A DNA stretch of 64,000 nucleotides, taken from the NCBI GenBank assembly GCA_903892355.1, contig CAITIE010000121.1, forward strand, positions 1 to 64,000, written 5' to 3'. The notes beneath the pieces are model-generated. The model searched no databases and was not told the origin of the DNA. It saw only the letters and a list, made by a program, of their open reading frames with translations. Below are positions 1 to 64,000 of the stretch, piece by piece. The DNA is from an uncultured Pirellula sp. GTDB taxonomy: Bacteria; Planctomycetota; Planctomycetia; Pirellulales; Pirellulaceae. The position numbers and the translations under genes are program-made. Each line of letters begins with the position of its first letter. Position 1 is the stretch's first letter.

Positions 1-85
1 ACAAGAAAGCCATATCACAACTCTACCGATCTCCATCCTGGTCTTACCCTTTGCGTCTTCGCGTCTTTGCGTGACACCCATTCCG
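1..85. repeat. 85-base direct repeat, copy 1
   Basis: This stretch is repeated at 246-330 with the same 85-base length and roughly a dozen substitutions by eye. Both copies begin with acaagaaagccatatcacaa and end with the motif cgcgtctttgcgtga followed by acccattccg. Copy 1 touches the window edge, so it may extend further left. No open reading frame in it looks like a real protein. Confidence 0.8.
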
Positions 86-225
86 CCATCCCATCGTGAC
101 CGTCACCTTGCAAAAGCGGCTCGGTCTGCTGCTCAACTTCGGTTCGGAGCTGATGAAGGAAGGAATCAAACGCATCGGCACCGGTATGGACGACAAACCA
201 TGAATCTCACGCCCGCTGCGCTCAA

Positions 226-318
226 GACGCCAAGACGCAAAGAATACAAGAAAGCCATATCACAACCCTACCGATCACCATCCCGCTTCCTCCCTTAGGG
301 TCTTCGCGTCTTTGCGTG
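226..318. repeat. MITE-like element with imperfect terminal inverted repeats
   Basis: The left end (226-242, gacgccaagacgcaaag) and the reverse complement of the right end (302-318) match at 14 of 17 positions, so the 93-base stretch is flanked by imperfect inverted repeats. Its interior and right part are the second copy of the 85-base repeat (246-330). No coding capacity is visible. A non-autonomous mobile or REP-like element is an inference. The rest of 1-375 shows no gene. Confidence 0.55.
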
Positions 319-375
319 AGACCCATTCCGGCGAAGAAGCTGATGGTTTTTGCGGAGAAACCGCTAGAAAAGAAG

Positions 376-457
376 CGGAGGACACGGGACTCGAACCCGC
401 AACCCCTTACGGGGCACATCATTTCCAATGATGCCGCTAGCCATTCGCTTATCCTCC
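376..457 (-). tRNA. tRNA-Ser (GGA anticodon)
   Basis: On the minus strand the sequence folds as a class II tRNA. There is a 7-base-pair acceptor stem (GGAGGAT with GTCCTCC, one T-G pair), an anticodon stem CATCA/TGATG around the loop TTGGAAA giving anticodon GGA, and a long variable arm (tGCCCCgtaaGGGGt). The T arm is CGGGTTCGAGTCCCG. The discriminator is G, as usual for serine tRNAs, and CCA is not encoded. An open reading frame that starts inside this gene at 428 on the other strand cannot begin there. Confidence 0.95.
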
Positions 458-568
458 AAAGACCGGCTCGCCAAATCGCTTCGAATCTGGCACCCGTCAA
501 AACAAAAGCATATCCTAGGTGCCTTGATCTACAAGCCAACCTACTCCCCCTTTTTAGGGCAAATTTGG

Positions 569-1600
569 ATGTCTACCTGCCGTTCTTGGATTTATCGGAA
601 AAATAATGGTGCTTACGACCTCGTTCTGGAATCCAAATCCGATTGCAACAGCGACCATCTGGGACCTCGGGACGTTTTGGTAGCCATCCGCGCTGTGTCC
701 CTCAATTACCGCGACCGGATCGCTTGGCGTAATCTGGCCGGACGCAATGTGGATGGACGCGTTCCAGCCTCCGATGGTTCGGGGGAAGTCCTCGCCGTCG
801 GCGCCGAAGTGTCACAATGGAAGCCTGGAGACAGAGTCGCCGGTTGCTTTTTTCCTCGATGGCAGTCCGGACGATTCGATCTCGCCCACCACCAATACGA
901 TCTCGGTGGAACTCTCGACGGTATGCTGCGAGAACAAGCCGTGTTGCACGAAGACGCCTTGGTTCGCATCCCTTCCCACCTAGACCCAATCCAAGCGTCA
1001 ACATTGCCATGCGCCGCCCTCACCGCTTGGAATGCACTCGTTGTCCGTGGCCGATTGACCGCCGGAGAATCGGTGCTGGTCCTGGGCACTGGAGGCGTCT
1101 CCATCTTCGCACTACAAATCGCTCGTGCCTTCGGCTGTAAGGTCTTTATAACCTCAAGTGACGACACCAAACTTCTCCGGGCCCGAGAGATCGGCGCCTT
1201 GGATGGAGTCAATTACAAAACCCACCCTCAATGGTCTGAACAGATTTGGGGAATGACCGAATCCCATGGTGTCGATCACGTGGTCGAAGTCGGTGGCCCC
1301 GGGACACTGGAGCAGTCGATGCGATGCGTTGCCGCCAGCGGCCAAATCGCCTTGATCGGAGTCTTGACCGGCTTTGGACCACCCACGACCAGCCTTTTCC
1401 CTCTATTGGCTCGCAACGTCCAACTCGACGGAATCTACGTTGGACCTCGAGACGAGTTTGTGCGCATGAATCGCTTCTTGGAGCACCACGCCATAGAACC
1501 GATCATCGATCGCGTGTTCTCGTTTGACGATGCCCCGGCTGCGTTCGCTCACCTCGAAAGTGGCCAACACTTTGGCAAGGTGGTCATCAGCATTTCCTGA
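569..1600 (+). CDS. MDR-family alcohol dehydrogenase / quinone-reductase-like oxidoreductase
   Basis: This is a 343-residue medium-chain dehydrogenase/reductase that oxidises or reduces alcohols, aldehydes or quinones with NAD(P)H; the substrate cannot be read from sequence. The N-terminal GroES-like domain has the SLNYRDR motif, and the Rossmann nucleotide-binding loop is LGTGGVS. A GHE motif and the usual Cys/His zinc ligands are not evident, so it may be of the zinc-free quinone-reductase type. I chose the ATG at 569, with a weak AGGG upstream, because the longer frame from 428 overlaps the tRNA-Ser gene and adds unconserved sequence. It converges with the minus-strand gene ending at 1682. 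Confidence 0.85.
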   Translation: MSTCRSWIYRKNNGAYDLVLESKSDCNSDHLGPRDVLVAIRAVSLNYRDRIAWRNLAGRNVDGRVPASDGSGEVLAVGAEVSQWKPGDRVAGCFFPRWQSGRFDLAHHQYDLGGTLDGMLREQAVLHEDALVRIPSHLDPIQASTLPCAALTAWNALVVRGRLTAGESVLVLGTGGVSIFALQIARAFGCKVFITSSDDTKLLRAREIGALDGVNYKTHPQWSEQIWGMTESHGVDHVVEVGGPGTLEQSMRCVAASGQIALIGVLTGFGPPTTSLFPLLARNVQLDGIYVGPRDEFVRMNRFLEHHAIEPIIDRVFSFDDAPAAFAHLESGQHFGKVVISIS

Positions 1601-1681
1601 TCAGCGTTTCCTCGCCAACAACTCTAACGTGCGAGCCTCCTGGCACGCGACCGTAAATGATCGACAACCAATTGAGGTCGA

Positions 1682-4477
1682 TCATTTCGAGGAAGCATTG
1701 GAAGCCCTGAAGCGTTCGATTTGCTTGCGATGATGCGGATCACGCGGCTTCATCGCTCGGCACTTTTCCGAGATCTCGATCGCTCGCGCCGCATTGCCTC
1801 GCATAAATTCCACTTCCGCCAGAGTGTCCATGTAAGTGTCCGTCGGCGACGCCTCAACGACTTGGCTAGCCAATCGATGCGCCGTATCGAGTTCGAAGCC
1901 ACACTTTGCCGCCAACCATGCCGCATTATTTGCGATGAGGGTATCGTTGGGGTACCGCTGGAGGTGCTCCATCATCGGGTCATAGTAGATCCGAAACCAT
2001 TTCTCCAAAGGATCGGCTCCGAACTTTTTCCGAACCAATTCTGCCACATCGATAATGGTATTGATTTGCTCTGGATTCATCCGCTGAGCGCTTCGGACCA
2101 GCCGGTCCGCAGTATCGAGATCCCCCCCCTGGACAGCTTGCCAAAACGCCGGCCCGATGCAACGCTCGATTTGCCAACACCATCGCTGCCAATCGATGCC
2201 CCAAAATCCATTCGGCTTCCCAAAATCGGATCCGCTCAAACCGCGGATCTCATGGATAGCCGTCGATCGCATCAAGTCGACGAGCTTATCCGCGCGTTCA
2301 GGGTGCTTGTTAAAGAATTGATGGTACAAGTTTCCGAGCAGGAATGTCCCATAGTTTTCGTAAACATCTCCCATCAAAACCCCCTCCCACGTCGACGGAT
2401 GGTGCTTTTGTAGTTGCTCGAGAAAGAATTGGATTTCGGGGGGAGGCTCCTGTCGCACCCCTCGTCGTACGGTCTGTGCATAGCGCGTGTACATCTCCCA
2501 TGCATCGAGGCGTGAGAGTGTGCGTTGTTGGACCGTCAACCAAGCGTCCACTCGACGGCTTGCAGCCAAGTTCCTCGAGGCCAGCACGTAGCAATTCAAG
2601 TCGTCTGGATGCGCGGCAGCTAACGCCTCACTGAGCTTTGCCGCTTGTTCCAGATCGCCGAGCTTTGCAGCGTACTGGGCGACGAGAATATTCGCGGCAT
2701 GCGAACTGCTGGCGTCTTGTAGCATTTCGAGCGATGTTTCGGTCATGCCCATGGCATCCAGAGCGTCCGCCAGGTCCACAAGCATCGATTCGAACAATTC
2801 AGGTTCTACATTCCGTTTTCGGAGGATGCTGCGAAAACAAGCCTGGACATCCGCACGACTCCAACCGGACGGAATCCGCCCCTCGTCAAAATCTTCGATG
2901 ACCGTTAGCACCTCTCGGTTGGATAATTTGGGATGTGTTTCTCGAAGGGTTTCAAAAGCGGGGTATGCTGCCGATCGAAACAGGGTGAACGTCTTGAAGA
3001 ACAAGGACTCTATGCTCACCTCCCGTTCTTCACGCCCGATCACCTGTTGGGCGCGAGGCACACCCGGGCCTCGATTTCCGATCTTCGTCTTCTGCTTTTG
3101 AATCCCCCACGCATCCACCAGTTTCTCGAGCGCCGCTCGCGGTTGCTCGTCCACTCCGTACATCGCCCAGTCATTGACCAGACCGTCAACCAAGAATAGT
3201 TGTTGGTCAAAATCATTGCTGAAAATGAATCCGTCGACCCGTTCCGAGATACGGCGTTCCAAGTCCACAAAACCGAGCCGTTTGAAAAGCGCCTGGAACC
3301 TAATCGCCTTCGACAGCGGCTTGCCCTCCTGAAGAACCTTGGTCAACCACGCGTCCAACGAGGATAGCGACTTGTCCGCAAGCCCCTCGAGTTCCAGCAA
3401 GTCGTCGATGCGATTGCGGATAAAGTAAAGCCCCATCAGTTCGTCGGGCGCTTTATCACGCAAGCGTTCGTACAACCAGTCATCATCGCCCGTCACCATC
3501 GCCAACAGCGAGGCTTGCATCCCTTCAACATCCAACTTGAAATCCGATTCACTCTGCTTCGCATCGCGATAAATCGGAACGGCTTCATCGTGGCGCCCTA
3601 ATGATTCCAAGACGATGGCTCGTTCGACCCGATGGAATGCTGGCGACGTCTTTCCCCGAAGTTGCTTGTCCGAATCGAGGGCCAACCAATCGTCCCATCG
3701 TCCGTTGCGAAATAAGATCGACTCAATCTGATTGGAGTTATCGCGTTTCGCCCGCGCGATCGCTTCATCGATTTTCCCGTCCCGTTCCAACCCCGCGATC
3801 TCTGTCTCCATCTCATCGGTTGGTTCATCAAGATGCCATGATGGAGGCATTTGGATCTCGCGCCAGCGAGCATTGATACCGCTTCGAAGAAGACTCTGTC
3901 GCCCTTGGCGTGGCAATAACGCATTGAGCATTCGAGGGACCAGATGCTGTTTCCCCTCGCGCCACGAGCTATCGATCAGTTCGTCGAGCGCCTCATGCTG
4001 AAGCTGGTATTTAGCCAATCCCGACAGGACGGATTGAGGCATCATCTCCAACAGTTCGACCAACTGCTCGGTGGAAATGCGGTTTGCGAACAAGCCTATT
4101 GCATCCAAGTCCCCTTTGGACAGCGACTCGACCAACGATTGGTAATCCGCCATCATCGCCAAGCGATCGTCGAGCGAACCAGGAATGCTGCGAATACGTC
4201 TCAACCACTTGCAGATAGCCACGCGCTGCGGATCATTCCCGGCGCTTTGTTCATCGAGCCACGATTCGATATCGAGCGATGGATCACTTAGCTTCATGAA
4301 TGCCGCTTGACGTTCGGAGTAGCGACTCCCTTCAAGCTGTCGCAGCAGCGATTCTGCCACAGTACGGTCGTCCGACGACGCAACCGCAGCCATTCCCCCA
4401 ACCAGCAGGATCACCAACCAAGCGTGGCAGGAATAACTGATTTTGATGCGGCAAAGCGATACCAGCAAACGAATCAT
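1682..4477 (-). CDS. Exported TPR-like protein of unknown function
   Basis: The predicted product has 931 residues. Starting at the ATG at 4477 gives a hydrophobic N-terminus (ISYSCHAWLVILLVGGMAAV) that reads as a signal peptide; a longer frame to 4654 exists but has no such logic. The body is helical and Leu/Ala-rich. Helix-pair repeats resembling tetratricopeptides are clearest near the C-terminus, around ANNAAWLAAKCGFELDTA and the following TYMDTLAEVEFMRGNAARAI. No catalytic motif is recognisable. Such proteins usually act as protein-protein scaffolds, but no partner is indicated here beyond the secreted hydrolases that follow on the same strand. The start has no strong ribosome-binding site. 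Confidence 0.75.
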   Translation of the reverse strand: MIRLLVSLCRIKISYSCHAWLVILLVGGMAAVASSDDRTVAESLLRQLEGSRYSERQAAFMKLSDPSLDIESWLDEQSAGNDPQRVAICKWLRRIRSIPGSLDDRLAMMADYQSLVESLSKGDLDAIGLFANRISTEQLVELLEMMPQSVLSGLAKYQLQHEALDELIDSSWREGKQHLVPRMLNALLPRQGRQSLLRSGINARWREIQMPPSWHLDEPTDEMETEIAGLERDGKIDEAIARAKRDNSNQIESILFRNGRWDDWLALDSDKQLRGKTSPAFHRVERAIVLESLGRHDEAVPIYRDAKQSESDFKLDVEGMQASLLAMVTGDDDWLYERLRDKAPDELMGLYFIRNRIDDLLELEGLADKSLSSLDAWLTKVLQEGKPLSKAIRFQALFKRLGFVDLERRISERVDGFIFSNDFDQQLFLVDGLVNDWAMYGVDEQPRAALEKLVDAWGIQKQKTKIGNRGPGVPRAQQVIGREEREVSIESLFFKTFTLFRSAAYPAFETLRETHPKLSNREVLTVIEDFDEGRIPSGWSRADVQACFRSILRKRNVEPELFESMLVDLADALDAMGMTETSLEMLQDASSSHAANILVAQYAAKLGDLEQAAKLSEALAAAHPDDLNCYVLASRNLAASRRVDAWLTVQQRTLSRLDAWEMYTRYAQTVRRGVRQEPPPEIQFFLEQLQKHHPSTWEGVLMGDVYENYGTFLLGNLYHQFFNKHPERADKLVDLMRSTAIHEIRGLSGSDFGKPNGFWGIDWQRWCWQIERCIGPAFWQAVQGGDLDTADRLVRSAQRMNPEQINTIIDVAELVRKKFGADPLEKWFRIYYDPMMEHLQRYPNDTLIANNAAWLAAKCGFELDTAHRLASQVVEASPTDTYMDTLAEVEFMRGNAARAIEISEKCRAMKPRDPHHRKQIERFRASNASSK

Positions 4478-4818
4478 GCGAGCGACTGGACTTTCGTTTG
4501 AATTGCTAACAACCGAGCACGGATGGACGGATCCGAAAAACATGATGAGTACGCTTTTTTGCGACCCAGCAATACAGGTGCAATATAACCCAAGTAGTCC
4601 ATCAACGCTCCTGACACCCACCAAAGCCGGATCCATTTTAGGAAATGCTATCACCCCCGGCGGTCATATTCACGCGTAATCCTTTCGCCCGGAACACAGC
4701 TCAGGATCAATCCATAAAGTATCTTCGCGGCTTCGCGCCTTCGCGTGAGATCGGTCTGGTATTGGAGTTGGGATTGGTACTGGAGGAAAAAGCCTCCTAC
4801 TCCAGGATCCGCGGGCCG
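4478..4818. other. Intergenic stretch with a lone repeat arm
   Basis: There is no plausible gene here. Bases 4722-4750 (cttcgcggcttcgcgccttcgcgtgag) resemble the right arm of the palindromic element at 226-318, but I see no matching left arm. The rest should hold the promoter of the minus-strand TPR-like gene, but no confident promoter motif is visible. Confidence 0.5.
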
Positions 4819-5976
4819 TTACTTGCCAGATTCAGGCGCCGGATGCAGCCTCAACACCAACTGCAGCGCCTCATCGCATGGCTGAACCGCAGCGAGGCCG
4901 TAGTTGCTTGCGGCGATGATTCCCCGCCCTTGCTCGGGAGCGAGGAAAACCACGCAGTACCACGATGTGTTGGAACCGTTGTGCGTCATGATCTTGCCAC
5001 CCGCCCAGGATCGCTCCGAGCATGTCCACCCTCCCGCATATGTCTGGCCCGCTTCCGGTGTGTGCAAATACGCGATCGACTCGCGACTGATCGGAATCGG
5101 TATGGTTGCGGCAGGATCGGCGGCGGTGTCTGCATCGCTCGACTGCGTCCTCTGCCGACGCGCCAATTGCAGATGGAACCTCAGGTACTTGATCCAATCC
5201 GGCATGGAGGCATAAACCGTCCCCGCAGGTCCCAGCGCGGGGACGTTGTCTTCCTCCGTCGGTCGCTTGATCCCGAATACGTTTTGGTGCCCCCACGGCA
5301 CGTCCTCGCTTAAGGATTTCGAAGGAGCTCCAAAACCGACCCGCTTCATTCCCAATGGCTCGAACAGTCTTTTCTGCATCTCGGCTTCCCACGCGACCCC
5401 TCGAATCTTTTCGATCACATGACCTGCGATCGCGTAGCCGAGGTTGGAGTATTCAAACTGCCCAACAAGCTTTGAATCCCTTCGCTTCTTCGATAGCCAA
5501 TGCAGAAGGTTGCGACGCAATTCAACGACATCGATCTCGGGATCCGCGAATCGAGTCCATGGTGGGTTGGGAACGGCACCGCTGGTGTGATGGATCAGTT
5601 CCGCCACCGTCGTATTCCCCCATTCCGATGCCGTAACGATCGGATCATCGGCGAATATTTCTCGAAGTGTCTCATCCCATCGAAGCTTGCCTTCATCGAC
5701 GAGCAACGCCAAAAGGGTCGCCGTCATGCTTTTGGTGCAGGATCCCAAATGCATCGGGTCGTCGCTCTTCAGCGGATCTTCCGAATCGATTCGTCGCACT
5801 CCTACCGCTTCGAGTTCCATCGTTCCGTCGATCGAAAAGTGCCCGGCGATCAGTCCAGGCAACCCCGATGCCTTTCGGATCGTCTCGAGCCCGTTGCGAA
5901 ATTCACTCTCGGTTTGAGAAAATCCGATCGTGCTGGAAGCAGCCCACAGCCAAACAAGGACAACAAGGGATCTCAT
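4819..5976 (-). CDS. Secreted serine hydrolase, beta-lactamase (class C/AmpC) fold
   Basis: A 385-residue penicillin-binding-protein/esterase-like serine hydrolase. With the start at 5976 it has a clean signal peptide (RSLVVLVWLWAASSTIGFS). The three active-site elements are present: SCTK at 79-82 (nucleophile Ser79, Lys82), YSN at 176-178, and HNG at 332-334 in place of KTG. Members act as esterases, D-aminopeptidases or peptidoglycan hydrolases more often than as antibiotic-degrading enzymes. The frame is open to 6060, so the start could be up to 28 residues earlier. It lies downstream of the M14/S9 peptidase gene on the same strand, which suggests co-transcription. Confidence 0.88.
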   Translation of the reverse strand: MRSLVVLVWLWAASSTIGFSQTESEFRNGLETIRKASGLPGLIAGHFSIDGTMELEAVGVRRIDSEDPLKSDDPMHLGSCTKSMTATLLALLVDEGKLRWDETLREIFADDPIVTASEWGNTTVAELIHHTSGAVPNPPWTRFADPEIDVVELRRNLLHWLSKKRRDSKLVGQFEYSNLGYAIAGHVIEKIRGVAWEAEMQKRLFEPLGMKRVGFGAPSKSLSEDVPWGHQNVFGIKRPTEEDNVPALGPAGTVYASMPDWIKYLRFHLQLARRQRTQSSDADTAADPAATIPIPISRESIAYLHTPEAGQTYAGGWTCSERSWAGGKIMTHNGSNTSWYCVVFLAPEQGRGIIAASNYGLAAVQPCDEALQLVLRLHPAPESGK

Positions 5977-6075
5977 CCATCGAGTATCCCAACGGAACCC
6001 GATATGGATCTGCTGCATCATTTGCGAACGGATTCGTACGGCTGCTGGGTCTTGATACATTCAACATCCACAAGC

Positions 6076-9000
6076 CTACTTCGGGCCTACCAAACTGCGA
6101 TTGAGGAAATCGGTCATCAATCGGTATTGATGGTACGACTGCTGTGCGTCGGTGATGCCGTGACGATTGTTCGGGTAGAGCATCAACTCGAATTGCTTGC
6201 CCGCTTTTTGCAAAGCATGCACGAACTGCATGGTGTTTGCCATGTGGACGTTATCGTCGATCTCGCCATGGATCAGGAGCAGTTTACCGTTCAGGTTCCC
6301 CGCAGCCTCAACGACCGAACTGGTTTTGTATCCCTCCGGATTCAATTGAGGCGTTCCCATGTAGCGTTCGGTATACACCGAATCGTAGTTGCGCCAGTCG
6401 GTCACCGGCGCCCCGGAGATACCGGCCCGAAACAGCTTGGAGTGGGTCAAGGCATAAGCGGTGAAATAGCCACCGTAACTCCATCCCCACACTCCAATGC
6501 GTTCAGGATCGGCCCACGGTTGATCCCCCAACCAGGTAGCGGCATCCTCCAAATCCCTCAATTCCAACGCGCCGAGATCGCGATAGATACGCCATGTATC
6601 CGCGTTCCCTTTCCCCAAAGCGGAGCGGTTATCACAGAGGAGAACCGCGATCCCGTTTTGGGCGAGGTAGCGGTGCCACAAGTCACTGCGATGCGTCCAG
6701 GAGTTTTCTACGGTGGGAGCCGAGGGCCCGCCGTAAACATGGATCAACACCGGAGCGCGCTGACCATCGCGGAGCCCCATTGGGCGATAGAGCATCGCCG
6801 GCATTTTTTGTCCGTCCCTCGCTGCAATTTCGAACAGCTCTACATCATTGCTCCGAACAAAATCAAAGCGGTCGCTACGGTAGCCACCGACATAACGCAC
6901 GCCATCCCCCTGCCGATTGCGCAACCAGAGCTGGGCTGGATGGGTCATGTCGCTCCACGAATCCATGAAATAGCTTCCCGTCGGATGCACGGAGATACGA
7001 TGCGAACCGAGTTGGCTCGATACGGTCTCGAGCTCGCCAGTCTCAAGCGACAGTCGGAGAACATCGGTGTTGGTCGCGGCCGATCGGTGACCTGTAAACC
7101 ATATGAATTTGCCCGAATCGGTCACCGCAGAGATTTCTTTGATGTCCCAATCCCCTCGCGTCAACTGAGTTCGCTTGCGCTGCCCTGAATTTTCCCGCTG
7201 CGTTGAAACACGGTACAGATGGCGCCTGCCTCCGTCGGCATCGCTCACCCAAAGGAAGCTGCCATCGGGCAACCATCGAGGCTCGTCGATCACGTCGATC
7301 CATGCCTTGGACTCCTCATGGACCAGTGTTTCCGAGGACCGCTTGCTGATGTCGAACTCAATGACATCGAGTTGGTTTTGGATCCGATTTTGCAGTTGAT
7401 AAACAAGCTTGTCCGCGTTGCTATTATCCTGGCCGATCGGTCTCCATCCAACGCGAACCACCAAGCGATCGTCTTCGGCATATTTCTCGAGGGGTACCAC
7501 CATGTCCTCGCCGCTGGCGATATCGACAACATGCAAGCTGACCAGCGGATTGTTCTGACCCGCTTTTGGATAACGCATGTTTTCAATTTTTTGAGCGAAG
7601 GCGAGAGAGTTGTCCACAACAAAGTTGGGAACTGGCGATTCATCCAATCGCAGGTAAGCGATCCGACGGCCATCGGGACTCCACCAGTACGATTTGAACT
7701 GCCCACGTCCATAGATTTCCTCTTGGTAAACCCAATCGAGTTTTCCGTTCAAGATTTCACCGCCGCCGTCCTTGGTCAGCTGTTTCAGTTCGCGCGTCTT
7801 GCAATCGACCATCCAAAGGTTCTGGTCCCGGATAAACGCAACATGGTTACGGGATGGACTTAACTCGACGAGTTCTTCCTCTTCATCCGGAGTTTCGGTC
7901 AATCGGATCGCTGTCTCGGTGGGGACATCGTAAAAGTAAAGATCCTGCTTATGGCGAATCAGCGCCGACGAGAATGTATCGTCGAAGACCTGCAATTGAC
8001 GTCCGTAGGGGGCTGCCGCGCCATCGGCCATCTCAGGAAGCTTGCTCAAGGCTTCGACGAGTTTGGCCGGTCGCTCAAACGGATGCATCGCGCCGGTTTC
8101 ACAGTCCGCATGGAACCACCGGTTATCGCGTTGGAACAAGTATCCTTCGCCATGAGGCATCCATTTTGGAATCGGAGCGGGCATCCCTGAAAACGCGACC
8201 TTTTGCTGCGGATCGAAAAGTTTTTCCAAACTCAACGATTCTCCTTGAACGTCGCTGGGGACCAAAGTCATCCAAGGTAGCGGGGGCAGGGGTGCCGCGG
8301 TCGCCAGCTCCGGCTTCGACTTGAGCCGCAAAACCGGATACGACGAGCCCTCGCGGAGACTGGGGTCCAAGAACCCCCAAGAAGCTAACGATTCGTCCGA
8401 ATGGGGTTCAAGAATATAGGTGGCCAATACACCGAGCGGATGCGCCGTCGGGACCAACCACCCTGCACCGAGCTGGGTCTCTAACGATTCCACCTCCACC
8501 GCGTACTTGGACATCTTGCGAAACTGAAACTCATTCCCTTCCTTGCGTGTTCGGATCACATACCGCTCCACAGGCAACGAAGCCTTAAGATCGATCGGAA
8601 CCAATGGGATCCCGTGCAATCGAAGTCGGCTGGCCACCCAAGAGCAGTCCGCAGGAACGAAGTAGTACGCGGGTGCATCGACGCTCAAGGTCGCTTCGCC
8701 CCGGTTCGCAACGGTGACTTCGTATTCGGTAGGAACCATTTCCTGAACCCGCTGTCGATCTTTGGGGGAGGGAAACGCTCTATCGCTGGGTTCTTTATTG
8801 TCGCTAGATTCTTTTTTATCGCTGTGATCGCGATCGACAGCAGAACCATCCCCCTCAGCGCCGCCCTTTGGCTGGATGCCGTTGGGGGTTTTAGGCCATG
8901 CATACGCTGCGACTTTTGATTTCCCTGCATCGGCGACGATTTTGCCTTGGATCGGCACACCGCGCGGTGACGTGTTAGCATCCGCAGCATCCGCCGCGTC

Positions 9001-10131
9001 GATTAGTTGATGGATTTTTGCAGCGTTATTCGTGAGTCCCTTTAAGCATTCATCGATGAAGGCATACGAGACGTCGATCCGACGTTTGTAGGTCGCGTAC
9101 GAGTAGGACTCCACCAAGATTCCAATCTTGCCGCGGAGAGCCATGTACTCGGTGCTGTAACGCGGCTCATAGCCGTAGCTCTCCCAAACGGTATGTTCCC
9201 GATTGAAGTTCCCGTAATAGAAAATCGGCATGTCGCGGTTGGTCATGGCCGACGATACCGATGGAAAAAACTCCCCTCGCATCCATTCGATCAATTGCGG
9301 CTTAGCCGCCGGATTATGCGGCAGATCGTAGGTCATGTCGTAGCGGTGGAGCGACCCGTTCGTGGTGTGCGCATCGATCAACACATCCGCATCCCATGCA
9401 TCGATCATCCGAACCAAAGAGCGAACTTCCAAAGAATCGAGTTTGACAAAGTCCCGGTTGAGGTCTTGGCCAATCGCATTCTCCCGGGTCCCCATCCCCA
9501 ACGCTGGTCCTTCCTGTCCCGGTCGATGCATCGCCCCGACCCGTTCGTTGCCATCGGCGTTGAAATTGGGGGCGAAGACGAGTACCGCATGTTCGAGATA
9601 CGGAGGCTCCTCGTGTTGCAGCAAATCCCGAGCGAGCGCGAGCAATGCTTCCTTGCTATCGCATTCCCCGCTATGAATGCCGCCCAAGAGAACGATGACC
9701 AAGCGAGGGTCATTGGGGGGGAGAGGTAGTTTCACATCCTCTTCCTTGGAGACCACCAAGGACCACAAGGGGCGATTTTCGTGGGTCATCCCATACTGGA
9801 TCAGTTTCGCATGCTTGCTAGCACCATCGAGCGCTTGCAAGAATGCCTCCACGTCCAAACCACGCGAGGTGGCCAAAAATTGGGAACGCTCAGCGATCGT
9901 GATCGGGCTTTTCACTCCGGAAGGAGCCCCCTGCGATGGCTTGCTCGGATCCTCACACCTAGCGGATCCCGAAGCCAACACCAAGGAGACCACCGCCATG
10001 CCAACCACAGCCGCCAGCCGGGCGAGGGACGGTGCCACGCTTCGACAACGTTTGCAAGGGACTGGAGGCGCAAAAAGAGGAAGGCCGTAAGTTTGGGGCA
10101 ACGGAGCGGTTGGTAATTGACAGCTATTCAT
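6076..10131 (-). CDS. M14 zinc carboxypeptidase fused to S9 prolyl-oligopeptidase (DPP IV-like)
   Basis: One uninterrupted 1351-residue frame carries two peptidases. After an Ala/Val-rich export segment (about 38-58), residues 80-370 form an M14 carboxypeptidase domain with HSGE (His153, Glu156), a third zinc ligand candidate His255 in LIDAHT, and Glu341 in LVESYSY as general base. Residues from about 640 to 1080 look like the DPP IV beta-propeller. The C-terminal alpha/beta hydrolase has GWSYGG (Ser1218), HGEIDDNVH (Asp1292/1293) and His1324 in NNRHG. The expected activity is cleavage of peptides from both ends: C-terminal residues by M14, N-terminal dipeptides after Pro/Ala by S9. It is likely periplasmic. 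The start at 10131 is the longest option; the ATG at residue 45 is an alternative. Confidence 0.9.
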   Translation of the reverse strand: MNSCQLPTAPLPQTYGLPLFAPPVPCKRCRSVAPSLARLAAVVGMAVVSLVLASGSARCEDPSKPSQGAPSGVKSPITIAERSQFLATSRGLDVEAFLQALDGASKHAKLIQYGMTHENRPLWSLVVSKEEDVKLPLPPNDPRLVIVLLGGIHSGECDSKEALLALARDLLQHEEPPYLEHAVLVFAPNFNADGNERVGAMHRPGQEGPALGMGTRENAIGQDLNRDFVKLDSLEVRSLVRMIDAWDADVLIDAHTTNGSLHRYDMTYDLPHNPAAKPQLIEWMRGEFFPSVSSAMTNRDMPIFYYGNFNREHTVWESYGYEPRYSTEYMALRGKIGILVESYSYATYKRRIDVSYAFIDECLKGLTNNAAKIHQLIDAADAADANTSPRGVPIQGKIVADAGKSKVAAYAWPKTPNGIQPKGGAEGDGSAVDRDHSDKKESSDNKEPSDRAFPSPKDRQRVQEMVPTEYEVTVANRGEATLSVDAPAYYFVPADCSWVASRLRLHGIPLVPIDLKASLPVERYVIRTRKEGNEFQFRKMSKYAVEVESLETQLGAGWLVPTAHPLGVLATYILEPHSDESLASWGFLDPSLREGSSYPVLRLKSKPELATAAPLPPLPWMTLVPSDVQGESLSLEKLFDPQQKVAFSGMPAPIPKWMPHGEGYLFQRDNRWFHADCETGAMHPFERPAKLVEALSKLPEMADGAAAPYGRQLQVFDDTFSSALIRHKQDLYFYDVPTETAIRLTETPDEEEELVELSPSRNHVAFIRDQNLWMVDCKTRELKQLTKDGGGEILNGKLDWVYQEEIYGRGQFKSYWWSPDGRRIAYLRLDESPVPNFVVDNSLAFAQKIENMRYPKAGQNNPLVSLHVVDIASGEDMVVPLEKYAEDDRLVVRVGWRPIGQDNSNADKLVYQLQNRIQNQLDVIEFDISKRSSETLVHEESKAWIDVIDEPRWLPDGSFLWVSDADGGRRHLYRVSTQRENSGQRKRTQLTRGDWDIKEISAVTDSGKFIWFTGHRSAATNTDVLRLSLETGELETVSSQLGSHRISVHPTGSYFMDSWSDMTHPAQLWLRNRQGDGVRYVGGYRSDRFDFVRSNDVELFEIAARDGQKMPAMLYRPMGLRDGQRAPVLIHVYGGPSAPTVENSWTHRSDLWHRYLAQNGIAVLLCDNRSALGKGNADTWRIYRDLGALELRDLEDAATWLGDQPWADPERIGVWGWSYGGYFTAYALTHSKLFRAGISGAPVTDWRNYDSVYTERYMGTPQLNPEGYKTSSVVEAAGNLNGKLLLIHGEIDDNVHMANTMQFVHALQKAGKQFELMLYPNNRHGITDAQQSYHQYRLMTDFLNRSLVGPK

Positions 10132-10260
10132 AGAATCTGAAGTGCCCCCTTTCCGAAAGGGCTGGATCGTTAGATAACGTAAGGACGGGCCGGGTGCGGC
10201 GCGTACTTATTTTAGTCGAATGGTACTTAGTTGTCGGACTGCATGTTTGGAGTGAGAAAA

Positions 10261-10866
10261 ATGACTCGGATTCAAGCGTTGTTAGCAAACGGTTTGGTAT
10301 GGATGCTCGCGGTTCAAGCGTGGGCATTCTGGGATCGGGCTGAGGTTTTGGCGCAGAATCCTCGCGTCTTATTAGAGACGAGCATGGGGGATTTAGAAGT
10401 CGAACTCTACCAAAAAGAAGCCCCAAAGACGGTGGCCAATTTTCTCAGCTACGTAAAGAAGGGGCACTACGATGGGACTATTTTTCATCGGATTATCCCC
10501 AACTTTGTGGTCCAAGGGGGTGGCTTGGATCCCAGCATGAAGGAACGTCCGACCGACGATCCTATCGAAAACGAGTCGACCAATGGTCTCAAGAACGAAA
10601 AGATGACCCTGTCAATGGCTCGAACCCGCGCCCCGCATAGCGCCACGTCCCAGTTCTACATCAACCTCAAATACAACTCGGACCTGGATAAGTCCAAGGC
10701 CATCGATCGCTTTGGGTATTGCGTGTTCGGCAAGGTGATCAAAGGGGAAGACATCGTTGAGAAGATGGCCAAGTCCAAGACGGGGTTGAAGGCTGGTAAC
10801 TCCGACGTCCCCGTGGAACCGATCGTCTTGAAGAAAGCGACCATCCTCGAGCCATCCAAGAACTAA
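10261..10866 (+). CDS. Exported cyclophilin-type peptidyl-prolyl cis-trans isomerase
   Basis: A 201-residue cyclophilin that speeds cis/trans isomerisation of peptidyl-proline bonds during folding. It begins with a signal-like segment (residues 1-33, ending AEVLAQ). The catalytic core follows, including HYDGTIFHRIIPNFVVQGGG (with FHRIIPNFVVQGG the family signature), FYINL and FGYCVFGKVI. The ATG at 10261 is preceded by GGAG at 10249-10252 with 8-base spacing, which decides the start over upstream codons in the same frame. It is transcribed away from the M14/S9 peptidase gene; the 130 bases between should hold both promoters. A terminator follows at 10946. Confidence 0.93.
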   Translation: MTRIQALLANGLVWMLAVQAWAFWDRAEVLAQNPRVLLETSMGDLEVELYQKEAPKTVANFLSYVKKGHYDGTIFHRIIPNFVVQGGGLDPSMKERPTDDPIENESTNGLKNEKMTLSMARTRAPHSATSQFYINLKYNSDLDKSKAIDRFGYCVFGKVIKGEDIVEKMAKSKTGLKAGNSDVPVEPIVLKKATILEPSKN

Positions 10867-10884
10867 CACCGGCAACGCGTCCAA

Positions 10885-10947
10885 GTATTACGAGACCAAT
10901 GTATTACGAGACCAAGTTGTTCAGAGACCAAGTTGTTCAGAGACCAA
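10885..10947. repeat. Four-unit 15/16-base tandem repeat
   Basis: Two units of gtattacgagaccaa(t) are followed by two exact units of gttgttcagagaccaa. All four share gagaccaa at the end, so the array looks like two rounds of local duplication. It sits between the cyclophilin stop codon and its terminator. Confidence 0.85.
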
Positions 10948-10977
10948 GCCCTTCGGCAACCACCGAAGGGCTTTTTT
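10946..10977 (+). terminator. Rho-independent terminator of the cyclophilin gene
   Basis: The inverted repeat AAGCCCTTCGG / CCGAAGGGCTT (10946-10956 and 10963-10973) encloses a six-base loop and runs into a T tract. Its position about 80 bases after the stop fits termination of the cyclophilin transcript. Confidence 0.9.
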
Positions 10978-11027
10978 ATTGCCTGTTGGGATTGGGCGAA
11001 AAACTCGCGCCTCAGCAAATCGGCTAA

Positions 11028-11066
11028 ACTGCGGTTAAATATCGCGGTTGAGTATCGCGGTTAAAT
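11028..11066. repeat. 13-base tandem repeat, three units
   Basis: The units are actgcggttaaat, atcgcggttgagt and atcgcggttaaat, head to tail, about 100 bases before the TlpA-like gene. No coding or protein-binding role is evident. Confidence 0.75.
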
Positions 11067-11169
11067 ATCATTGTCACCTAACAGGTGTTTCCATCGAGAG
11101 AAACCCTGTCGAAGACCGACAAATTTCGTCGAGTCGATTCTCAAAGAAAACCACCCCGGACATCCAACC

Positions 11170-12513
11170 ATGCAACAGCAATCGCTTTCATTGACTCGTC
11201 GCGGCATCACGATATTCCACTGGGGACTTGAGATCTTTGCGGTTCTCATCTTGCTCAATATCGGATTTTCGTTCTTCATGCAGTATCCGAGCCTACTCCA
11301 AATTTTAATAGCGATTCAGCGTGTTTCGCCCTTCGTGGAGCCTGTTTTGCAGCTCGCCATGTTATTGGGTGTTCTGCTGACCTGCGCAGCGCCCGCCGAG
11401 AGTGGGACACGGAAGTGGGCATACTCGATTTTCGTATTTGGGATCTTTGCATGGTTATTACCCGTCGTTGTTTACGCCATGCAATTGCCGATGAGCTGGC
11501 TGAGTTTTCGATCCGCGACCATCCTCATCCAAGCCCTTCTGTTTGTCGGCCTTCTCCAGCAACTGGCAAGCTGGATTAAGGGCATTGAAACGAGCGACAT
11601 CGCCAATACTGGAGTCGGGGTGAGTACCAGCGTCATCGACCGGGAGGACGTTAAAACCTGGACAGACCTAGAGAGCCGATTTGAGAATCTTTTTCGCATC
11701 GGATGCATCGTCGTCGGTGCAGCAGTGCTGTTCCTGATGTATCCGGGGTTGGCGATCCAGGTTGCCATGCTGGGTGCAGGGTTAACCGTGATCGTGGTCT
11801 TTTTCATGCTGCTGCTCCTTTTGGCCATGTTCAGTCGCAATGTCTACCGATTCGAAAAAGCCATGCGCATCAGCTCAGCTCGCACGGAGAGCGACGACCC
11901 GTCATGGAGTGGCTTGCCGTCTGATCGCTTGGTCCCCGCAAGTATCTTGCTGGGGGCCTTGGCAGCGCTCGCTCTCGGGATCGAAAAGGTGGCGAATTAC
12001 ACCCTGGCACCGAAGTACTTTATGAAGGAAATCGAAAGGACGTTTGGGAAAGCTGGACCTTTTCCTGGTGGGAACATTTCGGAAAGCGCATTCACACCGT
12101 CCCCGGCTCCTGCGATGTCGATGAAACCGATCGATGGCGAACCACTGGAGCTGAAAGACCTCCAAGGCAAAGTCGTCGTGTTGAATTTCTGGGCCACGTG
12201 GTGCGGGCCTTGCGTGAAAGAAATTCCCGACTTGATCAAGCTCGCCGAACAAGGGCAGGATCAAGGAGTGATCGTGATTGGAATCAGCGACGAGGACGAA
12301 ACCACGATTCGTAATTTCTCGGAAAAACGAGGGGTCAAGTATCCGATGGTATCGGGAGCGGGGTGGCCCGCTCCGTTCCAACAGATCAACGCTGTCCCAA
12401 CCACGTTTGTGATCGATCGCGACGGGATGATCCGATCCAAGCTTATTGGATCACGGTCGCTCGAGGTTTTTCGGGCCGAGGTCGAAAAGGCAAAAAAGCC
12501 TTTAGGACAATAA
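11170..12513 (+). CDS. Membrane-anchored TlpA-like thioredoxin-fold protein
   Basis: A 447-residue protein. Roughly the first 290 residues hold several hydrophobic segments (for example IFAVLILLNIGFSFFM, SIFVFGIFAWLLPVVVYAM and TVIVVFFMLLLLLAMF). A TlpA/ResA-like thioredoxin domain begins near residue 325 with VVLNFWATWCGPC; the redox pair is Cys345 and Cys348, and AVPTTFVIDRDG supplies the cis-proline loop. It probably reduces disulphides or matures cytochrome c outside the cytoplasmic membrane, which would suit the haem proteins encoded in this window. The ATG at 11170 is preferred because the 33 extra residues of the longer frame are Arg/Pro-rich and precede the first membrane segment awkwardly. 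Confidence 0.85.
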   Translation: MQQQSLSLTRRGITIFHWGLEIFAVLILLNIGFSFFMQYPSLLQILIAIQRVSPFVEPVLQLAMLLGVLLTCAAPAESGTRKWAYSIFVFGIFAWLLPVVVYAMQLPMSWLSFRSATILIQALLFVGLLQQLASWIKGIETSDIANTGVGVSTSVIDREDVKTWTDLESRFENLFRIGCIVVGAAVLFLMYPGLAIQVAMLGAGLTVIVVFFMLLLLLAMFSRNVYRFEKAMRISSARTESDDPSWSGLPSDRLVPASILLGALAALALGIEKVANYTLAPKYFMKEIERTFGKAGPFPGGNISESAFTPSPAPAMSMKPIDGEPLELKDLQGKVVVLNFWATWCGPCVKEIPDLIKLAEQGQDQGVIVIGISDEDETTIRNFSEKRGVKYPMVSGAGWPAPFQQINAVPTTFVIDRDGMIRSKLIGSRSLEVFRAEVEKAKKPLGQ

Positions 12514-12550
12514 TTGCCTGAGTAAACGCTTCGTCGACGACAGCCATCGA

Positions 12551-13891
12551 TTAGCGATAGCAGTAAATCGCTTCGGAGGAGCGAATCAGAAGGGATCCAT
12601 TCGCGACGGCGGGCGTCGACCAATAGACTTCGTCTTTGGTGCCGGTACTGAGTTCCGCGACGACGTTGTACTCTGTTCCCGCTTGGACGACGATCAGATT
12701 ACCCGCTTCGTTGAACATATAGATTTTATCCCCAACCACGACCGGGCAACCCGCGATGAGGGTGCCTCCGGGGGTCCGTTTGCGATAAATCTCTTTACCG
12801 GTAAGCTTCTCGTAGCATGTTGCGGTGTTTCCGAAGAAGTAGAGGTAGTCACCGACGATAACAGGGGAAGGCATTCCGGCGCCGCTTTTGGTACCGGACC
12901 ACATCACTGCGTCGCTTTGGGTCTCACCTTTTGGCAAACTGAGATCGCCCGTGTGCCCGGGCCGAATCGCAGCGAGTGGTGCTCGGCTTCCAGGGCTCGA
13001 GGTGCCGAAGTAAACGCCTTGCGCATCGGCGACTAGGGAGCACGAGAATGACGTATCGAGTCCACTCATGCGCCATCGTTCTTTCCCGGTGCTGAGTTCA
13101 TAAGCGATCACCGCGCCTTGACCGGCGGTGACCACTTCTTGGACGCCTTGGTTATCCCAAAGGATCGGTGTGCTCCATGCGGAGCCTTTGGGCCGTTCTG
13201 CTCTCCAGAGTTCGCCGCCGTCCTTGGTGTTCAAGCAGTGCAAGACAGCGGACTCCTCGTTGTACAGTTGAACGAGAACGCGATCGTTCGCGAGGAGGAC
13301 CGACGATCCGGTTCCGAAATCATTGGAAATCTTTTGCTGCTCGAAGGCTTTCGTCCAAATCTCTTTGCCTTGGAGATCGTACGCGGCCATCGCACCAGCA
13401 GCACCAAAGAAGGCGTACACGGCGTCGGCGGAAGCAGCGGGGGTTTCTGTCGCGAAGGTGTTCGAAGCATGCTTGCTGTAGGCTGGAATCGCATCTGCGA
13501 CGGTTTGCTCCCAGAGGATGCCTCCGTTGTCGAGTGACAAACAGATCAGCTTCCACTGGATGGGGTCCTTCGGCTTGGGACCTTTCCCCATCGTGCTCGG
13601 GTCCATGACCCCGCCCATCATTCCTTTGGGTTTGAATCCGGATTTTGCGACTGCCGTCGTTACGAACACTTGATTGCCGACGACGATCGGTTGCGACCAA
13701 CCGCTTCCCTCGATTTCGGTCCGCCATGCTGGCTGCGTGTTCGTCGCTACGGTTTCGGAGAGGCTACCCGAAGCGATGCTTTGGGCGGTTCCTCCGCGGA
13801 ACTGACTCCAATCCTCGGCTCGGGCCAAAAAACCACCCGAGAGCAAACCGGTTCCAATGGTGAGAATCGCCGACACTCGCTTGATCGCCAT
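12551..13891 (-). CDS. Exported PQQ-like beta-propeller repeat protein
   Basis: A 446-residue protein with a signal peptide (RVSAILTIGTGLLSGGFLARA). It has repeated blades of the quinoprotein/BamB type, recognisable as W-Q-x-D/G units such as DWSQFRGG, GGILWEQT, KEIWTKAF, GELWRAER and KERWRMSG. Such propellers bind PQQ in alcohol dehydrogenases or act as scaffolds (BamB); no haem or PQQ-specific disulphide is visible. Planctomycetes have many paralogues. It converges with the TlpA-like gene, with 37 bases between the stops. Start 13891 is favoured over 13912 because it gives a tighter signal peptide. Confidence 0.82.
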   Translation of the reverse strand: MAIKRVSAILTIGTGLLSGGFLARAEDWSQFRGGTAQSIASGSLSETVATNTQPAWRTEIEGSGWSQPIVVGNQVFVTTAVAKSGFKPKGMMGGVMDPSTMGKGPKPKDPIQWKLICLSLDNGGILWEQTVADAIPAYSKHASNTFATETPAASADAVYAFFGAAGAMAAYDLQGKEIWTKAFEQQKISNDFGTGSSVLLANDRVLVQLYNEESAVLHCLNTKDGGELWRAERPKGSAWSTPILWDNQGVQEVVTAGQGAVIAYELSTGKERWRMSGLDTSFSCSLVADAQGVYFGTSSPGSRAPLAAIRPGHTGDLSLPKGETQSDAVMWSGTKSGAGMPSPVIVGDYLYFFGNTATCYEKLTGKEIYRKRTPGGTLIAGCPVVVGDKIYMFNEAGNLIVVQAGTEYNVVAELSTGTKDEVYWSTPAVANGSLLIRSSEAIYCYR

Positions 13892-14240
13892 GTTCGTAAT
13901 CGCCCCATTCAAGGCTACTAGCCAAAAAATCCATGTCCCGAAACTGGCCCCCTTTGGCCGACCTCAATGCGTCCTCGACGCTCGTAGTAGCATCCTCACC
14001 TTGTGCACAATATGTGGGGGCGGGAAGCTTAGTTTCGCTAATGCTGGAGTTTAGCAAGGTGTCAACCATGAGGATTCCTGACGGTATTCCTGGGGGTTAG
14101 GGGTATTCCTGGGGGTTAGTGGCATTCCTTGGGTCGGACGCGAATCGATTGATGATGAGGGGACTGGCGGATAGAATGCCCGCTTCCCTTTCCTAGATAT
14201 TTTCCTGCGGTCCATAGCGGCGTTCGAGAGAGTTACGAGC
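13892..14240. other. Divergent intergenic region with a 19-base repeat
   Basis: This region separates the PQQ-like propeller gene (minus) from gnd (plus) and must contain both promoters. It holds no convincing gene. A tandem repeat sits at 14083-14139. Confidence 0.6.
14083..14139. repeat. 19-base tandem repeat, two exact-core units plus a degenerate third
   Basis: ggtattcctgggggttag appears twice (14083 and 14102) one base apart, followed by a degraded unit ggcattccttgggtcgga. It lies about 100 bases upstream of gnd. Confidence 0.8.
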
Positions 14241-15719
14241 ATGAGCGAATTGTGTGATTTCGGCCTGATCGGCCTGGCGGTGATGGGTGAAAACTTGGCT
14301 TTGAACGTGGAGAGCCGCGGGTACCGCGTCGCTGTCTTCAACCGAACCACCGAAAAGGTCGACGAGCTGATCGCGGGTCGTGCCAAGGGGAAGAATTTCC
14401 TCGGATGCCACTCGATCGTCGAAATGGTAAAGAATCTCAAACGCCCTCGGTTGGTCATGATGCTGGTGAAAGCGGGCCCTGCGGTCGATGATCTGATCGA
14501 GCAGCTGCTCCCTCACTTGGAACCGGGCGACATTCTGGTCGACGGTGGCAACACCCACTACGTCGATACCGAGCGACGCACGCAGTATGTCGAGAGCAAG
14601 GGCCTACTTTTCGTCGGCTCGGGCGTCTCGGGTGGTGAAGAGGGAGCCCTCAAAGGCCCGAGCTTGATGCCCGGCGGTAGCAAAGCCGCTTGGGAAACCA
14701 TCAAGCCGATCTTCCAATCGATCGCTGCCAAGGTCGGACCGAAGAACGACATACCTTGCTGCGAGTGGGTTGGTCCTCGAGGCGCAGGACACTATGTTAA
14801 AATGGTGCACAACGGAATCGAATACGGCGATATGCAGTTGATCTGCGAAGCCTACTTCTTGCTCAAAGAAGCCGCTGGTCTCTCCAACGATGAGCTTTAC
14901 GATGTCTTTGCCGATTGGAATCTTGGCGAACTACAAAGCTACCTTATCGAGATCAGCCGCGACATCTTCAGCGTGAAGGACGATGCAGGTGGAGATGGTT
15001 ACCTCGTCGACAAAATCCTCGATGTTGCTGGAGCGAAGGGGACTGGCAAGTGGATGAGCCAATTGGCCCTCGATCTGGGCGTGCCGAGCACCTTGGTCAC
15101 GACCGCAGTATACGCTCGATGCTTAGCCGCAATGAAGCAAGCTCGCGTCCGTGCGAGCAAGGTTCTCCCCGGCCCTGCCGCTTCACACAACCCAGCCTTC
15201 GACGGTGCCGTCAAGCAATTGGTTAGCGATCGCAAGCAGTTTGTCGAAGCCGTGCGACAGGCGCTGTATGCATCGAAGATTTGCTCGTACGCCCAAGGCT
15301 TTGTGCAGTTGCAAGAAGCGAGCCGCGAGCACAATTGGGGACTCAACTACGGGGATTGTGCACTGCTATGGCGAGGTGGATGCATCATCCGTGCTCAATT
15401 CCTGGATCGGATCAAAGAAGCCTTTGATGCCCAGCCCGATCTTGAAAACTTGCTACTGTTTCCATACTTCACCCAAGCCATCGAGAAGGCCCAAGCCTCG
15501 TGGCGAGCCGTGGTCATGGCCGCAAGCCATCTCGGCCTTCCCGTTCCAGCCTTCTCGACGGCCCTCGCGTACTACGACAGCTATCGACTCGCCAGACTAC
15601 CGTCGAACTTGCTCCAAGCACAACGAGATTATTTCGGCGCGCACACCTACCAACGCGTGGACCGCGACGGAGTCTTCCACAGCGAGTGGCTGGACCTTCG
15701 GAAACCGCCCAAAGCGTAA
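14241..15719 (+). CDS. gnd: 6-phosphogluconate dehydrogenase, decarboxylating
   Basis: A 492-residue enzyme of the pentose phosphate pathway that converts 6-phosphogluconate to ribulose 5-phosphate, CO2 and NADPH in the cytoplasm. The Rossmann start GLIGLAVMGENLALN and NRTTEKVD (NADP-type), the substrate motif GSGVSGGEEGA, the catalytic helix YVKMVHNGIEYGDMQ and the C-terminal tail YFGAHTYQRVD are all present. Length and order match the long-type homodimeric enzyme. The ATG at 14241 follows a purine-rich GAGAG. It is probably monocistronic; the next gene starts about 185 bases downstream. Confidence 0.97.
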   Translation: MSELCDFGLIGLAVMGENLALNVESRGYRVAVFNRTTEKVDELIAGRAKGKNFLGCHSIVEMVKNLKRPRLVMMLVKAGPAVDDLIEQLLPHLEPGDILVDGGNTHYVDTERRTQYVESKGLLFVGSGVSGGEEGALKGPSLMPGGSKAAWETIKPIFQSIAAKVGPKNDIPCCEWVGPRGAGHYVKMVHNGIEYGDMQLICEAYFLLKEAAGLSNDELYDVFADWNLGELQSYLIEISRDIFSVKDDAGGDGYLVDKILDVAGAKGTGKWMSQLALDLGVPSTLVTTAVYARCLAAMKQARVRASKVLPGPAASHNPAFDGAVKQLVSDRKQFVEAVRQALYASKICSYAQGFVQLQEASREHNWGLNYGDCALLWRGGCIIRAQFLDRIKEAFDAQPDLENLLLFPYFTQAIEKAQASWRAVVMAASHLGLPVPAFSTALAYYDSYRLARLPSNLLQAQRDYFGAHTYQRVDRDGVFHSEWLDLRKPPKA

Positions 15720-15903
15720 CACGGCGTTATGTCCCGTGAGACTGTGAACCCCCGAGACCGTGATACCGCGGGGCGATGAATCCTCAACGGTATTGGTCGC
15801 TTAGGTGTCACGCGATCGACGCTCCCTGCGCCCTGTTTGTACAACGGCGCAAAGAATGACTTGTTCCCTGCGAAGATATCCTCTCTGGAATTGCACTGCT
15901 AAT

Positions 15904-17997
15904 ATGGCTCGTGAACTGACATCGATTCGAAACATCGGCATCATCGCTCACATCGATGCGGGTAAAACCACCGTGACCGAGCAGATGCTCTACATGAGCG
16001 GTACCAAGCACCGCGCTGGTGCCGTCGATTCGGGCACCACGGAAACCGATGACGATCCCGAAGAGCAGCAGCGAGGGATCACGATCTTTGCCGCTTGCGT
16101 TACGTTTCGATGGAAAGAATGTTCGGTCAACCTGCTCGATACCCCGGGCCACGTCGATTTTACCGCGGAAGTCGAACGATGCTTGCGAGTCCTCGACGGT
16201 GCGGTGGTCGTGTTCAGTGCCCGCGAAGGGGTTGAGGCTCAGAGCGAAACGGTGTGGCGACAAGCCAACAAGTACGGTGTACCTCGCATCGTCTTTATCA
16301 ATAAACTCGACCGCGAAGGAGCTGACTTCTATCGTGTTCTCGACGAAATCAGCCCGCGACTGGGTGCCGATCCGCTCGCGATCCAGATTCCGGTCGGACA
16401 AGGCCCGAGCCATACCAGCGATCCCTTTCGCGGCATTATCGATCTGATCGACCTCAAGTACCTCACCTTCAACCACGAAGACTCGGGGCGGACCGTGATG
16501 TCTCAGGAGATTCCCGAAGAGCTCGTCGCCGATGCCAAGGATTGGCGCAATGTGATGCTCGAAAAGCTTTACTCCTTCAACGCGGAAATGATGGAACTGG
16601 CGATGGAGGAAAAGCCGATCCCGCCCGAGTTGATTCGCAAGGCCCTCCGCGAAGCGTGCATCGCCCAAAAAATCCAACCCGTCTTCTGCGGCTCCGCGTT
16701 GCACGGCGTCGGCGTCCAACCACTGCTCGACGGGGTCAGCCACTATTTGCCTTGCCCACTCGATCGGCCTCCGGTCCAAGGCGTCGATCCCAAAAAACGG
16801 GACAAACTCCTCCTGCGTAAACCCGACCCGAAAGATCCGTTCTGTGCATTGGTGTTCAAGATCCTTCCGGCGAAGACGGGGGATATGTTTTGGATCCGCG
16901 TCTACTCGGGTCGCCTCGAGTCCAACTCGCGCGTGTACAACCCGAATCGCGACAAGAAAGAAAACGTCGCTCAGCTTTGGCAAATCCATGCGACGAAGCG
17001 CGAAAAGCAAGGCCAGATCGATGCCCTGGAATGCGGCGACATCGCCTGTGCGATCGGACCTCGCGATTCCATCACCGGGGATACCCTTTGCGACACCCGC
17101 GACATGATCGAATTGCCATCGATCCAATTCGCGCAGTCCGTGATCTCCATGGCGATCGAACCCGAGAATACAACCGAACGCAAAAAGCTCGCCGAAGTAC
17201 TCGACATGCTCAAGCGTCAGGATCCGACGTTCCACGCAGCTGAGAGCTCGGAGTCCGGCCAGACGATCATTTCCGGTATGGGTGAGCTCCATTTGGAAGT
17301 GATCAAGAATCGACTCGTTCGCGACTTCCACTTGAACGTAAAATTCTATAAGCCACGGGTCAGCTACCGCGAAACCATCGCCTCTACGGCCGAAGTCACC
17401 GGACAGTGCAATCGCCAAGTCGGCTCGCAGAACTTGTTTGCTCGTCTTCAAGTCCGCTTCGAACCGTTGGACGATTTGTCGGCAAAGGTGATTGTTCTCG
17501 ATCGCACCCCGCCCGAGAAAATGCTTCCTGAAAACCTTCGACAAGCGGCCCTCGAAGAACTCCGCAACCGCGCCGAAGGTGGCGGGCTGGTGGGCTCGTT
17601 CCCACTGACTGGAATCCGCATCAGCGTGCTCAGCGCAGAAGTGGCCGAGGTAGGTTCCGATGAAGTTGCATTCCGAATCGCCGCCAACGACGCGTTCGAC
17701 GAAGGGCTCCGCGCGGGCAAGCCGTCCCTCTTGGAACCAGTGATGAAGATGGAGATCACCACCCCTCCCGATTACTTGGGAGAAATCGTCGGAGACCTCC
17801 AACAACGCCGCGGCTTGATCGAACGGACCGAAGCCCGCGGTGCTATCACCAGCGTGTCAGCTATCGCACCCCTCAAGGAACTGTTCGGCTACTCCAGTGC
17901 GATCCGATCCCTCAGCCAAGGCCGAGCCGGTTGCTCCATGGAACCGCAGGGTTATCAAGTCGCTCCGCAGGAGGATTTGGAATCGTTCGCGATGTAA
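15904..17997 (+). CDS. Elongation factor G paralogue
   Basis: A 697-residue translational GTPase. G motifs: AHIDAGKTT (G1), QRGITI (switch I), DTPGHVDF (G3), NKLDR (G4). Domain IV begins with KPRVSYRETI, and domain V has GDLQQRRGLI. Differences from the housekeeping EF-G are clear: the usual SGGRGQYGHV stretch in domain IV is replaced by NRQVGSQNLFARLQV, and no rpsL, rpsG or tuf genes are nearby. It may work in ribosome recycling or under special conditions, as reported for some EF-G paralogues (inference). The ATG at 15904 gives the normal N-terminus MARELTSIRNIGI; the longer frame from 15805 adds unconserved residues. Confidence 0.88.
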   Translation: MARELTSIRNIGIIAHIDAGKTTVTEQMLYMSGTKHRAGAVDSGTTETDDDPEEQQRGITIFAACVTFRWKECSVNLLDTPGHVDFTAEVERCLRVLDGAVVVFSAREGVEAQSETVWRQANKYGVPRIVFINKLDREGADFYRVLDEISPRLGADPLAIQIPVGQGPSHTSDPFRGIIDLIDLKYLTFNHEDSGRTVMSQEIPEELVADAKDWRNVMLEKLYSFNAEMMELAMEEKPIPPELIRKALREACIAQKIQPVFCGSALHGVGVQPLLDGVSHYLPCPLDRPPVQGVDPKKRDKLLLRKPDPKDPFCALVFKILPAKTGDMFWIRVYSGRLESNSRVYNPNRDKKENVAQLWQIHATKREKQGQIDALECGDIACAIGPRDSITGDTLCDTRDMIELPSIQFAQSVISMAIEPENTTERKKLAEVLDMLKRQDPTFHAAESSESGQTIISGMGELHLEVIKNRLVRDFHLNVKFYKPRVSYRETIASTAEVTGQCNRQVGSQNLFARLQVRFEPLDDLSAKVIVLDRTPPEKMLPENLRQAALEELRNRAEGGGLVGSFPLTGIRISVLSAEVAEVGSDEVAFRIAANDAFDEGLRAGKPSLLEPVMKMEITTPPDYLGEIVGDLQQRRGLIERTEARGAITSVSAIAPLKELFGYSSAIRSLSQGRAGCSMEPQGYQVAPQEDLESFAM

Positions 17998-18054
17998 CGC
18001 GAGGCTCGTAGTGCGCGGCTAGATCCAACCCCTTTTTCATTTGGAACAATCGAC

Positions 18055-18660
18055 GTGTTCATAACGCTTGACGGTATCGACGGTGGTGGCAAATCGACCC
18101 AAATCGAATTGCTTGCCAAGTACCTTGAAGGCAGAGGGCTGCAGGTTGCTCAGTTTCGAGATCCAGGATCCACTCCGCTCGGAAACGCGGTGCGTGAGAT
18201 CCTGCTTCATCGCGAAGACATCCCGCTTGCGAACACCGCGGAGATGCTGCTCTATATGGCTGCTCGAGCCCAATTGGTTGCCGAGCAAATTCGACCTGCG
18301 TTGGAATCCGGTGCAACAGTGATCTGCGATCGCTACTTGCTAGCCAATGTCGTCTACCAAGGCTCAGCCGGTGGAATGGATGTGGATGCGTTATGGACTG
18401 TCGGACGAATCGCGACCGGTGGCTTAATGCCCGACGTCACCATCGTGCTGGACCTGGACCCTGCGATTGCAGCCTCTCGCATCCAACGGGGACAAGACCG
18501 ACTCGAGAAACGCGGGATCGGTTACTTCGAAAAAGTCCGGGCTGGGTTTGTCGACCAGATCCACAAGTGCGGTGGCCATACGAAGCTGGTTGATGCAAAT
18601 CGCCCTGCGGCCGATGTGCATCAAGAAGTCGTCGCGTTTCTAAACGAAATCATCCCTTAG
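18055..18660 (+). CDS. tmk: Thymidylate kinase
   Basis: A 201-residue dTMP kinase making dTDP for DNA synthesis. The P-loop GIDGGGKST, the DRY-type motif ICDRYLLANVVYQG and the lid region RIQRGQDRLEKRG are present. Translation starts at GTG (18055), placing the conserved FITLDGIDG directly at the N-terminus. It lies 57 bases after the EF-G paralogue on the same strand, so co-transcription is possible. Confidence 0.95.
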   Translation: MFITLDGIDGGGKSTQIELLAKYLEGRGLQVAQFRDPGSTPLGNAVREILLHREDIPLANTAEMLLYMAARAQLVAEQIRPALESGATVICDRYLLANVVYQGSAGGMDVDALWTVGRIATGGLMPDVTIVLDLDPAIAASRIQRGQDRLEKRGIGYFEKVRAGFVDQIHKCGGHTKLVDANRPAADVHQEVVAFLNEIIP

Positions 18661-18766
18661 TGCGAGGTATGGCCCATCCGAGCCACGCGTGTAAGCAAGT
18701 GGCGACTGGACGCATGAACCCGATATCCCCCGTCGCTAGTTATGATCCAAACGAGGCGAAGAACAC

Positions 18767-21700
18767 CTACTGCCGCGATTGTGGGGTGACCTTGAATCGC
18801 AACACCTTGTCTCCTCGTTTCACTGCGATCTCGGTCTCTTGCCCAACTTTCAGCGCTTCGATCGCAAACGTGTAGTCGTAGATGTTTTCCACCTTTCGAC
18901 CTGCCAACTCCACCACCACGTCCTTGGCTTGAACACCCGCTTTCGCCGCTGGCCCATCTTTGGAAACACCCGATAGGAGTACGCCTTGAACGTCTCCTTG
19001 CGCGTAGTCAGGAATCGACCCAAGGTACGCCGTCATCGCGGCCCGGGCCCCTTGGTTTTCCGGCGCCTTCTGTTCGGTGAACTCCGGAGCGGTGTCCGAA
19101 GTCGCTACCGATCGTGCGATCATCCCCATCAGTTTGGCGATCTTTGCAGCCCCGTCGTAATTGAGCAACTCTGGGGTATCGCGAGGAGTATGGTATTCCG
19201 AATGGGAACCGGTAAAAGCCGACAAGATCGGTACGCCTTTGAGGAAGAACGTGCTCGCGTCGGTAGGCAAGTAGCTGTCGCTTTGGAGGGTTACCGGTAA
19301 ACCGACCACCGCATTTCGCTTCTCAATCTCGCCCTTCCAATAAGGCGAGGAGCCGATGCCTTGCAGGACCAAGTTATCCCGCAATCGCCCGACCATGTCC
19401 AAATTAAAGCAGGCCACGACAGTGGGATAAAGCTTGTGACCGTGCGATGCAGGAAGGTCCGGATAGATTTCGTAGAAATGGTCCGCAAAGTGAGCCGAGC
19501 CGAGCAAGCCCATCTCTTCACCGGACCACGCTGCAAAAAGGACGTCGTGCTTCAGATCGAGTTTGCCACTTTTCTTTTGGCTCGCCAGTGACTGGGCAAT
19601 TTCGAGCATACCAGCAACACCAGACGCATTGTCGTCAGCGCCGCGGTGGATCCCGTTCCGTTCCTCGTCCCTCGCCAAACTCGAGCCGCTGGCTCCAGCT
19701 CCGAGATGATCGATGTGAGCTCCGATCACAATCATCGTCTCCGATGGTTTGTCCGAGGCTCGCAGGATACCTAGCACATTGGTTCCGGTACGCTTGACCG
19801 GTTGCACATCGATGGTGGCTCGGACTTCCACTTCAGGAAGAACAAACCCCATCATCATCTCCCCTCGATCGAGTTCGCCTTGGAGGTCAGCGAGTTTATC
19901 CTCGGATTTTTCAAACCATTTCTCAGCAACTGCGTCGCTCACGCTGATGGCGGCGATACTGGTCCCCGAGAGCGAACCATCGGTTTGCAATGGGACTAAT
20001 TGTTGCCGGACGCCACTCTTGGGACCACTGACGACGATAATTCCCTTCGCACCCCGATCGCGAGCGGCCATGGCTTTGTATCGCAGCGAGCTGTAGCGCG
20101 CCAAATGCTGTCGACGTTCGGGAGTGACATCGGATGGCATCTGGCGCAGCACCATCACCCACTTATTCTCGACATCCAAATGGACGTACGAATCGTATTC
20201 CGGTTGACCTTGGTCTGCGGGTGCAACGATACCGTAACCAGCAAATACCACCTCGGTCGCTTCGATGCTCGTTGAGTTCGAGAAAACCAATGGTCTCCAA
20301 TCCTCATCGAGCTTCCATGTGTCGTTTCCGGACTGAAGCAAATTGCTCGAAAGGACTTCGACTCCAGCCGTGTAGGGGAATGGGTAGAAGTAGTTTCCGA
20401 ACCCGTCCAGTTCGTCGGTACTCCCGTTCAGTTCCGACTTATTCCCTGGAAAGGATTGCGTCCCCGCGGGAGCCAGTCCGAGCGATGACATGGTGCTCGC
20501 AACGTAGGCTGTCGCCAAGCGTTCACCCGCAGTACCGGTCAATCGACCGCCGAGCTCAGGCCGGCAGAGATAATCCACATGGCGACCGATATCGGAGGCC
20601 TTGTAGTCGTTATCGCTCGCGGCGAGGGTCGCTTTGGCTTCGGAAGTCGCGAGTGCGATGTCCTTCGAACTGAGCTCGGTGGACGACAGGCCACCTGCTC
20701 CCGCGCGGTTCGCGCCCAGTTGATTTGCCTCAGACATGTTCTTCTCGCCCAAAGGCTTGCTAGCCCCCAACCCGAGTGCTTGGCGAGCCGCCGCATCATT
20801 CCATTTTGCGATGAAGATCTGAGATTTTTTGTCCGCGGTTCGATTGCTGGTCCATGCCAGCTCGGAACCATCGGGGGTGAACACAGGGAGGCCATCGAAT
20901 CCGTCGGTGGTGGTGACTCGAACGGGTTCATGCGTTCCCGCTGCATCGACGAGATAAAGCTCAAAGTTCGCGAAGCCTTGAAGGTTGGTCGCAAAGATCA
21001 AGTAATCGCCGATGGGATGAAAGTACGGAGCCCAGCTCATCGCCCCAAGCTTCGTGATTTGCTTGGCATCCGAGCCGTCGATGTTCGCCGAGTAGATCTC
21101 TGCGGTTGCTCCATCTTCGCTGAATCGACGCCAGCAGAGGCGTTTTCCATCAGGCGAGAAGAATGGGCCGCCGTCGTATCCAAACACGTCCGTGATTTGG
21201 CGGACGTTGGTTCCGTCGGAGTTCATCACATAAAGGTCCAATGCAACCGCCGGGTCGTTTTCGAACAACGTCTTCTCACGTTCCGACAAAGGCTTGGCAT
21301 AAGCGGCCCTGTTCGACGAGAAAGCGATCAGCTTGCCATCGGGGCTGTAGGAGCCTTCGGCATCGTATCCTTTCACGTTGCTCAAGTTCTTGTACTCGCC
21401 GGTCTTTCGGTTCCACTCGATGAGCTCGAACTGCGGGTCGTAATCCCATGCGTAACGACGTGTTTGTCCCGAGGCACGAAACTCCAGTTCCGCGTTCTGC
21501 TTGGCAACCGCTTCAGGATCTTGTTGGGTGGATGCGAACAGCACGCGATCCCCATCAGGATGAATCCAAGCGCACGTCGTTTTTCCATCCCCCGGAGAAA
21601 CCCGCTCAACATCTCCTGTTTCCCGATCGAGCAGGTAGATTTGATAGAATGGATTTGTCTTTTCCCGCTCGCTCTGGAAGACCATATAGCGGCCATCGCG

Positions 21701-21958
21701 GCTGAAATACCCCTCTCCAGCTCGGGCTCCCTCGAACGTCAACTGCCGCGTTCCTGTCAGAAACTTCGTTTCGGCTGCTGAGGCAACGTTTTTATCGGCC
21801 GAGGCATCTTGCGCGAAACTTACCGTCGCCACCCCGAACGCCATGAAAAAGGCTGCCGGCAGGACGGTTTGCTTGGCAATTAGTCGCTTAGCAAAAAATG
21901 GCGGGTTGGACGAATGCGATCGCATCGAGCGGTACCAATGGTTTCGTAGGAGATTCAT
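18767..21958 (-). CDS. Exported M28 peptidase with TolB-like propeller, PA and PDZ domains
   Basis: A 1063-residue secreted metallopeptidase. After a signal segment (ending ATVSFAQ), residues of about 70-400 form a WD40/PD40-type propeller (repeats such as YSPDGKLIAFSSN and FSPDGKRLCW). A PA domain follows (around FAGYGIVAPA and RGAKGIIVVSGP). The M28 catalytic core has di-zinc ligand motifs GAHIDHLG (His748, Asp750), RGADDNASG, WSGEEMGLLGS, FNLDMVGR and HSEYHTPRDTP. A PDZ domain ends the protein (GVLLSGVSKDGPAAKAGVQ). It is predicted to be an aminopeptidase. The start at 21958 is the longest choice; the Met at 21925 is an alternative. Confidence 0.92.
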   Translation of the reverse strand: MNLLRNHWYRSMRSHSSNPPFFAKRLIAKQTVLPAAFFMAFGVATVSFAQDASADKNVASAAETKFLTGTRQLTFEGARAGEGYFSRDGRYMVFQSEREKTNPFYQIYLLDRETGDVERVSPGDGKTTCAWIHPDGDRVLFASTQQDPEAVAKQNAELEFRASGQTRRYAWDYDPQFELIEWNRKTGEYKNLSNVKGYDAEGSYSPDGKLIAFSSNRAAYAKPLSEREKTLFENDPAVALDLYVMNSDGTNVRQITDVFGYDGGPFFSPDGKRLCWRRFSEDGATAEIYSANIDGSDAKQITKLGAMSWAPYFHPIGDYLIFATNLQGFANFELYLVDAAGTHEPVRVTTTDGFDGLPVFTPDGSELAWTSNRTADKKSQIFIAKWNDAAARQALGLGASKPLGEKNMSEANQLGANRAGAGGLSSTELSSKDIALATSEAKATLAASDNDYKASDIGRHVDYLCRPELGGRLTGTAGERLATAYVASTMSSLGLAPAGTQSFPGNKSELNGSTDELDGFGNYFYPFPYTAGVEVLSSNLLQSGNDTWKLDEDWRPLVFSNSTSIEATEVVFAGYGIVAPADQGQPEYDSYVHLDVENKWVMVLRQMPSDVTPERRQHLARYSSLRYKAMAARDRGAKGIIVVSGPKSGVRQQLVPLQTDGSLSGTSIAAISVSDAVAEKWFEKSEDKLADLQGELDRGEMMMGFVLPEVEVRATIDVQPVKRTGTNVLGILRASDKPSETMIVIGAHIDHLGAGASGSSLARDEERNGIHRGADDNASGVAGMLEIAQSLASQKKSGKLDLKHDVLFAAWSGEEMGLLGSAHFADHFYEIYPDLPASHGHKLYPTVVACFNLDMVGRLRDNLVLQGIGSSPYWKGEIEKRNAVVGLPVTLQSDSYLPTDASTFFLKGVPILSAFTGSHSEYHTPRDTPELLNYDGAAKIAKLMGMIARSVATSDTAPEFTEQKAPENQGARAAMTAYLGSIPDYAQGDVQGVLLSGVSKDGPAAKAGVQAKDVVVELAGRKVENIYDYTFAIEALKVGQETEIAVKRGDKVLRFKVTPQSRQ

Positions 21959-22343
21959 GAACGGGAGGGAGTAGGGAACAACGTCGTAAGGGCACCGTAA
22001 TGCCTCAAACCAACCGAAATACCTCGAACTATTAGAATCCTATTTTAGTCACTCGACCAGCGCAAGTGACCGAAAGTACCCGTCGAAACACCACCGACCA
22101 CAACACGGTTTCCCAACGCGATCCCAACGCGATCCCAACACGGTACTTGCTGCGGTTCCTGCAGCAAATCTTCGCCGCAACACCATGGCTAGCTTGCATT
22201 TGCTCCATTATTCCAGCAACCCCGATGCCGAGACTCTCGGATGTGCAGAAAGCTGGGAATGTGGTACACTCCAAGCCCTTTTTTCATGATTTGAAACCAA
22301 TACCCACAACGAACCTTCGACGACCCGTACGGTTGAACCTCTA
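21959..22343. other. Divergent intergenic region with an 11-base repeat
   Basis: This region lies between the M28 peptidase (minus) and the SEC-C protein (plus). At 22111-22143 the unit tcccaacgcga occurs twice exactly and once degraded. I see no gene, RNA or clear promoter box. Confidence 0.6.
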
Positions 22344-24500
22344 ATGACCATCGATCAATACAGTTTGTGTCCCTGCGGCAATGGCAAGAAAATCAAGTTT
22401 TGCAAGTGCAACGAGCACTTCCCGGAAATGCAGACCATCCATCGGATGATCACCGGTGAGCAGAACATCGCCGCCTTGGATAGGATCAACGCCAACCTGA
22501 AGACAACTCCGTCGGAGCCTTGGCTTTTGGCGATGAAATGCGAGCTGCTACTGCAACTGAACGAGCTTGAGTCGCTGGAGGAAACATCGGCTAAATTCAT
22601 CCGCCTCCAACCGGACAATCCGCTCGCCAAACTCTATCGAGCCCTGGTCGCCGTCGTTCGGGGGAATACCGAGGAAGGTGCAACGCTTCTGTTGCAGGCC
22701 ATCGCCGACTCCACCGAAACTCTCCCGCCGATGACGGCCACCGTTGCAGTCAACCTGATGGAGATGATGGGGCAACGCGGCATGGTGATGCCCGCCTTGC
22801 TGCACGCCGAAATGTTGATGGACATGGGAGAATCGATGGCCCGGATCGCTGCCGGTGCCTACGAATCGCTCATCGCGCACCCCCAAGCAGGCACGCTGAC
22901 GCGCGAGTCGCTTCCATCGCCCCTCGATGCCGACGATACTCCGTACACGGAGCGGTTGGCCGAAGTCCAAGCCCTCATGGCGAACTACCGGATCTCTGTC
23001 GCCAAAACCAAACTCGAATCGATGCTTCGCGAGTTCGGCCAGCAACCTGCAATCCTGCAACACCTGCTTTACTGCCAACTCATCTTCACCGATGTCGAAA
23101 GCGGGGCGTCCACTTGCCGTAAATTGGCCACCAACGCGAGCCTTAGCGAACCGCAACGAATCTACTACCAAGCCCTCGCCTACGACCTATCGCCCCGGTC
23201 CAGCGGTGTCACCCAAACCGAAGAGCTGTGCGTTTACACCATCGAAGACCCCGAACTCGAGTCGCGGCTGACCAGCAGCAAGCTGATGATGCCTCTGCCT
23301 GTCGAGCAGGTCAAAGGATTGCTCCAAGCCTTCCTCGACGAAGAGGTTCCACCCAAAGCCGCGTTCATCTGCACCGAACCTGTCCTTCAAGAGCAATTCG
23401 CAGATCTCGAAGCGCTCCGCGCCGGATCCTGGATGGCTTTTTACGGCAAGCAGACCGACAAGCCCGCTCGCCTCGTAACCCTCGAATCAACGAGCGGCTA
23501 CCGCAAAGCGATGCTCGATAAAGTCAAGAGTGAACTGGGAATCCAATCGCTCAAACGCGAATTGATCGAGCAACTGCATGTTGCTTATATCTCGAAAACC
23601 AACAACCCAGTGATGGTCCGCAAGCAAGTTCCCATCGAACGACGCGATGCACTGCGCGATGCGACCAAGCAATTGACCATGGACGATGTCCTCGACCTGC
23701 AACTGGAATGCCTGGGCAAACGCTCGGCACGCGAATGCACCGGGTTGGCAGATTCCCGATTGGCCCTCCAAGCGTTGCTGCTCAACTGGCAATCGCACAA
23801 CCCGCCAGGGATGGACGATTCCGACTTCCGTACTATCCATAAAAACCTACAAGTCTCGCAGCCTTCGATCTCGTCTCAAGAAGACGTCTTCGATTTGGTC
23901 GGGGGTGCTGCATACTATTGGACCGACCTAGACACCATCGACGCACGTAGCTTGATCCAATTGATGCAGTCGGCCCTCACCCGCTCTGTATCCTCCATGT
24001 TCGGAGAACTCATCCGTCGCTCCGAAGCGACCCAATGGCCCGAGGATATCAAGCTCTCGGCCGAGTACACGACCCTCAACCTCAAGACCCGAATCGCGAC
24101 AGAGCCCGTAGAAGCCGAATCGCTTTTGACACGCATCATCGAGTCGGGAAAGAAACTCAACCTTCCGGTTGGCAATGCAATCCTCGAACGATTCGAACTG
24201 CTCAACATGCTCGAACGACGCGGGGAAGCCCGCCAATTCCTCGAAAGCTCGCTCCGAGAAAACCCGAACGATCCAGTGCTCCTCCAATTCATCCAAATGG
24301 CCATGATGCAACAGCAACAACAAATGGCCGCACGCGGACGAGGTGGAATGCCCGGCGGAATGGGTGGCTCTATCGGTGATGCAGGCGCATCCCCAAGCTC
24401 CGAACCCGCGTCGGGACTCTGGACCCCAGACTCCGCACCAAGCCAACCCTCCGGTTCCTCCGGCGGTGGCAGCAAACTCTGGATCCCCGGCGCAGACTAA
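22344..24500 (+). CDS. SEC-C zinc-motif protein with TPR-like helical body
   Basis: A 718-residue cytoplasmic protein. The N-terminus has a SEC-C-type zinc motif (CPCGNGKKIKFCKC, residues 9-22), the short metal-binding module found at the end of SecA. The long body is helical, with TPR-like stretches such as PDNPLAKLYRALVAVVRGN early and RRGEARQFLESSLRENPNDP late. The C-terminal 60 residues are Gln, Gly, Pro and Ser rich and probably disordered. There is no signal peptide. The SEC-C motif at the N-terminus rather than the C-terminus, with such a large body, hints at a SecB- or ribosome-interacting factor, but the function is unknown. Confidence 0.8.
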   Translation: MTIDQYSLCPCGNGKKIKFCKCNEHFPEMQTIHRMITGEQNIAALDRINANLKTTPSEPWLLAMKCELLLQLNELESLEETSAKFIRLQPDNPLAKLYRALVAVVRGNTEEGATLLLQAIADSTETLPPMTATVAVNLMEMMGQRGMVMPALLHAEMLMDMGESMARIAAGAYESLIAHPQAGTLTRESLPSPLDADDTPYTERLAEVQALMANYRISVAKTKLESMLREFGQQPAILQHLLYCQLIFTDVESGASTCRKLATNASLSEPQRIYYQALAYDLSPRSSGVTQTEELCVYTIEDPELESRLTSSKLMMPLPVEQVKGLLQAFLDEEVPPKAAFICTEPVLQEQFADLEALRAGSWMAFYGKQTDKPARLVTLESTSGYRKAMLDKVKSELGIQSLKRELIEQLHVAYISKTNNPVMVRKQVPIERRDALRDATKQLTMDDVLDLQLECLGKRSARECTGLADSRLALQALLLNWQSHNPPGMDDSDFRTIHKNLQVSQPSISSQEDVFDLVGGAAYYWTDLDTIDARSLIQLMQSALTRSVSSMFGELIRRSEATQWPEDIKLSAEYTTLNLKTRIATEPVEAESLLTRIIESGKKLNLPVGNAILERFELLNMLERRGEARQFLESSLRENPNDPVLLQFIQMAMMQQQQQMAARGRGGMPGGMGGSIGDAGASPSSEPASGLWTPDSAPSQPSGSSGGGSKLWIPGAD

Positions 24501-24857
24501 ACATGATCTCAGGGCTTGATTAACGACTCGATTCGCCGTCACTCGATTCGCCGTCACTCGAGTCATTAGCCAGGATTTTCGACAACGAATATTCAGCAAC
24601 ACAGTTCCACCCTAGAAACGCAAGCTCTCCCCAACGAGAAAGCTTGCGTTTTTTGTTGCGCACAGAACGCGCTGCGAACTCCGAGATGCTTAACTCACTC
24701 TGGGATCGTCACTCTGGGATCGCAGCAGACTTGAACCTATCCGACTTTTTCAAGATCCACCCCTCTATCTCCGCACGATCGATCCCATGGGCGAATAGAA
24801 TAGGAGACCTCCGCTCGCACCCGCGGCCCCGCCTAATTCCCTCCCGGAATCATTCCT
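24501..24857. other. Intergenic region with two short duplications and a terminator
   Basis: Besides the terminator at 24616, it contains actcgattcgccgtc duplicated at 24526-24555 and tcactctgggatcg duplicated at 24695-24722. No gene is recognisable. Confidence 0.65.
24616..24654 (+). terminator. Rho-independent terminator after the SEC-C gene
   Basis: AAACGCAAGCT (24616-24626) pairs with AGCTTGCGTTT (24641-24651), with inner CTC/GAG pairing in the loop, and is followed by T residues. It lies about 115 bases after the SEC-C stop. Confidence 0.85.
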
Positions 24858-27800
24858 ATGTTGTCGATCGTTCCCTCGATGAAGCATTCCATCATGGACT
24901 GGTTCTACCAGTCGATCTCGCGTACCGCGACAAGTATGATGCTCGCAGCCCTGTTCATTTCCAGCGATGTCACCACAGCTCAACCACCTGAGGACACGGC
25001 CACCGAACCTGCGCTCGATCCTGCAACCGCTGAAAAGTCTTTTCGCACCCAAGATGGCTTGCGCTGGGAAATGCTCCTCAGCGAACCAACCATCACACAA
25101 CCTTTGATGACCACATTCGACTCGCATGGTCGATTATGGGTTGCAGAATATCGACAGTATCCTAATCCGGAAGGGCTCAAACAACTCAGTCGGGACAAGC
25201 ATTGGCGGATCGTCTACGACACCGTACCGCAACCCCCGGGCCGCGGCGGATTGCCAGGCAAGGATCGAATTTCGGTCCATGAGGATACCGATGGGGATGG
25301 GACCTTCGAAACTCATCGCGTCTTTGTCGACAATCTCAATATCGCCACTGCCGTAGCCCCGGTCACCAAAGGTGCCTGGGTCCTCAATCCACCCTACCTT
25401 CTCTACTACGCGGATGAGAACGAAGACCTTCAAGCCGACGGACCACCCGAAATCCACTTGACTGGGTTCGGTCTCGAGGACACTCACTCGGTCGTGAACA
25501 GCCTCTGCATGGGGCCTGATGGTTGGCTTTACGCAGCCCAAGGCAGCACCGTGAGCGGCATGGTCAAAGCCTATGGCTCCGATGAAAAGCCATTCCAAAG
25601 CCTCGGCCAAGCGATCTGGCGTTACCATCCGGTCACGCGTCGTTATGAGATCTTTGCCGAAGGTGGGGGCAATGCATTCGGGGTGGCCTTTGATGATCGT
25701 GGTGATGTCTACTCGGGCCATAACGGAGGAGATACACGAGGTTTTCACTACTACCAAGGCGGCTACTACCGCAAAGGCTTCTCGAAACATGGAAGCCTCT
25801 CCAATCCGCATAGCTACGGGTACCTCAACCCGATGCAGCACGATCCCATCCCGCGATTCACTCATGCCATGTTGATGACGGAGTCAACGGCGCTCGCTCC
25901 GTTCACCCCGCAATCGATGCTGGCGGTCGATCCATTGCACGGAAAACTGATCCAGACGGAGCTCAAACCCACAGGCTCCACATTTGCCACGCGCGATATC
26001 GGGGATACTGTTTCGAGTCGCGACAAGTGGTTTCGACCGGTTGCTATCACTGATGGTCCGGACGGTGCCGCTTACATTTGCGATTGGTACGATTCGGTCG
26101 TCGCCCATATCTATGCCTTCGAAGGCCGCGTCGATCGCGACCGTGGTCGAGTGTACCGTCTCCGACCGGAACAGACCCCTGATCCAACGAAGGCGGCGCT
26201 CTGGAACTCAAAACTCGCCAATGCTGGCACCTCGGAGTCTCTCGAGTATCTATTGGCTACCCTGTCGCACCCTTACCGATGGCAGCGCTGGCAAGCCAGA
26301 CGATTGATCGCCGAACATCCTCGACGCGACGAACTCGTAGCGCCAGCGCCATTGATGCACGCACTCACCGAGAGCGATGACACTTACCCCGTCGAATACC
26401 TTTGGACGGCGCATGCTTGCGGTTGGATTCGCGATACCATCCCATTCCAACTGCGAAGCGAAACTGGCAATACCGTCGAATACCCCCCGGTCGATCCCAC
26501 CAAACTATTGCTCCATCCAAATGCGGCGGTCCGCGAATGGACGGTGCGACTCGTATGCGATGACAACAGCGTCACCCCGGAGACGCTCGCTGCAATCGAT
26601 GCTCTCGCTCGCGAGGAATCGGACCCGCGCGTTCTGAGCCAAATCGCTTGCTCGGCCAAGAGATTGCCATCCGATCATGCGGTACGGATCGTCGCAGGAT
26701 TGCTCTCCAAGCCCAGAAGTGCGGACGATCCTTTCTTTCCACTCCTATGCTGGTGGGCGATCGAACAACATCATGGCGATTACCCATCGATCTTAAAATT
26801 TCTGATAGACAATCCTGAGACATGGGCCCATCCGATCGCCAGAACGACGGTCTATCCGAATTTGATACGGCGTTGGTCCACGGTCGCAACCCCGGAAGCC
26901 TACCTCGCCGTGTCGAAGGTATTCCAACAGATCGGCACCTTGCCAGCACCCCTTCGGAGCGAGGCAGCCAATGCAGCTCAGAACGCCTTTGAGCAATCCT
27001 TTGTCGGTCGCTCCCTTTCCGGAGTCCCCGACGCGGTGATCGACGCCATGGTCGCGTTGGGCCAGCCACCACTGACGTTGCAAGTTCGCCGAGGCGATGA
27101 GGCCGCGATAGCCCACGCCGTCACCACCATCCTCGATCCGAAAGCCACAGAGAGTGTGCGCATGCAATTGGCAAGGCTCGCAGGGGAATTGCCCCATACG
27201 CGTGTGCGATCGGATCTGCGAGACGCGCTTCTGGCTGTAACACGCGATGCTTCGGCAAAGAACGCATTGCGATCGAGCGCGATCAGCGCTCTGGCTAGCT
27301 TCGATTCGGATTCGATCGCAACAACCCTCCTCGACCTTTGGAAAGATCTCCCCCAAGAGCTTAAACCGGCCGCGGGATCGGTGCTCGCAGCTCGTTCCAA
27401 GTGGACCGAACAATGGCTCAATGCGTGCGAATCGGATCAGGTGAACGGCGCAGAGATGCCGCCAGAGTCGGTGCGTGCGATGAAACTGCATCTCGATGCA
27501 TCGTTGCAACAGCGGCTTACAAAACTGTACCCCGAGTTCGCCTCGATCGATCTCGCGACCGCCAACGAACGGAGCCAACAGCTCGCCAAATCGGTGGTGG
27601 ATGGGAACGGGGATCCGTACAAAGGCAAGAAGCTTTATCGCGAACTTTGCGGGCGATGCCATCAACTGTTCGACGATGGAGGCCGTGTCGGCCCCGATCT
27701 GACCGGCTACCAACGGGATCAACTAGGAACCCTTTTGCGGAACATCGTGGCACCGAGCCTCGAAATCCGAGAAGGCTACCAAATGGTCCGGCTGATGACC

Positions 27801-28031
27801 TCCGATGCAGTGGTCTTGAGCGGTTTTATCGAAAGCGAGCAGCCCGACCAAGTCGTCCTGCGCAGCATCGATGGGCAGATGCACACCCTCGATCGCGGCG
27901 ACATTGAGCAACTGCAACCCCAAGTCCTCTCGTTGATGCCCGAGGGACTTCTCGACAAGCTGGATGAAACGCAGTTGCGAGACTTGATGGCTTACCTGCG
28001 AAGCTCTCAACCACTCAACGATGGGACATAG
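24858..28031 (+). CDS. PVC-type membrane-bound dehydrogenase with C-terminal haem domain (1)
   Basis: A 1057-residue exported protein. A hydrophobic N-terminal segment (SMMLAALFISSDVTTAQ) precedes a beta-propeller dehydrogenase-like domain (LWVAEYRQYPNPEG, EDTDGDGTFETHRVF, RYHPVTRRYEIFAEGGGN, CDWYDSVVAHIY). A HEAT-like helical middle follows, then a cytochrome-c-like domain with CGRCH at Cys931, Cys934 and His935. The C-terminal signature LSLMPEGLLDKL is typical. Families of this type are expanded in Planctomycetes and Verrucomicrobia; they are thought to oxidise sugars or alcohols and pass electrons to the haem, but direct biochemical proof is scarce. The start was chosen at the first ATG; later Mets at residues 8 and 13 are possible. 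Confidence 0.88.
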   Translation: MLSIVPSMKHSIMDWFYQSISRTATSMMLAALFISSDVTTAQPPEDTATEPALDPATAEKSFRTQDGLRWEMLLSEPTITQPLMTTFDSHGRLWVAEYRQYPNPEGLKQLSRDKHWRIVYDTVPQPPGRGGLPGKDRISVHEDTDGDGTFETHRVFVDNLNIATAVAPVTKGAWVLNPPYLLYYADENEDLQADGPPEIHLTGFGLEDTHSVVNSLCMGPDGWLYAAQGSTVSGMVKAYGSDEKPFQSLGQAIWRYHPVTRRYEIFAEGGGNAFGVAFDDRGDVYSGHNGGDTRGFHYYQGGYYRKGFSKHGSLSNPHSYGYLNPMQHDPIPRFTHAMLMTESTALAPFTPQSMLAVDPLHGKLIQTELKPTGSTFATRDIGDTVSSRDKWFRPVAITDGPDGAAYICDWYDSVVAHIYAFEGRVDRDRGRVYRLRPEQTPDPTKAALWNSKLANAGTSESLEYLLATLSHPYRWQRWQARRLIAEHPRRDELVAPAPLMHALTESDDTYPVEYLWTAHACGWIRDTIPFQLRSETGNTVEYPPVDPTKLLLHPNAAVREWTVRLVCDDNSVTPETLAAIDALAREESDPRVLSQIACSAKRLPSDHAVRIVAGLLSKPRSADDPFFPLLCWWAIEQHHGDYPSILKFLIDNPETWAHPIARTTVYPNLIRRWSTVATPEAYLAVSKVFQQIGTLPAPLRSEAANAAQNAFEQSFVGRSLSGVPDAVIDAMVALGQPPLTLQVRRGDEAAIAHAVTTILDPKATESVRMQLARLAGELPHTRVRSDLRDALLAVTRDASAKNALRSSAISALASFDSDSIATTLLDLWKDLPQELKPAAGSVLAARSKWTEQWLNACESDQVNGAEMPPESVRAMKLHLDASLQQRLTKLYPEFASIDLATANERSQQLAKSVVDGNGDPYKGKKLYRELCGRCHQLFDDGGRVGPDLTGYQRDQLGTLLRNIVAPSLEIREGYQMVRLMTSDAVVLSGFIESEQPDQVVLRSIDGQMHTLDRGDIEQLQPQVLSLMPEGLLDKLDETQLRDLMAYLRSSQPLNDGT

Positions 28032-28088
28032 CACCGCTCGCACGCCCACCTTGATCGCATGTGGTTAGCGCCCTAATCCAACCTACGA

Positions 28089-28739
28089 CTACTTATTCGT
28101 AACCACCCCTTTGCGGCGTCGCGGATAGAGTTCTTTGCACAGTCCGCACACGGTTCCATCGCATCCGCGCGCGGTACAGTGCTCACGGCCGTAAAAAATG
28201 ATCTGCAGGTGCAGACGATTCCAACTCTCTTCGGGAAACAGTTTTTTCAAATCCCTTTCGGTTTGCACAACCGACTTGCCGTTGGTCAGTCCCCACCGCT
28301 GCGCCAGTCGATGGATGTGCGTATCGATCGGAAAGGCGGGGACACCGAACGCTTGAGCCATCACCACGGATGCTGTTTTGTGACCGACACCTGGCAGTTT
28401 CTCCAACGCCTCAAAATCCTGGGGAACCTTGCCCCCGTGCTCCTCGACTAGAATCTTCGATAGACCCTGGATCGCTTTGGATTTCTGTGGGCTGAGCCCG
28501 CACGGCTGGATGATCCGCTGAATGGCCTCCACCTTTTGGCGACTCATGGCGTGCGGATTGTCCGCGAGCTTCCATAGGCTTGGTGTGACGCGGTTGACCA
28601 TTTTGTCCGTACACTGAGCGCTCAGTACCACAGCGACGAGCAATGTGTAGGGATCGACGTGCTCGAGTGGGATCGGGGTATCTGGGTACAACGCATCCAA
28701 GCGTTGGTGCACAATCGCTGCTCGCTCTTTACGATTCAT
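28089..28739 (-). CDS. nth: Endonuclease III (base-excision DNA glycosylase/AP lyase)
   Basis: A 216-residue repair enzyme that removes oxidised pyrimidines and cleaves the abasic site. The helix-hairpin-helix LPGVGHKTASVV carries the catalytic Lys121, and IDTHIHR holds Asp139. The C-terminal iron-sulphur loop has cysteines at 188, 193, 198 and 201 (spacing x4, x4, x2) rather than the x6, x2, x5 spacing of the E. coli enzyme. The cluster is therefore either differently coordinated or lost. The ATG at 28739 is the natural start. It sits convergently between two PVC-type haem genes with no functional link. Confidence 0.94.
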   Translation of the reverse strand: MNRKERAAIVHQRLDALYPDTPIPLEHVDPYTLLVAVVLSAQCTDKMVNRVTPSLWKLADNPHAMSRQKVEAIQRIIQPCGLSPQKSKAIQGLSKILVEEHGGKVPQDFEALEKLPGVGHKTASVVMAQAFGVPAFPIDTHIHRLAQRWGLTNGKSVVQTERDLKKLFPEESWNRLHLQIIFYGREHCTARGCDGTVCGLCKELYPRRRKGVVTNK

Positions 28740-28826
28740 GACCGTTTCGAATCATGTCAGTGTTTTTCGTTTTTTGTGGATAGAATCGATAATCACCAAC
28801 GGGGGGAACAATAATTCCTCCCGTGG

Positions 28827-31800
28827 TCACTTTGCAGGAACTTGGCCTGGCGACATCAGGTATTTCATCAAATCCGCTCGCATCTCTTGGCTGAGAGGAT
28901 CGAGGAGCCCCTCCGGCATCAGGGATTGATCCGATTTGCGGCGTTCTAAGATTTCGTTCTTGTTCAATAGGACTTTTTCTTTTGCGGTCTGAACCGTCAC
29001 CGAGTTTGAATTCTCGCTAACGGGAACACCGGTAATCACACCCCCATCGTCTGTTTGGAAGTAGGTGACTTGGAAACTGCTCGCAACGACAGCGCTCGGC
29101 GCGAGGATATTTTCAATCCAATACCGTTTATTGGAGCGTTGACCTCCCGTAAGCTCGGGACCGATGGCGCCGCCTTCACTAAAGAGTTTGTGGCATTGGG
29201 CGCACGCATTGTTCCAAACCGTTCTTCCGCGACGGGCGTCCCCATTGGCGATCATCTCATCGGTCAGTCCTCGTTCCATATCGGTGATGGCGAGCATCTT
29301 GTCCTCAGCGATCCCAAGCTTAGGATTGATAGCACGAGCCCTCTGGAGCAGATCCCAGTCAGCGACGGCCAGGAATTGTCGCCACGTTGACGCATCGATG
29401 TTTTCGCTCGGAATCTTTTTCTGCTCAATGGCGTCGAGCAGGATGGGCAACGATTCGCGTTTACCGCCGAGCGCACTGACGATTCCTGATTTCCCAGGTG
29501 GCCACGCTCCTGCGTACATATCGATCAGCCGTTTTGCGCGATCTTCGTTGAGCGTTTTGCCGATGGCCATGGCTGCCACACCACCGAAGTTTTGATCATT
29601 TACAAAATTCCAGAGCGTGTTTTGCGCAGCTTCGGAATCGAGGTTCCCAAGCGACTCGATCGCCGATCGACGTGCGGCGGCAGCCACCTTCGAATCACTC
29701 GCGAGCGCGATCAAATCTTCCGCCGCAACCGAGCCTGAAAAGACTGCTTGCAGCAGGGTGGCTTTCTGCCGAGTGGACTCATCCGCGTGATCTTTTGCCT
29801 TTCCAGCCAACTCATCCCACGCCAGTGGTGCCTTGGCATTCTTGCGACCTTGATAAGCTTCCCACAACCCTCGAATCACGTATTCCTGGGTTTTTGCATC
29901 GGCTTTACGAGCCACATCGGCGAGGAAAAAGTTAAGTGCTTCAAACGCTTCGCTCGGCGATTCACCATCGACGGCAGGCTCCGATGCCAACCTACGGATG
30001 ATCAGCTCCGTCAGTTTAGGCAATTGGCTCGCCAACGCCAACTTGGCCCCCTTCATCGGATTTTCGACAATGGCGTGCCGGACGGAATACCACAGCACGA
30101 GGGAGAAATCGCGATCGTTGGCGAGGTCGGCGCTGCTTGCCAGAATCGAAGCGATACGCCAAGGATCGTCTCCGAAACGGGGCAACAGCGCCGCGATATT
30201 CAATCGCACCAGCGGACTAATCTTGTCGATCGTTTTTGCTTTCAGAAAATCGACGACCTCTGCGATCGCTTCCGACTGCTGCTCTTCGTTCATCAAGGGG
30301 TATCGTTCAGCAAGTGTTCGGATCGCCCATGCATGAACCGCTTCATGTTGTTCAGACAGAAGAATCGTATAGAGCTGCTTGGTAGGAAACTCACCGTTTC
30401 CGGCTGCTTCGATGAGCTGCAGCAATCGCAATTGTTGGGTCACAGCATCGGCTGTGCCAGCGACTTCGGAAACATCCTTGCGGTTACCGCCGCGAATGGC
30501 TTCCTTTTGCATCTCCTTCGTCACCTCGATTTTGACTAACAGGGAATCTGTTCGATTCAACCGAAGCGCCTTGAGAAGTTGATTCGTGAACCAGGCATTT
30601 GGATGTTGAGCGATTTCGAAGACTTCGTCCGCTCGAAGGACCGTCAAGCCTCGAACGGCAACCGGCCCATTGCCCGATGGTTTCTTAGCAGCATCGATCA
30701 GGTCGGCTCCTGCTTTCGAGATCTTCGCAATCGACTGAGCCACTTTTTGGAAAGGGCGTTGATCCTTGGCATCGTAGGAAATGCGATAGATGCGGCCACT
30801 GGTGCGATGAACACCATCGTCATCGTGGCACTCACCGATATCCGACCAATCGATGACCAGAACACTTCCATCGGGAGCGGTGGTGAGATCGAGTCCGCGG
30901 AACCATGGGTCCTCCCAAAAGACCATGTCCTGATCATGCTTGCCAACAAAGCCCGCACCTTGCCGCTCGAGTCGATCTCGGTTGATACGGCGACCGTGCA
31001 GATTGAGTGTGAACATTTGATTTCGGTACTCAGACGGCCACTGGTCGGCTTGATAGATCATCAATCCGCTGTGCGCGTGCCCACCACCGGCAGCGTCCGT
31101 TCCGGTACTTGGAGGTCCCTTGCGCGTCTCGCGCCAATCCTCTCCCTTTTCATCCCAATGCACATGGTCCGCGATTTGGGGAAGGAGTTCGTAAACCGTC
31201 GGGTCAGAATCCTCACCATACATCCGTTGCAAGTGGGCCCCAGGGATCGCATGCCAAAGATGCCCGATCACCGTGTTGATGAAAAAGAGATTGCCGTGCG
31301 CATCCCAATCCATGCCCCATGGATTGGTCGTCCCCTCGGAAACCATTTCTATTTTGTGAGTCACGGGGTGGTAGCGCCAGACACCACAATGAAGCCTAGT
31401 CTTTTGCGGCGTTGTGGCAGACTGGGATTGCAACGGAACGCCATAACCTGCCGGCGGTACGGGTATACTTCCCGTTAGCGGCCCCGTTAGCGGCACGTTC
31501 GACACTGGACCCTTGTACTCCACATCGGAAGAACCCAGGATGCCATGGCGGCCATACAACCATCCATCCGATCCAAATCGCAAGCCGTTCGCAAAGTTAT
31601 GCCGGATGTTGGGATTGAACCCATCGAGCACGGTTATGGGTTCTTGATCGGGAACATCGTCGTTATCTCGGTCTGGAATGAACACCAGACGCGGTGAAGC
31701 CAACGCCCAAATGCCGCCATTTCCGACCTCGATGCTCGTTAGCTCCTTCAAGTTCTCGTAGAACACCTTGCGTTTATCAAACGTTCCATCGCCATCGGTA

Positions 31801-32153
31801 TCCTCGAGTACTAAGATGCGATCCGACAGGTCCATGTCGAACTTCTTGGACGATTCGGCGTACGTGTAGTTTTCAGCGACCCACAGGCGTCCACGCACAT
31901 CCCACGCCATCCCGATCGGTTGCTGCACATCCGGTTCGGATGCGGCGACCTGAATTCGAAATCCAGGTGGAAGCTTCGCTGTCGCCACCGACTGTTCAGG
32001 CGAATACTTAGGGACCGTTTCTTCTTGGCTATCGTAGATCTTCTGAGCCGAAACCGGGAAAGCGAATCCAGTCGCGATCGCCAGGGTAATGGCCCATGAG
32101 AAAACGGCCGTGGTAGAAAAACATAGACTGAAGCAAAGTCGGTTGGATTGCAT
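28827..32153 (-). CDS. PVC-type membrane-bound dehydrogenase with C-terminal haem domain (2)
   Basis: A 1108-residue exported protein. Its start is fixed by a strong AAGGAG six bases upstream of the ATG at 32153, which removes 12 residues from the longest frame. A signal peptide (FSWAITLAIATGFAFPVSAQ) leads into the dehydrogenase/propeller domain (GMAWDVRGRLWVAENYTY, LEDTDGDGTFDKRKVF, GMDWDAHGNLFF, DIGECHDDDGVHRTSGRIYR). HEAT-like repeats follow, then the haem domain with CAQCH (Cys984) and QSLMPEGLLDPL at the end. It is divergently transcribed from the third paralogue across 143 bases, so the two may share control. Confidence 0.9.
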   Translation of the reverse strand: MQSNRLCFSLCFSTTAVFSWAITLAIATGFAFPVSAQKIYDSQEETVPKYSPEQSVATAKLPPGFRIQVAASEPDVQQPIGMAWDVRGRLWVAENYTYAESSKKFDMDLSDRILVLEDTDGDGTFDKRKVFYENLKELTSIEVGNGGIWALASPRLVFIPDRDNDDVPDQEPITVLDGFNPNIRHNFANGLRFGSDGWLYGRHGILGSSDVEYKGPVSNVPLTGPLTGSIPVPPAGYGVPLQSQSATTPQKTRLHCGVWRYHPVTHKIEMVSEGTTNPWGMDWDAHGNLFFINTVIGHLWHAIPGAHLQRMYGEDSDPTVYELLPQIADHVHWDEKGEDWRETRKGPPSTGTDAAGGGHAHSGLMIYQADQWPSEYRNQMFTLNLHGRRINRDRLERQGAGFVGKHDQDMVFWEDPWFRGLDLTTAPDGSVLVIDWSDIGECHDDDGVHRTSGRIYRISYDAKDQRPFQKVAQSIAKISKAGADLIDAAKKPSGNGPVAVRGLTVLRADEVFEIAQHPNAWFTNQLLKALRLNRTDSLLVKIEVTKEMQKEAIRGGNRKDVSEVAGTADAVTQQLRLLQLIEAAGNGEFPTKQLYTILLSEQHEAVHAWAIRTLAERYPLMNEEQQSEAIAEVVDFLKAKTIDKISPLVRLNIAALLPRFGDDPWRIASILASSADLANDRDFSLVLWYSVRHAIVENPMKGAKLALASQLPKLTELIIRRLASEPAVDGESPSEAFEALNFFLADVARKADAKTQEYVIRGLWEAYQGRKNAKAPLAWDELAGKAKDHADESTRQKATLLQAVFSGSVAAEDLIALASDSKVAAAARRSAIESLGNLDSEAAQNTLWNFVNDQNFGGVAAMAIGKTLNEDRAKRLIDMYAGAWPPGKSGIVSALGGKRESLPILLDAIEQKKIPSENIDASTWRQFLAVADWDLLQRARAINPKLGIAEDKMLAITDMERGLTDEMIANGDARRGRTVWNNACAQCHKLFSEGGAIGPELTGGQRSNKRYWIENILAPSAVVASSFQVTYFQTDDGGVITGVPVSENSNSVTVQTAKEKVLLNKNEILERRKSDQSLMPEGLLDPLSQEMRADLMKYLMSPGQVPAK

Positions 32154-32296
32154 AGGGGGCTCCTTGGAGTTCTCGAGTCCGTCAATCATACTCGACGTGC
32201 CCCCGCGCGCGGCATTACCATAGCAGTTTGCTCCGGTTCAAAATACGACCCGCCTCAATCCGCATCCTACCTGCACTTCAGTCTCTCCGAGATACC

Positions 32297-35200
32297 ATGT
32301 CCCTTCGAACCCTCTCTCACGCGATCGTAATGTTGTCGACCTCGATCGTTGCTTCGCCCCTTTGCCGTTTTTGCCTGGGAGCAATCCTTTTAGCGATCCA
32401 TTCGGCGATCCTTTCGGCGGGGACGCTTTGCGCAGCAGAAGAAAACGACCGCCCTGCCGAACCGAAGTCACCCGAGGCGTGGTACGGCCAAACCATTCGC
32501 GAATCAGCTTGGCGTTCCCCCGCCAACGAACAAAATGGCTTTCACGTTCCGACCGGCTTCGTGGTCGAACTCGTCGCGGCCGAGCCTGACATCGCCAAGC
32601 CGATGAACATCGCATTCGACGCAAAGAAGCGACTATGGGTCACCCAAAGCGTCCAGTACCCTTTCCCCGCAAAACCGGAAGAGAAAGGTGCTGACTCCAT
32701 CGCTCTCCTCGAGGATCGCGATGGTGATGGAAACTTTGAGACCAAAAAGATTTTCGCGGATGGACTTAATATACCGATCGGCATCCTTCCTTACCGCGAC
32801 GGTGTGATCGCATTCTCGATCCCCAATCTATGGTTGCTGCGAGACACCGATGGCGATGGTGTCTGCGACGAACGCAAGGTTATCCTCGGGCCTTTCGACA
32901 CCACCAGAGATACTCACGGGATGGTCAATGCGCTTCGCGACGGTGGAGATGGTTGGATCTATGCGTGCCATGGTTTTAACAACATCTCCAAGCTCCGAGG
33001 AACCGATGGACATGCCATCGAATTGACCTCGGGCAACGTCTTTCGATTCCGTCCCGATGGCTCGCGTGTCGAGCAATTCACCTCCGGCCAAGTCAATCCG
33101 TTTGGGATGACCCGCGATGAGTTTGGCTTTTGGTTCACCGCCGACTGCCATAGCAAACCGATCACGCAACTCCTCAAAGGTGGTTGCTATCCGAGTTTCG
33201 GTCGGCCCGACGATGGCTTAGGGTTTCTCCCACCGATGATGGATCATTTGCATGGCAGCACCGCCATCTCGGGAATCGCCCATGTTCGGGCAGGGACGTT
33301 TCCCGATGCCTATCGAGGCAACTTGCTCAGCGGTAATGTCATGACCTGCCGCATCAACCGCAACCGATTGGAATACCGAGGGGCGACAGCGAAGGCGATC
33401 GAGATGCCCGATTTGCTCACTAGCGACGATCCATGGTTCCGCCCTGTCGATCTCCAATTCGGGCCCGATGGCGCACTTTATATAGCCGACTTTTACAACA
33501 AGATCATCGGGCACTACGAGGTCCCCCTCGATCACCCAGACCGCGACCGAGCGAGCGGCCGGATCTGGCGCATCCGCCCCGTCCCAACCTTGGTCGCCAA
33601 CGGGCTAAAACCAACTGCCACTGCAGCCACAACCTCCGATGCTATCCAACCTCCCAAAACCATCAACAGCGATGAAATCGCAATCACCACCCTACAAGCT
33701 CCAAACATCGATCCTAACGATCCTGCGAAAGCGATCGAACGACTGCAGGCCCTCGAATGGCTCGGTGCAAACGGGGGGCTCGAATCCATCGATGCGATTT
33801 TCTTAAGCCTTGCTTCAGTAGACGCATCGTTCGATCCTGTCTTGAAACAAGCCCACTGGATTGCGATTCGCGATGCACTGGCTCGGACCACGAAAACAGG
33901 TGGCAAATTCCCATTGGAAATACTGTCACCCATGCGAACTCAAGATGCCGAGGAACGCTTTCAAGCGTTGATCAAAGTGCTCAAGGCTGTTCGTGATCCC
34001 GCAGCAGCCAACTGGTCGTTGCAATTGATCGAACTGGCTGGTCGACAACTTCCAGAGGGATGGAAGACCGCATGGCTCCAGGAAGCGATCTTGCACCTCG
34101 CAACCGTTGCCAATGAAAACGACATCCCGCAGATTCTTTCCCTCCTCGAAAAAACCAATCCGGACATCTCCTCGCGGCAGGAGCAAATCCTCGCGATCGC
34201 AGAAGCCCAACGGACACGCAACGGAAAGCTCTCCCCGAAATTGATCGAGCTGGGTGTAGCTACGTTGATCGATGCGATCGGGCCATGGACCCAATCCACC
34301 ACCGATCCGGTGGTGCTGCATTCGTGGCATGCTCGGCCTCTGCGAGGCAAAGAAGATCGCGAGTGGCCGATCGAATTGCGGTCTGTCGACATCCAGAGCG
34401 ATCGAGGCCAACAGGCGAGCGGCGATAATCCGATACCGTTCTGGAGCAGTCTCGGACTTGGTGAGCGCTACGCCGGAACCTGGACGAGCAGCGCGTGGGT
34501 TGCCCCTGAATCCGTCTCGTTTCGGATAGTGGGCCACAATGGGTTGCCGAGTGAACCGGACCTCAAAAACAACTACGTGCGGGTTTTAGCTCAAAACGCT
34601 TCCACGCGTGACTGGATCGAGGTCGCCCGTGTCTACCCACCGCGCAGCGATATCGGCAAATGGGCTACGCTCGACTTGAAGGCCTACCAAGGTCAATCCA
34701 TGCGATTGCAAGTCGTCGATGGCGATGGGCACGACGCCTACGCTTGGATAGGAATCACCGACGTCTCCGTCCCAGGACTAGCCCGCAGCCCACTGCGCGA
34801 TCGCTATGAGTCGTTGAAACGGATCGCGAAATGCTTTGGGCCGTCCCTCGGCTCCATCTCCGATGAAACGGTTCGTACCCGTGTCACGAAAGCGTGGTCG
34901 GCACTGATGCTCTCGCAACAGCTCGATCCCTCCTGCAAAGCGTCTCTCCAAAAATGGGTACTAGGGAGCAATTATCCGATGATCAGCGAACTGGTCGATT
35001 GCGTGAGCGAGCGCGGCTGGGAAGACCTGCTTCAAGGGGAACCGCAACTCGCTACCGCTACGGCTAACGTCACTGGTACTGCAAAGGAAACGCTCCCAGC
35101 CTACCGATGGGACTGGAATAACCTCGATCCCCGCACGGTGACTTGGATCGCTGAGAATTACTGCCGTCGATCGAATGCGGCTGGCCAAGAGGATTTAGGG

Positions 35201-35848
35201 CTGCGATGGTCGCGTCACCGGTCATCGATTCCACTCATAGCAATCCTCATGCGACGAGGTGCGATGTCGAAGGAAGTGCTTCGAGCGATGCCTGCTGCGT
35301 GGTGGGAGACACTCTCCGCAGAGGAATCCGGTCTTCTGGCCGACTTGAAGCCGGAAGGGGAATCAGACACGTCGCGAGCTGCGATCGTCGCGGCGAAAGC
35401 CACTGCAGTGGAAGCCATCACACCCGATCTCGCGATAGGAGCTCGGGTGTTTACCGAACGCTGCGCTGCTTGCCATCAATTGGCGGGCCAAGGCAAAGTC
35501 ATCGGTCCGCAGCTCGACGGAGCGATCACCCGCACCATCGAACGACTCTGCGAAGATATCCTCTGGCCCAACCGAAACGTCGACGAAGCGTTCCGCCTCA
35601 CCAACATCCTTATCGATGGTGGCGAAACCGTGTCGGGGCTGGTGATCGATCGGCAAACCGATACCCTCGAAGTTGTTGATCAAACTGGCAAATCGCAGCG
35701 GATCCCTCGCGATGAAATCGAAAGTGAAAAGATCAGCAAACTCTCCTTGATGCCGGGCAATTTCGAAGAGCTGATCACCGACAACGAACTCGCTTCCTTG
35801 CTCGCCTACCTCAAATCGCATCTACACCAAAGTGGCAAGAACCATTAG
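32297..35848 (+). CDS. PVC-type membrane-bound dehydrogenase with C-terminal haem domain (3)
   Basis: The largest of the three at 1183 residues. After a signal peptide (FCLGAILLAIHSAILSAGTLCAAEE) come the propeller dehydrogenase domain (RLWVTQSVQYPFPAKPEEKG, EDRDGDGNFETKKIF, RDTHGMVNALRDGGDGWIYA, YIADFYNKIIGHYEV) and a helical middle. Around residues 720-835 there is a beta-rich insert (VSFRIVGHNGLPSEPDL, GDGHDAYAWIGITDV) that could bind carbohydrate. The haem motif CAACH is at Cys1056, with LSLMPGNFEELI near the end. The ATG at 32297 was chosen to give the normal signal peptide. It is followed 172 bases later by the sugar-acid dehydratase gene on the same strand. Confidence 0.9.
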   Translation: MSLRTLSHAIVMLSTSIVASPLCRFCLGAILLAIHSAILSAGTLCAAEENDRPAEPKSPEAWYGQTIRESAWRSPANEQNGFHVPTGFVVELVAAEPDIAKPMNIAFDAKKRLWVTQSVQYPFPAKPEEKGADSIALLEDRDGDGNFETKKIFADGLNIPIGILPYRDGVIAFSIPNLWLLRDTDGDGVCDERKVILGPFDTTRDTHGMVNALRDGGDGWIYACHGFNNISKLRGTDGHAIELTSGNVFRFRPDGSRVEQFTSGQVNPFGMTRDEFGFWFTADCHSKPITQLLKGGCYPSFGRPDDGLGFLPPMMDHLHGSTAISGIAHVRAGTFPDAYRGNLLSGNVMTCRINRNRLEYRGATAKAIEMPDLLTSDDPWFRPVDLQFGPDGALYIADFYNKIIGHYEVPLDHPDRDRASGRIWRIRPVPTLVANGLKPTATAATTSDAIQPPKTINSDEIAITTLQAPNIDPNDPAKAIERLQALEWLGANGGLESIDAIFLSLASVDASFDPVLKQAHWIAIRDALARTTKTGGKFPLEILSPMRTQDAEERFQALIKVLKAVRDPAAANWSLQLIELAGRQLPEGWKTAWLQEAILHLATVANENDIPQILSLLEKTNPDISSRQEQILAIAEAQRTRNGKLSPKLIELGVATLIDAIGPWTQSTTDPVVLHSWHARPLRGKEDREWPIELRSVDIQSDRGQQASGDNPIPFWSSLGLGERYAGTWTSSAWVAPESVSFRIVGHNGLPSEPDLKNNYVRVLAQNASTRDWIEVARVYPPRSDIGKWATLDLKAYQGQSMRLQVVDGDGHDAYAWIGITDVSVPGLARSPLRDRYESLKRIAKCFGPSLGSISDETVRTRVTKAWSALMLSQQLDPSCKASLQKWVLGSNYPMISELVDCVSERGWEDLLQGEPQLATATANVTGTAKETLPAYRWDWNNLDPRTVTWIAENYCRRSNAAGQEDLGLRWSRHRSSIPLIAILMRRGAMSKEVLRAMPAAWWETLSAEESGLLADLKPEGESDTSRAAIVAAKATAVEAITPDLAIGARVFTERCAACHQLAGQGKVIGPQLDGAITRTIERLCEDILWPNRNVDEAFRLTNILIDGGETVSGLVIDRQTDTLEVVDQTGKSQRIPRDEIESEKISKLSLMPGNFEELITDNELASLLAYLKSHLHQSGKNH

Positions 35849-36020
35849 AACGGTCCTTAACACGTTATCCTAAAGGACAAGCATAGGGACGACGCAAAGC
35901 GAGCACGCAAGGTTCGTCCTTCGATTGACTCAACTGCGAAATCCGTTTCCCGCTGTATCTCTATCCCTCACAACTCACATCTCAGCCCTTACCCCTTACC
36001 GTTCACCCCCATTACTACCT

Positions 36021-38003
36021 ATGCCGTCCGCATTCGAACTCACGGAGTTCCTCAATACAACAGGTTCCCATGTTGCCATGGAGACGTCGGGACCGGGCCC
36101 GACGGGTAGTTTGCCTTTGACCGACGAGATGCTGCGCACTTGGTCGAGCGGCGATCTGTTCGGATGGACGCAGAATGCAGGGATGGGTTGGGATCTACAG
36201 AAGATGCTCGGTCCACAGTTCTTGCTGTTGAGCACTCAGGGAGGCATGCGGGCCGAGGATGGGCATCCGATCGCACTCGGATATCACACTGGGCACTGGG
36301 AGGTTGGCTTGCTGGTTCGAGCAGCGGCTGAGTGGTTCTTTGAGAATGGTGGCGTCCCTTTTGCGGGGTATGTCAGCGACCCGTGCGATGGGCGTTCGCA
36401 GGGAACAACCGGGATGTTCGACTCGCTTCCCTACCGCAATGATGCAGCGATTGTATTTCGTCGTTTGATCCGTTCCCTACCGACCCGGCGCGGAGTATTG
36501 GGTGTCGCCACCTGCGACAAGGGCTTGCCCGCGATGATGATCGCATTGGCGGGATGCTCGCAGTTACCGAGCGTCGTCGTCCCTGGCGGCGTGACCTTGC
36601 CCGCGCGCGAGGCAGAGGACTTGGGCAAAGTCCAAACGATCGGTGCTCGATATACGAACGGCATGATTTCGCTCGAAGAAGCATCTGCGGCCGGTTGCCG
36701 CGCATGCGGTTCCCCCGGGGGTGGTTGCCAGTTCTTAGGAACCGCGGCGACGAGCCAAGTCATCGCCGAAGCGTTAGGCATGACAGCGCCGCACGCGGCG
36801 CTCGCACCTAGCGGACAACCGGTTTGGTTGGACATCGCACGCCAATCGGCCAAGATCCTTTGGGATCAGCACCATCGCAAAACAACGCTCAAAGATGTCT
36901 TGACCGAGGACTCGTTCCACAACGCCATCGCGGTCCATGCAGCATGCGGCGGTTCGACCAATCTGTTGCTGCACGTACCGGCAGTGGCCTTCGCCGCAGG
37001 GATCCCACGGCCGAGCATCGAGCAATGGACCGACATCAACCGTATGGTAAGTCGGTTCGTCGACGTGCTCCCCAACGGCCCCAAATTCCATCCAACGGTG
37101 CGGCTGTTCATGGCGGGTGGTGTTCCCGAAGTCATGTGGCATCTTCGCGAGATGGGGATCGCGCGCTGCGATGCGAAAACAGTCACCGGACTCTCCTGGC
37201 ACGAAATCCTCGACCGCTGGCACGATTCACCCCGCCGCGCCGCGATGCGAGAGTTGCTTCGCTCGCGCGATGGGGTCGATCCCGACGAAGTTATCATTCC
37301 GCCACCTAAGGCGCGCCAAATGGGACTGACCAGCACGATTTGCTTCCCGCGAGGGAATATCGCCCCAGATGGTTCCGTGATCAAATCAACTGCCATCGAC
37401 CCCTCCGTCATCGACACCGATGGAGTCTATCGCAAGATCGGACCAGCTCGCGTTTTCACTTCGGAGAAGGAAGCCGTTGCAGCCGCTAAAGGACAGCACG
37501 CCAATCCCCTCAAAGCGGGTGATGTTGCCATCCTGATCGGTTGCGGCCCGATGGGTACCGGCATGGAAGAAACCTACCAGCTGACCAGCGCCCTGCGTTA
37601 CCTTGATTACGGCAAAGAAGTCGCGGTCGTGACCGACGCCCGTTTCTCGGGAGTGAGTACTGGCGCTTGCATCGGCCATGCTGGCCCTGAAGCGCTCGCG
37701 GGTGGCCCGATCGGCCGATTGCGAGACGGCGATACGATCCGCATCGAGATCGACCGCAGCACCCTCCAGGCCTCAGTGGATTTCATCGGATGCGATGGAG
37801 AATTGTTTACGCCGGAACGCGGTGCCGAGATCCTCGCAACCCGCTCCCCTCACCCCGGCCTGAAGGCCGATCCCCGTTTGCCGATCGACACCCAACTTTG
37901 GGCGGCGTTGCAAAAAGTAAGTGGTGGAACGTGGGGTGGCTGCGTCTACGATACCGAACGCATTATGGCCGTACTGGAAGCGGGTGAAAAAGCACTTCGA
38001 TGA
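36021..38003 (+). CDS. YjhG/YagF-type sugar-acid dehydratase (IlvD/EDD superfamily)
   Basis: A 660-residue iron-sulphur dehydratase. E. coli YjhG and YagF act on D-xylonate to give 2-keto-3-deoxy-xylonate; the length and N-terminal phrases [18 protein letters not shown] and [16 protein letters not shown] match that branch rather than IlvD proper. Cluster and active-site cysteines fall in [22 protein letters not shown] and [15 protein letters not shown]. It is cytoplasmic. The ATG at 36021 gives the family N-terminus; the longer frame from 35925 is unlikely. Its stop overlaps the next gene's start by four bases (ATGA), so the two are translationally coupled. Substrate identity is inference. 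Confidence 0.88.
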
Positions 38004-38626
38004 TCTTGTTGCTCGATAACTACGACAGTTTTGTCTACAACCTCGATCGCTATTTGCAACGCCTGGGGCAATCGACGCTGGTGGTTCGTAGCGATGCCAT
38101 TCAAGCCGAAGCGATCGGGCGATTGAAGCCGACCGCCATTGTGATCTCACCCGGCCCCAAATCCCCCGATGACGCTGGTTGCAGCGTCGAAGTTATCCGA
38201 CGCTATGCTCCATCCATCCCCATTCTCGGCGTCTGCTTGGGCCATCAAGCGATCGGGCAAGCGTTCGGGGCAAAGATCGTTCGAGGTCCTGCACCGATGC
38301 ATGGCAAGGCGTCTGACATCACGCACCGAGACTCTCGATTGCTAAGAGCGCTACCCACCCAATTTCAAGTTGGACGGTACCATTCGCTCGTCATCGATCC
38401 CGCAACATTGCCTAGCGAACTGCTAGCCACCGCTTGGTCGGATGACGGGTCTATCATGGCGGTAGAACATCGCGATTACCCAGTATTCGGCGTCCAATTC
38501 CACCCGGAATCAATCCTCACTCACTACGGCTACGAGATTCTCGCGTCATTCTTACGGTTAGGTGGCCATACTCCTGGTCCGACACCGCAACCTGATTGGC
38601 TCCGCGATACAGCCAGCATGGCATAG
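38000..38626 (+). CDS. Glutamine amidotransferase subunit, TrpG/PabA type
   Basis: A 208-residue class I amidotransferase that supplies ammonia to anthranilate or aminodeoxychorismate synthase. The opening [13 protein letters not shown], the nucleophile elbow [10 protein letters not shown] (Cys79) and the His168/Glu170 motif [10 protein letters not shown] complete the triad. The synthase component (TrpE/PabB) is not in the window, so TrpG and PabA cannot be told apart. It starts inside the stop of the YjhG-type dehydratase gene, an unexpected partner metabolically. Confidence 0.92.
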
Positions 38627-38645
38627 CCACCAACATACCGTGATC

Positions 38646-39245
38646 ATGGCGACTCGCACCACTCCCGAAAACCTAGGTACCTGCCGACTCCTCATCGATG
38701 GTTACAACTTGCTCTATGCGCTAGGATTCATCCAGCCAGGCGATCGGACCAAAAGGGGTCTTGAAAAGGCTCGCGACAAATTGATCGATGCGATCGCCAA
38801 ACGAATCCCACCTGCTGTTCGACGTTCGACATGGATCATTTTCGATTCGGCTGACGCGCCCAAAAACCTTCCTAATGCCTTGGTCCAGCATGAGATACGC
38901 GTCTTTTTTTCACGCGAATGGTTGAGCGCTGACGAAATGCTCCAGGCATTGATCAGCGAACACGCCTCCCCAAAAAATCTCGTCATCATTTCCTCGGACC
39001 ATGCGGTCCAACGACGCGCCGCTGCGCGCAATGCAACTCCTTTCGATAGCGAGCATTGGATCGAAGCTATCGAATATGTATTGGCAACTCTGCAACCGAA
39101 GGCTCACGGTAGTGACCAACGAGTGAGCGATGGGCACGTCGAAGCTACCGATGACACGCTCGAAGCCACCGAGCGAACACAGAGCGTCGACGCTAGAGAA
39201 CGCGACGAATGGCTGAAAACGTTCGGGTTCAAGACAGACCTATAA
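38646..39245 (+). CDS. NYN-domain (YacP-like) RNA-binding/nuclease protein
   Basis: A 199-residue protein whose core LLIDGYNLLYALGF, WIIFDSADAPKN and LVIISSDHAVQRRAA is the PIN-like NYN fold, seen in YacP/Rae1 ribosome-associated endonucleases. Acidic residues (Asp in IDGYN, Asp in FDSAD, Asp in SSDHA) fit a metal-dependent RNase site. The ATG at 38646 begins 20 bases after the amidotransferase stop; the longer frame overlaps that gene by 65 bases and is unlikely. The C-terminal 45 residues are charged and probably disordered. It is probably the third gene of the dehydratase run. Confidence 0.85.
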   Translation: MATRTTPENLGTCRLLIDGYNLLYALGFIQPGDRTKRGLEKARDKLIDAIAKRIPPAVRRSTWIIFDSADAPKNLPNALVQHEIRVFFSREWLSADEMLQALISEHASPKNLVIISSDHAVQRRAAARNATPFDSEHWIEAIEYVLATLQPKAHGSDQRVSDGHVEATDDTLEATERTQSVDARERDEWLKTFGFKTDL

Positions 39246-39775
39246 TTCGATCAACAATGCAAGCCAACTGGGCAGGCCGCCGTCAATCACTCAAGCCATC
39301 GTTCCGCTTGAATCAAAACGGCCATTTGCATTAGCGGGAACTCGTGTTCATTCACTATCGCCACTTCACCAATGAGAGCGGAACACTAATCGCCACTAAT
39401 TCCCACTAATCTCAAGGCGTCGCACTGCCCGCAATGAACTACTTATGTTGCATGAGGCCGGCTCGTTGTAGTAAATGGAAATGGTAAGTGATTAGCATCG
39501 CAAAAGCTTTCGTGCGTTTTGTGTCTTTCGTGGTGACAAATGATGAGCTCACTGTTGGTGTAAAACCAAGTCGTCGGTCATGCTCGAAATCAGGGGCTTT
39601 ATGCTGTAGAATCAATCGCGTTTGAAGCGATGTCCGTCAGGTCGAGCCGCACCGAACACGAAAGCCAGAACTATGGCATGCATCAAAGTCGCCGTTGGTG
39701 GTTTAACAGAATGAAAGCATCACTCGGCGACTTGGTGATGCCCACCGTTCGACCTCGGAGATACCGTACTGTGGA
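39246..39775. other. Non-coding region with degenerate repeats and a hairpin
   Basis: There is no convincing gene. The stretch around 39380-39420 repeats the pattern ccactaat three times with variation. Around 39510-39540 lies tttcgtgcgttttgtgtctt, again of the degenerate repeat type seen elsewhere in this window. A perfect 7-base-pair hairpin (GCATCAC 39717-39723 with GTGATGC 39735-39741) sits just beyond the end of the IS110 remnant and could be residue of the element's end. Confidence 0.55.
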
Positions 39776-40018
39776 TCATTCTTTCTCAACGACCGAAACA
39801 CTCAATCCATACGCTGCTTCAAGCAACGTGGCCCAAGCACACTCGACAAGTATCGTTCTTGCCAGTGGATTGCCACGCTTGGTGATCCTTCCATTGCGGT
39901 CGGTTTCGCCGGATTGATACTGACGTGGTACGAGTCCGAAATAGACTGAGACCTGGCGTCCGGTGGGAGCATAGAGAAAGGAGTGCTTTCGGGTTTTGGT
40001 GTCGAAAAAGCAGCACAT
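39776..40018 (-). pseudogene. Remnant of an IS110-family transposase
   Basis: A short minus-strand frame contains YFGLVPRQYQSGETDRNGRI, then TKRGNPLARTILVECAWATL, which is the conserved end of the IS110/IS1111 transposase C-terminal domain (the GLxP...QSG...GxITKxGN...LVEAAW pattern). The upstream DEDD catalytic domain and the preceding helix-hairpin-helix part are absent, and the residues before YFGLVP do not match the family. It is therefore a truncated relic. No terminal repeats or target duplication could be defined. Confidence 0.85.
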
Positions 40019-40085
40019 GGTATTGCCTGCGTTGCTAGTTGACGGGGCCGAGATCCAGAGCGAGGATCGAAGAAGTTGGGATGGT

Positions 40086-40147
40086 GAAGTTGGAAGTTTG
40101 AAAGCCGAGCCGAGTCGTTCGGGTGTCTATTTCAGACTTCAACATTC
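40086..40147. repeat. Imperfect inverted repeat (hairpin)
   Basis: The left arm 40086-40103 (gaagttggaagtttgaaa) matches the reverse complement of 40130-40147 at 14 of 18 positions. A second possible partner, cgaacttcaaactt, follows. It lies between the IS110 relic and the DUF3050 gene; a REP-like or mobile-element origin is possible. Confidence 0.5.
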
Positions 40148-40209
40148 GAACTTCAAACTTGCTCTGGGCTCCCACCCCAAACCCAGGACTTACATGGATT
40201 CTTTAGGCA

Positions 40210-41028
40210 TTAAACCTGTAGCATGTCATCCCACAAGTTTTTCCGTGCGATGAGCGAATCGACAGCGGCTTGTTCAGCTCGCATCCATTTCGCCTCATCG
40301 TCCCCGCACAGTTCGGTAACCAACCGCTGTGCCATCGGGCCATGTTCATCCCCATCGAGCTCGATATGCCGATTCAGGTAGTATCGGAATGGGGCTAGCA
40401 GGCGATGATCGTCCGCATCAAGCTGTACGACAATTTGCTGAAACACATCGGGAAGAAGATCTTCGCGTCCAAAGGTAAACGCCGCCGCGATTCGGCAAGG
40501 ATCTCCAGATGCGATGATCGACATCGTGCAGCGAACGAATTGCCGCGCCGAATCGGGCATCGCAGCCGCGGTGATCGCGCATTCGAGATTCGCACCGGAT
40601 CGCAACTGAGATATCAATGCGTCGATTCCTTCTGTACTCGCGCCGCAATGCTGCATCGATCGATGATACAACTCAAAGTGGCTAGCATACCCCCCCTCCC
40701 CATCTTCGTCGCTCTCCTCAGCGAGAACGATTTCATGGACCAGCCTAGCATGCGCTGAGTTCGCGACAGGAACCCAAGGGACATTCACACACGACAATTG
40801 TTGCTGCAATGACTTCAGCAGCGACATGAAATCCCAAACGGCATAGATATGGTGCTCCATGAAACGACGCAATGCACCGATGGAGTTCAATCGTTCATAG
40901 ATAGCATGGTTCAGCAACTCGCGCCGCAACGGTTCGATGCGTTGCATGAGTTGTTCCATGCGAGGGTGCAATGAATTTTGTCCCGTGACATCATTCAACA
41001 TGAGCGGAAGTGTACTGACCGTGGTCAT
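40210..41028 (-). CDS. DUF3050 family protein (haem-oxygenase-like fold)
   Basis: A 272-residue protein matching DUF3050 along its length: RRFMEHHIYAVWDFMSLLKS, CVNVPWVPV, HEIVLAEESDEDG, SHFELYHRSMQ, AAAFTFGREDLLPD and RHIELDGDEHGPMA. Conserved His/Glu/Asp residues in these helices could form a metal site, as in haem-oxygenase-like diiron enzymes. That reading, and any substrate, is inference. It is last in the minus-strand run moaC, polyprenyl synthase, DUF3050, separated from the synthase gene by 78 bases filled by a 17-base tandem repeat. A Met at 41001 is an alternative start. Confidence 0.87.
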   Translation of the reverse strand: MTTVSTLPLMLNDVTGQNSLHPRMEQLMQRIEPLRRELLNHAIYERLNSIGALRRFMEHHIYAVWDFMSLLKSLQQQLSCVNVPWVPVANSAHARLVHEIVLAEESDEDGEGGYASHFELYHRSMQHCGASTEGIDALISQLRSGANLECAITAAAMPDSARQFVRCTMSIIASGDPCRIAAAFTFGREDLLPDVFQQIVVQLDADDHRLLAPFRYYLNRHIELDGDEHGPMAQRLVTELCGDDEAKWMRAEQAAVDSLIARKNLWDDMLQV

Positions 41029-41032
41029 TTTG

Positions 41033-41110
41033 CAGAGTCTATTCAGTTACAGAGTCTATTCAGTTACAGAGTCTCTTCAGTTACAGGGTCTCTTCAGTTA
41101 CAGAGTCTAT
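41033..41110. repeat. 17-base tandem repeat, about 4.6 units
   Basis: Four complete units of cagagtctattcagtta (two exact, two with one or two changes) occupy 41033-41100, and a partial unit extends to 41110. The array nearly fills the gap between the DUF3050 gene and the polyprenyl synthase gene and enters the stop region of the latter. Confidence 0.95.
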
Positions 41111-42231
41111 CCTGCCCGCGAAACGCTAGCTTCTGCCAATCTCACCAATGAGCGAAGTGCGTTGCAGTCGCCACCCGAAAGCTTGGATGCGAGTTCCGTC
41201 ACCTGCTCAACAGCTTCTCTAATCCTCGATTTTGCGGCGTTGAGCGTGTATTCCGAAGCGTCGCATTGATTCATCCTCTCTTGCATCGCTTGGACCGCAT
41301 CTTCGTCTCCTCGCTCCGTCGCCGCGATCCATCGGGTACGCGACGGGGAGTCCCAGGTGCTCAAGGCTCGCAGTAACGGCATGGTTGGCTTGAGCTGATT
41401 CAAATCGGTTCCCAGCGTTTTACCCGAACGATCTGCATCGCCCCACAAATCGAGCCAGTCGTCGTAGAGTTGGAAAGCTGTTCCTAGTAGATTGCCGAAC
41501 CGTTCCAGTATTTTGCAGGTCTCCAGATCGGCTCCCGCGGACCAAGCCCCCAACGCACAGCTCACACCACACAGAGCTCCGGTTTTATCTTCCAGCAGCT
41601 TGAGGTAGGTCGCCTCATCCAAATCCCAGTTGGCGATGCTGTTCCCTTGTCGGATTTCCCCTTCACATACTCGTTGCGCCGATTGCGCGACCCATCGCCC
41701 GGGCAGGGTTGAGTCTCCGTCGTTGGCCAGACGGTATGCGTGGGTGAAGAGCCAGTCCCCGATCAGCACACTCGCGGGAATGTTCCAGCGAACATGCACC
41801 GACGGCTGATGCCTGCGTAGGATGGCATCATCGAGGATGTCGTCGTGGACCAAAGTTGCGGTATGCACCAATTCCACCACCGTCGCCAGTCGGATCGATT
41901 CGTCGGTAACAGGCCCGACCAGGCTGGCGCAGAGCAGGGTCAAGGCAGGTCGTAGCCGCTTGCCACCGAGCTTGGCCACATACTGCAACATCTCGCCAAT
42001 GTACGGATCGTCGCTCGTCAGTTCCGATCGAATTTGCATCTCGACCAATCGCAGCGGCTCGACGATGCACTCGATGGCCGACAAAAATTCCGCTCGGTAC
42101 AAATCCGCCGATGTATCGATGTTGGTCGAAGACGCGGACGCAAACGAATCTGTCCGCGGCTTGGCCGAAGAAGAAGGATTGCCAGAGTTGTCCGCAAACA
42201 TCCTGTGGGTGGAGGTTTCGGTAATGTCCAT
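41107..42231 (-). CDS. Polyprenyl diphosphate synthase (long-chain, IspB-like)
   Basis: A 374-residue trans-prenyltransferase that extends farnesyl diphosphate with isopentenyl units to form the side chain of a quinone. Both aspartate-rich motifs are present: VHDDILDDAI (first) and LYDDWLDLWGD (second), with GGKRLRPAL upstream. The N-terminal 45 residues are Ser/Thr-rich and unconserved, so the real start could be internal. The gene begins seven bases beyond the moaC stop, on the same strand, suggesting one transcript. Confidence 0.9.
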   Translation of the reverse strand: MDITETSTHRMFADNSGNPSSSAKPRTDSFASASSTNIDTSADLYRAEFLSAIECIVEPLRLVEMQIRSELTSDDPYIGEMLQYVAKLGGKRLRPALTLLCASLVGPVTDESIRLATVVELVHTATLVHDDILDDAILRRHQPSVHVRWNIPASVLIGDWLFTHAYRLANDGDSTLPGRWVAQSAQRVCEGEIRQGNSIANWDLDEATYLKLLEDKTGALCGVSCALGAWSAGADLETCKILERFGNLLGTAFQLYDDWLDLWGDADRSGKTLGTDLNQLKPTMPLLRALSTWDSPSRTRWIAATERGDEDAVQAMQERMNQCDASEYTLNAAKSRIREAVEQVTELASKLSGGDCNALRSLVRLAEASVSRAG

Positions 42232-42238
42232 GATGCTT

Positions 42239-42790
42239 TTACTCAGTCCGGAGATAATCCCCGCGGAGACCGCCAGATTTCTCGAGCAGCTTGACGCTGG
42301 TGATCTCCATCGATCGATCGATCGCTTTCCCCATGTCGTAGATGGTGAGTGCGGCTACAGTAGCCCCTGTCAATGCTTCCATCTCGACTCCGGTCTTGCC
42401 GGTGGATTTCACCGTCACTTGCCACTCGAGCACCGTTTCATCCACCCATTCGCTTTGAACTTCTACACCGTCGACCCAGAGGGGGTGGCATAGAGGGATC
42501 AAGGCGCTGGTCTGTTTGACGGCAACGATGGCAGCGATGCGAGCGACCGCAATTGCGTCTCCCTTGGCGAGGGTATTGCGACGAATCGCGGTTGCCGCAG
42601 CAGTTGTCATGGAGATCCTGCTGGCAGCGGTGGCTTGGCGAACCGTCTCCGATTTGTCGCCAACATCCACCATTTTCGCGTGGCCCTGGGAATCGACATG
42701 CGTCAGTTCGCAGGCCTCGCGTTCCGGCGATTCCCCGGGGGTTTCGTTAGATTCCCGCGAGGAACTCGAGCCTTCAGAAGGATTGCTCAT
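42239..42790 (-). CDS. moaC: Cyclic pyranopterin monophosphate synthase accessory protein MoaC
   Basis: A 183-residue molybdenum-cofactor enzyme that, after MoaA, forms cyclic pyranopterin monophosphate. The motif run LTHVDSQGHAKMVDVGDK, LIPLCHPLWVDGVEV and GVEMEALTGATVAALTIYDM is diagnostic, with KAIDRSM completing the active-site region. About 25 Ser/Glu-rich residues precede the conserved part. No other moa genes lie in the window. It heads the run with the polyprenyl synthase and DUF3050 genes. Confidence 0.96.
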   Translation of the reverse strand: MSNPSEGSSSSRESNETPGESPEREACELTHVDSQGHAKMVDVGDKSETVRQATAASRISMTTAAATAIRRNTLAKGDAIAVARIAAIVAVKQTSALIPLCHPLWVDGVEVQSEWVDETVLEWQVTVKSTGKTGVEMEALTGATVAALTIYDMGKAIDRSMEITSVKLLEKSGGLRGDYLRTE

Positions 42791-42839
42791 AACAGGGGAT
42801 TGCCCGTAAAAGCGGATGGAAAGTTAACCGGCGAGGGGT

Positions 42840-43433
42840 TTAGCCCGAATACTCGGCGCCGAAAAACTCCTTGCTTCCCGCAACCGATGGCTTGATCGTC
42901 CGCTTGCCTTCTTTCCAGTCAGCGGGGCAAACCTCGCCGTTGGCTTCAAAGAATTGCAGAGCCTTTACCGTTCGAAGCGCTTCGTCGACCGAACGGCCCA
43001 ACGGTAGATCGTTGACGACTTGGTGGCGGACAACCCCATTTTTGTCGATCAAAAAGAGCCCGCGGAGAGCGACTGCATCGTTGAGAAGAACATCGTAATC
43101 GCGAGCGATTTGCTTGTTCAAGTCCGCGACGAGAGGGTAGCCAACGGGGCCGATACCACCTTGGGTGCGCGGGGTATTTCGCCATGCCAAGTGGGAGTAG
43201 TGGCTGTCGACCGAGACGCCGATGACTTCCACGCCCAGGTCGCTGAACTCCTTGACCCGGTCCGAGAAGGCAATAATTTCGGTGGGGCAAACGAAGGTAA
43301 AGTCGAGTGGGTAGAAGAACAGCAGAACGTACTTGCCTCGGTATTGGCTGAGGGACAACTCGCCGAACGAGCCATCCTTGAGTACGGCTTGAGCTTTGAA
43401 TTCTGGGGCTGGCTTGGTGACCAATACGGCCAT
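42840..43433 (-). CDS. Typical 2-Cys peroxiredoxin (AhpC/Prx family)
   Basis: A 197-residue thiol peroxidase that reduces hydrogen peroxide and organic peroxides. The peroxidatic Cys49 is in [10 protein letters not shown] and the resolving Cys169 is in [26 protein letters not shown] and the C-terminal [11 protein letters not shown] complete the Prx1-type pattern. The ATG at 43433 has GGAG about 11 bases upstream. The reductant (thioredoxin or AhpF) is not in the window. Confidence 0.95.
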
Positions 43434-43533
43434 GGTTAATTTGCTCCAATGTCAAAAAGTTGGCGAAAACAGGGTTTAGTGATCGCGTAGATCGTCGACA
43501 TTGTGGGCGGACCGTCAAGTCTTACGTTTTTCG

Positions 43534-44184
43534 CTAATCTTTTTTTGGGGGTTTTTGGTTCAAAAACGGGATCGGTTTGAGCTCGACCGTCTTCACCGAT
43601 TGAAGGTAATCGAGGGTTTCCTTGGCCTTTTCGCCACCGACTTGAGCATGGAAATGAAGCCCGAATCCGTGGGGGCCGCGAGCGTCCACCAAGGCTGGTT
43701 CCAAGGTCAAAAATGCCTTGACCGCATCCAGCTGCCCAAGCATTGCAGCGCAAAACAGATCGATCCGAGCACCCTTGGAGAGCAAGAACTCCACGATGTC
43801 CTTGCGTCCCATGTGGGATGCGCCCCCTAGGGCTGTCTCCCAATCCCCGGCACCCCAGTCGATCGAGGCGTTGATCAATCCAGGCTCCCTCTCGAGAAGC
43901 TTTTTTGTCATCTCGAGATCCGAGTGGGCGAAGATGATGAAGTCTTGCGCCATGGCTCGATTGATTTGCTCTTTCTTCCACGAAGGCTTGAATCCCGGTG
44001 GGGCGTAGTCCCGCTCGAACGGGGCTTCGGCTGGGCCGGCTGGCACATCGGGCTTTTTTTCGGGAGCGGGTTTGTCGTCCTGTGGAGAAGTGGCCCGGGC
44101 GGCACCTTGGGAAGTGCACGTCCAGGAAGCAGCAGAGGCGACCAACACCCCACCAAACGTTCGTCTCGACCATTGCTCATTCAT
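43534..44184 (-). CDS. Tat-exported ankyrin-repeat protein
   Basis: A 216-residue protein. The N-terminus WSRRTFGGVLVASAASWTCT has the twin-arginine pattern SRRTF plus a short hydrophobic stretch, so export by Tat is likely. The mature part carries degenerate ankyrin-type repeats (MTKKLLEREPGLINASIDWG, ETALGGASHMGRKDIVEFLL, FCAAMLGQLDAVKAFLTLEP). GGAG eight bases before the ATG supports the start. The function is unknown; Tat export would suit a cofactor-bound or pre-folded partner. Confidence 0.82.
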   Translation of the reverse strand: MNEQWSRRTFGGVLVASAASWTCTSQGAARATSPQDDKPAPEKKPDVPAGPAEAPFERDYAPPGFKPSWKKEQINRAMAQDFIIFAHSDLEMTKKLLEREPGLINASIDWGAGDWETALGGASHMGRKDIVEFLLSKGARIDLFCAAMLGQLDAVKAFLTLEPALVDARGPHGFGLHFHAQVGGEKAKETLDYLQSVKTVELKPIPFLNQKPPKKD

Positions 44185-44273
44185 CAGCGTCGCTCCAGGA
44201 TCCTATTTTCCGAGTTGGTGCATTCACAGGGCATCGCGTGGATTGTACCCGATCGCAACGCCAAGAAAAGAAA

Positions 44274-44309
44274 AAGCCCGACTTGCAGTGTGCGCTGCAA
44301 GTCGGGCTT
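44274..44309 (-). terminator. Rho-independent terminator of the sigma-factor gene
   Basis: AAGCCCGACTTGCAG (44274-44288) and CTGCAAGTCGGGCTT (44295-44309) pair perfectly over 15 bases with a six-base loop. On the minus strand the hairpin runs into TTTTTCTTTTC, so it ends the transcript of the sigma factor encoded above it. Confidence 0.95.
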
Positions 44310-44390
44310 CCATGTTGATTCCAGGTTAATTTCGATCCGAGGGGATCGGTTTTAGCTCAGCTCTTTGAGCGGATGCAGGCGATCGGAAGC

Positions 44391-45176
44391 CTAGGTTCCA
44401 AACTCGATTCGGCGTCGACCGAGTTGTTCCTGGAGACGTTGCACAATGCTGGTGTGCATTTGACTAACGCGGCTTTCGCTCAGATCGAGCGTTGCGCCGA
44501 TTTCTTTCATCGTCAGTTCTTCGTAGTAATAGAGGATGATGATCAAGCGTTCATTGCGATTGAGACCTTTGGTGACCAATCGCATCAGATCGCTTTTACC
44601 GACTCGTCGAGTGGGATCTTCGCTGCGTTTGTCTTCGAGGACATCGATTTCACGAACATCTTTATAGCTATCGGTCTCGTACCACTTCTTGTTGAGTGAT
44701 ACCAACCCGACCGCGGCTGCGTCCGCCTTCATCTTCTCGAGTTCGTCGATCGAGATCCCCATGTAGATGGAGAGCTCATGATTGGTCGGAGCTCGCCCAT
44801 ACTTGGCTTCGAGCAGTTTATTCGCTTCGTTCAGCTTGCTCGCTTTGCTGCGGACCAAACGAGGCACCCAATCCATGGTACGAAGCTCATCGAGCATCGC
44901 ACCTCGGATCCGAGGAACGCAATAGGTTTCGAATTTGACACCTCGATCCAAGTCGAAGGCATCAATAGCGTCCATGAGACCGAAAATCCCAGCGCTGATC
45001 AGATCGTCCAACTCGACCCCCTCGGGGAGTTTCGATCGGAGTCGTTCGCCGTTGTACTTTACTAATGGCGTGTAGCGTTCAATGAGTTGATTCCGCAGTT
45101 CGACATTATTTGGGTCGGCCTTGTATTTGGACCAGACCTCCGACATGTCGACATTTGTGACTGCAGTTGTCGCCAT
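44391..45176 (-). CDS. FliA/WhiG-family RNA polymerase sigma factor (sigma-28 type)
   Basis: A 261-residue sigma factor. Region 2 is ELDDLISAGIFGLMDAIDAF, with VKFETYCVPRIRGAMLDELR next to the sigma-28-type DWVPRLVRSKA. Region 3 has APTNHELSIYMGIS. Region 4 has ELTMKEIGATLDLSESRVSQ as helix-turn-helix. GGAGG five bases before the ATG at 45176 fixes the start, so the four extra residues of the longer frame are not translated. In other bacteria this family drives late flagellar or development genes. No flagellar structural genes are in the window, only a YjfB-like motility protein gene 3 kb away. Confidence 0.95.
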   Translation of the reverse strand: MATTAVTNVDMSEVWSKYKADPNNVELRNQLIERYTPLVKYNGERLRSKLPEGVELDDLISAGIFGLMDAIDAFDLDRGVKFETYCVPRIRGAMLDELRTMDWVPRLVRSKASKLNEANKLLEAKYGRAPTNHELSIYMGISIDELEKMKADAAAVGLVSLNKKWYETDSYKDVREIDVLEDKRSEDPTRRVGKSDLMRLVTKGLNRNERLIIILYYYEELTMKEIGATLDLSESRVSQMHTSIVQRLQEQLGRRRIEFGT

Positions 45177-45431
45177 CCGAACCTCCATGCTTATTTTTTG
45201 GCTTGTCCCGATCGCATCCGCGGTAGCCGCGACGCGTTCGGTTTGTTTTCATCGACACCTGTTTTCCAGGCGACGCACAACCGATGGGACATCATGTTCC
45301 AAGGGATGCGAAATCAACGTTTGGTTGAGTGTTCGGGGACTCTAACGACTTCATCAGGGCAGTTCCACATCAGTTGTGCAAAGAATTGTGAAGCCGCGTT
45401 AACCTGTGTTTCCCAGTTTGCCAAAACGGGG

Positions 45432-45683
45432 CTAGGAGGCAGCATTTTCGGAGCTTTGCTTCAACTTCAGTTCTTCAACGCGCCTTCGGTAATGAGCCTC
45501 GATATTGTCTCGAACCAAACCGTCCGCAAGTTTGCCGATGACCCACCCCGGTATTGCTGCCAACACCAGAGCGACAACGCTCCGTACAAGGATTGACTCG
45601 GTGGGTTGATTGGCAATCATCCCTAGAAAAATCTGGGATATCATCGCGATACAACCGAGACAAGCCGCAAACGGGCGTCCCAT
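45432..45683 (-). CDS. Small two-helix membrane protein
   Basis: An 83-residue protein with two hydrophobic segments (CLGCIAMISQIFLGMIAN and VRSVVALVLAAIPGWVIGKL) and a charged C-terminal tail (VRDNIEAHYRRRVEELKLKQ). GAGGAAGG just before the ATG at 45683 supports this start over a GTG four codons earlier. It lies 255 bases upstream of the sigma factor gene on the same strand and may be linked to it. I do not recognise a family. Confidence 0.7.
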   Translation of the reverse strand: MGRPFAACLGCIAMISQIFLGMIANQPTESILVRSVVALVLAAIPGWVIGKLADGLVRDNIEAHYRRRVEELKLKQSSENAAS

Positions 45684-45950
45684 CGCCTTCCTCACAAGTG
45701 CCAGTTAAATTCTGTAAATGCGAGCAATTCGAGCAGCGACCCGACCTCCGCCCTGCAATACTCCTCCTTCTCATCGAAGAGTTCACACCGCAGATCAAAA
45801 AATCGAAGTAGGCTAAAACTAGAGCTCACCCGCAAAAAATCTATCGGCGTAGAATGTGTTGACTCTGCAGGCATTGAGAGAATTTTTAACGAACTAGTTT
45901 CACCACCTCGCGAAGATCTTTTCGGTCTTTGCTACCTTCCCGAGATTTCC

Positions 45951-46325
45951 ATGGCAAAACACCACTCCCCGGGCTTCCTTAAAATTGTCAGCGACGCGAG
46001 ATCTCGCGTGCGCGAATGCACCATCCATGACTTGAAAGCTCGGATGGATTCCGCAAATCCTCCCATCGTGATCGATGTCCGCGAGGAAAGTGAATACGCC
46101 GCTGGCCACATCCCAGGCGCAATTCACTTGAGCAAAGGGATCATCGAGCGGGATATCGAAGAACGATTTCCCAACCCATCGGTCGAACTGTTCCTGCTGT
46201 GCGGCGGTGGATTCCGATCGGCCATGGCCGCGGACAATCTCGGCAAAATGGGCTATACCAACGTCACCAGCGTCGACGGCGGCTGGCGTGGCTGGTGCGA
46301 AGCTCAATACCCCGCAGTAACGTAA
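45951..46325 (+). CDS. Rhodanese-like sulphurtransferase domain protein
   Basis: A 124-residue single-domain rhodanese. The fold markers IVIDVREESEYAAGHIPGAI and the active-site loop LLCGGGFRS with Cys84 are present, followed by the typical GGWRGWCEAQYP. It is likely to carry persulphide sulphur or act in thiol chemistry. It is divergent from the small membrane protein gene. Its stop codon (TAA at 46323) falls in the first unit of a 15-base tandem repeat. Confidence 0.93.
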   Translation: MAKHHSPGFLKIVSDARSRVRECTIHDLKARMDSANPPIVIDVREESEYAAGHIPGAIHLSKGIIERDIEERFPNPSVELFLLCGGGFRSAMAADNLGKMGYTNVTSVDGGWRGWCEAQYPAVT

Positions 46326-46360
46326 GCAGCAGTAACGTAAGCAGCAGTAAAGTAAGCAGC
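46316..46360. repeat. 15-base tandem repeat, three units
   Basis: agtaacgtaagcagc occurs twice exactly and once with one change (agtaaagtaagcagc). The array begins in the last codons of the rhodanese gene and ends 13 bases before the ispE start; each unit carries a possible stop TAA. Confidence 0.92.
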
Positions 46361-46373
46361 AAAACATTCACAA

Positions 46374-47480
46374 ATGATCATTGAACGCCTGGCTCCATCG
46401 GTAGCAGTGGAGCAATCAACATCGGTGGAACACTCATCGAATGCTAGCAAGCGTTCCAATGGCTCCTATTCGTTGCGGGCTCGCATCCCCTGCAAAGTCA
46501 ATCTCTTCCTCGAGGTGCTCGGCAAACGACCTGACGGGTACCACGACCTCGATACCGTCATGACGGCGGTATCCCTCTGCGACGACCTAGACATCCGTCC
46601 GAGGCTGGACACAGAAATACGTTTGCAGGTGGATCTTTCAGAATCGCAACGCCTGCAGGACGGTTCGCTCGATGGAGAAGAATCTATAGGGACTGGAGAT
46701 AACGCCTGGAAAATCCCGTCGGACCCCACGAATCTGGTTTGCAAAGGACTCGAAGCGCTCCGACAACGCCTGGGTATCGACCAAGGGGCCGATGTTCTAC
46801 TACGCAAGCGTATCCCCTCCCAAGCGGGCTTGGGTGGCGGAAGTGCCGATGCCGCCGCCGCCCTCGTTCTCGGTTCCCTTCTTTGGACAGGCCGCTGGGA
46901 ACCCACCATCGCTTGTGAGGTTGCTAGCCGACTCGGCAGCGATTTGAACTTCTTCCTCGAAGGGCACAATGGCGTCGCTTATGTCGCGCGGTGCAGCGGT
47001 CGCGGAGAACGTGTCCAACCTATCGCTAGCAAATTGAAACTTTGGTTTGTCCTGGCGCATCCTCCACAAGGCTGTGACACCGGCGCGATTTTTCGCAAGT
47101 TAAAGGAAACGGATCAGCAAGCTTGTAACGCCTCTGGCTCGGAACAAGGCAAGCGGTCGCCCGAGTCCTTGATGAGTTTTCTTTCTGCTGGGGATACCGT
47201 TGGCATCGGTGCGGAGTTGTATAATTGTCTTGAGAAGCCTGCGGCTAGTTCCAACGAATGGATCGAACGGACGGCAAGCCGGTTTGATCGTTACAACCCT
47301 CTCGGCCATTGCCTCAGTGGTAGCGGATCAGCCAGATTTTGCTTGTGCCGCACCTCTGAAGAAGCCGAGAAGATAGCGAGTGAGTTACGCTCGTTTCGCG
47401 ATATGCGGGTCTACACGGCTTCGACTTGGTTGTCCCCGTCTATCCCGGCACAGACCGAAAGGTTGAATTTAGGCTCATGA
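46374..47480 (+). CDS. ispE: 4-diphosphocytidyl-2-C-methyl-D-erythritol kinase
   Basis: A 368-residue GHMP kinase of the non-mevalonate isoprenoid pathway. Signature parts: PCKVNLFLEVLGKRPDGYHD, the ATP loop PSQAGLGGGSADAAAAL and the C-terminal CLSGSGSARF. About 35 unconserved residues precede the conserved RIPCKVNLFL, so a shorter start is possible. An acidic insert (LDGEESIGTGDNAWKIPSDP) makes it longer than most IspE. spoVG starts 38 bases downstream, as seen in several bacteria where ispE and spoVG are neighbours. Confidence 0.95.
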   Translation: MIIERLAPSVAVEQSTSVEHSSNASKRSNGSYSLRARIPCKVNLFLEVLGKRPDGYHDLDTVMTAVSLCDDLDIRPRLDTEIRLQVDLSESQRLQDGSLDGEESIGTGDNAWKIPSDPTNLVCKGLEALRQRLGIDQGADVLLRKRIPSQAGLGGGSADAAAALVLGSLLWTGRWEPTIACEVASRLGSDLNFFLEGHNGVAYVARCSGRGERVQPIASKLKLWFVLAHPPQGCDTGAIFRKLKETDQQACNASGSEQGKRSPESLMSFLSAGDTVGIGAELYNCLEKPAASSNEWIERTASRFDRYNPLGHCLSGSGSARFCLCRTSEEAEKIASELRSFRDMRVYTASTWLSPSIPAQTERLNLGS

Positions 47481-47517
47481 GTTGATCGTAGCTCACCAAG
47501 GGAGTGCACTGAAAGCC

Positions 47518-48138
47518 ATGGAAATCACTGAGGTTCGAATCAAGCTCATGGAGGAATCGGAGGATCGCCTCCGGGCTTTCTGCTCCATCACACTCGACCA
47601 CTGTTTTGTGATCCGCGATTTGAAGATCATCGAAGGGACGAATGGACCCTTCGTCGCCATGCCCAGCCGCAAGATGTCCGGTCGCTGCGGGCGTTGCGGG
47701 TCCAAAAATCATCTGCGCAGCCACTACTGCAACCAATGTGGCACTCGATTGCGAGGTCCTCAAGATTTGCGTGACGTCGAAGGTGGAGCGAACAAACTGT
47801 ACGCGGACATCGCCCATCCGATCAATCAGCCATGCCGAGACATGATCCAACAAGCGGTCATTCGGGAGTACTCGCTGGAGCTCGAACGCGCGAAACAGCC
47901 CGGCTATGTCTCCAGGTATGATGAAGAGTACCTCGACATATCGAGTGCTCCCGTCCATGCGACGAGCGGCAGCGCGAGCGAATCGCCCATCTCTCAAGTC
48001 CCAGCGACCCAAACACAGGCCACCCCAGAAGGTTCCCCCATCGGAAGACCTCACTTCCTCGATGCAAAACCCGAAGGAAGTGTTCAGCCCAACTCGAGTG
48101 GTCGTGGACCTCGCCGTTTTGGCGATGGTGTTTTCTAG
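47518..48138 (+). CDS. spoVG: SpoVG family protein with an inserted zinc ribbon
   Basis: A 206-residue protein. The SpoVG core begins MEITEVRIKLM and continues through ITLDHCFVIRDLKIIEG and GPFVAMPSRK, then resumes at ADIAHPINQPCRDMIQQAVI. Between these two halves lies a Zn-ribbon with CGRC (57-60) and CNQC (71-74), spaced by ten residues. The last 65 residues are Ser/Pro/Gly-rich and probably disordered. SpoVG proteins bind DNA and RNA and adjust gene expression and division. The ATG at 47518 is the family start; a TTG at 47482 is not credible. Confidence 0.93.
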   Translation: MEITEVRIKLMEESEDRLRAFCSITLDHCFVIRDLKIIEGTNGPFVAMPSRKMSGRCGRCGSKNHLRSHYCNQCGTRLRGPQDLRDVEGGANKLYADIAHPINQPCRDMIQQAVIREYSLELERAKQPGYVSRYDEEYLDISSAPVHATSGSASESPISQVPATQTQATPEGSPIGRPHFLDAKPEGSVQPNSSGRGPRRFGDGVF

Positions 48139-48199
48139 ACAATCGCTTCTTGATGAAGTTCGGTTTTAAGCAGGTCCAGTTTCCGATAGCAGGTGCAAG

Positions 48200-48391
48200 A
48201 TGCAAATACCAGCAGTCGCTCAACAGATGATCGATATCGACCGCCAGAGCCAACAGGCCGCCTTGGAAAAGGCCACGTTGATGATGTCCAAACAGATGGA
48301 CGTTGCAAAGGACCAAGGGAACGCGATGGTTCAATTGATCCAACAGGTCGCTAACATCACCCCGGGGGGTGGGATAGACATCCGAGCCTAG
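48200..48391 (+). CDS. YjfB-like putative motility protein
   Basis: A 63-residue soluble helical protein. The pattern (short N-terminus, VAQQMIDIDRQSQQAALEKA, then MDVAKDQGNAMVQLIQQV) matches the YjfB family of small proteins linked to motility and controlled by sigma-D in Bacillus. AGGTG lies just upstream of the ATG. It sits 61 bases after spoVG and before a terminator. Confidence 0.8.
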   Translation: MQIPAVAQQMIDIDRQSQQAALEKATLMMSKQMDVAKDQGNAMVQLIQQVANITPGGGIDIRA

Positions 48392-48419
48392 CTGGCAGCC
48401 CTCGCAAGGGAACCCGAAC

Positions 48420-48453
48420 AAGCCGATCCGAATTGGGTCGGCTTATTTCTTTT
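48420..48453 (+). terminator. Terminator after the yjfB-like gene
   Basis: AAGCCGATCC (48420-48429) pairs with GGGTCGGCTT (48435-48444) around GAATT, with one G-T pair, and runs into atttctttt. It also overlaps the end of the convergent TPR gene. Confidence 0.8.
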
Positions 48454-49264
48454 CAGGCTTGCCACTCTCGCTCTTCGAATCCTTGCTCTGCACATCATTG
48501 CTCAGCAAATCGAGATGGACCTTCGCCACATCTCCCATGTAGCCGGTAATCTCTTGATCAACACACTTCTCCATCCACTTCTTCGCTTCGGCTTTATTGC
48601 CCAACGCATCGTAGTAGAGGCCGACGTACAGGTACCCGTAGAAGCGATCGTAGTCGTTTCCTTTTTCTAGTTTCCGTCCTCGCTCAGATGCTGCAACCAC
48701 CGCTTCCGGTGTCGTCTTGCCCTGGATCATGTCCTGGACCTGCATCATCGGAACGCGTGTATCCCGCCCCGAAAGCAATACGTCTTTCTGAGCCGCTGCA
48801 ACACCCTTCAGCTTCACCGCGCACAGAAAATGCCAGAACGCGTTTTCCACGTCGTTCGGATTGACATCGCGATGCACTACAAATTGATCGAGCCCATCCT
48901 CATACTTTTCCGCGTAGTACAGCGCAATCCCTCGCTGCCAAAGGTACGGCTTGAGCTGTGGATCCAGCTCGATCACTTTGTCGAAATCGGGCAACGACTC
49001 CTGAATCTTGCCACTCCTAAAAAGCAACGAGCCGCGAATCAAATAAAGCTGGCTTCGCAGGGGAGCTTGCTCGATCGCCTTGTTGATCTCTTGAAGCGCA
49101 ACGTCACTTTTTCCTTCCATCAACGCCCGCTCGATCCGATTGGTCCAACCTCGGATATTCGCCGGATCAGGTGGCTGGTCTTGTGCCAGCAATTGTTCCC
49201 CCACGATCAACCCAAAGATCGCTCCGACCAAAGAGCCAAGCACGCGCGTACGGATGGTAATCAT
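48443..49264 (-). CDS. Exported TPR protein
   Basis: A 273-residue protein. GGGGAGAG just before the ATG at 49264 fixes the start, giving the signal peptide RTRVLGSLVGAIFGLIVGEQ. Tetratricopeptide units follow: KSDVALQEINKAIEQAPLRS, YLIRGSLLFRSGKIQESLPD, FDKVIELDPQLKPYLWQRGI and YLYVGLYYDALGNKAEAKKW. The C-terminus is Lys/Ser-rich. A periplasmic adaptor role is likely; no partner is known. Confidence 0.85.
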   Translation of the reverse strand: MITIRTRVLGSLVGAIFGLIVGEQLLAQDQPPDPANIRGWTNRIERALMEGKSDVALQEINKAIEQAPLRSQLYLIRGSLLFRSGKIQESLPDFDKVIELDPQLKPYLWQRGIALYYAEKYEDGLDQFVVHRDVNPNDVENAFWHFLCAVKLKGVAAAQKDVLLSGRDTRVPMMQVQDMIQGKTTPEAVVAASERGRKLEKGNDYDRFYGYLYVGLYYDALGNKAEAKKWMEKCVDQEITGYMGDVAKVHLDLLSNDVQSKDSKSESGKPEKK

Positions 49265-49431
49265 GAAAACTCTCCCCAAGGATTCCCTAAAAAGGACTTG
49301 CGACTCTTCCCCGATCGCGAAAACAGACGAACGCGATTCCATTGCTGTAAGGTGCGCACCGCGCTAGGTTTGGTTATAACCGATCGGCGTTGCGTGAATG
49401 AGAGGGCTAACTGCGATCCGGAACGGACCCG

Positions 49432-49469
49432 TCATCCTGCCAACGGGGGTTCATCCTGCCAACAGGTGT
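49432..49469. repeat. 19-base tandem duplication
   Basis: tcatcctgccaacgggggt is followed at once by tcatcctgccaacaggtgt, three changes in 19 bases. It lies between the TPR gene start and the GNAT gene end. Confidence 0.75.
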
Positions 49470-49496
49470 TTCCCGAACCCGCCAGGGTGCTGCAAG

Positions 49497-50033
49497 CTAT
49501 TCCTCATCCAATGTATCGCGAAAGATATCGTCGCGCGCATGCAATTGGTAGAACAGTGCACGCTTCTGCTCGGGGAGCGAATAATCGAAACCGAGTTTGC
49601 GGAGAAACGCATCCGATGCGCTGATCGCCATCACCTCGAGGATCCCCTTATCCTTCGCACGATCGACACAGGCTCGAACCAGATCGCTCCCAATGCCTCG
49701 ACCTTGGTACCCGTCAGCAACCGCCAAACATTGGATCTCCCCAAGTTTTCGGGAATAGATTTCCACGGCGGCAAATCCAACTATTTTCGTTTTCCCAGGC
49801 CCTGCAGCTTCGTCATTGATCTCTGCAACAAAGCCGTTGGCCATCAGAAGCGTCAACTCCGATCGCATCCGACGAAGCAACTTCCGTTGCTCGATGAACG
49901 GTTGCAGCAAGCTTTGAATCGGTTCTAGATCATCAAAATGCGCGCGACGAATCGTGTGTGTCGCTTTGCTAGCGGACTCCGATGCTGCGGCATCTGCACC
50001 CTCGGAGTCACTCTTTGCCTTGGATTCACTCAC
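49497..50033 (-). CDS. GNAT-family N-acetyltransferase (ArgA-like)
   Basis: A 178-residue acetyltransferase. The acetyl-CoA loop is YQGRGIGSDLV, preceded by LGEIQCLAVADG. IRRAHFDDLEPIQSLLQPFI and FLRKLGFDYSLPEQKRALFY resemble the GNAT domain of N-acetylglutamate synthases, so an arginine-pathway role is possible, though the amino-acid-kinase domain of ArgA is absent. Translation begins at GTG (50033) with GAGGTG four bases before it. The first 25 residues are Ser/Ala-rich. Confidence 0.88.
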   Translation of the reverse strand: MSESKAKSDSEGADAAASESASKATHTIRRAHFDDLEPIQSLLQPFIEQRKLLRRMRSELTLLMANGFVAEINDEAAGPGKTKIVGFAAVEIYSRKLGEIQCLAVADGYQGRGIGSDLVRACVDRAKDKGILEVMAISASDAFLRKLGFDYSLPEQKRALFYQLHARDDIFRDTLDEE

Positions 50034-50445
50034 TGGACACCTCGTTCTTTAAGGATGACTCGCTACCGATGTTGACCGATGTGGATTGTATGCTCGATCG
50101 ACCCTGCCTTAGTCCTGTATTTCCATTCCCTCTCGCTATCAGCGCTCAAATCGTATGCGATTGCTAGCAAATTTCTAAGAGAATTGCCAGACCGTCAAGA
50201 GACCGCCCTATGCCGCTTTTCGATTTATGGCCCCAAACCCGCCCCCCTTTACCCGACCGATCCAAGCCTTACATTTGGACCTTCGTATTGCCTCAACTAC
50301 GCAGTTTCCCGTATATCCCATGATTCGTAGTAGGGCGACAAGTGGAGTTTGGCCGAAAAATCATAATGAGCGCAGACGACAAGCGACAGGAAGTTATGTC
50401 GTCAATTTCATGACAACGACCGATTCGAATAGTATCGAAGACTCC
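50034..50445. other. Divergent intergenic region
   Basis: This separates the GNAT gene (minus) from lpxB (plus). No convincing gene or RNA is visible, and no clear promoter boxes could be assigned. A frame-extending stretch upstream of lpxB (from 50227) looks non-coding. Confidence 0.5.
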
Positions 50446-51681
50446 ATGGGACAGCGACTGTTTTTTTCCGTCGGTGAACCGAGCGGCGATTTGCACGCAT
50501 CGAACCTAATTCGTTGCCTTCAAAAATTCTCCCCCAGCACGACGTTCCGTGGCTTCGGTGGAGCGAGGATGATCCAAGCCGGATTGGACCTGGACTTCGA
50601 TTTGACGAGCATGGCGGTGATGGGCATCACCGAGGTGTTACCTCGATTGCGAGAGTTCTTTAAGATTGCCGATATGGCCGAGGATTGCTTCCGGCGCGGC
50701 GAAGTCGACGGAGTGGTCCTGGTCGATTTTCCTGGCTTCAATTGGCACATTGCAAAGCGGGCAAAGAAGTACGGGTTGCCGGTGTTTTATTACTTGCCAC
50801 CTCAGTTGTGGGCTTGGGGCGGCTGGCGAGTTCAGAAGATGCGACGCTACGTGGACCACGTACTGTGCAATTTGCCGTTTGAAAAAGAGTGGTTTGAATC
50901 GCATGGCGTCCAAGCCACCTATGTTGGTCATCCTTTTTTTGACGCGGTGTCCCAGACACCTCTCGATACTCGGTTTATGGCTCGCTGGAGGGATGGCGCT
51001 AGGTTGCAGGTCGCCGTATTACCGGGATCACGTGACCATGAAGTCCATCGTATTTGGCCACTGCAACTGCAGATCCTTCGCAAGCTCTCCAAGCAGTTCC
51101 CAGAAGTGGAATTCTTGGTAGCAACTCTGAAGGACTCCCACGCGCTATGGTGCCGTTCGCAATTGACCAGTTCTGACCTCCGATTACCGATCCATATCTT
51201 CGCTGGAAAGACCAGTGAGATTCTCGAGCTCAGTGACATCACCTTGATGAAGAGCGGCTCAGTATCCCTCGAAGTGATGGCGCGCGGAAAACCGGCAGTA
51301 GTGATGTATCACGTGAGCCAGACAACCTATGCGCTCGCCAAGCTACTGGTCCATTGCAAAAGCATCTCGCTACCCAACTTGATCGCCGATGAGATCTTGA
51401 TGCCTGAGTTCATTTCTCATGGTTCACTCCGATCCAAGTCGGCGACTAAGTGCATTGAAGGAGCGACGAGCGAGATGTCGCGGTTGATCCACGAACCTGA
51501 ATACCGATCGGCCAAACGGGATGCCTTGCGAAAACTGGCGGCAGAAGTGGCCAAGCCGGGAGCCACCGATGCAGCGGCCCGTTGGATTCTCGGCCACCTC
51601 GAAGACTCACCAGGGACGTTCTCCCTTCCAGGAGCAAGGCTTGCTCCCGCATCGAACACCCCTTCGGCAAAAGCAGCCTAA
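50446..51681 (+). CDS. lpxB: Lipid-A-disaccharide synthase
   Basis: A 411-residue GT19 glycosyltransferase that joins lipid X to UDP-diacylglucosamine in lipid A synthesis, on the inner side of the cytoplasmic membrane. Family markers: FFSVGEPSGDLHASNLIRCL, FRGFGGARM, DFPGFNWHIAKRAKK, YYLPPQLWAWGGWR and LMKSGSVSLEVM. The ATG at 50446 gives the usual N-terminus; an ATG at 50410 would add 12 residues. Its presence argues for a lipid A outer membrane in this organism. Confidence 0.95.
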   Translation: MGQRLFFSVGEPSGDLHASNLIRCLQKFSPSTTFRGFGGARMIQAGLDLDFDLTSMAVMGITEVLPRLREFFKIADMAEDCFRRGEVDGVVLVDFPGFNWHIAKRAKKYGLPVFYYLPPQLWAWGGWRVQKMRRYVDHVLCNLPFEKEWFESHGVQATYVGHPFFDAVSQTPLDTRFMARWRDGARLQVAVLPGSRDHEVHRIWPLQLQILRKLSKQFPEVEFLVATLKDSHALWCRSQLTSSDLRLPIHIFAGKTSEILELSDITLMKSGSVSLEVMARGKPAVVMYHVSQTTYALAKLLVHCKSISLPNLIADEILMPEFISHGSLRSKSATKCIEGATSEMSRLIHEPEYRSAKRDALRKLAAEVAKPGATDAAARWILGHLEDSPGTFSLPGARLAPASNTPSAKAA

Positions 51682-51942
51682 GGGGCACTTCGGCTTCCTC
51701 GCGAATCAGCAAACGGCTCCCTTTTCTGCCCAGTGCGATCCTCATCCGACTTGAATCATTTCCTCGCGGCACGCATACATTCTATAAGAGTTGCGATTGC
51801 GTAACCTCGTCGCGAGCCATCGACAGAATTGCTCGATGATGGGCACCCGCCTTCTGGCCATAAGCCACACTCTACTGTGGCCATCTTCGGCAGCATCCCC
51901 CTTGGCCTTTTCTCCCGCGTGACTTTCGAACTCGGTTTCGCA

Positions 51943-53454
51943 ATGTTTGCTCCAGGTCAAAACAGAAAAACGCGTCAAACCACTCAAGCCTTCGCTTGCG
52001 CCGCGCGATGCTACGCGAGGACATGGAGAATTGCGATTGCAGCGACCTTGCGAAGAGCAGCGAGTCTGAGGCCGGTAACTATCGCCGTGATCATTGCTGC
52101 GATGACCACAATCGCTGCATTTCTGCCCAGCAGATTGCTGGGTGACGAGGTCCGTATCCTCCATTCCGAGGTGGACGGGTTGTCCGAACGGATTGCGATC
52201 ATCGATGAGGCTCGCACCTCTGTTGATGTCGCGTACTACGAAATTCACGACGATGAGTGCACAGGCCAATTCCTAGCCTCGCTGGTGCGGGCCGCGAATC
52301 GAGGCGTCCGAGTTCGCTTTCTTTGCGATGGGCATTTGGCGACGAACAACATGCCCAAGGCGTTGATGGAACTGCTGATCGAACGAGGTGTCTGTATCCG
52401 CGAGTTCCCCGCCGATACCCGCTATCGCGTGGAGTTAGGTCGACAACGACTGCACGACAAACTGGTCATCGTGGATGGGCAAACCCTTTTGACCGGCGGT
52501 CGTAACCTAACCAGCGAGTACTACGGCATCAGCCCCCGCATTTGCATCGATCGAGACATCATGCTCGTCGGACATGCCGCGTCGCATGCCGAAGCTTACT
52601 TTCAAACACGATGGTCGGATCCACGATCGCATCAGCCAACCCTCACGCGCGAGGAGAAATCCAAAGTCGTCGAGAAGCAAGTCCACGCGCAGTGGAACAC
52701 CATGCCTCGTTGCCAAGCCAAACTCGAGGCGAGCGAATGGTTGGCGGCGTGCGAGATCGCTCCCTTGGCGGCAAAGAACAGCTGCCTGACACAAACCTCA
52801 TCGCAACTCCATCGCGTCCCCTCGGAATGCGTGCAGTTCCTCCATGATTTCAGCAACCGCGACTGTGGAGCCAATGCGATTTGTATGAAGAACACCAAGC
52901 AGGCACCGGGAACCATTTCCTCGCAACTCCTCGCGGAAATACGCCGCGCTCGATGCTCGATCGAGATCGAGTCTCCTTACTTTGCAATTACCCATCAACT
53001 AAAGGGATTGCTGATCGATGCGGAGGCGCGAGGGGTTCGGGTCCGGGTCTTGACCAATTCCTTAGAGTCGACCGACCAAATCCCAGCCCAAGCGGGTTAC
53101 GCAAACCAGAGACGCGCGTTGCTACGCGGTGGGATCGAACTCTATGAACTTCGAGGCCGTGATACGTTGCATGCCAAGTCGATGGTGGTCGACGGCGAGA
53201 TTGCAATGATCGGTTCTTACAATTTTGATGTGCTCTCCGAAACCCGAAGCTCCGAAGTCGCATTGCTCCTTCGCGATCGCGCCGTTGCAGCCGAACTGCT
53301 CGAATCGATTTCGCTTCATCGATCTCAAGCGACCGAAGTCCGTCTCGGAGATCTCTTGCGCCATGAAGCTCGCGAGAGCAACGTACCGATGAAGGACCTC
53401 CGCGAGTTCCAGCGGCTCCGACTCGCCGCACCGTTCATCAAACCCTATTTATAA
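51943..53454 (+). CDS. Phospholipase D family protein (cardiolipin-synthase-like)
   Basis: A 503-residue protein with two complete HKD motifs: HDKLVIVD (His171, Lys173, Asp178) and HAKSMVVD (His410, Lys412, Asp417). A hydrophobic segment at about 43-62 (RPVTIAVIIAAMTTIAAFLP) anchors or exports it. The spacing of the motifs fits phosphatidyltransferase/cardiolipin synthase enzymes, but nuclease or phospholipase activity is not excluded. The ATG at 51943 is preferred over the TTG at 51829. It is not obviously co-transcribed with lpxB. Confidence 0.88.
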   Translation: MFAPGQNRKTRQTTQAFACAARCYARTWRIAIAATLRRAASLRPVTIAVIIAAMTTIAAFLPSRLLGDEVRILHSEVDGLSERIAIIDEARTSVDVAYYEIHDDECTGQFLASLVRAANRGVRVRFLCDGHLATNNMPKALMELLIERGVCIREFPADTRYRVELGRQRLHDKLVIVDGQTLLTGGRNLTSEYYGISPRICIDRDIMLVGHAASHAEAYFQTRWSDPRSHQPTLTREEKSKVVEKQVHAQWNTMPRCQAKLEASEWLAACEIAPLAAKNSCLTQTSSQLHRVPSECVQFLHDFSNRDCGANAICMKNTKQAPGTISSQLLAEIRRARCSIEIESPYFAITHQLKGLLIDAEARGVRVRVLTNSLESTDQIPAQAGYANQRRALLRGGIELYELRGRDTLHAKSMVVDGEIAMIGSYNFDVLSETRSSEVALLLRDRAVAAELLESISLHRSQATEVRLGDLLRHEARESNVPMKDLREFQRLRLAAPFIKPYL

Positions 53455-53611
53455 AGCTCTACCGCCGAAGCAGTGGGTAGCCGCTCGCTATGCAGCTTGG
53501 CTTCGTACGTTCCAGTTGGATCGAGCCGAATGATGCATACGGATCGAACCACGGATGTCACCGATGGCACGGATGACGAAGGCTTTGTGTTGCACAATCT
53601 AAAATCAACGC

Positions 53612-53665
53612 TATCCGTGGTATCCGTGGTATCCGTGGTATCCGTGGTATCCGTGGTATCCGTGG
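53612..53665. repeat. 9-base tandem repeat, six exact units
   Basis: tatccgtgg is repeated six times without change, starting at 53612. It is the most regular array in the window. Confidence 0.97.
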
Positions 53666-53707
53666 TAAATCAACTCTTTGGCGTTGGCTCGAGGACGCTG
53701 AAGCCAT

Positions 53708-53742
53708 AAAAAAACTCCACAAGGTTTCCCCTGTGGAGTTTT
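53708..53742 (-). terminator. Terminator after the lipoprotein/DUF1559 genes
   Basis: AAAACTCCACA (53711-53721) pairs with TGTGGAGTTTT (53732-53742). On the minus strand a T tract follows (from the A run at 53708-53714), so it fits the end of the DUF1559 and lipoprotein transcript. Confidence 0.85.
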
Positions 53743-53828
53743 GATTTTTGTCGATTTGTTTGTCACGAATCTGGAGTCGTCGAGCTCAATGACCGAGGTC
53801 GAGGAGATTCAGCATCCGTCCGAAATCT

Positions 53829-54011
53829 TTAAGGATTCGGAGCTGGGTTAGCCGAAGTCGTAGGACCGCCACTACCCATCTTGACCATGCCTGGATCCTT
53901 GAGCGCTTTTTCGTCGAAGCCAGGCTTCTTCGCAGGATCTTCTCCTGCACACCCTGTAACGACTGCTGTCAAAAGTCCTACCATGCACATGCTAGAAACA
54001 TACTTTTTCAT
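53829..54011 (-). CDS. Small lipoprotein
   Basis: A 60-residue protein with a lipobox: the signal MKKYVSSMCMVGLLTAVVTG ends at Cys21, which would be lipidated. The mature part is only 40 residues, rich in Lys, Asp, Gly and Pro (PGFDEKALKDPGMVKMGSGG). AAAGGTG precedes the ATG. Small lipoproteins of this form follow many DUF1559 genes in Planctomycetes; the two lie 46 bases apart on the same strand here. Confidence 0.85.
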   Translation of the reverse strand: MKKYVSSMCMVGLLTAVVTGCAGEDPAKKPGFDEKALKDPGMVKMGSGGPTTSANPAPNP

Positions 54012-54057
54012 CGAACAAACACCTTTCTCGTGGTGGGAGGTTATCTCGATTCAGGGA

Positions 54058-55089
54058 CTATTCGCGTGGGTCAACAGTGATGTTGTTGTCCGCGATCGCA
54101 TTGAGGCGCAAGTATACACCGTAATCCACGTTTGAACTGAAGGTGCTCGTGCTACCGTCTGCATAGGCAGCTTGGATCATTGGACCGTGGAAGCTGGAGG
54201 TTCCCGGCCATTCGGTGTTGACACCCCACGCACAAATGTAAGTTGGCTCATACGCGTAAGGTGTTGGTCGGAACCATGATCCCGCTTGCTTGTAGCCGCT
54301 GCCATCCACTTCCCAGCCACGATTGGTTCCACCTTCGTTGGTTCCCGAACCAGCGTGCGAGAAACCGACGAACGCTGCGCGGAATACCCCATCTTGGAAC
54401 GGAGCGCGTCGCTTACCGGTCGAGGTTGTCATGAACGGCCCACCACCAAAATTGGCGCTGTCCGTTTCCGCGACCACCATCGTCGTGGAAGTACCATCGG
54501 TAAGATCTTTTTGTCCGTGTTGTCGTGTTGGAGCAAACAATCCAGACAAATCTCCCGCATTAGCAATACCCATTGCTGGCCCACCCCAACCTGGTCCGAC
54601 GCCAGCATCTGGCCACCAGTGGAAACCTTGGCTACCGGCATAACTTGTCGGTGCAATCTGATGCGCTGCATAAACCTTCTCTGTATTCGCATCCGATGGG
54701 CACAAAAGGTTGGCAACCTTGGTTCCAACAATCGGTTGGCCCCAAACGCGCAAACCGTAGTTCACTTGATTGAAGAGTGGGCCTTGTTCCATCTGTGGCA
54801 AAATCGATCCGAGCCACGTGTGATTGTAGGCGTGAGCATACGTTGGACCACGGCCCGTTCCATAATTGACGGCCATCGGGAATCGCTTGTAAGCGCTTTC
54901 GTAGTTTTGAAGCGCCAAAGCCACTTGTCGAATGTTGCTACCGCACGACATACGACGAGCCGCTTCGCGAGCCGCTTGAACCGCTGGCAACAACAAACCA
55001 ACCAAGATACCTATGATCGCGATAACCACTAACAACTCGACTAGGGTGAACCCCCGTCGTGCACGCAGAATTGAAGATCTGTTCCTCAT
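54058..55089 (-). CDS. DUF1559 domain protein with prepilin-type N-terminus
   Basis: A 343-residue protein. The N-terminus RRGFTLVELLVVIAIIGILV is a type IV prepilin/pseudopilin cleavage and methylation motif, followed by the family-specific LPAVQAAREAARRMSCGSNI. The middle carries NYGTGRGPTYAHAYNHTWLG and FNQVNYGLRVW, and the C-terminus has the DG-type end (AAYADGSTSTFSSNVDYGVY). These proteins are greatly expanded in Planctomycetes and are probably surface pseudopilin-like structures. It is transcribed with the lipoprotein gene. Confidence 0.97.
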   Translation of the reverse strand: MRNRSSILRARRGFTLVELLVVIAIIGILVGLLLPAVQAAREAARRMSCGSNIRQVALALQNYESAYKRFPMAVNYGTGRGPTYAHAYNHTWLGSILPQMEQGPLFNQVNYGLRVWGQPIVGTKVANLLCPSDANTEKVYAAHQIAPTSYAGSQGFHWWPDAGVGPGWGGPAMGIANAGDLSGLFAPTRQHGQKDLTDGTSTTMVVAETDSANFGGGPFMTTSTGKRRAPFQDGVFRAAFVGFSHAGSGTNEGGTNRGWEVDGSGYKQAGSWFRPTPYAYEPTYICAWGVNTEWPGTSSFHGPMIQAAYADGSTSTFSSNVDYGVYLRLNAIADNNITVDPRE

Positions 55090-55619
55090 CGAAAGGAGTC
55101 TCCCTGAAAAGAATGAAGAGAAAATGAATATTTGACGGCAATCACCACAAAGAATCCCCTTACGAGGCTCTTATAAAAGAATTAAACCCGTAATCAATGT
55201 AATGGTTTCGCAATTCTTGAGTCAATCGAATTGGGGGGTTGCCAAGAAAAATACAATGCAAATCGGCGAATCACTGTATCAGCTGCAATCATTCAAGTCA
55301 CGATCAGAGACCCTAATTCAGCCCCCAAACGGGTCTCGCTCGGTGGCTGTTCCGCCCGTCTTCAAGGTTGCATTTCGAGGTGCCTCTCGCCTCGATGATG
55401 ACGACTCCGATCCGAAGGGATCGATCGCACTCTACAAACCTTTGACTCCGTAATCGCTTTCCAAAAAACGCGTAGACGCCAAGGAATTTGCTCCTAAGCT
55501 ATGGAGAAGCGTCGACAAGATACCGCGTGATCCCAGTCCGATTCGCCGGTAAAACCACCAAGAGAAATCCGCGACGCTATCCCTTCTCCGAACTTGTCGC
55601 CAACGGGTTGTCCGCATCG
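55090..55619. other. Divergent intergenic region
   Basis: This separates the DUF1559 gene (minus) from the TPR gene (plus). An 83-codon plus-strand frame at 55202-55453 lacks any family signature, so I do not call it. The AT-richer stretch at about 55160-55200 (ataaaagaattaaacccgta) may include the DUF1559 promoter. Nothing else is recognisable. Confidence 0.5.
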
Positions 55620-56978
55620 ATGAACCTACTTTCTCGAAAAGCCAGCCCGATCCGTCTGCTACTTTTGCTGGCCGTTTTGTTACCTCTCTCTTGGTTCGCT
55701 TGGCAAAGAAATCAATTCAACTCCGCTTTGTCAAACGCGCAGCGGTTGATCCTGAATCAGGAAAATTTTTGGGCGATCGAGTCGCTGCGGAAGACCGAAC
55801 AACGGTTTGGCTTCCACCCAGAAACATCCCTGCTGATGGCTCGCGCGAATCGCTACTTGGGGAAATCCGACGAGTTCCGACGCTCTTTGGACCACGCCAT
55901 CGATGCCGGTTTGCCAGCGAAACGCGCCCAGCAAGAGGAGCTCCTCTACAAAGCTCAACGGGGCGAACTTCCTGATGTGGTTCTCCAAATGAGCAAGCTG
56001 ATGCAGGAATCGGAGGACCAGTTCGAAGCCGCTTCGATCGCGCTTTCTTATGGCTTACTTGTCCGAAATGACTACGCGGGCATCAACGATGTCTTGATGC
56101 TGTGGCAATCGCATGACCCGAAATCACCGTGGATACCACTATTTCGTGGGATGATCTTGTTATCGCGACGCGAATGGAAAGGGGCTCGCGATCTGCTTGA
56201 ACCTGCACGCGAAAGCAACCCCAGCTTTGTACCGTTCTATGCCAACCTCGGAACCGCATACCTGGGCCTCAATGAAAGCGAAAAGGCCGTTCGCGTCTTG
56301 GAACGATACCTTGAAAGCCTTCCAGACGATGCGGATGCTTCCTTAAAACTCGCTAGCGCCCTGCGCCAAACGGGTCGATCCCAGGAGGCGCTCCAGGTTC
56401 TCATGAGGGTTGTTCCCAAGGGGGAACCGCCACACGACATCCTCTTGGAAATTGCGAAAATCAACGTTGAGAACGGGGAAAGCCAACAAGCCATCGATCG
56501 GTTGGCGGGTATTGCTCGCTCATGGCCCGAAGACGTCCCGGTCGCGACGGTGCTGAGCCAAGCCTACCAGCAGCTCGGTGACGAAGAAAAAGCGACGCTT
56601 TACGCGACGTTTGCCGACCAAGGACAAAAAGAATTGACGAGCGCCGATGAAAAACTGTTTGCTCTCCTGAGCCAGCCACAACGCTCTGCGAAAGCATGTT
56701 ATGAACTTGGTCACATCCTGCTTCACAAACAATCTCGACTTCATGGGGTTTACTGGTTAGAAGCTGCCCTAAAAATCGATGAAGGTTTCATCCCCGCCCA
56801 CCAAGACATGATCACCTTTTACACGCGAACCAACCAACCGCAACTCGCCGCAGTTCACCAGCGCTACATCGATCGCTTGACGAGTACCGATCGCCCAAAT
56901 AACACAGGCGGAAAAAATGGATCGGGGGCGGGCGATTCGGGTACCACGCAAAACCCAACAGGGTTATCGCAACCATGA
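55620..56978 (+). CDS. Membrane-anchored TPR protein
   Basis: A 452-residue protein with an N-terminal hydrophobic anchor (RLLLLLAVLLPLSWFAW) and a chain of tetratricopeptide repeats (for example FVPFYANLGTAYLGLNESEK, DADASLKLASALRQTGRSQE, DVPVATVLSQAYQQLGDEEK, HGVYWLEAALKIDEGFIPAH). The ATG at 55620 gives this anchor cleanly. The gene ends with ATGA, overlapping the start of the CRTAC1-like lipoprotein gene, so the two products are made together and probably work in one envelope complex. Confidence 0.88.
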   Translation: MNLLSRKASPIRLLLLLAVLLPLSWFAWQRNQFNSALSNAQRLILNQENFWAIESLRKTEQRFGFHPETSLLMARANRYLGKSDEFRRSLDHAIDAGLPAKRAQQEELLYKAQRGELPDVVLQMSKLMQESEDQFEAASIALSYGLLVRNDYAGINDVLMLWQSHDPKSPWIPLFRGMILLSRREWKGARDLLEPARESNPSFVPFYANLGTAYLGLNESEKAVRVLERYLESLPDDADASLKLASALRQTGRSQEALQVLMRVVPKGEPPHDILLEIAKINVENGESQQAIDRLAGIARSWPEDVPVATVLSQAYQQLGDEEKATLYATFADQGQKELTSADEKLFALLSQPQRSAKACYELGHILLHKQSRLHGVYWLEAALKIDEGFIPAHQDMITFYTRTNQPQLAAVHQRYIDRLTSTDRPNNTGGKNGSGAGDSGTTQNPTGLSQP

Positions 56979-58780
56979 TCCCTATCCGGATGCAGACGCT
57001 CCGCACACCTATTCGCTTGATCGCACTCTTAGGAATATCGCTAGGAGGTTTAGCTGTAATTGGATCTGGATGCAGTCGTTCATCGCCAAACGCCACCTTC
57101 GATCGACGAGACCCACCGAAAAACGGCGAGTCCACCCAACCGGATTCCGCAGACCGTTTCGATTTTGCAGAGGTTCCTGAGGCTCTTCCGGCAAGCATCT
57201 TTCGCGATGGCAATGAAGCGGGACTGTTCGCATTGCTCGAAACCACCGGAGGTGGAAACGCCATCTTCGACTTCGATCGGGATGGACAACTCGACGTCCT
57301 CGGCTCGGGCGGTGGATACGCCGATGTTCCTGCCAAACGGATGTTAGGGCACAACGGCCATCTCTATCGCGGGCTCCGCGAGTTCGCATTTTTGGACACC
57401 ACCAACGCCTCCCGCATCGACCTTTCGCGTCACTTCAATGCAGCGATCATCGCCAGCGATTACGACAACGATGGCTTCACCGATTTTCTAGCTACCGGCT
57501 ACGACGCGATCCAATGGTTTCACAACCAAGGGGACGGGACGTTTGAGCAAGTGACCATGATCGAGGACACTCGCTGGAGCAGCAGTGCTGCGATGCTCGA
57601 TGCCGACGGAGACGGGGATCTCGATCTCTACGTCGTCCATTACGCGGACTGGTCTTTCGATCACAATCCGTTTTGCCCATCGCATGCCGACCCCAATCGA
57701 CGCGACTACTGTGGGCCAACCGATTTCTCGGGGCTGAGCGATTCCCTTTATGAAAACATGGGAGACGGTACGTTCATCGAGCGGACACAGGAATGCCTGG
57801 ACCCGATCGCACTGCGTGGGCTGGGAGTTCTCGCCGCCGATCTGGATGGGGATCGCGACACGGATATTTATGTCGCCAACGACGTTGAGCAGAACTTGCT
57901 CTACCGCAACGACACCCTTACGGGTTCCACCGTTCGCACCTCCACCGGCGCCCCAAGCCCGAATGCCTGGACGAACAAGCACTGGACCGAAATGGGACGG
58001 CGATCCGGGGTCGCATGCGACGACAAGGGAAGGCCCGAAGGGAGCATGGGGATCGCTCTCGGTGATTTCAATCTGGATGGCAAACTCGACCTTTGGGTCA
58101 CCAATTACCAAAACGAGCTGAACGCTCTCTATCGCAACAACGGGAATTTGAGCTTCGCGTATGCATCGAAAAATGCCCGCATCGCGGCTACCGACGAATC
58201 GAGCGTCAGCTGGGGAACCGCCTTTCTCGATGCCGATCTCGACGGGGACGAAGACCTCGTCGTGATCAACGGCCATTTAGAACGCTACTCGAGCTACTAC
58301 CAGCAGCGCCCTCAATTCCTCGAGAACGTCGATGGCAAGTACTTCACGCTCAGCCATCCAGAGTCGGAGTATTTTCGACAAGCCCAATCTGGGAGAGGTT
58401 TGGCCATCGCGGACTTCAATCGCGATGGACGCATGGACTTTGTAGTCACACGCATCGGCGCACCCCATGCCCTGGTGCAGAATCGTTCCAAGCCGCTCGG
58501 CCGATATCTAACCGTGCGGCTGGTGGGTAGCGTGAGCAACCGCGATGCGATCGGAGCGACGATCACGTTGCAAGTGGGCGACCGAGCATGGGTCCGTCAA
58601 GTTATCGGTGGTGGCTCGTATGCATCCACCAGCGATCGCGCGATCCATTTTGGAATCCCGAACCATCTCGAAGGCAACCAAGGCCAATTGAAGATCGCAT
58701 GGCCTAGTGGATTGGACACTATCATCACCGTAGACTCGTGGGAGCAAGAGCTAATAGCGATTGAATCGCAAACGCCCTAG
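56975..58780 (+). CDS. CRTAC1/ASPIC-UnbV family lipoprotein with FG-GAP/VCBS repeats
   Basis: A 601-residue lipoprotein (lipobox VIGSGC, Cys33). Calcium-binding FG-GAP repeats with the D-x-D/N-x-D-G pattern recur: IFDFDRDGQLDVL, ASDYDNDGFTDFL, MLDADGDGDLDLYVV, AADLDGDRDTDIYVAND, LGDFNLDGKLDLWV, FLDADLDGDEDLVV and IADFNRDGRMDFVV, giving a seven-bladed propeller. The C-terminal ASPIC/UnbV domain (RYLTVRLVGSVSNRDAIGAT, GGGSYASTSDRAIHFGI) completes the family. It is exported and Ca-dependent; the function is unknown. It starts in the stop codon of the TPR gene. Confidence 0.93.
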   Translation: MIPIRMQTLRTPIRLIALLGISLGGLAVIGSGCSRSSPNATFDRRDPPKNGESTQPDSADRFDFAEVPEALPASIFRDGNEAGLFALLETTGGGNAIFDFDRDGQLDVLGSGGGYADVPAKRMLGHNGHLYRGLREFAFLDTTNASRIDLSRHFNAAIIASDYDNDGFTDFLATGYDAIQWFHNQGDGTFEQVTMIEDTRWSSSAAMLDADGDGDLDLYVVHYADWSFDHNPFCPSHADPNRRDYCGPTDFSGLSDSLYENMGDGTFIERTQECLDPIALRGLGVLAADLDGDRDTDIYVANDVEQNLLYRNDTLTGSTVRTSTGAPSPNAWTNKHWTEMGRRSGVACDDKGRPEGSMGIALGDFNLDGKLDLWVTNYQNELNALYRNNGNLSFAYASKNARIAATDESSVSWGTAFLDADLDGDEDLVVINGHLERYSSYYQQRPQFLENVDGKYFTLSHPESEYFRQAQSGRGLAIADFNRDGRMDFVVTRIGAPHALVQNRSKPLGRYLTVRLVGSVSNRDAIGATITLQVGDRAWVRQVIGGGSYASTSDRAIHFGIPNHLEGNQGQLKIAWPSGLDTIITVDSWEQELIAIESQTP

Positions 58781-58836
58781 TTAGTGTGCGGCATCTCGCC
58801 GAAAACCAAGCCCAACAAGCCCAACTTTTTCTGAGA

Positions 58837-59664
58837 CTACGCTTTTTTCCGGAACTGCTCGAGCAATCGGCCGGGGCTGCCCATGATGTTGTATCCCGAG
58901 TCGACGTGGAGTATTTCGCCGGTGATGCCGTTGCTGTAGGAACTCAGCAGGTACGATCCCGATCGCCCTACTTCTTCGTGAGTAACACAACGACCGAGGG
59001 GCGCCACGTAGTCGTAGTACTCTTGCATTTCCCCGACCCCAGCCGCAACGCCCGCTAGTGTTTTGAGTGGACCGGCGCTGACCGCATTAACACGGATACC
59101 GCTGGGGCCCATGTCATAAGCGAGATAACGAACGGTGGCATCGAGCGCCGCCTTGCAAATCCCCATCACGTTGTACCCCGGAACGCATTTCTCGCCCCCG
59201 AAGTAGGTCATGGTCAAAACCGACGCATCGCTATTCAAAATCGGACGAGCCGCATTGGTGACCGAGATCAAACTATAAACGCTGACATCCATCGCTAACT
59301 TGAACCCTGCGCGACTGGTCTCGACCGTATCGCGGGTCAAATCGTCGCGATCGGCGAATGCGATCGAGTGGAGCAGGAAGTCGATCTTACCGAGTTCACG
59401 ACCAGCCATCTCCATAAACTCGTTCACCTGCGCGTCGTCTTGAACGTCCAGAGGCTTTAGAAATGCTGTTTGCGAAGGATACGCATCGACGCACTTGGAG
59501 ACACGCATTCGGTTCTTCTTCTTTTCATCATCCGCCTTGTCGGGCAAATGGGAGAAGCCGCACACGCCACCTTGGTCCATGATCTCTTTGGCGATTGCCC
59601 ATGCGATCGAGCGATCGTTAGCGACCCCGAGGATCAAGCCTTTCTTTCCTTCGAACAACTTCAT
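58837..59664 (-). CDS. fabI: Enoyl-[acyl-carrier-protein] reductase (NADH)
   Basis: A 275-residue short-chain-dehydrogenase-type enzyme for the last step of fatty acid elongation. GLILGVANDRSIAWAIAKEI binds NADH, and FLLHSIAFADRDDL and the Tyr164-x6-Lys171 pair in GYNVMGICKAA form the active site. VNAVSAGPLKTLAGVAAG is the substrate loop. The frame extends three codons to a TTG at 59673, but the ATG at 59664 (MKLFEGKKGL) is the normal start. It converges with the CRTAC1-like gene. Confidence 0.96.
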   Translation of the reverse strand: MKLFEGKKGLILGVANDRSIAWAIAKEIMDQGGVCGFSHLPDKADDEKKKNRMRVSKCVDAYPSQTAFLKPLDVQDDAQVNEFMEMAGRELGKIDFLLHSIAFADRDDLTRDTVETSRAGFKLAMDVSVYSLISVTNAARPILNSDASVLTMTYFGGEKCVPGYNVMGICKAALDATVRYLAYDMGPSGIRVNAVSAGPLKTLAGVAAGVGEMQEYYDYVAPLGRCVTHEEVGRSGSYLLSSYSNGITGEILHVDSGYNIMGSPGRLLEQFRKKA

Positions 59665-59791
59665 AGAACCCAAGCCTTTCGTAGCGATAAGTAGCGTTCT
59701 GCGGGGAACCGTTCGGTACCCGCCATCAAGGTATCACCAGCCTGAACTCGCACTGCGAATGCCGACTGGCCAAACGTAGAGTAACGATCGA

Positions 59792-61096
59792 TCAACAAAC
59801 TCCACAACCCCCATCTTTATCCGAGGAGTCACGGGGGGCACACTCGGCACCGATGAGTTCTTCGCGGGATAGCTCATCAGGCGAGGAAGCATTGCGGGCC
59901 GCTTGTTGGGTTTCGAGGATCGCGTCCAAATCCGATTGTCGCGGGAAGTATTTCTCAACCACAGCGTAGAATTGGTCTTGGGTCTCTACGCGGGAGATGT
60001 GGGCTCGAAAGTGGCGTGCGCCCGGTTTGCTTTGAGCATAGCAACATGCAAATTTTCGCATCAACATGGTACCGCGATGCGCCCCGAATCGCTCGACCAC
60101 CAAATCGTAGTGGTGCAACATGATTTCCCGCTGCTGGTCGATCGTAGGATCTGGCGGCACTGGACGCCCTTCGAGCGCCGCAGCGGCTTGCGCGAACAAC
60201 CATGGCTTGCCCAGCGAAGCCCTCGCGATCATGATCCCATCGACGTTGTAATGTTCGAAGGCATGGACGACTTGCTCTGCCGTTTCGAGATCCCCATTGC
60301 CGATGATCGGCATCCGATTCAGATGCTGCTTGATCTCGGAGATCCTATCCCAATCCGCGGAGCCCTTGAAAAAATCTTCCGCAGTCCGACCGTGCACCGT
60401 AAGGGCCGCGGCTCCCGCTCGCTCGACCGTCTTAGCGACATTGATATAGTTCATCGAATCGCGGGTGCACCCCAATCGCATTTTCGCAGTAACGGGTGTC
60501 GGGTGGCAGGCTTCCACCAATCGGGAGATGATCGCGTACATGCGATCTGGGTCTCGAAGCAAGTACGATCCGCTATGGGCTTTTTCTGTGACTTGCTTGA
60601 CCGGACATCCAAAATTGATGTCGACGACACTGACCTGATACTCCTCGACCAACCGACGTCCAACTTTGGCCATCGTCTCAGGGTCGTTGTCCCAAATCTG
60701 CACCGCGAGAGGTCTCGGCTCGTCCTTGATCCCCCACAACCGATCCGGATGTTCGCAATCATGTTCGTCGAGCCACACAAAACCGCGAGCGTTGACCATC
60801 TCGGTCGCTTGCAGCCCGGCTCCTCCAAACTCGCGAACAATCTGCCGAAACGCAAAATTCGTGTAGCCCGCCATAGGGGCTTGGAAGATCGGTGGGTAGA
60901 CTTCCAAGTCGCCGATTTGGATCGGAGAAAGCGTCCGGGAGAGCCGAGGCTGCGAACCGCCTTGCTCATTCCTATTCCCATGGCCTGTGTTTTCATAGCC
61001 CGAGTTTTCATCACCCGGGGCACCGGCATCCGACCTGGGTTTTGACCCAGGATTCGCTTCGAAGTTCGCAACAGGTGATCCGGGAAGTGAGTCCAT
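59792..61096 (-). CDS. dusB: tRNA-dihydrouridine synthase (DusB-like)
   Basis: A 434-residue flavoenzyme that reduces uridine in tRNA. The TIM-barrel markers FQAPMAGYTNFAFRQIVREF, VDINFGCPVKQVTEKAHSGS (catalytic Cys), TAKMRLG and VHGRTAEDFFKGSADW are clear, with NGDLETAEQ in the FMN-phosphate region. It has about 55 extra N-terminal residues rich in Gly, Asn and Glu before the conserved core, and a short cysteine-containing tail (DGGCGVC). The start is uncertain for that reason. No neighbour is functionally linked. Confidence 0.9.
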   Translation of the reverse strand: MDSLPGSPVANFEANPGSKPRSDAGAPGDENSGYENTGHGNRNEQGGSQPRLSRTLSPIQIGDLEVYPPIFQAPMAGYTNFAFRQIVREFGGAGLQATEMVNARGFVWLDEHDCEHPDRLWGIKDEPRPLAVQIWDNDPETMAKVGRRLVEEYQVSVVDINFGCPVKQVTEKAHSGSYLLRDPDRMYAIISRLVEACHPTPVTAKMRLGCTRDSMNYINVAKTVERAGAAALTVHGRTAEDFFKGSADWDRISEIKQHLNRMPIIGNGDLETAEQVVHAFEHYNVDGIMIARASLGKPWLFAQAAAALEGRPVPPDPTIDQQREIMLHHYDLVVERFGAHRGTMLMRKFACCYAQSKPGARHFRAHISRVETQDQFYAVVEKYFPRQSDLDAILETQQAARNASSPDELSREELIGAECAPRDSSDKDGGCGVC

Positions 61097-61180
61097 GCGT
61101 AATAATTTAACCGCTCCACCCGCTTCCCCCTAGCCCAACCACCCCTCTTCCACCAACCCGCCGTATCAGCGACTCCACCC

Positions 61181-61864
61181 ATGGGACTCTCCAAGAACCA
61201 CCCTCCATGCGTGCCGTTTGTTGCGGTTTTCTGCAGTGAAATCGATGGTTTGGAGCAAGCTTGGAGCCTTCTCGAAGACCGATTTGGAAAGATCGCCGAC
61301 CTGAGCCCCGCTTTCGATTTTATCGAGTCCGAGTACTATCACGCCACGATGTTAACACCATTATCACTACCGGGGTTATCACTACCGGGGTTATCACTAC
61401 CGGGGCCAGCATCACCGTCGGTGTTGTCGCCGTCGGGTAGTTTGCCACACGTGGGGCTCAAGAAGCAACTCGCGGTTTTTGATTCCTGGTACGATCCCGC
61501 GTCGATGTCGGAGGACAAACTGCTGACCAACCAAATCGAAACCAAACTCGGGATGGAACTTGTCAATGCCGGAACCATCCCCCATGGTGTGGTTCGTCCG
61601 ATCAACATCGACCCAGGTTATGTGAGCATGACCAAATTGGTATTAGCCTCCACCAAGAACAGAGAGCACCGTATCTATCTCCGCGACGGGATCTACGCCG
61701 AAGTCACCTTGGCGTTTCGCGATCAGGATTGGCAACCGATGCCGTGGACCTACGCAGACTACCAGCGGAGAGACGTACGGGATTTTCTCAAGCTAGCCCG
61801 TAGCCGTTTTTCGGTAGCGGTCGCACAGCGTCTTCGTAACGAAAAGGCTTCGAGCCACTCATGA
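61181..61864 (+). CDS. DUF4416 family protein with in-frame repeat expansion
   Basis: A 227-residue protein recognisable as DUF4416: ALWLPFVAVF-like opening (PPCVPFVAVFCSE), FDFIESEYYHATM, LTNQIETKLGMELVNAG, RPINIDPGYVSMTKLVLAST and IYLRDGIYAEVTLAFRD. Residues 61-75 are three copies of LSLPG encoded by an exact 15-base repeat (61361-61405), placed in a loop of the otherwise conserved fold. The function is unknown. Its stop overlaps the start of the WecA-like gene by four bases (ATGA), so the two are translationally coupled. Confidence 0.88.
   Translation: MGLSKNHPPCVPFVAVFCSEIDGLEQAWSLLEDRFGKIADLSPAFDFIESEYYHATMLTPLSLPGLSLPGLSLPGPASPSVLSPSGSLPHVGLKKQLAVFDSWYDPASMSEDKLLTNQIETKLGMELVNAGTIPHGVVRPINIDPGYVSMTKLVLASTKNREHRIYLRDGIYAEVTLAFRDQDWQPMPWTYADYQRRDVRDFLKLARSRFSVAVAQRLRNEKASSHS
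61361..61405. repeat. 15-base in-frame tandem repeat inside DUF4416
   Basis: ttatcactaccgggg occurs three times exactly and encodes LSLPG each time. The reading frame stays open whatever the number of units, so copy-number change would only lengthen the loop. Confidence 0.97.
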
Positions 61865-62994
61865 GCACCAACGTCGTTATCGCCTTGATCATCGTCTCGG
61901 TGATCCCATCCTGGGTTCTCTCGTGGCTAGCGGTCGGCTGGATCCAGCGGCATGCTGCGAGGCTAGGATTGCTCGATAAGCCTAATGCGAGAAAAGTTCA
62001 TACCACACCGATACCGCTCGGGGGAGGGCTCGGCATTTGGTTCGGCGTTGCGTCGGTCTTTGCCATGGGAACACTCGCGATCGCACTCTGCTCATGGAAT
62101 CCAGACCTAGCTTCGCGATTCCTTCCAGAGTCGATCGCTGTCTATATACCCGGACTCGTATCGCGAGCCGGGTCGCTCTGGTTCCTCATCGGTGGCGGAA
62201 CCATCGTCATGATTTTGGGACTCATGGATGATCGGTTTGGCCTCGACTGGAAGCTCCGATTGGGTATCGAGTTTGGCGTTGCTGCAGCCGTTGTCTATGG
62301 TCTCAACTTGCATCTGACCGCGTACATCGATATTCCATGGCTGACCCCGCTGCTGAGTGTTCTCTGGATCGTGATGCTGATCAACTCCTTCAATATGCTC
62401 GACAACATGGATGCCCTTAGCGGGGGTGTCGCTGCGATCATCTGCGCCATGCTGTCGGTCATGCTTCTTTCCACGCAGGAATCGAGCCAAGGCCAACCGC
62501 AACTTTTTGTGGCAGCGATGATGCTGACATTGCTCGGTGGATTGCTGGGGTTCTTAAAACACAACTGGCCTCCCGCGAAAATTTTCATGGGGGATGCTGG
62601 GAGCTACTTCGTCGGATACTGGATCGCGGTATCAACACTTCTCTCCACGTATGCGGGGGTCAAAGGTTCGGCGCCACATGCGGTTCTGGCACCTTTGTGC
62701 CTATTGGCTATCCCGCTCTACGATATGATCAGTGTTATCTCCATACGCCTCAGCGAAGGTCGCAGTCCGTTCCAAGCGGACAAGAAACACTTTTCGCATC
62801 GTTTGGTGGAACTGGGCATGAGCAAAAAGCAGGCGGTCGGCACCATCTATCTCGCCACGTTGACATGCTCGCTAGGTGCCTTAATCTTGCCTCGAACCGA
62901 TTGGATCGGCGCCGGGATCGTGATCGCGATCGTGCTGGCCATGCTCGCCTTGATCGGCCTCCTGGAAAGCTTGACCGCAGGGCCGAAAGCATAA
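61861..62994 (+). CDS. WecA/MraY-family undecaprenyl-phosphate sugar-1-phosphate transferase
   Basis: A 377-residue polytopic enzyme that starts lipid-linked polysaccharide synthesis by transferring GlcNAc-1-P or a similar sugar phosphate to undecaprenyl phosphate. About ten hydrophobic segments surround the family motifs: PNARKVHTTPIPLGGGLGIW, LGLMDDRFGLDWKLRL, MLDNMDALSGGVAAII, IFMGDAGSYFVGYWIA and KKHFSHRLVELGMSKKQAVG. This is the WecA-like rather than the peptidoglycan MraY branch. It starts within the DUF4416 stop, and the O-antigen-ligase-like gene follows after seven bases, so the three form an envelope polysaccharide operon. Confidence 0.93.
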   Translation: MSTNVVIALIIVSVIPSWVLSWLAVGWIQRHAARLGLLDKPNARKVHTTPIPLGGGLGIWFGVASVFAMGTLAIALCSWNPDLASRFLPESIAVYIPGLVSRAGSLWFLIGGGTIVMILGLMDDRFGLDWKLRLGIEFGVAAAVVYGLNLHLTAYIDIPWLTPLLSVLWIVMLINSFNMLDNMDALSGGVAAIICAMLSVMLLSTQESSQGQPQLFVAAMMLTLLGGLLGFLKHNWPPAKIFMGDAGSYFVGYWIAVSTLLSTYAGVKGSAPHAVLAPLCLLAIPLYDMISVISIRLSEGRSPFQADKKHFSHRLVELGMSKKQAVGTIYLATLTCSLGALILPRTDWIGAGIVIAIVLAMLALIGLLESLTAGPKA

Positions 62995-63001
62995 GCTCCC
63001 A

Positions 63002-64000
63002 ATGAATATTCCAAGCCGCAACGACACACGGATATCATTAGGGAGGATACTCCGTGTCGCGACATGGAGAGATTGGATTGGCGCCATCGCCGTCGCCTTG
63101 GTCTCAGCAACCCTGCTGGTCCACGTATGGAATCCGCACGATTCGGTCCCCCCCATCGCAGCGGGCGAATCCCTTTTCCATATCGCTCTAGCACTCCTTA
63201 CCGGATTGCTCGCAGCCTTCACCCCTTCGACGCTCTTTAGCAATACAACCGCGGACTCTGGCGATCTGACCGAGCCAAGCGATCCGACTCCTGCTGCTTT
63301 CTGGGTTTGGGGTGCGGCGGTGCTATTCTGCGTCTGGCTCGCAATCTCCGCAGCTTGGACCATCGGCCGCGGGAATACTCGGTATGCGGTGAACGGATTC
63401 TGGCAGTGGACCTCGCTCGTCATTTTTGCCGCTGCCGTTAGCAAGCTCGCTCGAAGACCTCGGTTCCAAGAACGATGCTGGAAGCTCACGCTATGCGCGA
63501 TTTTAGGAATCCTCGTCTATGGCTACTTTGACTATGCCGTTTTGCAACCGATGCTTCGTGCACAGTTGCAACAGAACCCGGAAGCGATGTTCGAGCAACA
63601 AGGAATCATCCCTGGTTCGGCTGCAGAGATCTTGCTCCGAAATAGGGTCGAGAGTACCGAAATGCACAGCGTGTTCGCCCTCGCAAACTCGCTGGCTGGA
63701 TTTCTCGTGATCGCATGGACTCTATGGCTAGGATCTTTTCTTCTGCACTGGCTGCCCAGCGATCCTCGCATGGCAGCGGAAGCCGAGCAGCATGGGGGTG
63801 CAATCGATAGCAACCGCATTCGATGGCTGATGATCGCTGAGATCGCAGTGCTGTCCCTTCTGGCGATGGCGCTGCTGCTGACCAAGAGCCGGACGGCGTG
63901 GATTGCGGCATCGTTGGCGACGGTCGGTTTATTGGGGCTTCATCCGCTTGTTCGCGGAAGAGCCAAAGAGTTTCTCAAAAAGTATCCCACAGCATGCCTT
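63002..64000 (+). CDS. O-antigen-ligase-like polytopic membrane protein (partial)
   Basis: The frame from the ATG at 63002 stays open to the end of the window (333 codons), so the C-terminus is missing. It has many hydrophobic segments (for example WIGAIAVALVSATLLVHVWN, HIALALLTGLLAAFTPSTLF, VWGAAVLFCVWLAISAAW and IAEIAVLSLLAMALLLTKSR). TKSRTAWIA in the last visible segment is typical of WaaL/Wzy-type O-antigen ligases and polymerases. It begins seven bases after the WecA-like gene and fits the next step of the same pathway. The assignment rests on topology and that motif. Confidence 0.75.
   Translation, partial: MNIPSRNDTRISLGRILRVATWRDWIGAIAVALVSATLLVHVWNPHDSVPPIAAGESLFHIALALLTGLLAAFTPSTLFSNTTADSGDLTEPSDPTPAAFWVWGAAVLFCVWLAISAAWTIGRGNTRYAVNGFWQWTSLVIFAAAVSKLARRPRFQERCWKLTLCAILGILVYGYFDYAVLQPMLRAQLQQNPEAMFEQQGIIPGSAAEILLRNRVESTEMHSVFALANSLAGFLVIAWTLWLGSFLLHWLPSDPRMAAEAEQHGGAIDSNRIRWLMIAEIAVLSLLAMALLLTKSRTAWIAASLATVGLLGLHPLVRGRAKEFLKKYPTACL

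Follow-up and report, generated by a model that had tools for sequence, protein, structure and literature searches.

The window, as we call the whole stretch of 64,000 nucleotides analysed here, carries a gene that appears to join a carboxypeptidase to a dipeptidyl peptidase, and the question is whether this is one genuine protein and, if so, what its two enzymes do together. The fusion coding sequence (6076..10131, minus strand) spans 1351 codons in a single reading frame with zero internal stops. The encoded protein of 1351 aa comprises an M14 catalytic domain, an M14-associated C-terminal domain (CTD) and a complete DPP IV, with Pfam matches above cut-off for M14 (residues 95-230, E 7e-15), DPPIV_N (residues 728-1065, E 1.9e-78) and Peptidase_S9 (residues 1155-1347, E 8e-53). 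The initial annotation placed both catalytic sets in a single frame, and the M14 residues and the S9 triad are indeed all present.

Domains and catalytic residues

The N-terminal 59 residues (9955..10131, minus strand) form a probable signal peptide. Residues 36-52 are the strongest hydrophobic segment of the fusion protein (mean Kyte-Doolittle value 2.33), and on the strength of this one segment the protein is probably exported.

The catalytic domain of the M14 zinc carboxypeptidase (residues 75-395; 8947..9909, minus strand) has the carboxypeptidase fold and the HxxE motif, distant His ligand and catalytic Glu that define the family; the zinc-site residues His153, Glu156 and His255 and the general base Glu341 lie where the initial annotation had put them. 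By profile alignment to carboxypeptidase D, R216, N225 and R226 are the equivalents of Arg127, Asn144 and Arg145, whose roles at the oxyanion and the C-terminal carboxylate are described in PMC3940198; the Arg-to-Asn spacing of BcCCP given there (226 to 235) equals that of the window M14 domain. All seven catalytic and carboxylate-binding residues are thus kept. Regarding the subfamily (M14A to M14D), the sequence profile is nearest carboxypeptidase D, while the structures are tied among the CPA, CPB and cytosolic types. In CPA and BcCCP the S1' pocket is lined by the residues located 17, 15 and 14 positions ahead of the catalytic Glu (PMC3940198); in the window protein these are Arg324, Ser326 and Thr327, as assigned by ungapped spacing. 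Arg324 is invariant in the 51 intact fusions (51/51) and in all free-standing relatives aligned (21/21). Judged by this residue spacing, an Arg in the predicted S1' pocket may indicate a carboxypeptidase preferring acidic residues.

A variable spacer (residues 396-470; 8722..8946, minus strand), modelled in part with low confidence, is weakly constrained (dN 0.168, dS 0.665 versus G008). It is followed by the CTD (about residues 471-630; 8242..8721, minus strand). The region between the two enzymes is not a mere linker: because the domain at about 470-630 also ends free-standing M14 proteins, the fusion junction is placed near residue 640.

The DPP IV half consists of a beta-propeller (about residues 640-1090; 6862..8214, minus strand) and an S9 alpha/beta-hydrolase domain (residues 1100-1347; 6091..6834, minus strand), both located by Pfam and by alignment to PmDAP IV (5yp1). 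The triad S1218, D1292 and H1324 aligns with S613, D689 and H721 of 5yp1, in agreement with the Ser and His named in the initial annotation. Its Asp was given as either 1292 or 1293; the former is correct, and two relatives of the same genus (L010 and L022) have Glu at the latter. The oxyanion Tyr is Y1133, and the proline pocket V1243, W1246, Y1249, Y1253 and V1295 corresponds to V639, W642, Y645, Y649 and V692 of PmDAP IV. The double-Glu motif E804-E805 occurs in 54/54 fusions. The roles of the triad, the double-Glu motif, the oxyanion Tyr and the proline pocket are taken from PmDAP IV as described in PMC5807507. With propeller and alpha/beta-hydrolase fold, triad, double-Glu motif and Pro/Ala S1 pocket, this half has the features of DPP IV (S9B). 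Two other assignments were rejected, namely Dpp5 (NCBIfam NF053518; 101.1 bits versus a curated cut-off of 900) and lasso peptide isopeptidase (NF033523; 86.2 bits versus a curated cut-off of 400). Alignment to characterised members revealed no lost active site in either half.

Recurrence, neighbourhood and origin

The survey of genomes for the same domain order, proposed in the initial annotation, showed that the fusion recurs. Of 27 same-genus genomes, counting that of the window, 21 encode it in a single frame, and one of these, G006, is a single contig of 6.5 Mb; it was also found in other families of Planctomycetota and in two MAGs labelled Verrucomicrobia. Among the remaining same-genus genomes, G005, G021 and G023 lack the fusion, and G003, G004 and G022 hold gene pieces on separate contigs. 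In KatS3mg111 (L092) the two halves lie in overlapping frames, a pattern that suggests a fusion interrupted by a break in frame; its halves were compared separately and the sequence was left unmended. L136 (G384) is truncated at the end of its contig and is not a free-standing protein.

The M14 domain and the DPP IV domains have an equally low dN/dS; purifying selection acts on the two halves with the same strength, and both active sites look functional from their conservation. Every M14 residue examined is conserved in the window protein and in 20 relatives from the same genus, and the M14 site is kept in 51 of the 54 aligned fusions. The other three (G173 L151, G039 L167 and G551 L163) have lost zinc ligands with the S9 site intact, and a relative in G033 consists of CTD and DPP IV without M14 domain, again with the S9 site kept. 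Since zinc ligands or the entire domain are missing there, M14 activity is dispensable in these lineages; such repeated loss shows that two-ended trimming, as predicted here, would not be essential to the architecture everywhere.

A cyclophilin peptidyl-prolyl isomerase (10231..10866, plus strand; Pfam and locus comparison) is transcribed divergently from the fusion. Upstream comparison covered 24 genomes of the same genus, those that include the M14 start together with 1 kb or more ahead of it. A divergent cyclophilin is in the same place in 15 of these, and another three have a distant cyclophilin downstream of the fusion, on the fusion's strand, so that a cyclophilin flanks the fusion in 18/24 genomes in two arrangements. 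G003 and G022, with their upstream sides on other contigs, have no upstream cyclophilin and are counted in the 24.

In quick trees of the M14 half and of the DPP half the fusions fall into the same two groups. For the M14 half, with ten rows left out (L109, L167, L118, L102, L113, L094, L121, L132, L127 and L103), a constraint that unites all fusions was not rejected (58 rows, L092 treated as fusion; p-AU 0.57). Six of these ten are free-standing M14 proteins nesting among the fusions, and with these six retained (64 rows) the constraint was rejected (p 1.6e-60). For the DPP half, tested with a simpler model on 49 rows, the constraint was not rejected either (p-AU 0.281); the 18 rows left out include close copies, some others and L035, a free-standing DPP IV placed amid the fusions by the DPP tree. 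These results fit a single old fusion that was later lost or split in places, and would also allow two fusions. No operon-like forerunner was seen: no DPP IV lies in the flanking sequence of the 18 free-standing M14 loci, which reaches up to about 1.5 kb (downstream of L118, 164 bases), and no M14 gene adjoins the free-standing DPP IV loci within the available flanks.

L102 (1306-codon frame) was considered as a second type of M14 fusion and rejected, the approximately 730 residues before its M14 domain being of low complexity with no Pfam match; directly before the M14 domain there is an apparent start that carries a lipoprotein-like signal, and L102 is read as a free-standing M14 protein. 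L183 is also read as free-standing, most of the sequence preceding its DPP IV being of the same kind. In L108 and L110 the M14 domain lies within other multidomain proteins.

Proposed function and alternatives

The reading we favour, and hold to be reasonably probable, is that the gene product is exported and acts as a bifunctional exopeptidase, trimming periplasmic peptides from both ends. Conserved residues, predicted folds and purifying selection point to export and to both activities; the halves may cooperate on the same peptide. The fusions without zinc ligands, the G033 protein and the three same-genus genomes that have no fusion weigh against this reading. The double-Glu motif of the DPP IV half would grip the free N-terminus of the peptide, and Ser1218-Asp1292-His1324 would free Xaa-Pro or Xaa-Ala dipeptides. 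At the other end Arg216, Asn225 and Arg226 would hold the terminal carboxylate, and the M14 zinc, bound by His153, Glu156 and His255, would free single C-terminal residues, Glu341 acting as the base. Incoming peptides would in this way be shortened at both ends in the periplasm to dipeptides and amino acids for uptake. Of the initial annotation, the single protein with two intact sites stands; its "peptide-degradation machine" does not stand as an observation and belongs to this proposal.

It is quite possible, if less probable, that the halves act on different substrates and that the fusion only sets their ratio and shares one export step, with no gain per peptide. Consistent with this, and with the statement in the initial annotation that these folds are normally separate, free-standing relatives of each half occur in the same phylum, encoded by separate genes that are not neighbours in the available flanks, and the spacer is variable and weakly constrained. 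However, the presence of the architecture in several planctomycete families and the two Verrucomicrobia-labelled MAGs is less well explained by co-export alone.

Less likely, the M14 half is specialised for particular substrates (glutamyl or cell-wall peptides, for instance) instead of being a general carboxypeptidase, with the DPP IV beside it. Arg324, Ser326 and Thr327 at the S1' positions, with Arg324 invariant, would suit such a role, as would a putative PF00144 (S12 / beta-lactamase-like) serine hydrolase with SCTK, YSN and HNG motifs (4819..6060, minus strand), encoded on the same strand 15 nt downstream of the fusion and possibly co-transcribed with it. Yet among the loci read this neighbour adjoins the fusion in the window and G008 only, and the pocket was assigned by spacing.

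We regard it as improbable that the M14 unit mainly provides the DPP IV with a scaffold, a gate or a dimer-shaping element, with M14 catalysis secondary or in the process of loss. The three fusions without zinc ligands and the G033 protein, which retains just the CTD ahead of DPP IV, speak for this role; the full set of M14 residues in the window and its same-genus relatives, and the low M14 dN/dS, speak against it. Slightly more doubtful still is a composite history in which M14-CTD and DPP IV were joined twice (in Pirellulaceae, and in other planctomycetes and Verrucomicrobia), because the halves hand one peptide to each other on a shared scaffold, with an exported prolyl isomerase as helper in one genus, and in which the M14 unit later became a non-catalytic gate for DPP IV in several lineages. 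An assembly join, named in the initial annotation as a possible refutation, or a missed stop has a negligible probability and is ruled out by the recurrence of the same frame in 20 other same-genus genomes and in distant families and by purifying selection through both halves, the breaks seen elsewhere (L092, G003, G004 and G022) having no counterpart in the window.

Comparison with known systems

The M14 and DPP IV families are already known; no earlier description of their fusion was found in the open-licence literature on such fusions and on planctomycete peptidases. PMC2605481 surveys five serine protease families, S9 not among them. A conserved fusion of N- and C-terminal exopeptidases from unrelated families offers a direct test of whether tethering benefits the two enzymes, and the relatives with a naturally inactive M14 half are ready comparisons. 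Because DPP IV is a much-studied human drug target, a natural form that carries an extra catalytic domain is also of interest to that field.

Residues 730-1347 match SmDAP IV and PmDAP IV (PDB 2ecf and 5yp1; E 4.8e-111 and 2e-105), with which the window protein shares propeller and hydrolase, triad, double-Glu motif, oxyanion Tyr and proline pocket. Asn614 of PmDAP IV is replaced by Tyr1219. Arg106 is required for full activity of PmDAP IV; its loop lies outside the alignment to the window protein, as the alignments to solved DPP IVs leave out the region of Arg106 (Arg125 in the human enzyme). The chains in the SmDAP IV and PmDAP IV structures are about 740 residues long and comprise a single DPP IV with no M14 unit.

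Compared with carboxypeptidase D (1h8l/1qmu), BcCCP (4b6z) and human CPA4 (2boa), the window M14 domain is 16-20% identical over the fold, is followed by a different C-terminal domain and has polar S1' positions with the invariant Arg. The free-standing M14-CTD proteins of Planctomycetota and Bacteroidota (e.g. L103, L105, L106 and L113; about 550 aa) share the catalytic domain and the CTD; these proteins stop after the CTD, whereas the window fusion continues into DPP IV.

Architecture and integrity of the fusion

One open frame of 1351 codons on the minus strand makes up the coding sequence (6076-10131), and in it Pfam places PF00246 (peptidase family M14), PF00930 (DPPIV_N) and PF00326 (S9) in this order, each far above its cut-off. 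The joining of an M14 and an S9 enzyme in a single frame, proposed in the initial annotation, is thus borne out. Residues 730-1347 align to the solved bacterial DPP IVs 2ecf (SmDAP IV, E 4.8e-111) and 5yp1 (PmDAP IV, E 2e-105), and profile alignment of the M14 part to carboxypeptidase D (1h8l) gave E 3.3e-10. The domain at about residues 470-630 (CTD) lies between the M14 and S9 parts and also terminates free-standing M14 proteins, so that the fusion is, as read from its sequence, a two-domain M14 unit followed by an entire DPP IV.

A survey for this domain order found one complete frame in 21 of the 27 same-genus genomes searched, the window's genome counted. In three (G003, G004, G022) the fusion lies in pieces on separate contigs, and in three (G005, G021, G023) it was not found. 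An assembly artefact is ruled out by this recurrence and by G006, which consists of one single contig.

Selection was estimated between the window and G008, which are 90 percent identical. The dN/dS values were 0.034/0.896 for the M14 domain, 0.049/0.779 for the CTD, 0.034/0.707 for the DPP IV propeller, 0.031/0.678 for the S9 domain, 0.168/0.665 for the spacer (residues 396-470) and 0.435/1.072 for the N-terminus. The low values in the M14, propeller and S9 parts show that both enzyme halves are strongly constrained, to a similar degree. In three remoter pairs, with silent sites saturated and unusable, these three parts have less amino-acid change than the CTD, spacer and N-terminus.

Distribution, losses and origin

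In a sample of the order the M14 unit was matched in 28 of 296 genomes. According to BLAST, 17 of the 28 carry M14 and DPP IV in one frame, the M14 being inactivated in two cases; in two further genomes the halves are apart, in two frames (G315) or on two contigs (G236). In a sample of the phylum, matches at E 1e-40 or better were obtained in 102 of 392 genomes. Thirty were kept as loci: 11 fused (own genome counted), 18 free-standing and one cut by a contig end (L136, G384); the remaining matches were mostly classed by frame length alone. Since a second G384 contig (L177) begins within the CTD plus DPP IV, G384 probably holds a broken fusion. Beyond these 30, G551 is fused as well. Among the named carriers are Pirellula-type MAGs, Mariniblastus, a Gemmataceae MAG (L104) and two Verrucomicrobia-labelled MAGs (L099, L100). 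In the MAG Pirellulaceae bacterium KatS3mg111 (L092:4824-8667) the halves occupy overlapping frames and the second has no signal of its own, a frame break either real or sequencing-made.

Fifty-four fusions were aligned: the window, 20 same-genus and 33 others; the split fusions of G003, G004 and G022 were left out. Each of L151 (G173), L167 (G039) and L163 (G551) has replacements at two or more zinc ligands, His255 included, while the S9 sites are intact; these are predicted natural pseudoenzyme forms of the M14 half. In L166 (G033), whose frame has 941 codons, the M14 domain is missing and the CTD comes ahead of DPP IV. The four loci are scattered over the DPP tree, and their M14 losses therefore look independent. 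A broken S9 with intact M14 was not seen among the 54.

Free-standing M14 proteins (L094, L121 and others) nest among the fusions in the M14 tree, as does the free-standing DPP IV L035 in the DPP tree, which suggests that splits or losses of the fusion also took place. Fusions form two groups in both trees. One-clade tests did not reject a single origin for either half after nested free-standing rows were set aside, but rejected it for the M14 half when they were kept. Support is mixed in these quickly built trees, and the fusion may have arisen once or twice.

Neighbouring genes

A cyclophilin gene (10231-10866, plus strand) reads away from the fusion. Among 24 same-genus genomes whose sequence covers the start of M14 plus 1 kb or more upstream of it, this divergent pair is present in 15 (the window, G001, G004, G008, G009, G010, G011, G013-G019, G025) and absent in nine (G002, G003, G006, G007, G012, G020, G022, G024, G026). 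Three of the nine (G006, G022 and G024; between them the loci L021, L023 and L082) have a different cyclophilin, of just about 30 percent identity yet with a clear PF00160 match, which lies 110 to 145 nt downstream and on the same strand as the fusion. Taken together, 18 of the 24 have a cyclophilin beside the fusion, in one or other of two arrangements. The covered flanks of 30 out-of-genus fusion loci, each with at least 1 kb upstream, yielded no cyclophilin. DPP IV-type enzymes are reported to cleave at trans prolyl bonds only. If this applies here, a prolyl isomerase next to a proline-specific peptidase would make sense, which is offered as a lead only.

A PF00144 serine hydrolase (4819-6060, minus strand; SCTK, YSN and HNG motifs) lies 15 nt downstream of the fusion; among the loci read, it adjoins the fusion in the window and G008 only. 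Elsewhere in the window, 18767-21958 (minus strand) encodes a large multidomain peptidase in a single frame of 1063 aa, which unites PD40 propeller repeats with M28 peptidase and PDZ domains. Three adjacent large proteins (24858-28031, plus; 28827-32189, minus; 32228-35848, plus) all contain DUF7133, two with a cytochrome c match.

Active sites and proposed action

The M14 residues named in the initial annotation, H153, E156, H255 (zinc ligands) and E341, are in place on alignment. R216, N225, R226 and E341 correspond to Arg127, Asn144, Arg145 and Glu270, catalytic and carboxylate residues of carboxypeptidase A (CPA; PMC3940198). All seven residues are present in 51 of the 54 aligned fusions. 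The S1' positions, which the same paper gives for CPA and the Burkholderia enzyme BcCCP by counting back from the catalytic Glu, are by this spacing R324, S326 and T327. Arg324 is invariant in the 51 M14-intact fusions and in 21 of 21 aligned free-standing M14 rows, a hint that the M14 half may prefer acidic C-terminal residues.

The S9 site is likewise intact on alignment to characterised members. S1218, D1292 and H1324 match the PmDAP IV triad (Ser613, Asp689, His721), E804-E805 its double-Glu (208-209) and Y1133 the oxyanion Tyr527 (PMC5807507). The Ser, Asp and both Glu are present in all 54 fusions and the His in 53; in the remaining one a contig end truncates the frame. In those family tests that could be made, the M14 and S9 halves both agree with their predicted families.

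What is established is the architecture, with two active sites in one chain, and the residues, conservation and folds; the step from there to the initial annotation's 'compact peptide-degradation machine' we infer. The protein would be exported via an N-terminal hydrophobic segment, the S9 half would free Xaa-Pro or Xaa-Ala from the peptide N-terminus, the M14 half would free C-terminal residues, and both may act jointly on the same peptides.

The S1 pocket of PmDAP IV (Asn614, Val639, Trp642, Tyr645, Tyr649, Val692; PMC5807507) corresponds to Y1219, V1243, W1246, Y1249, Y1253 and V1295. Asn614 to Tyr1219 is the sole mismatch among the mapped residues, and human DPP IV has the same residue type (Tyr631). 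Two minor pocket positions vary among the 54 fusions, with Phe at 1219 in some and Pro at 1243 in three. No description of an M14-DPP IV fusion was found in the literature searched, although protein databases may well list such an architecture; the joined form is a variant, undescribed in that literature, of two families that are each known.
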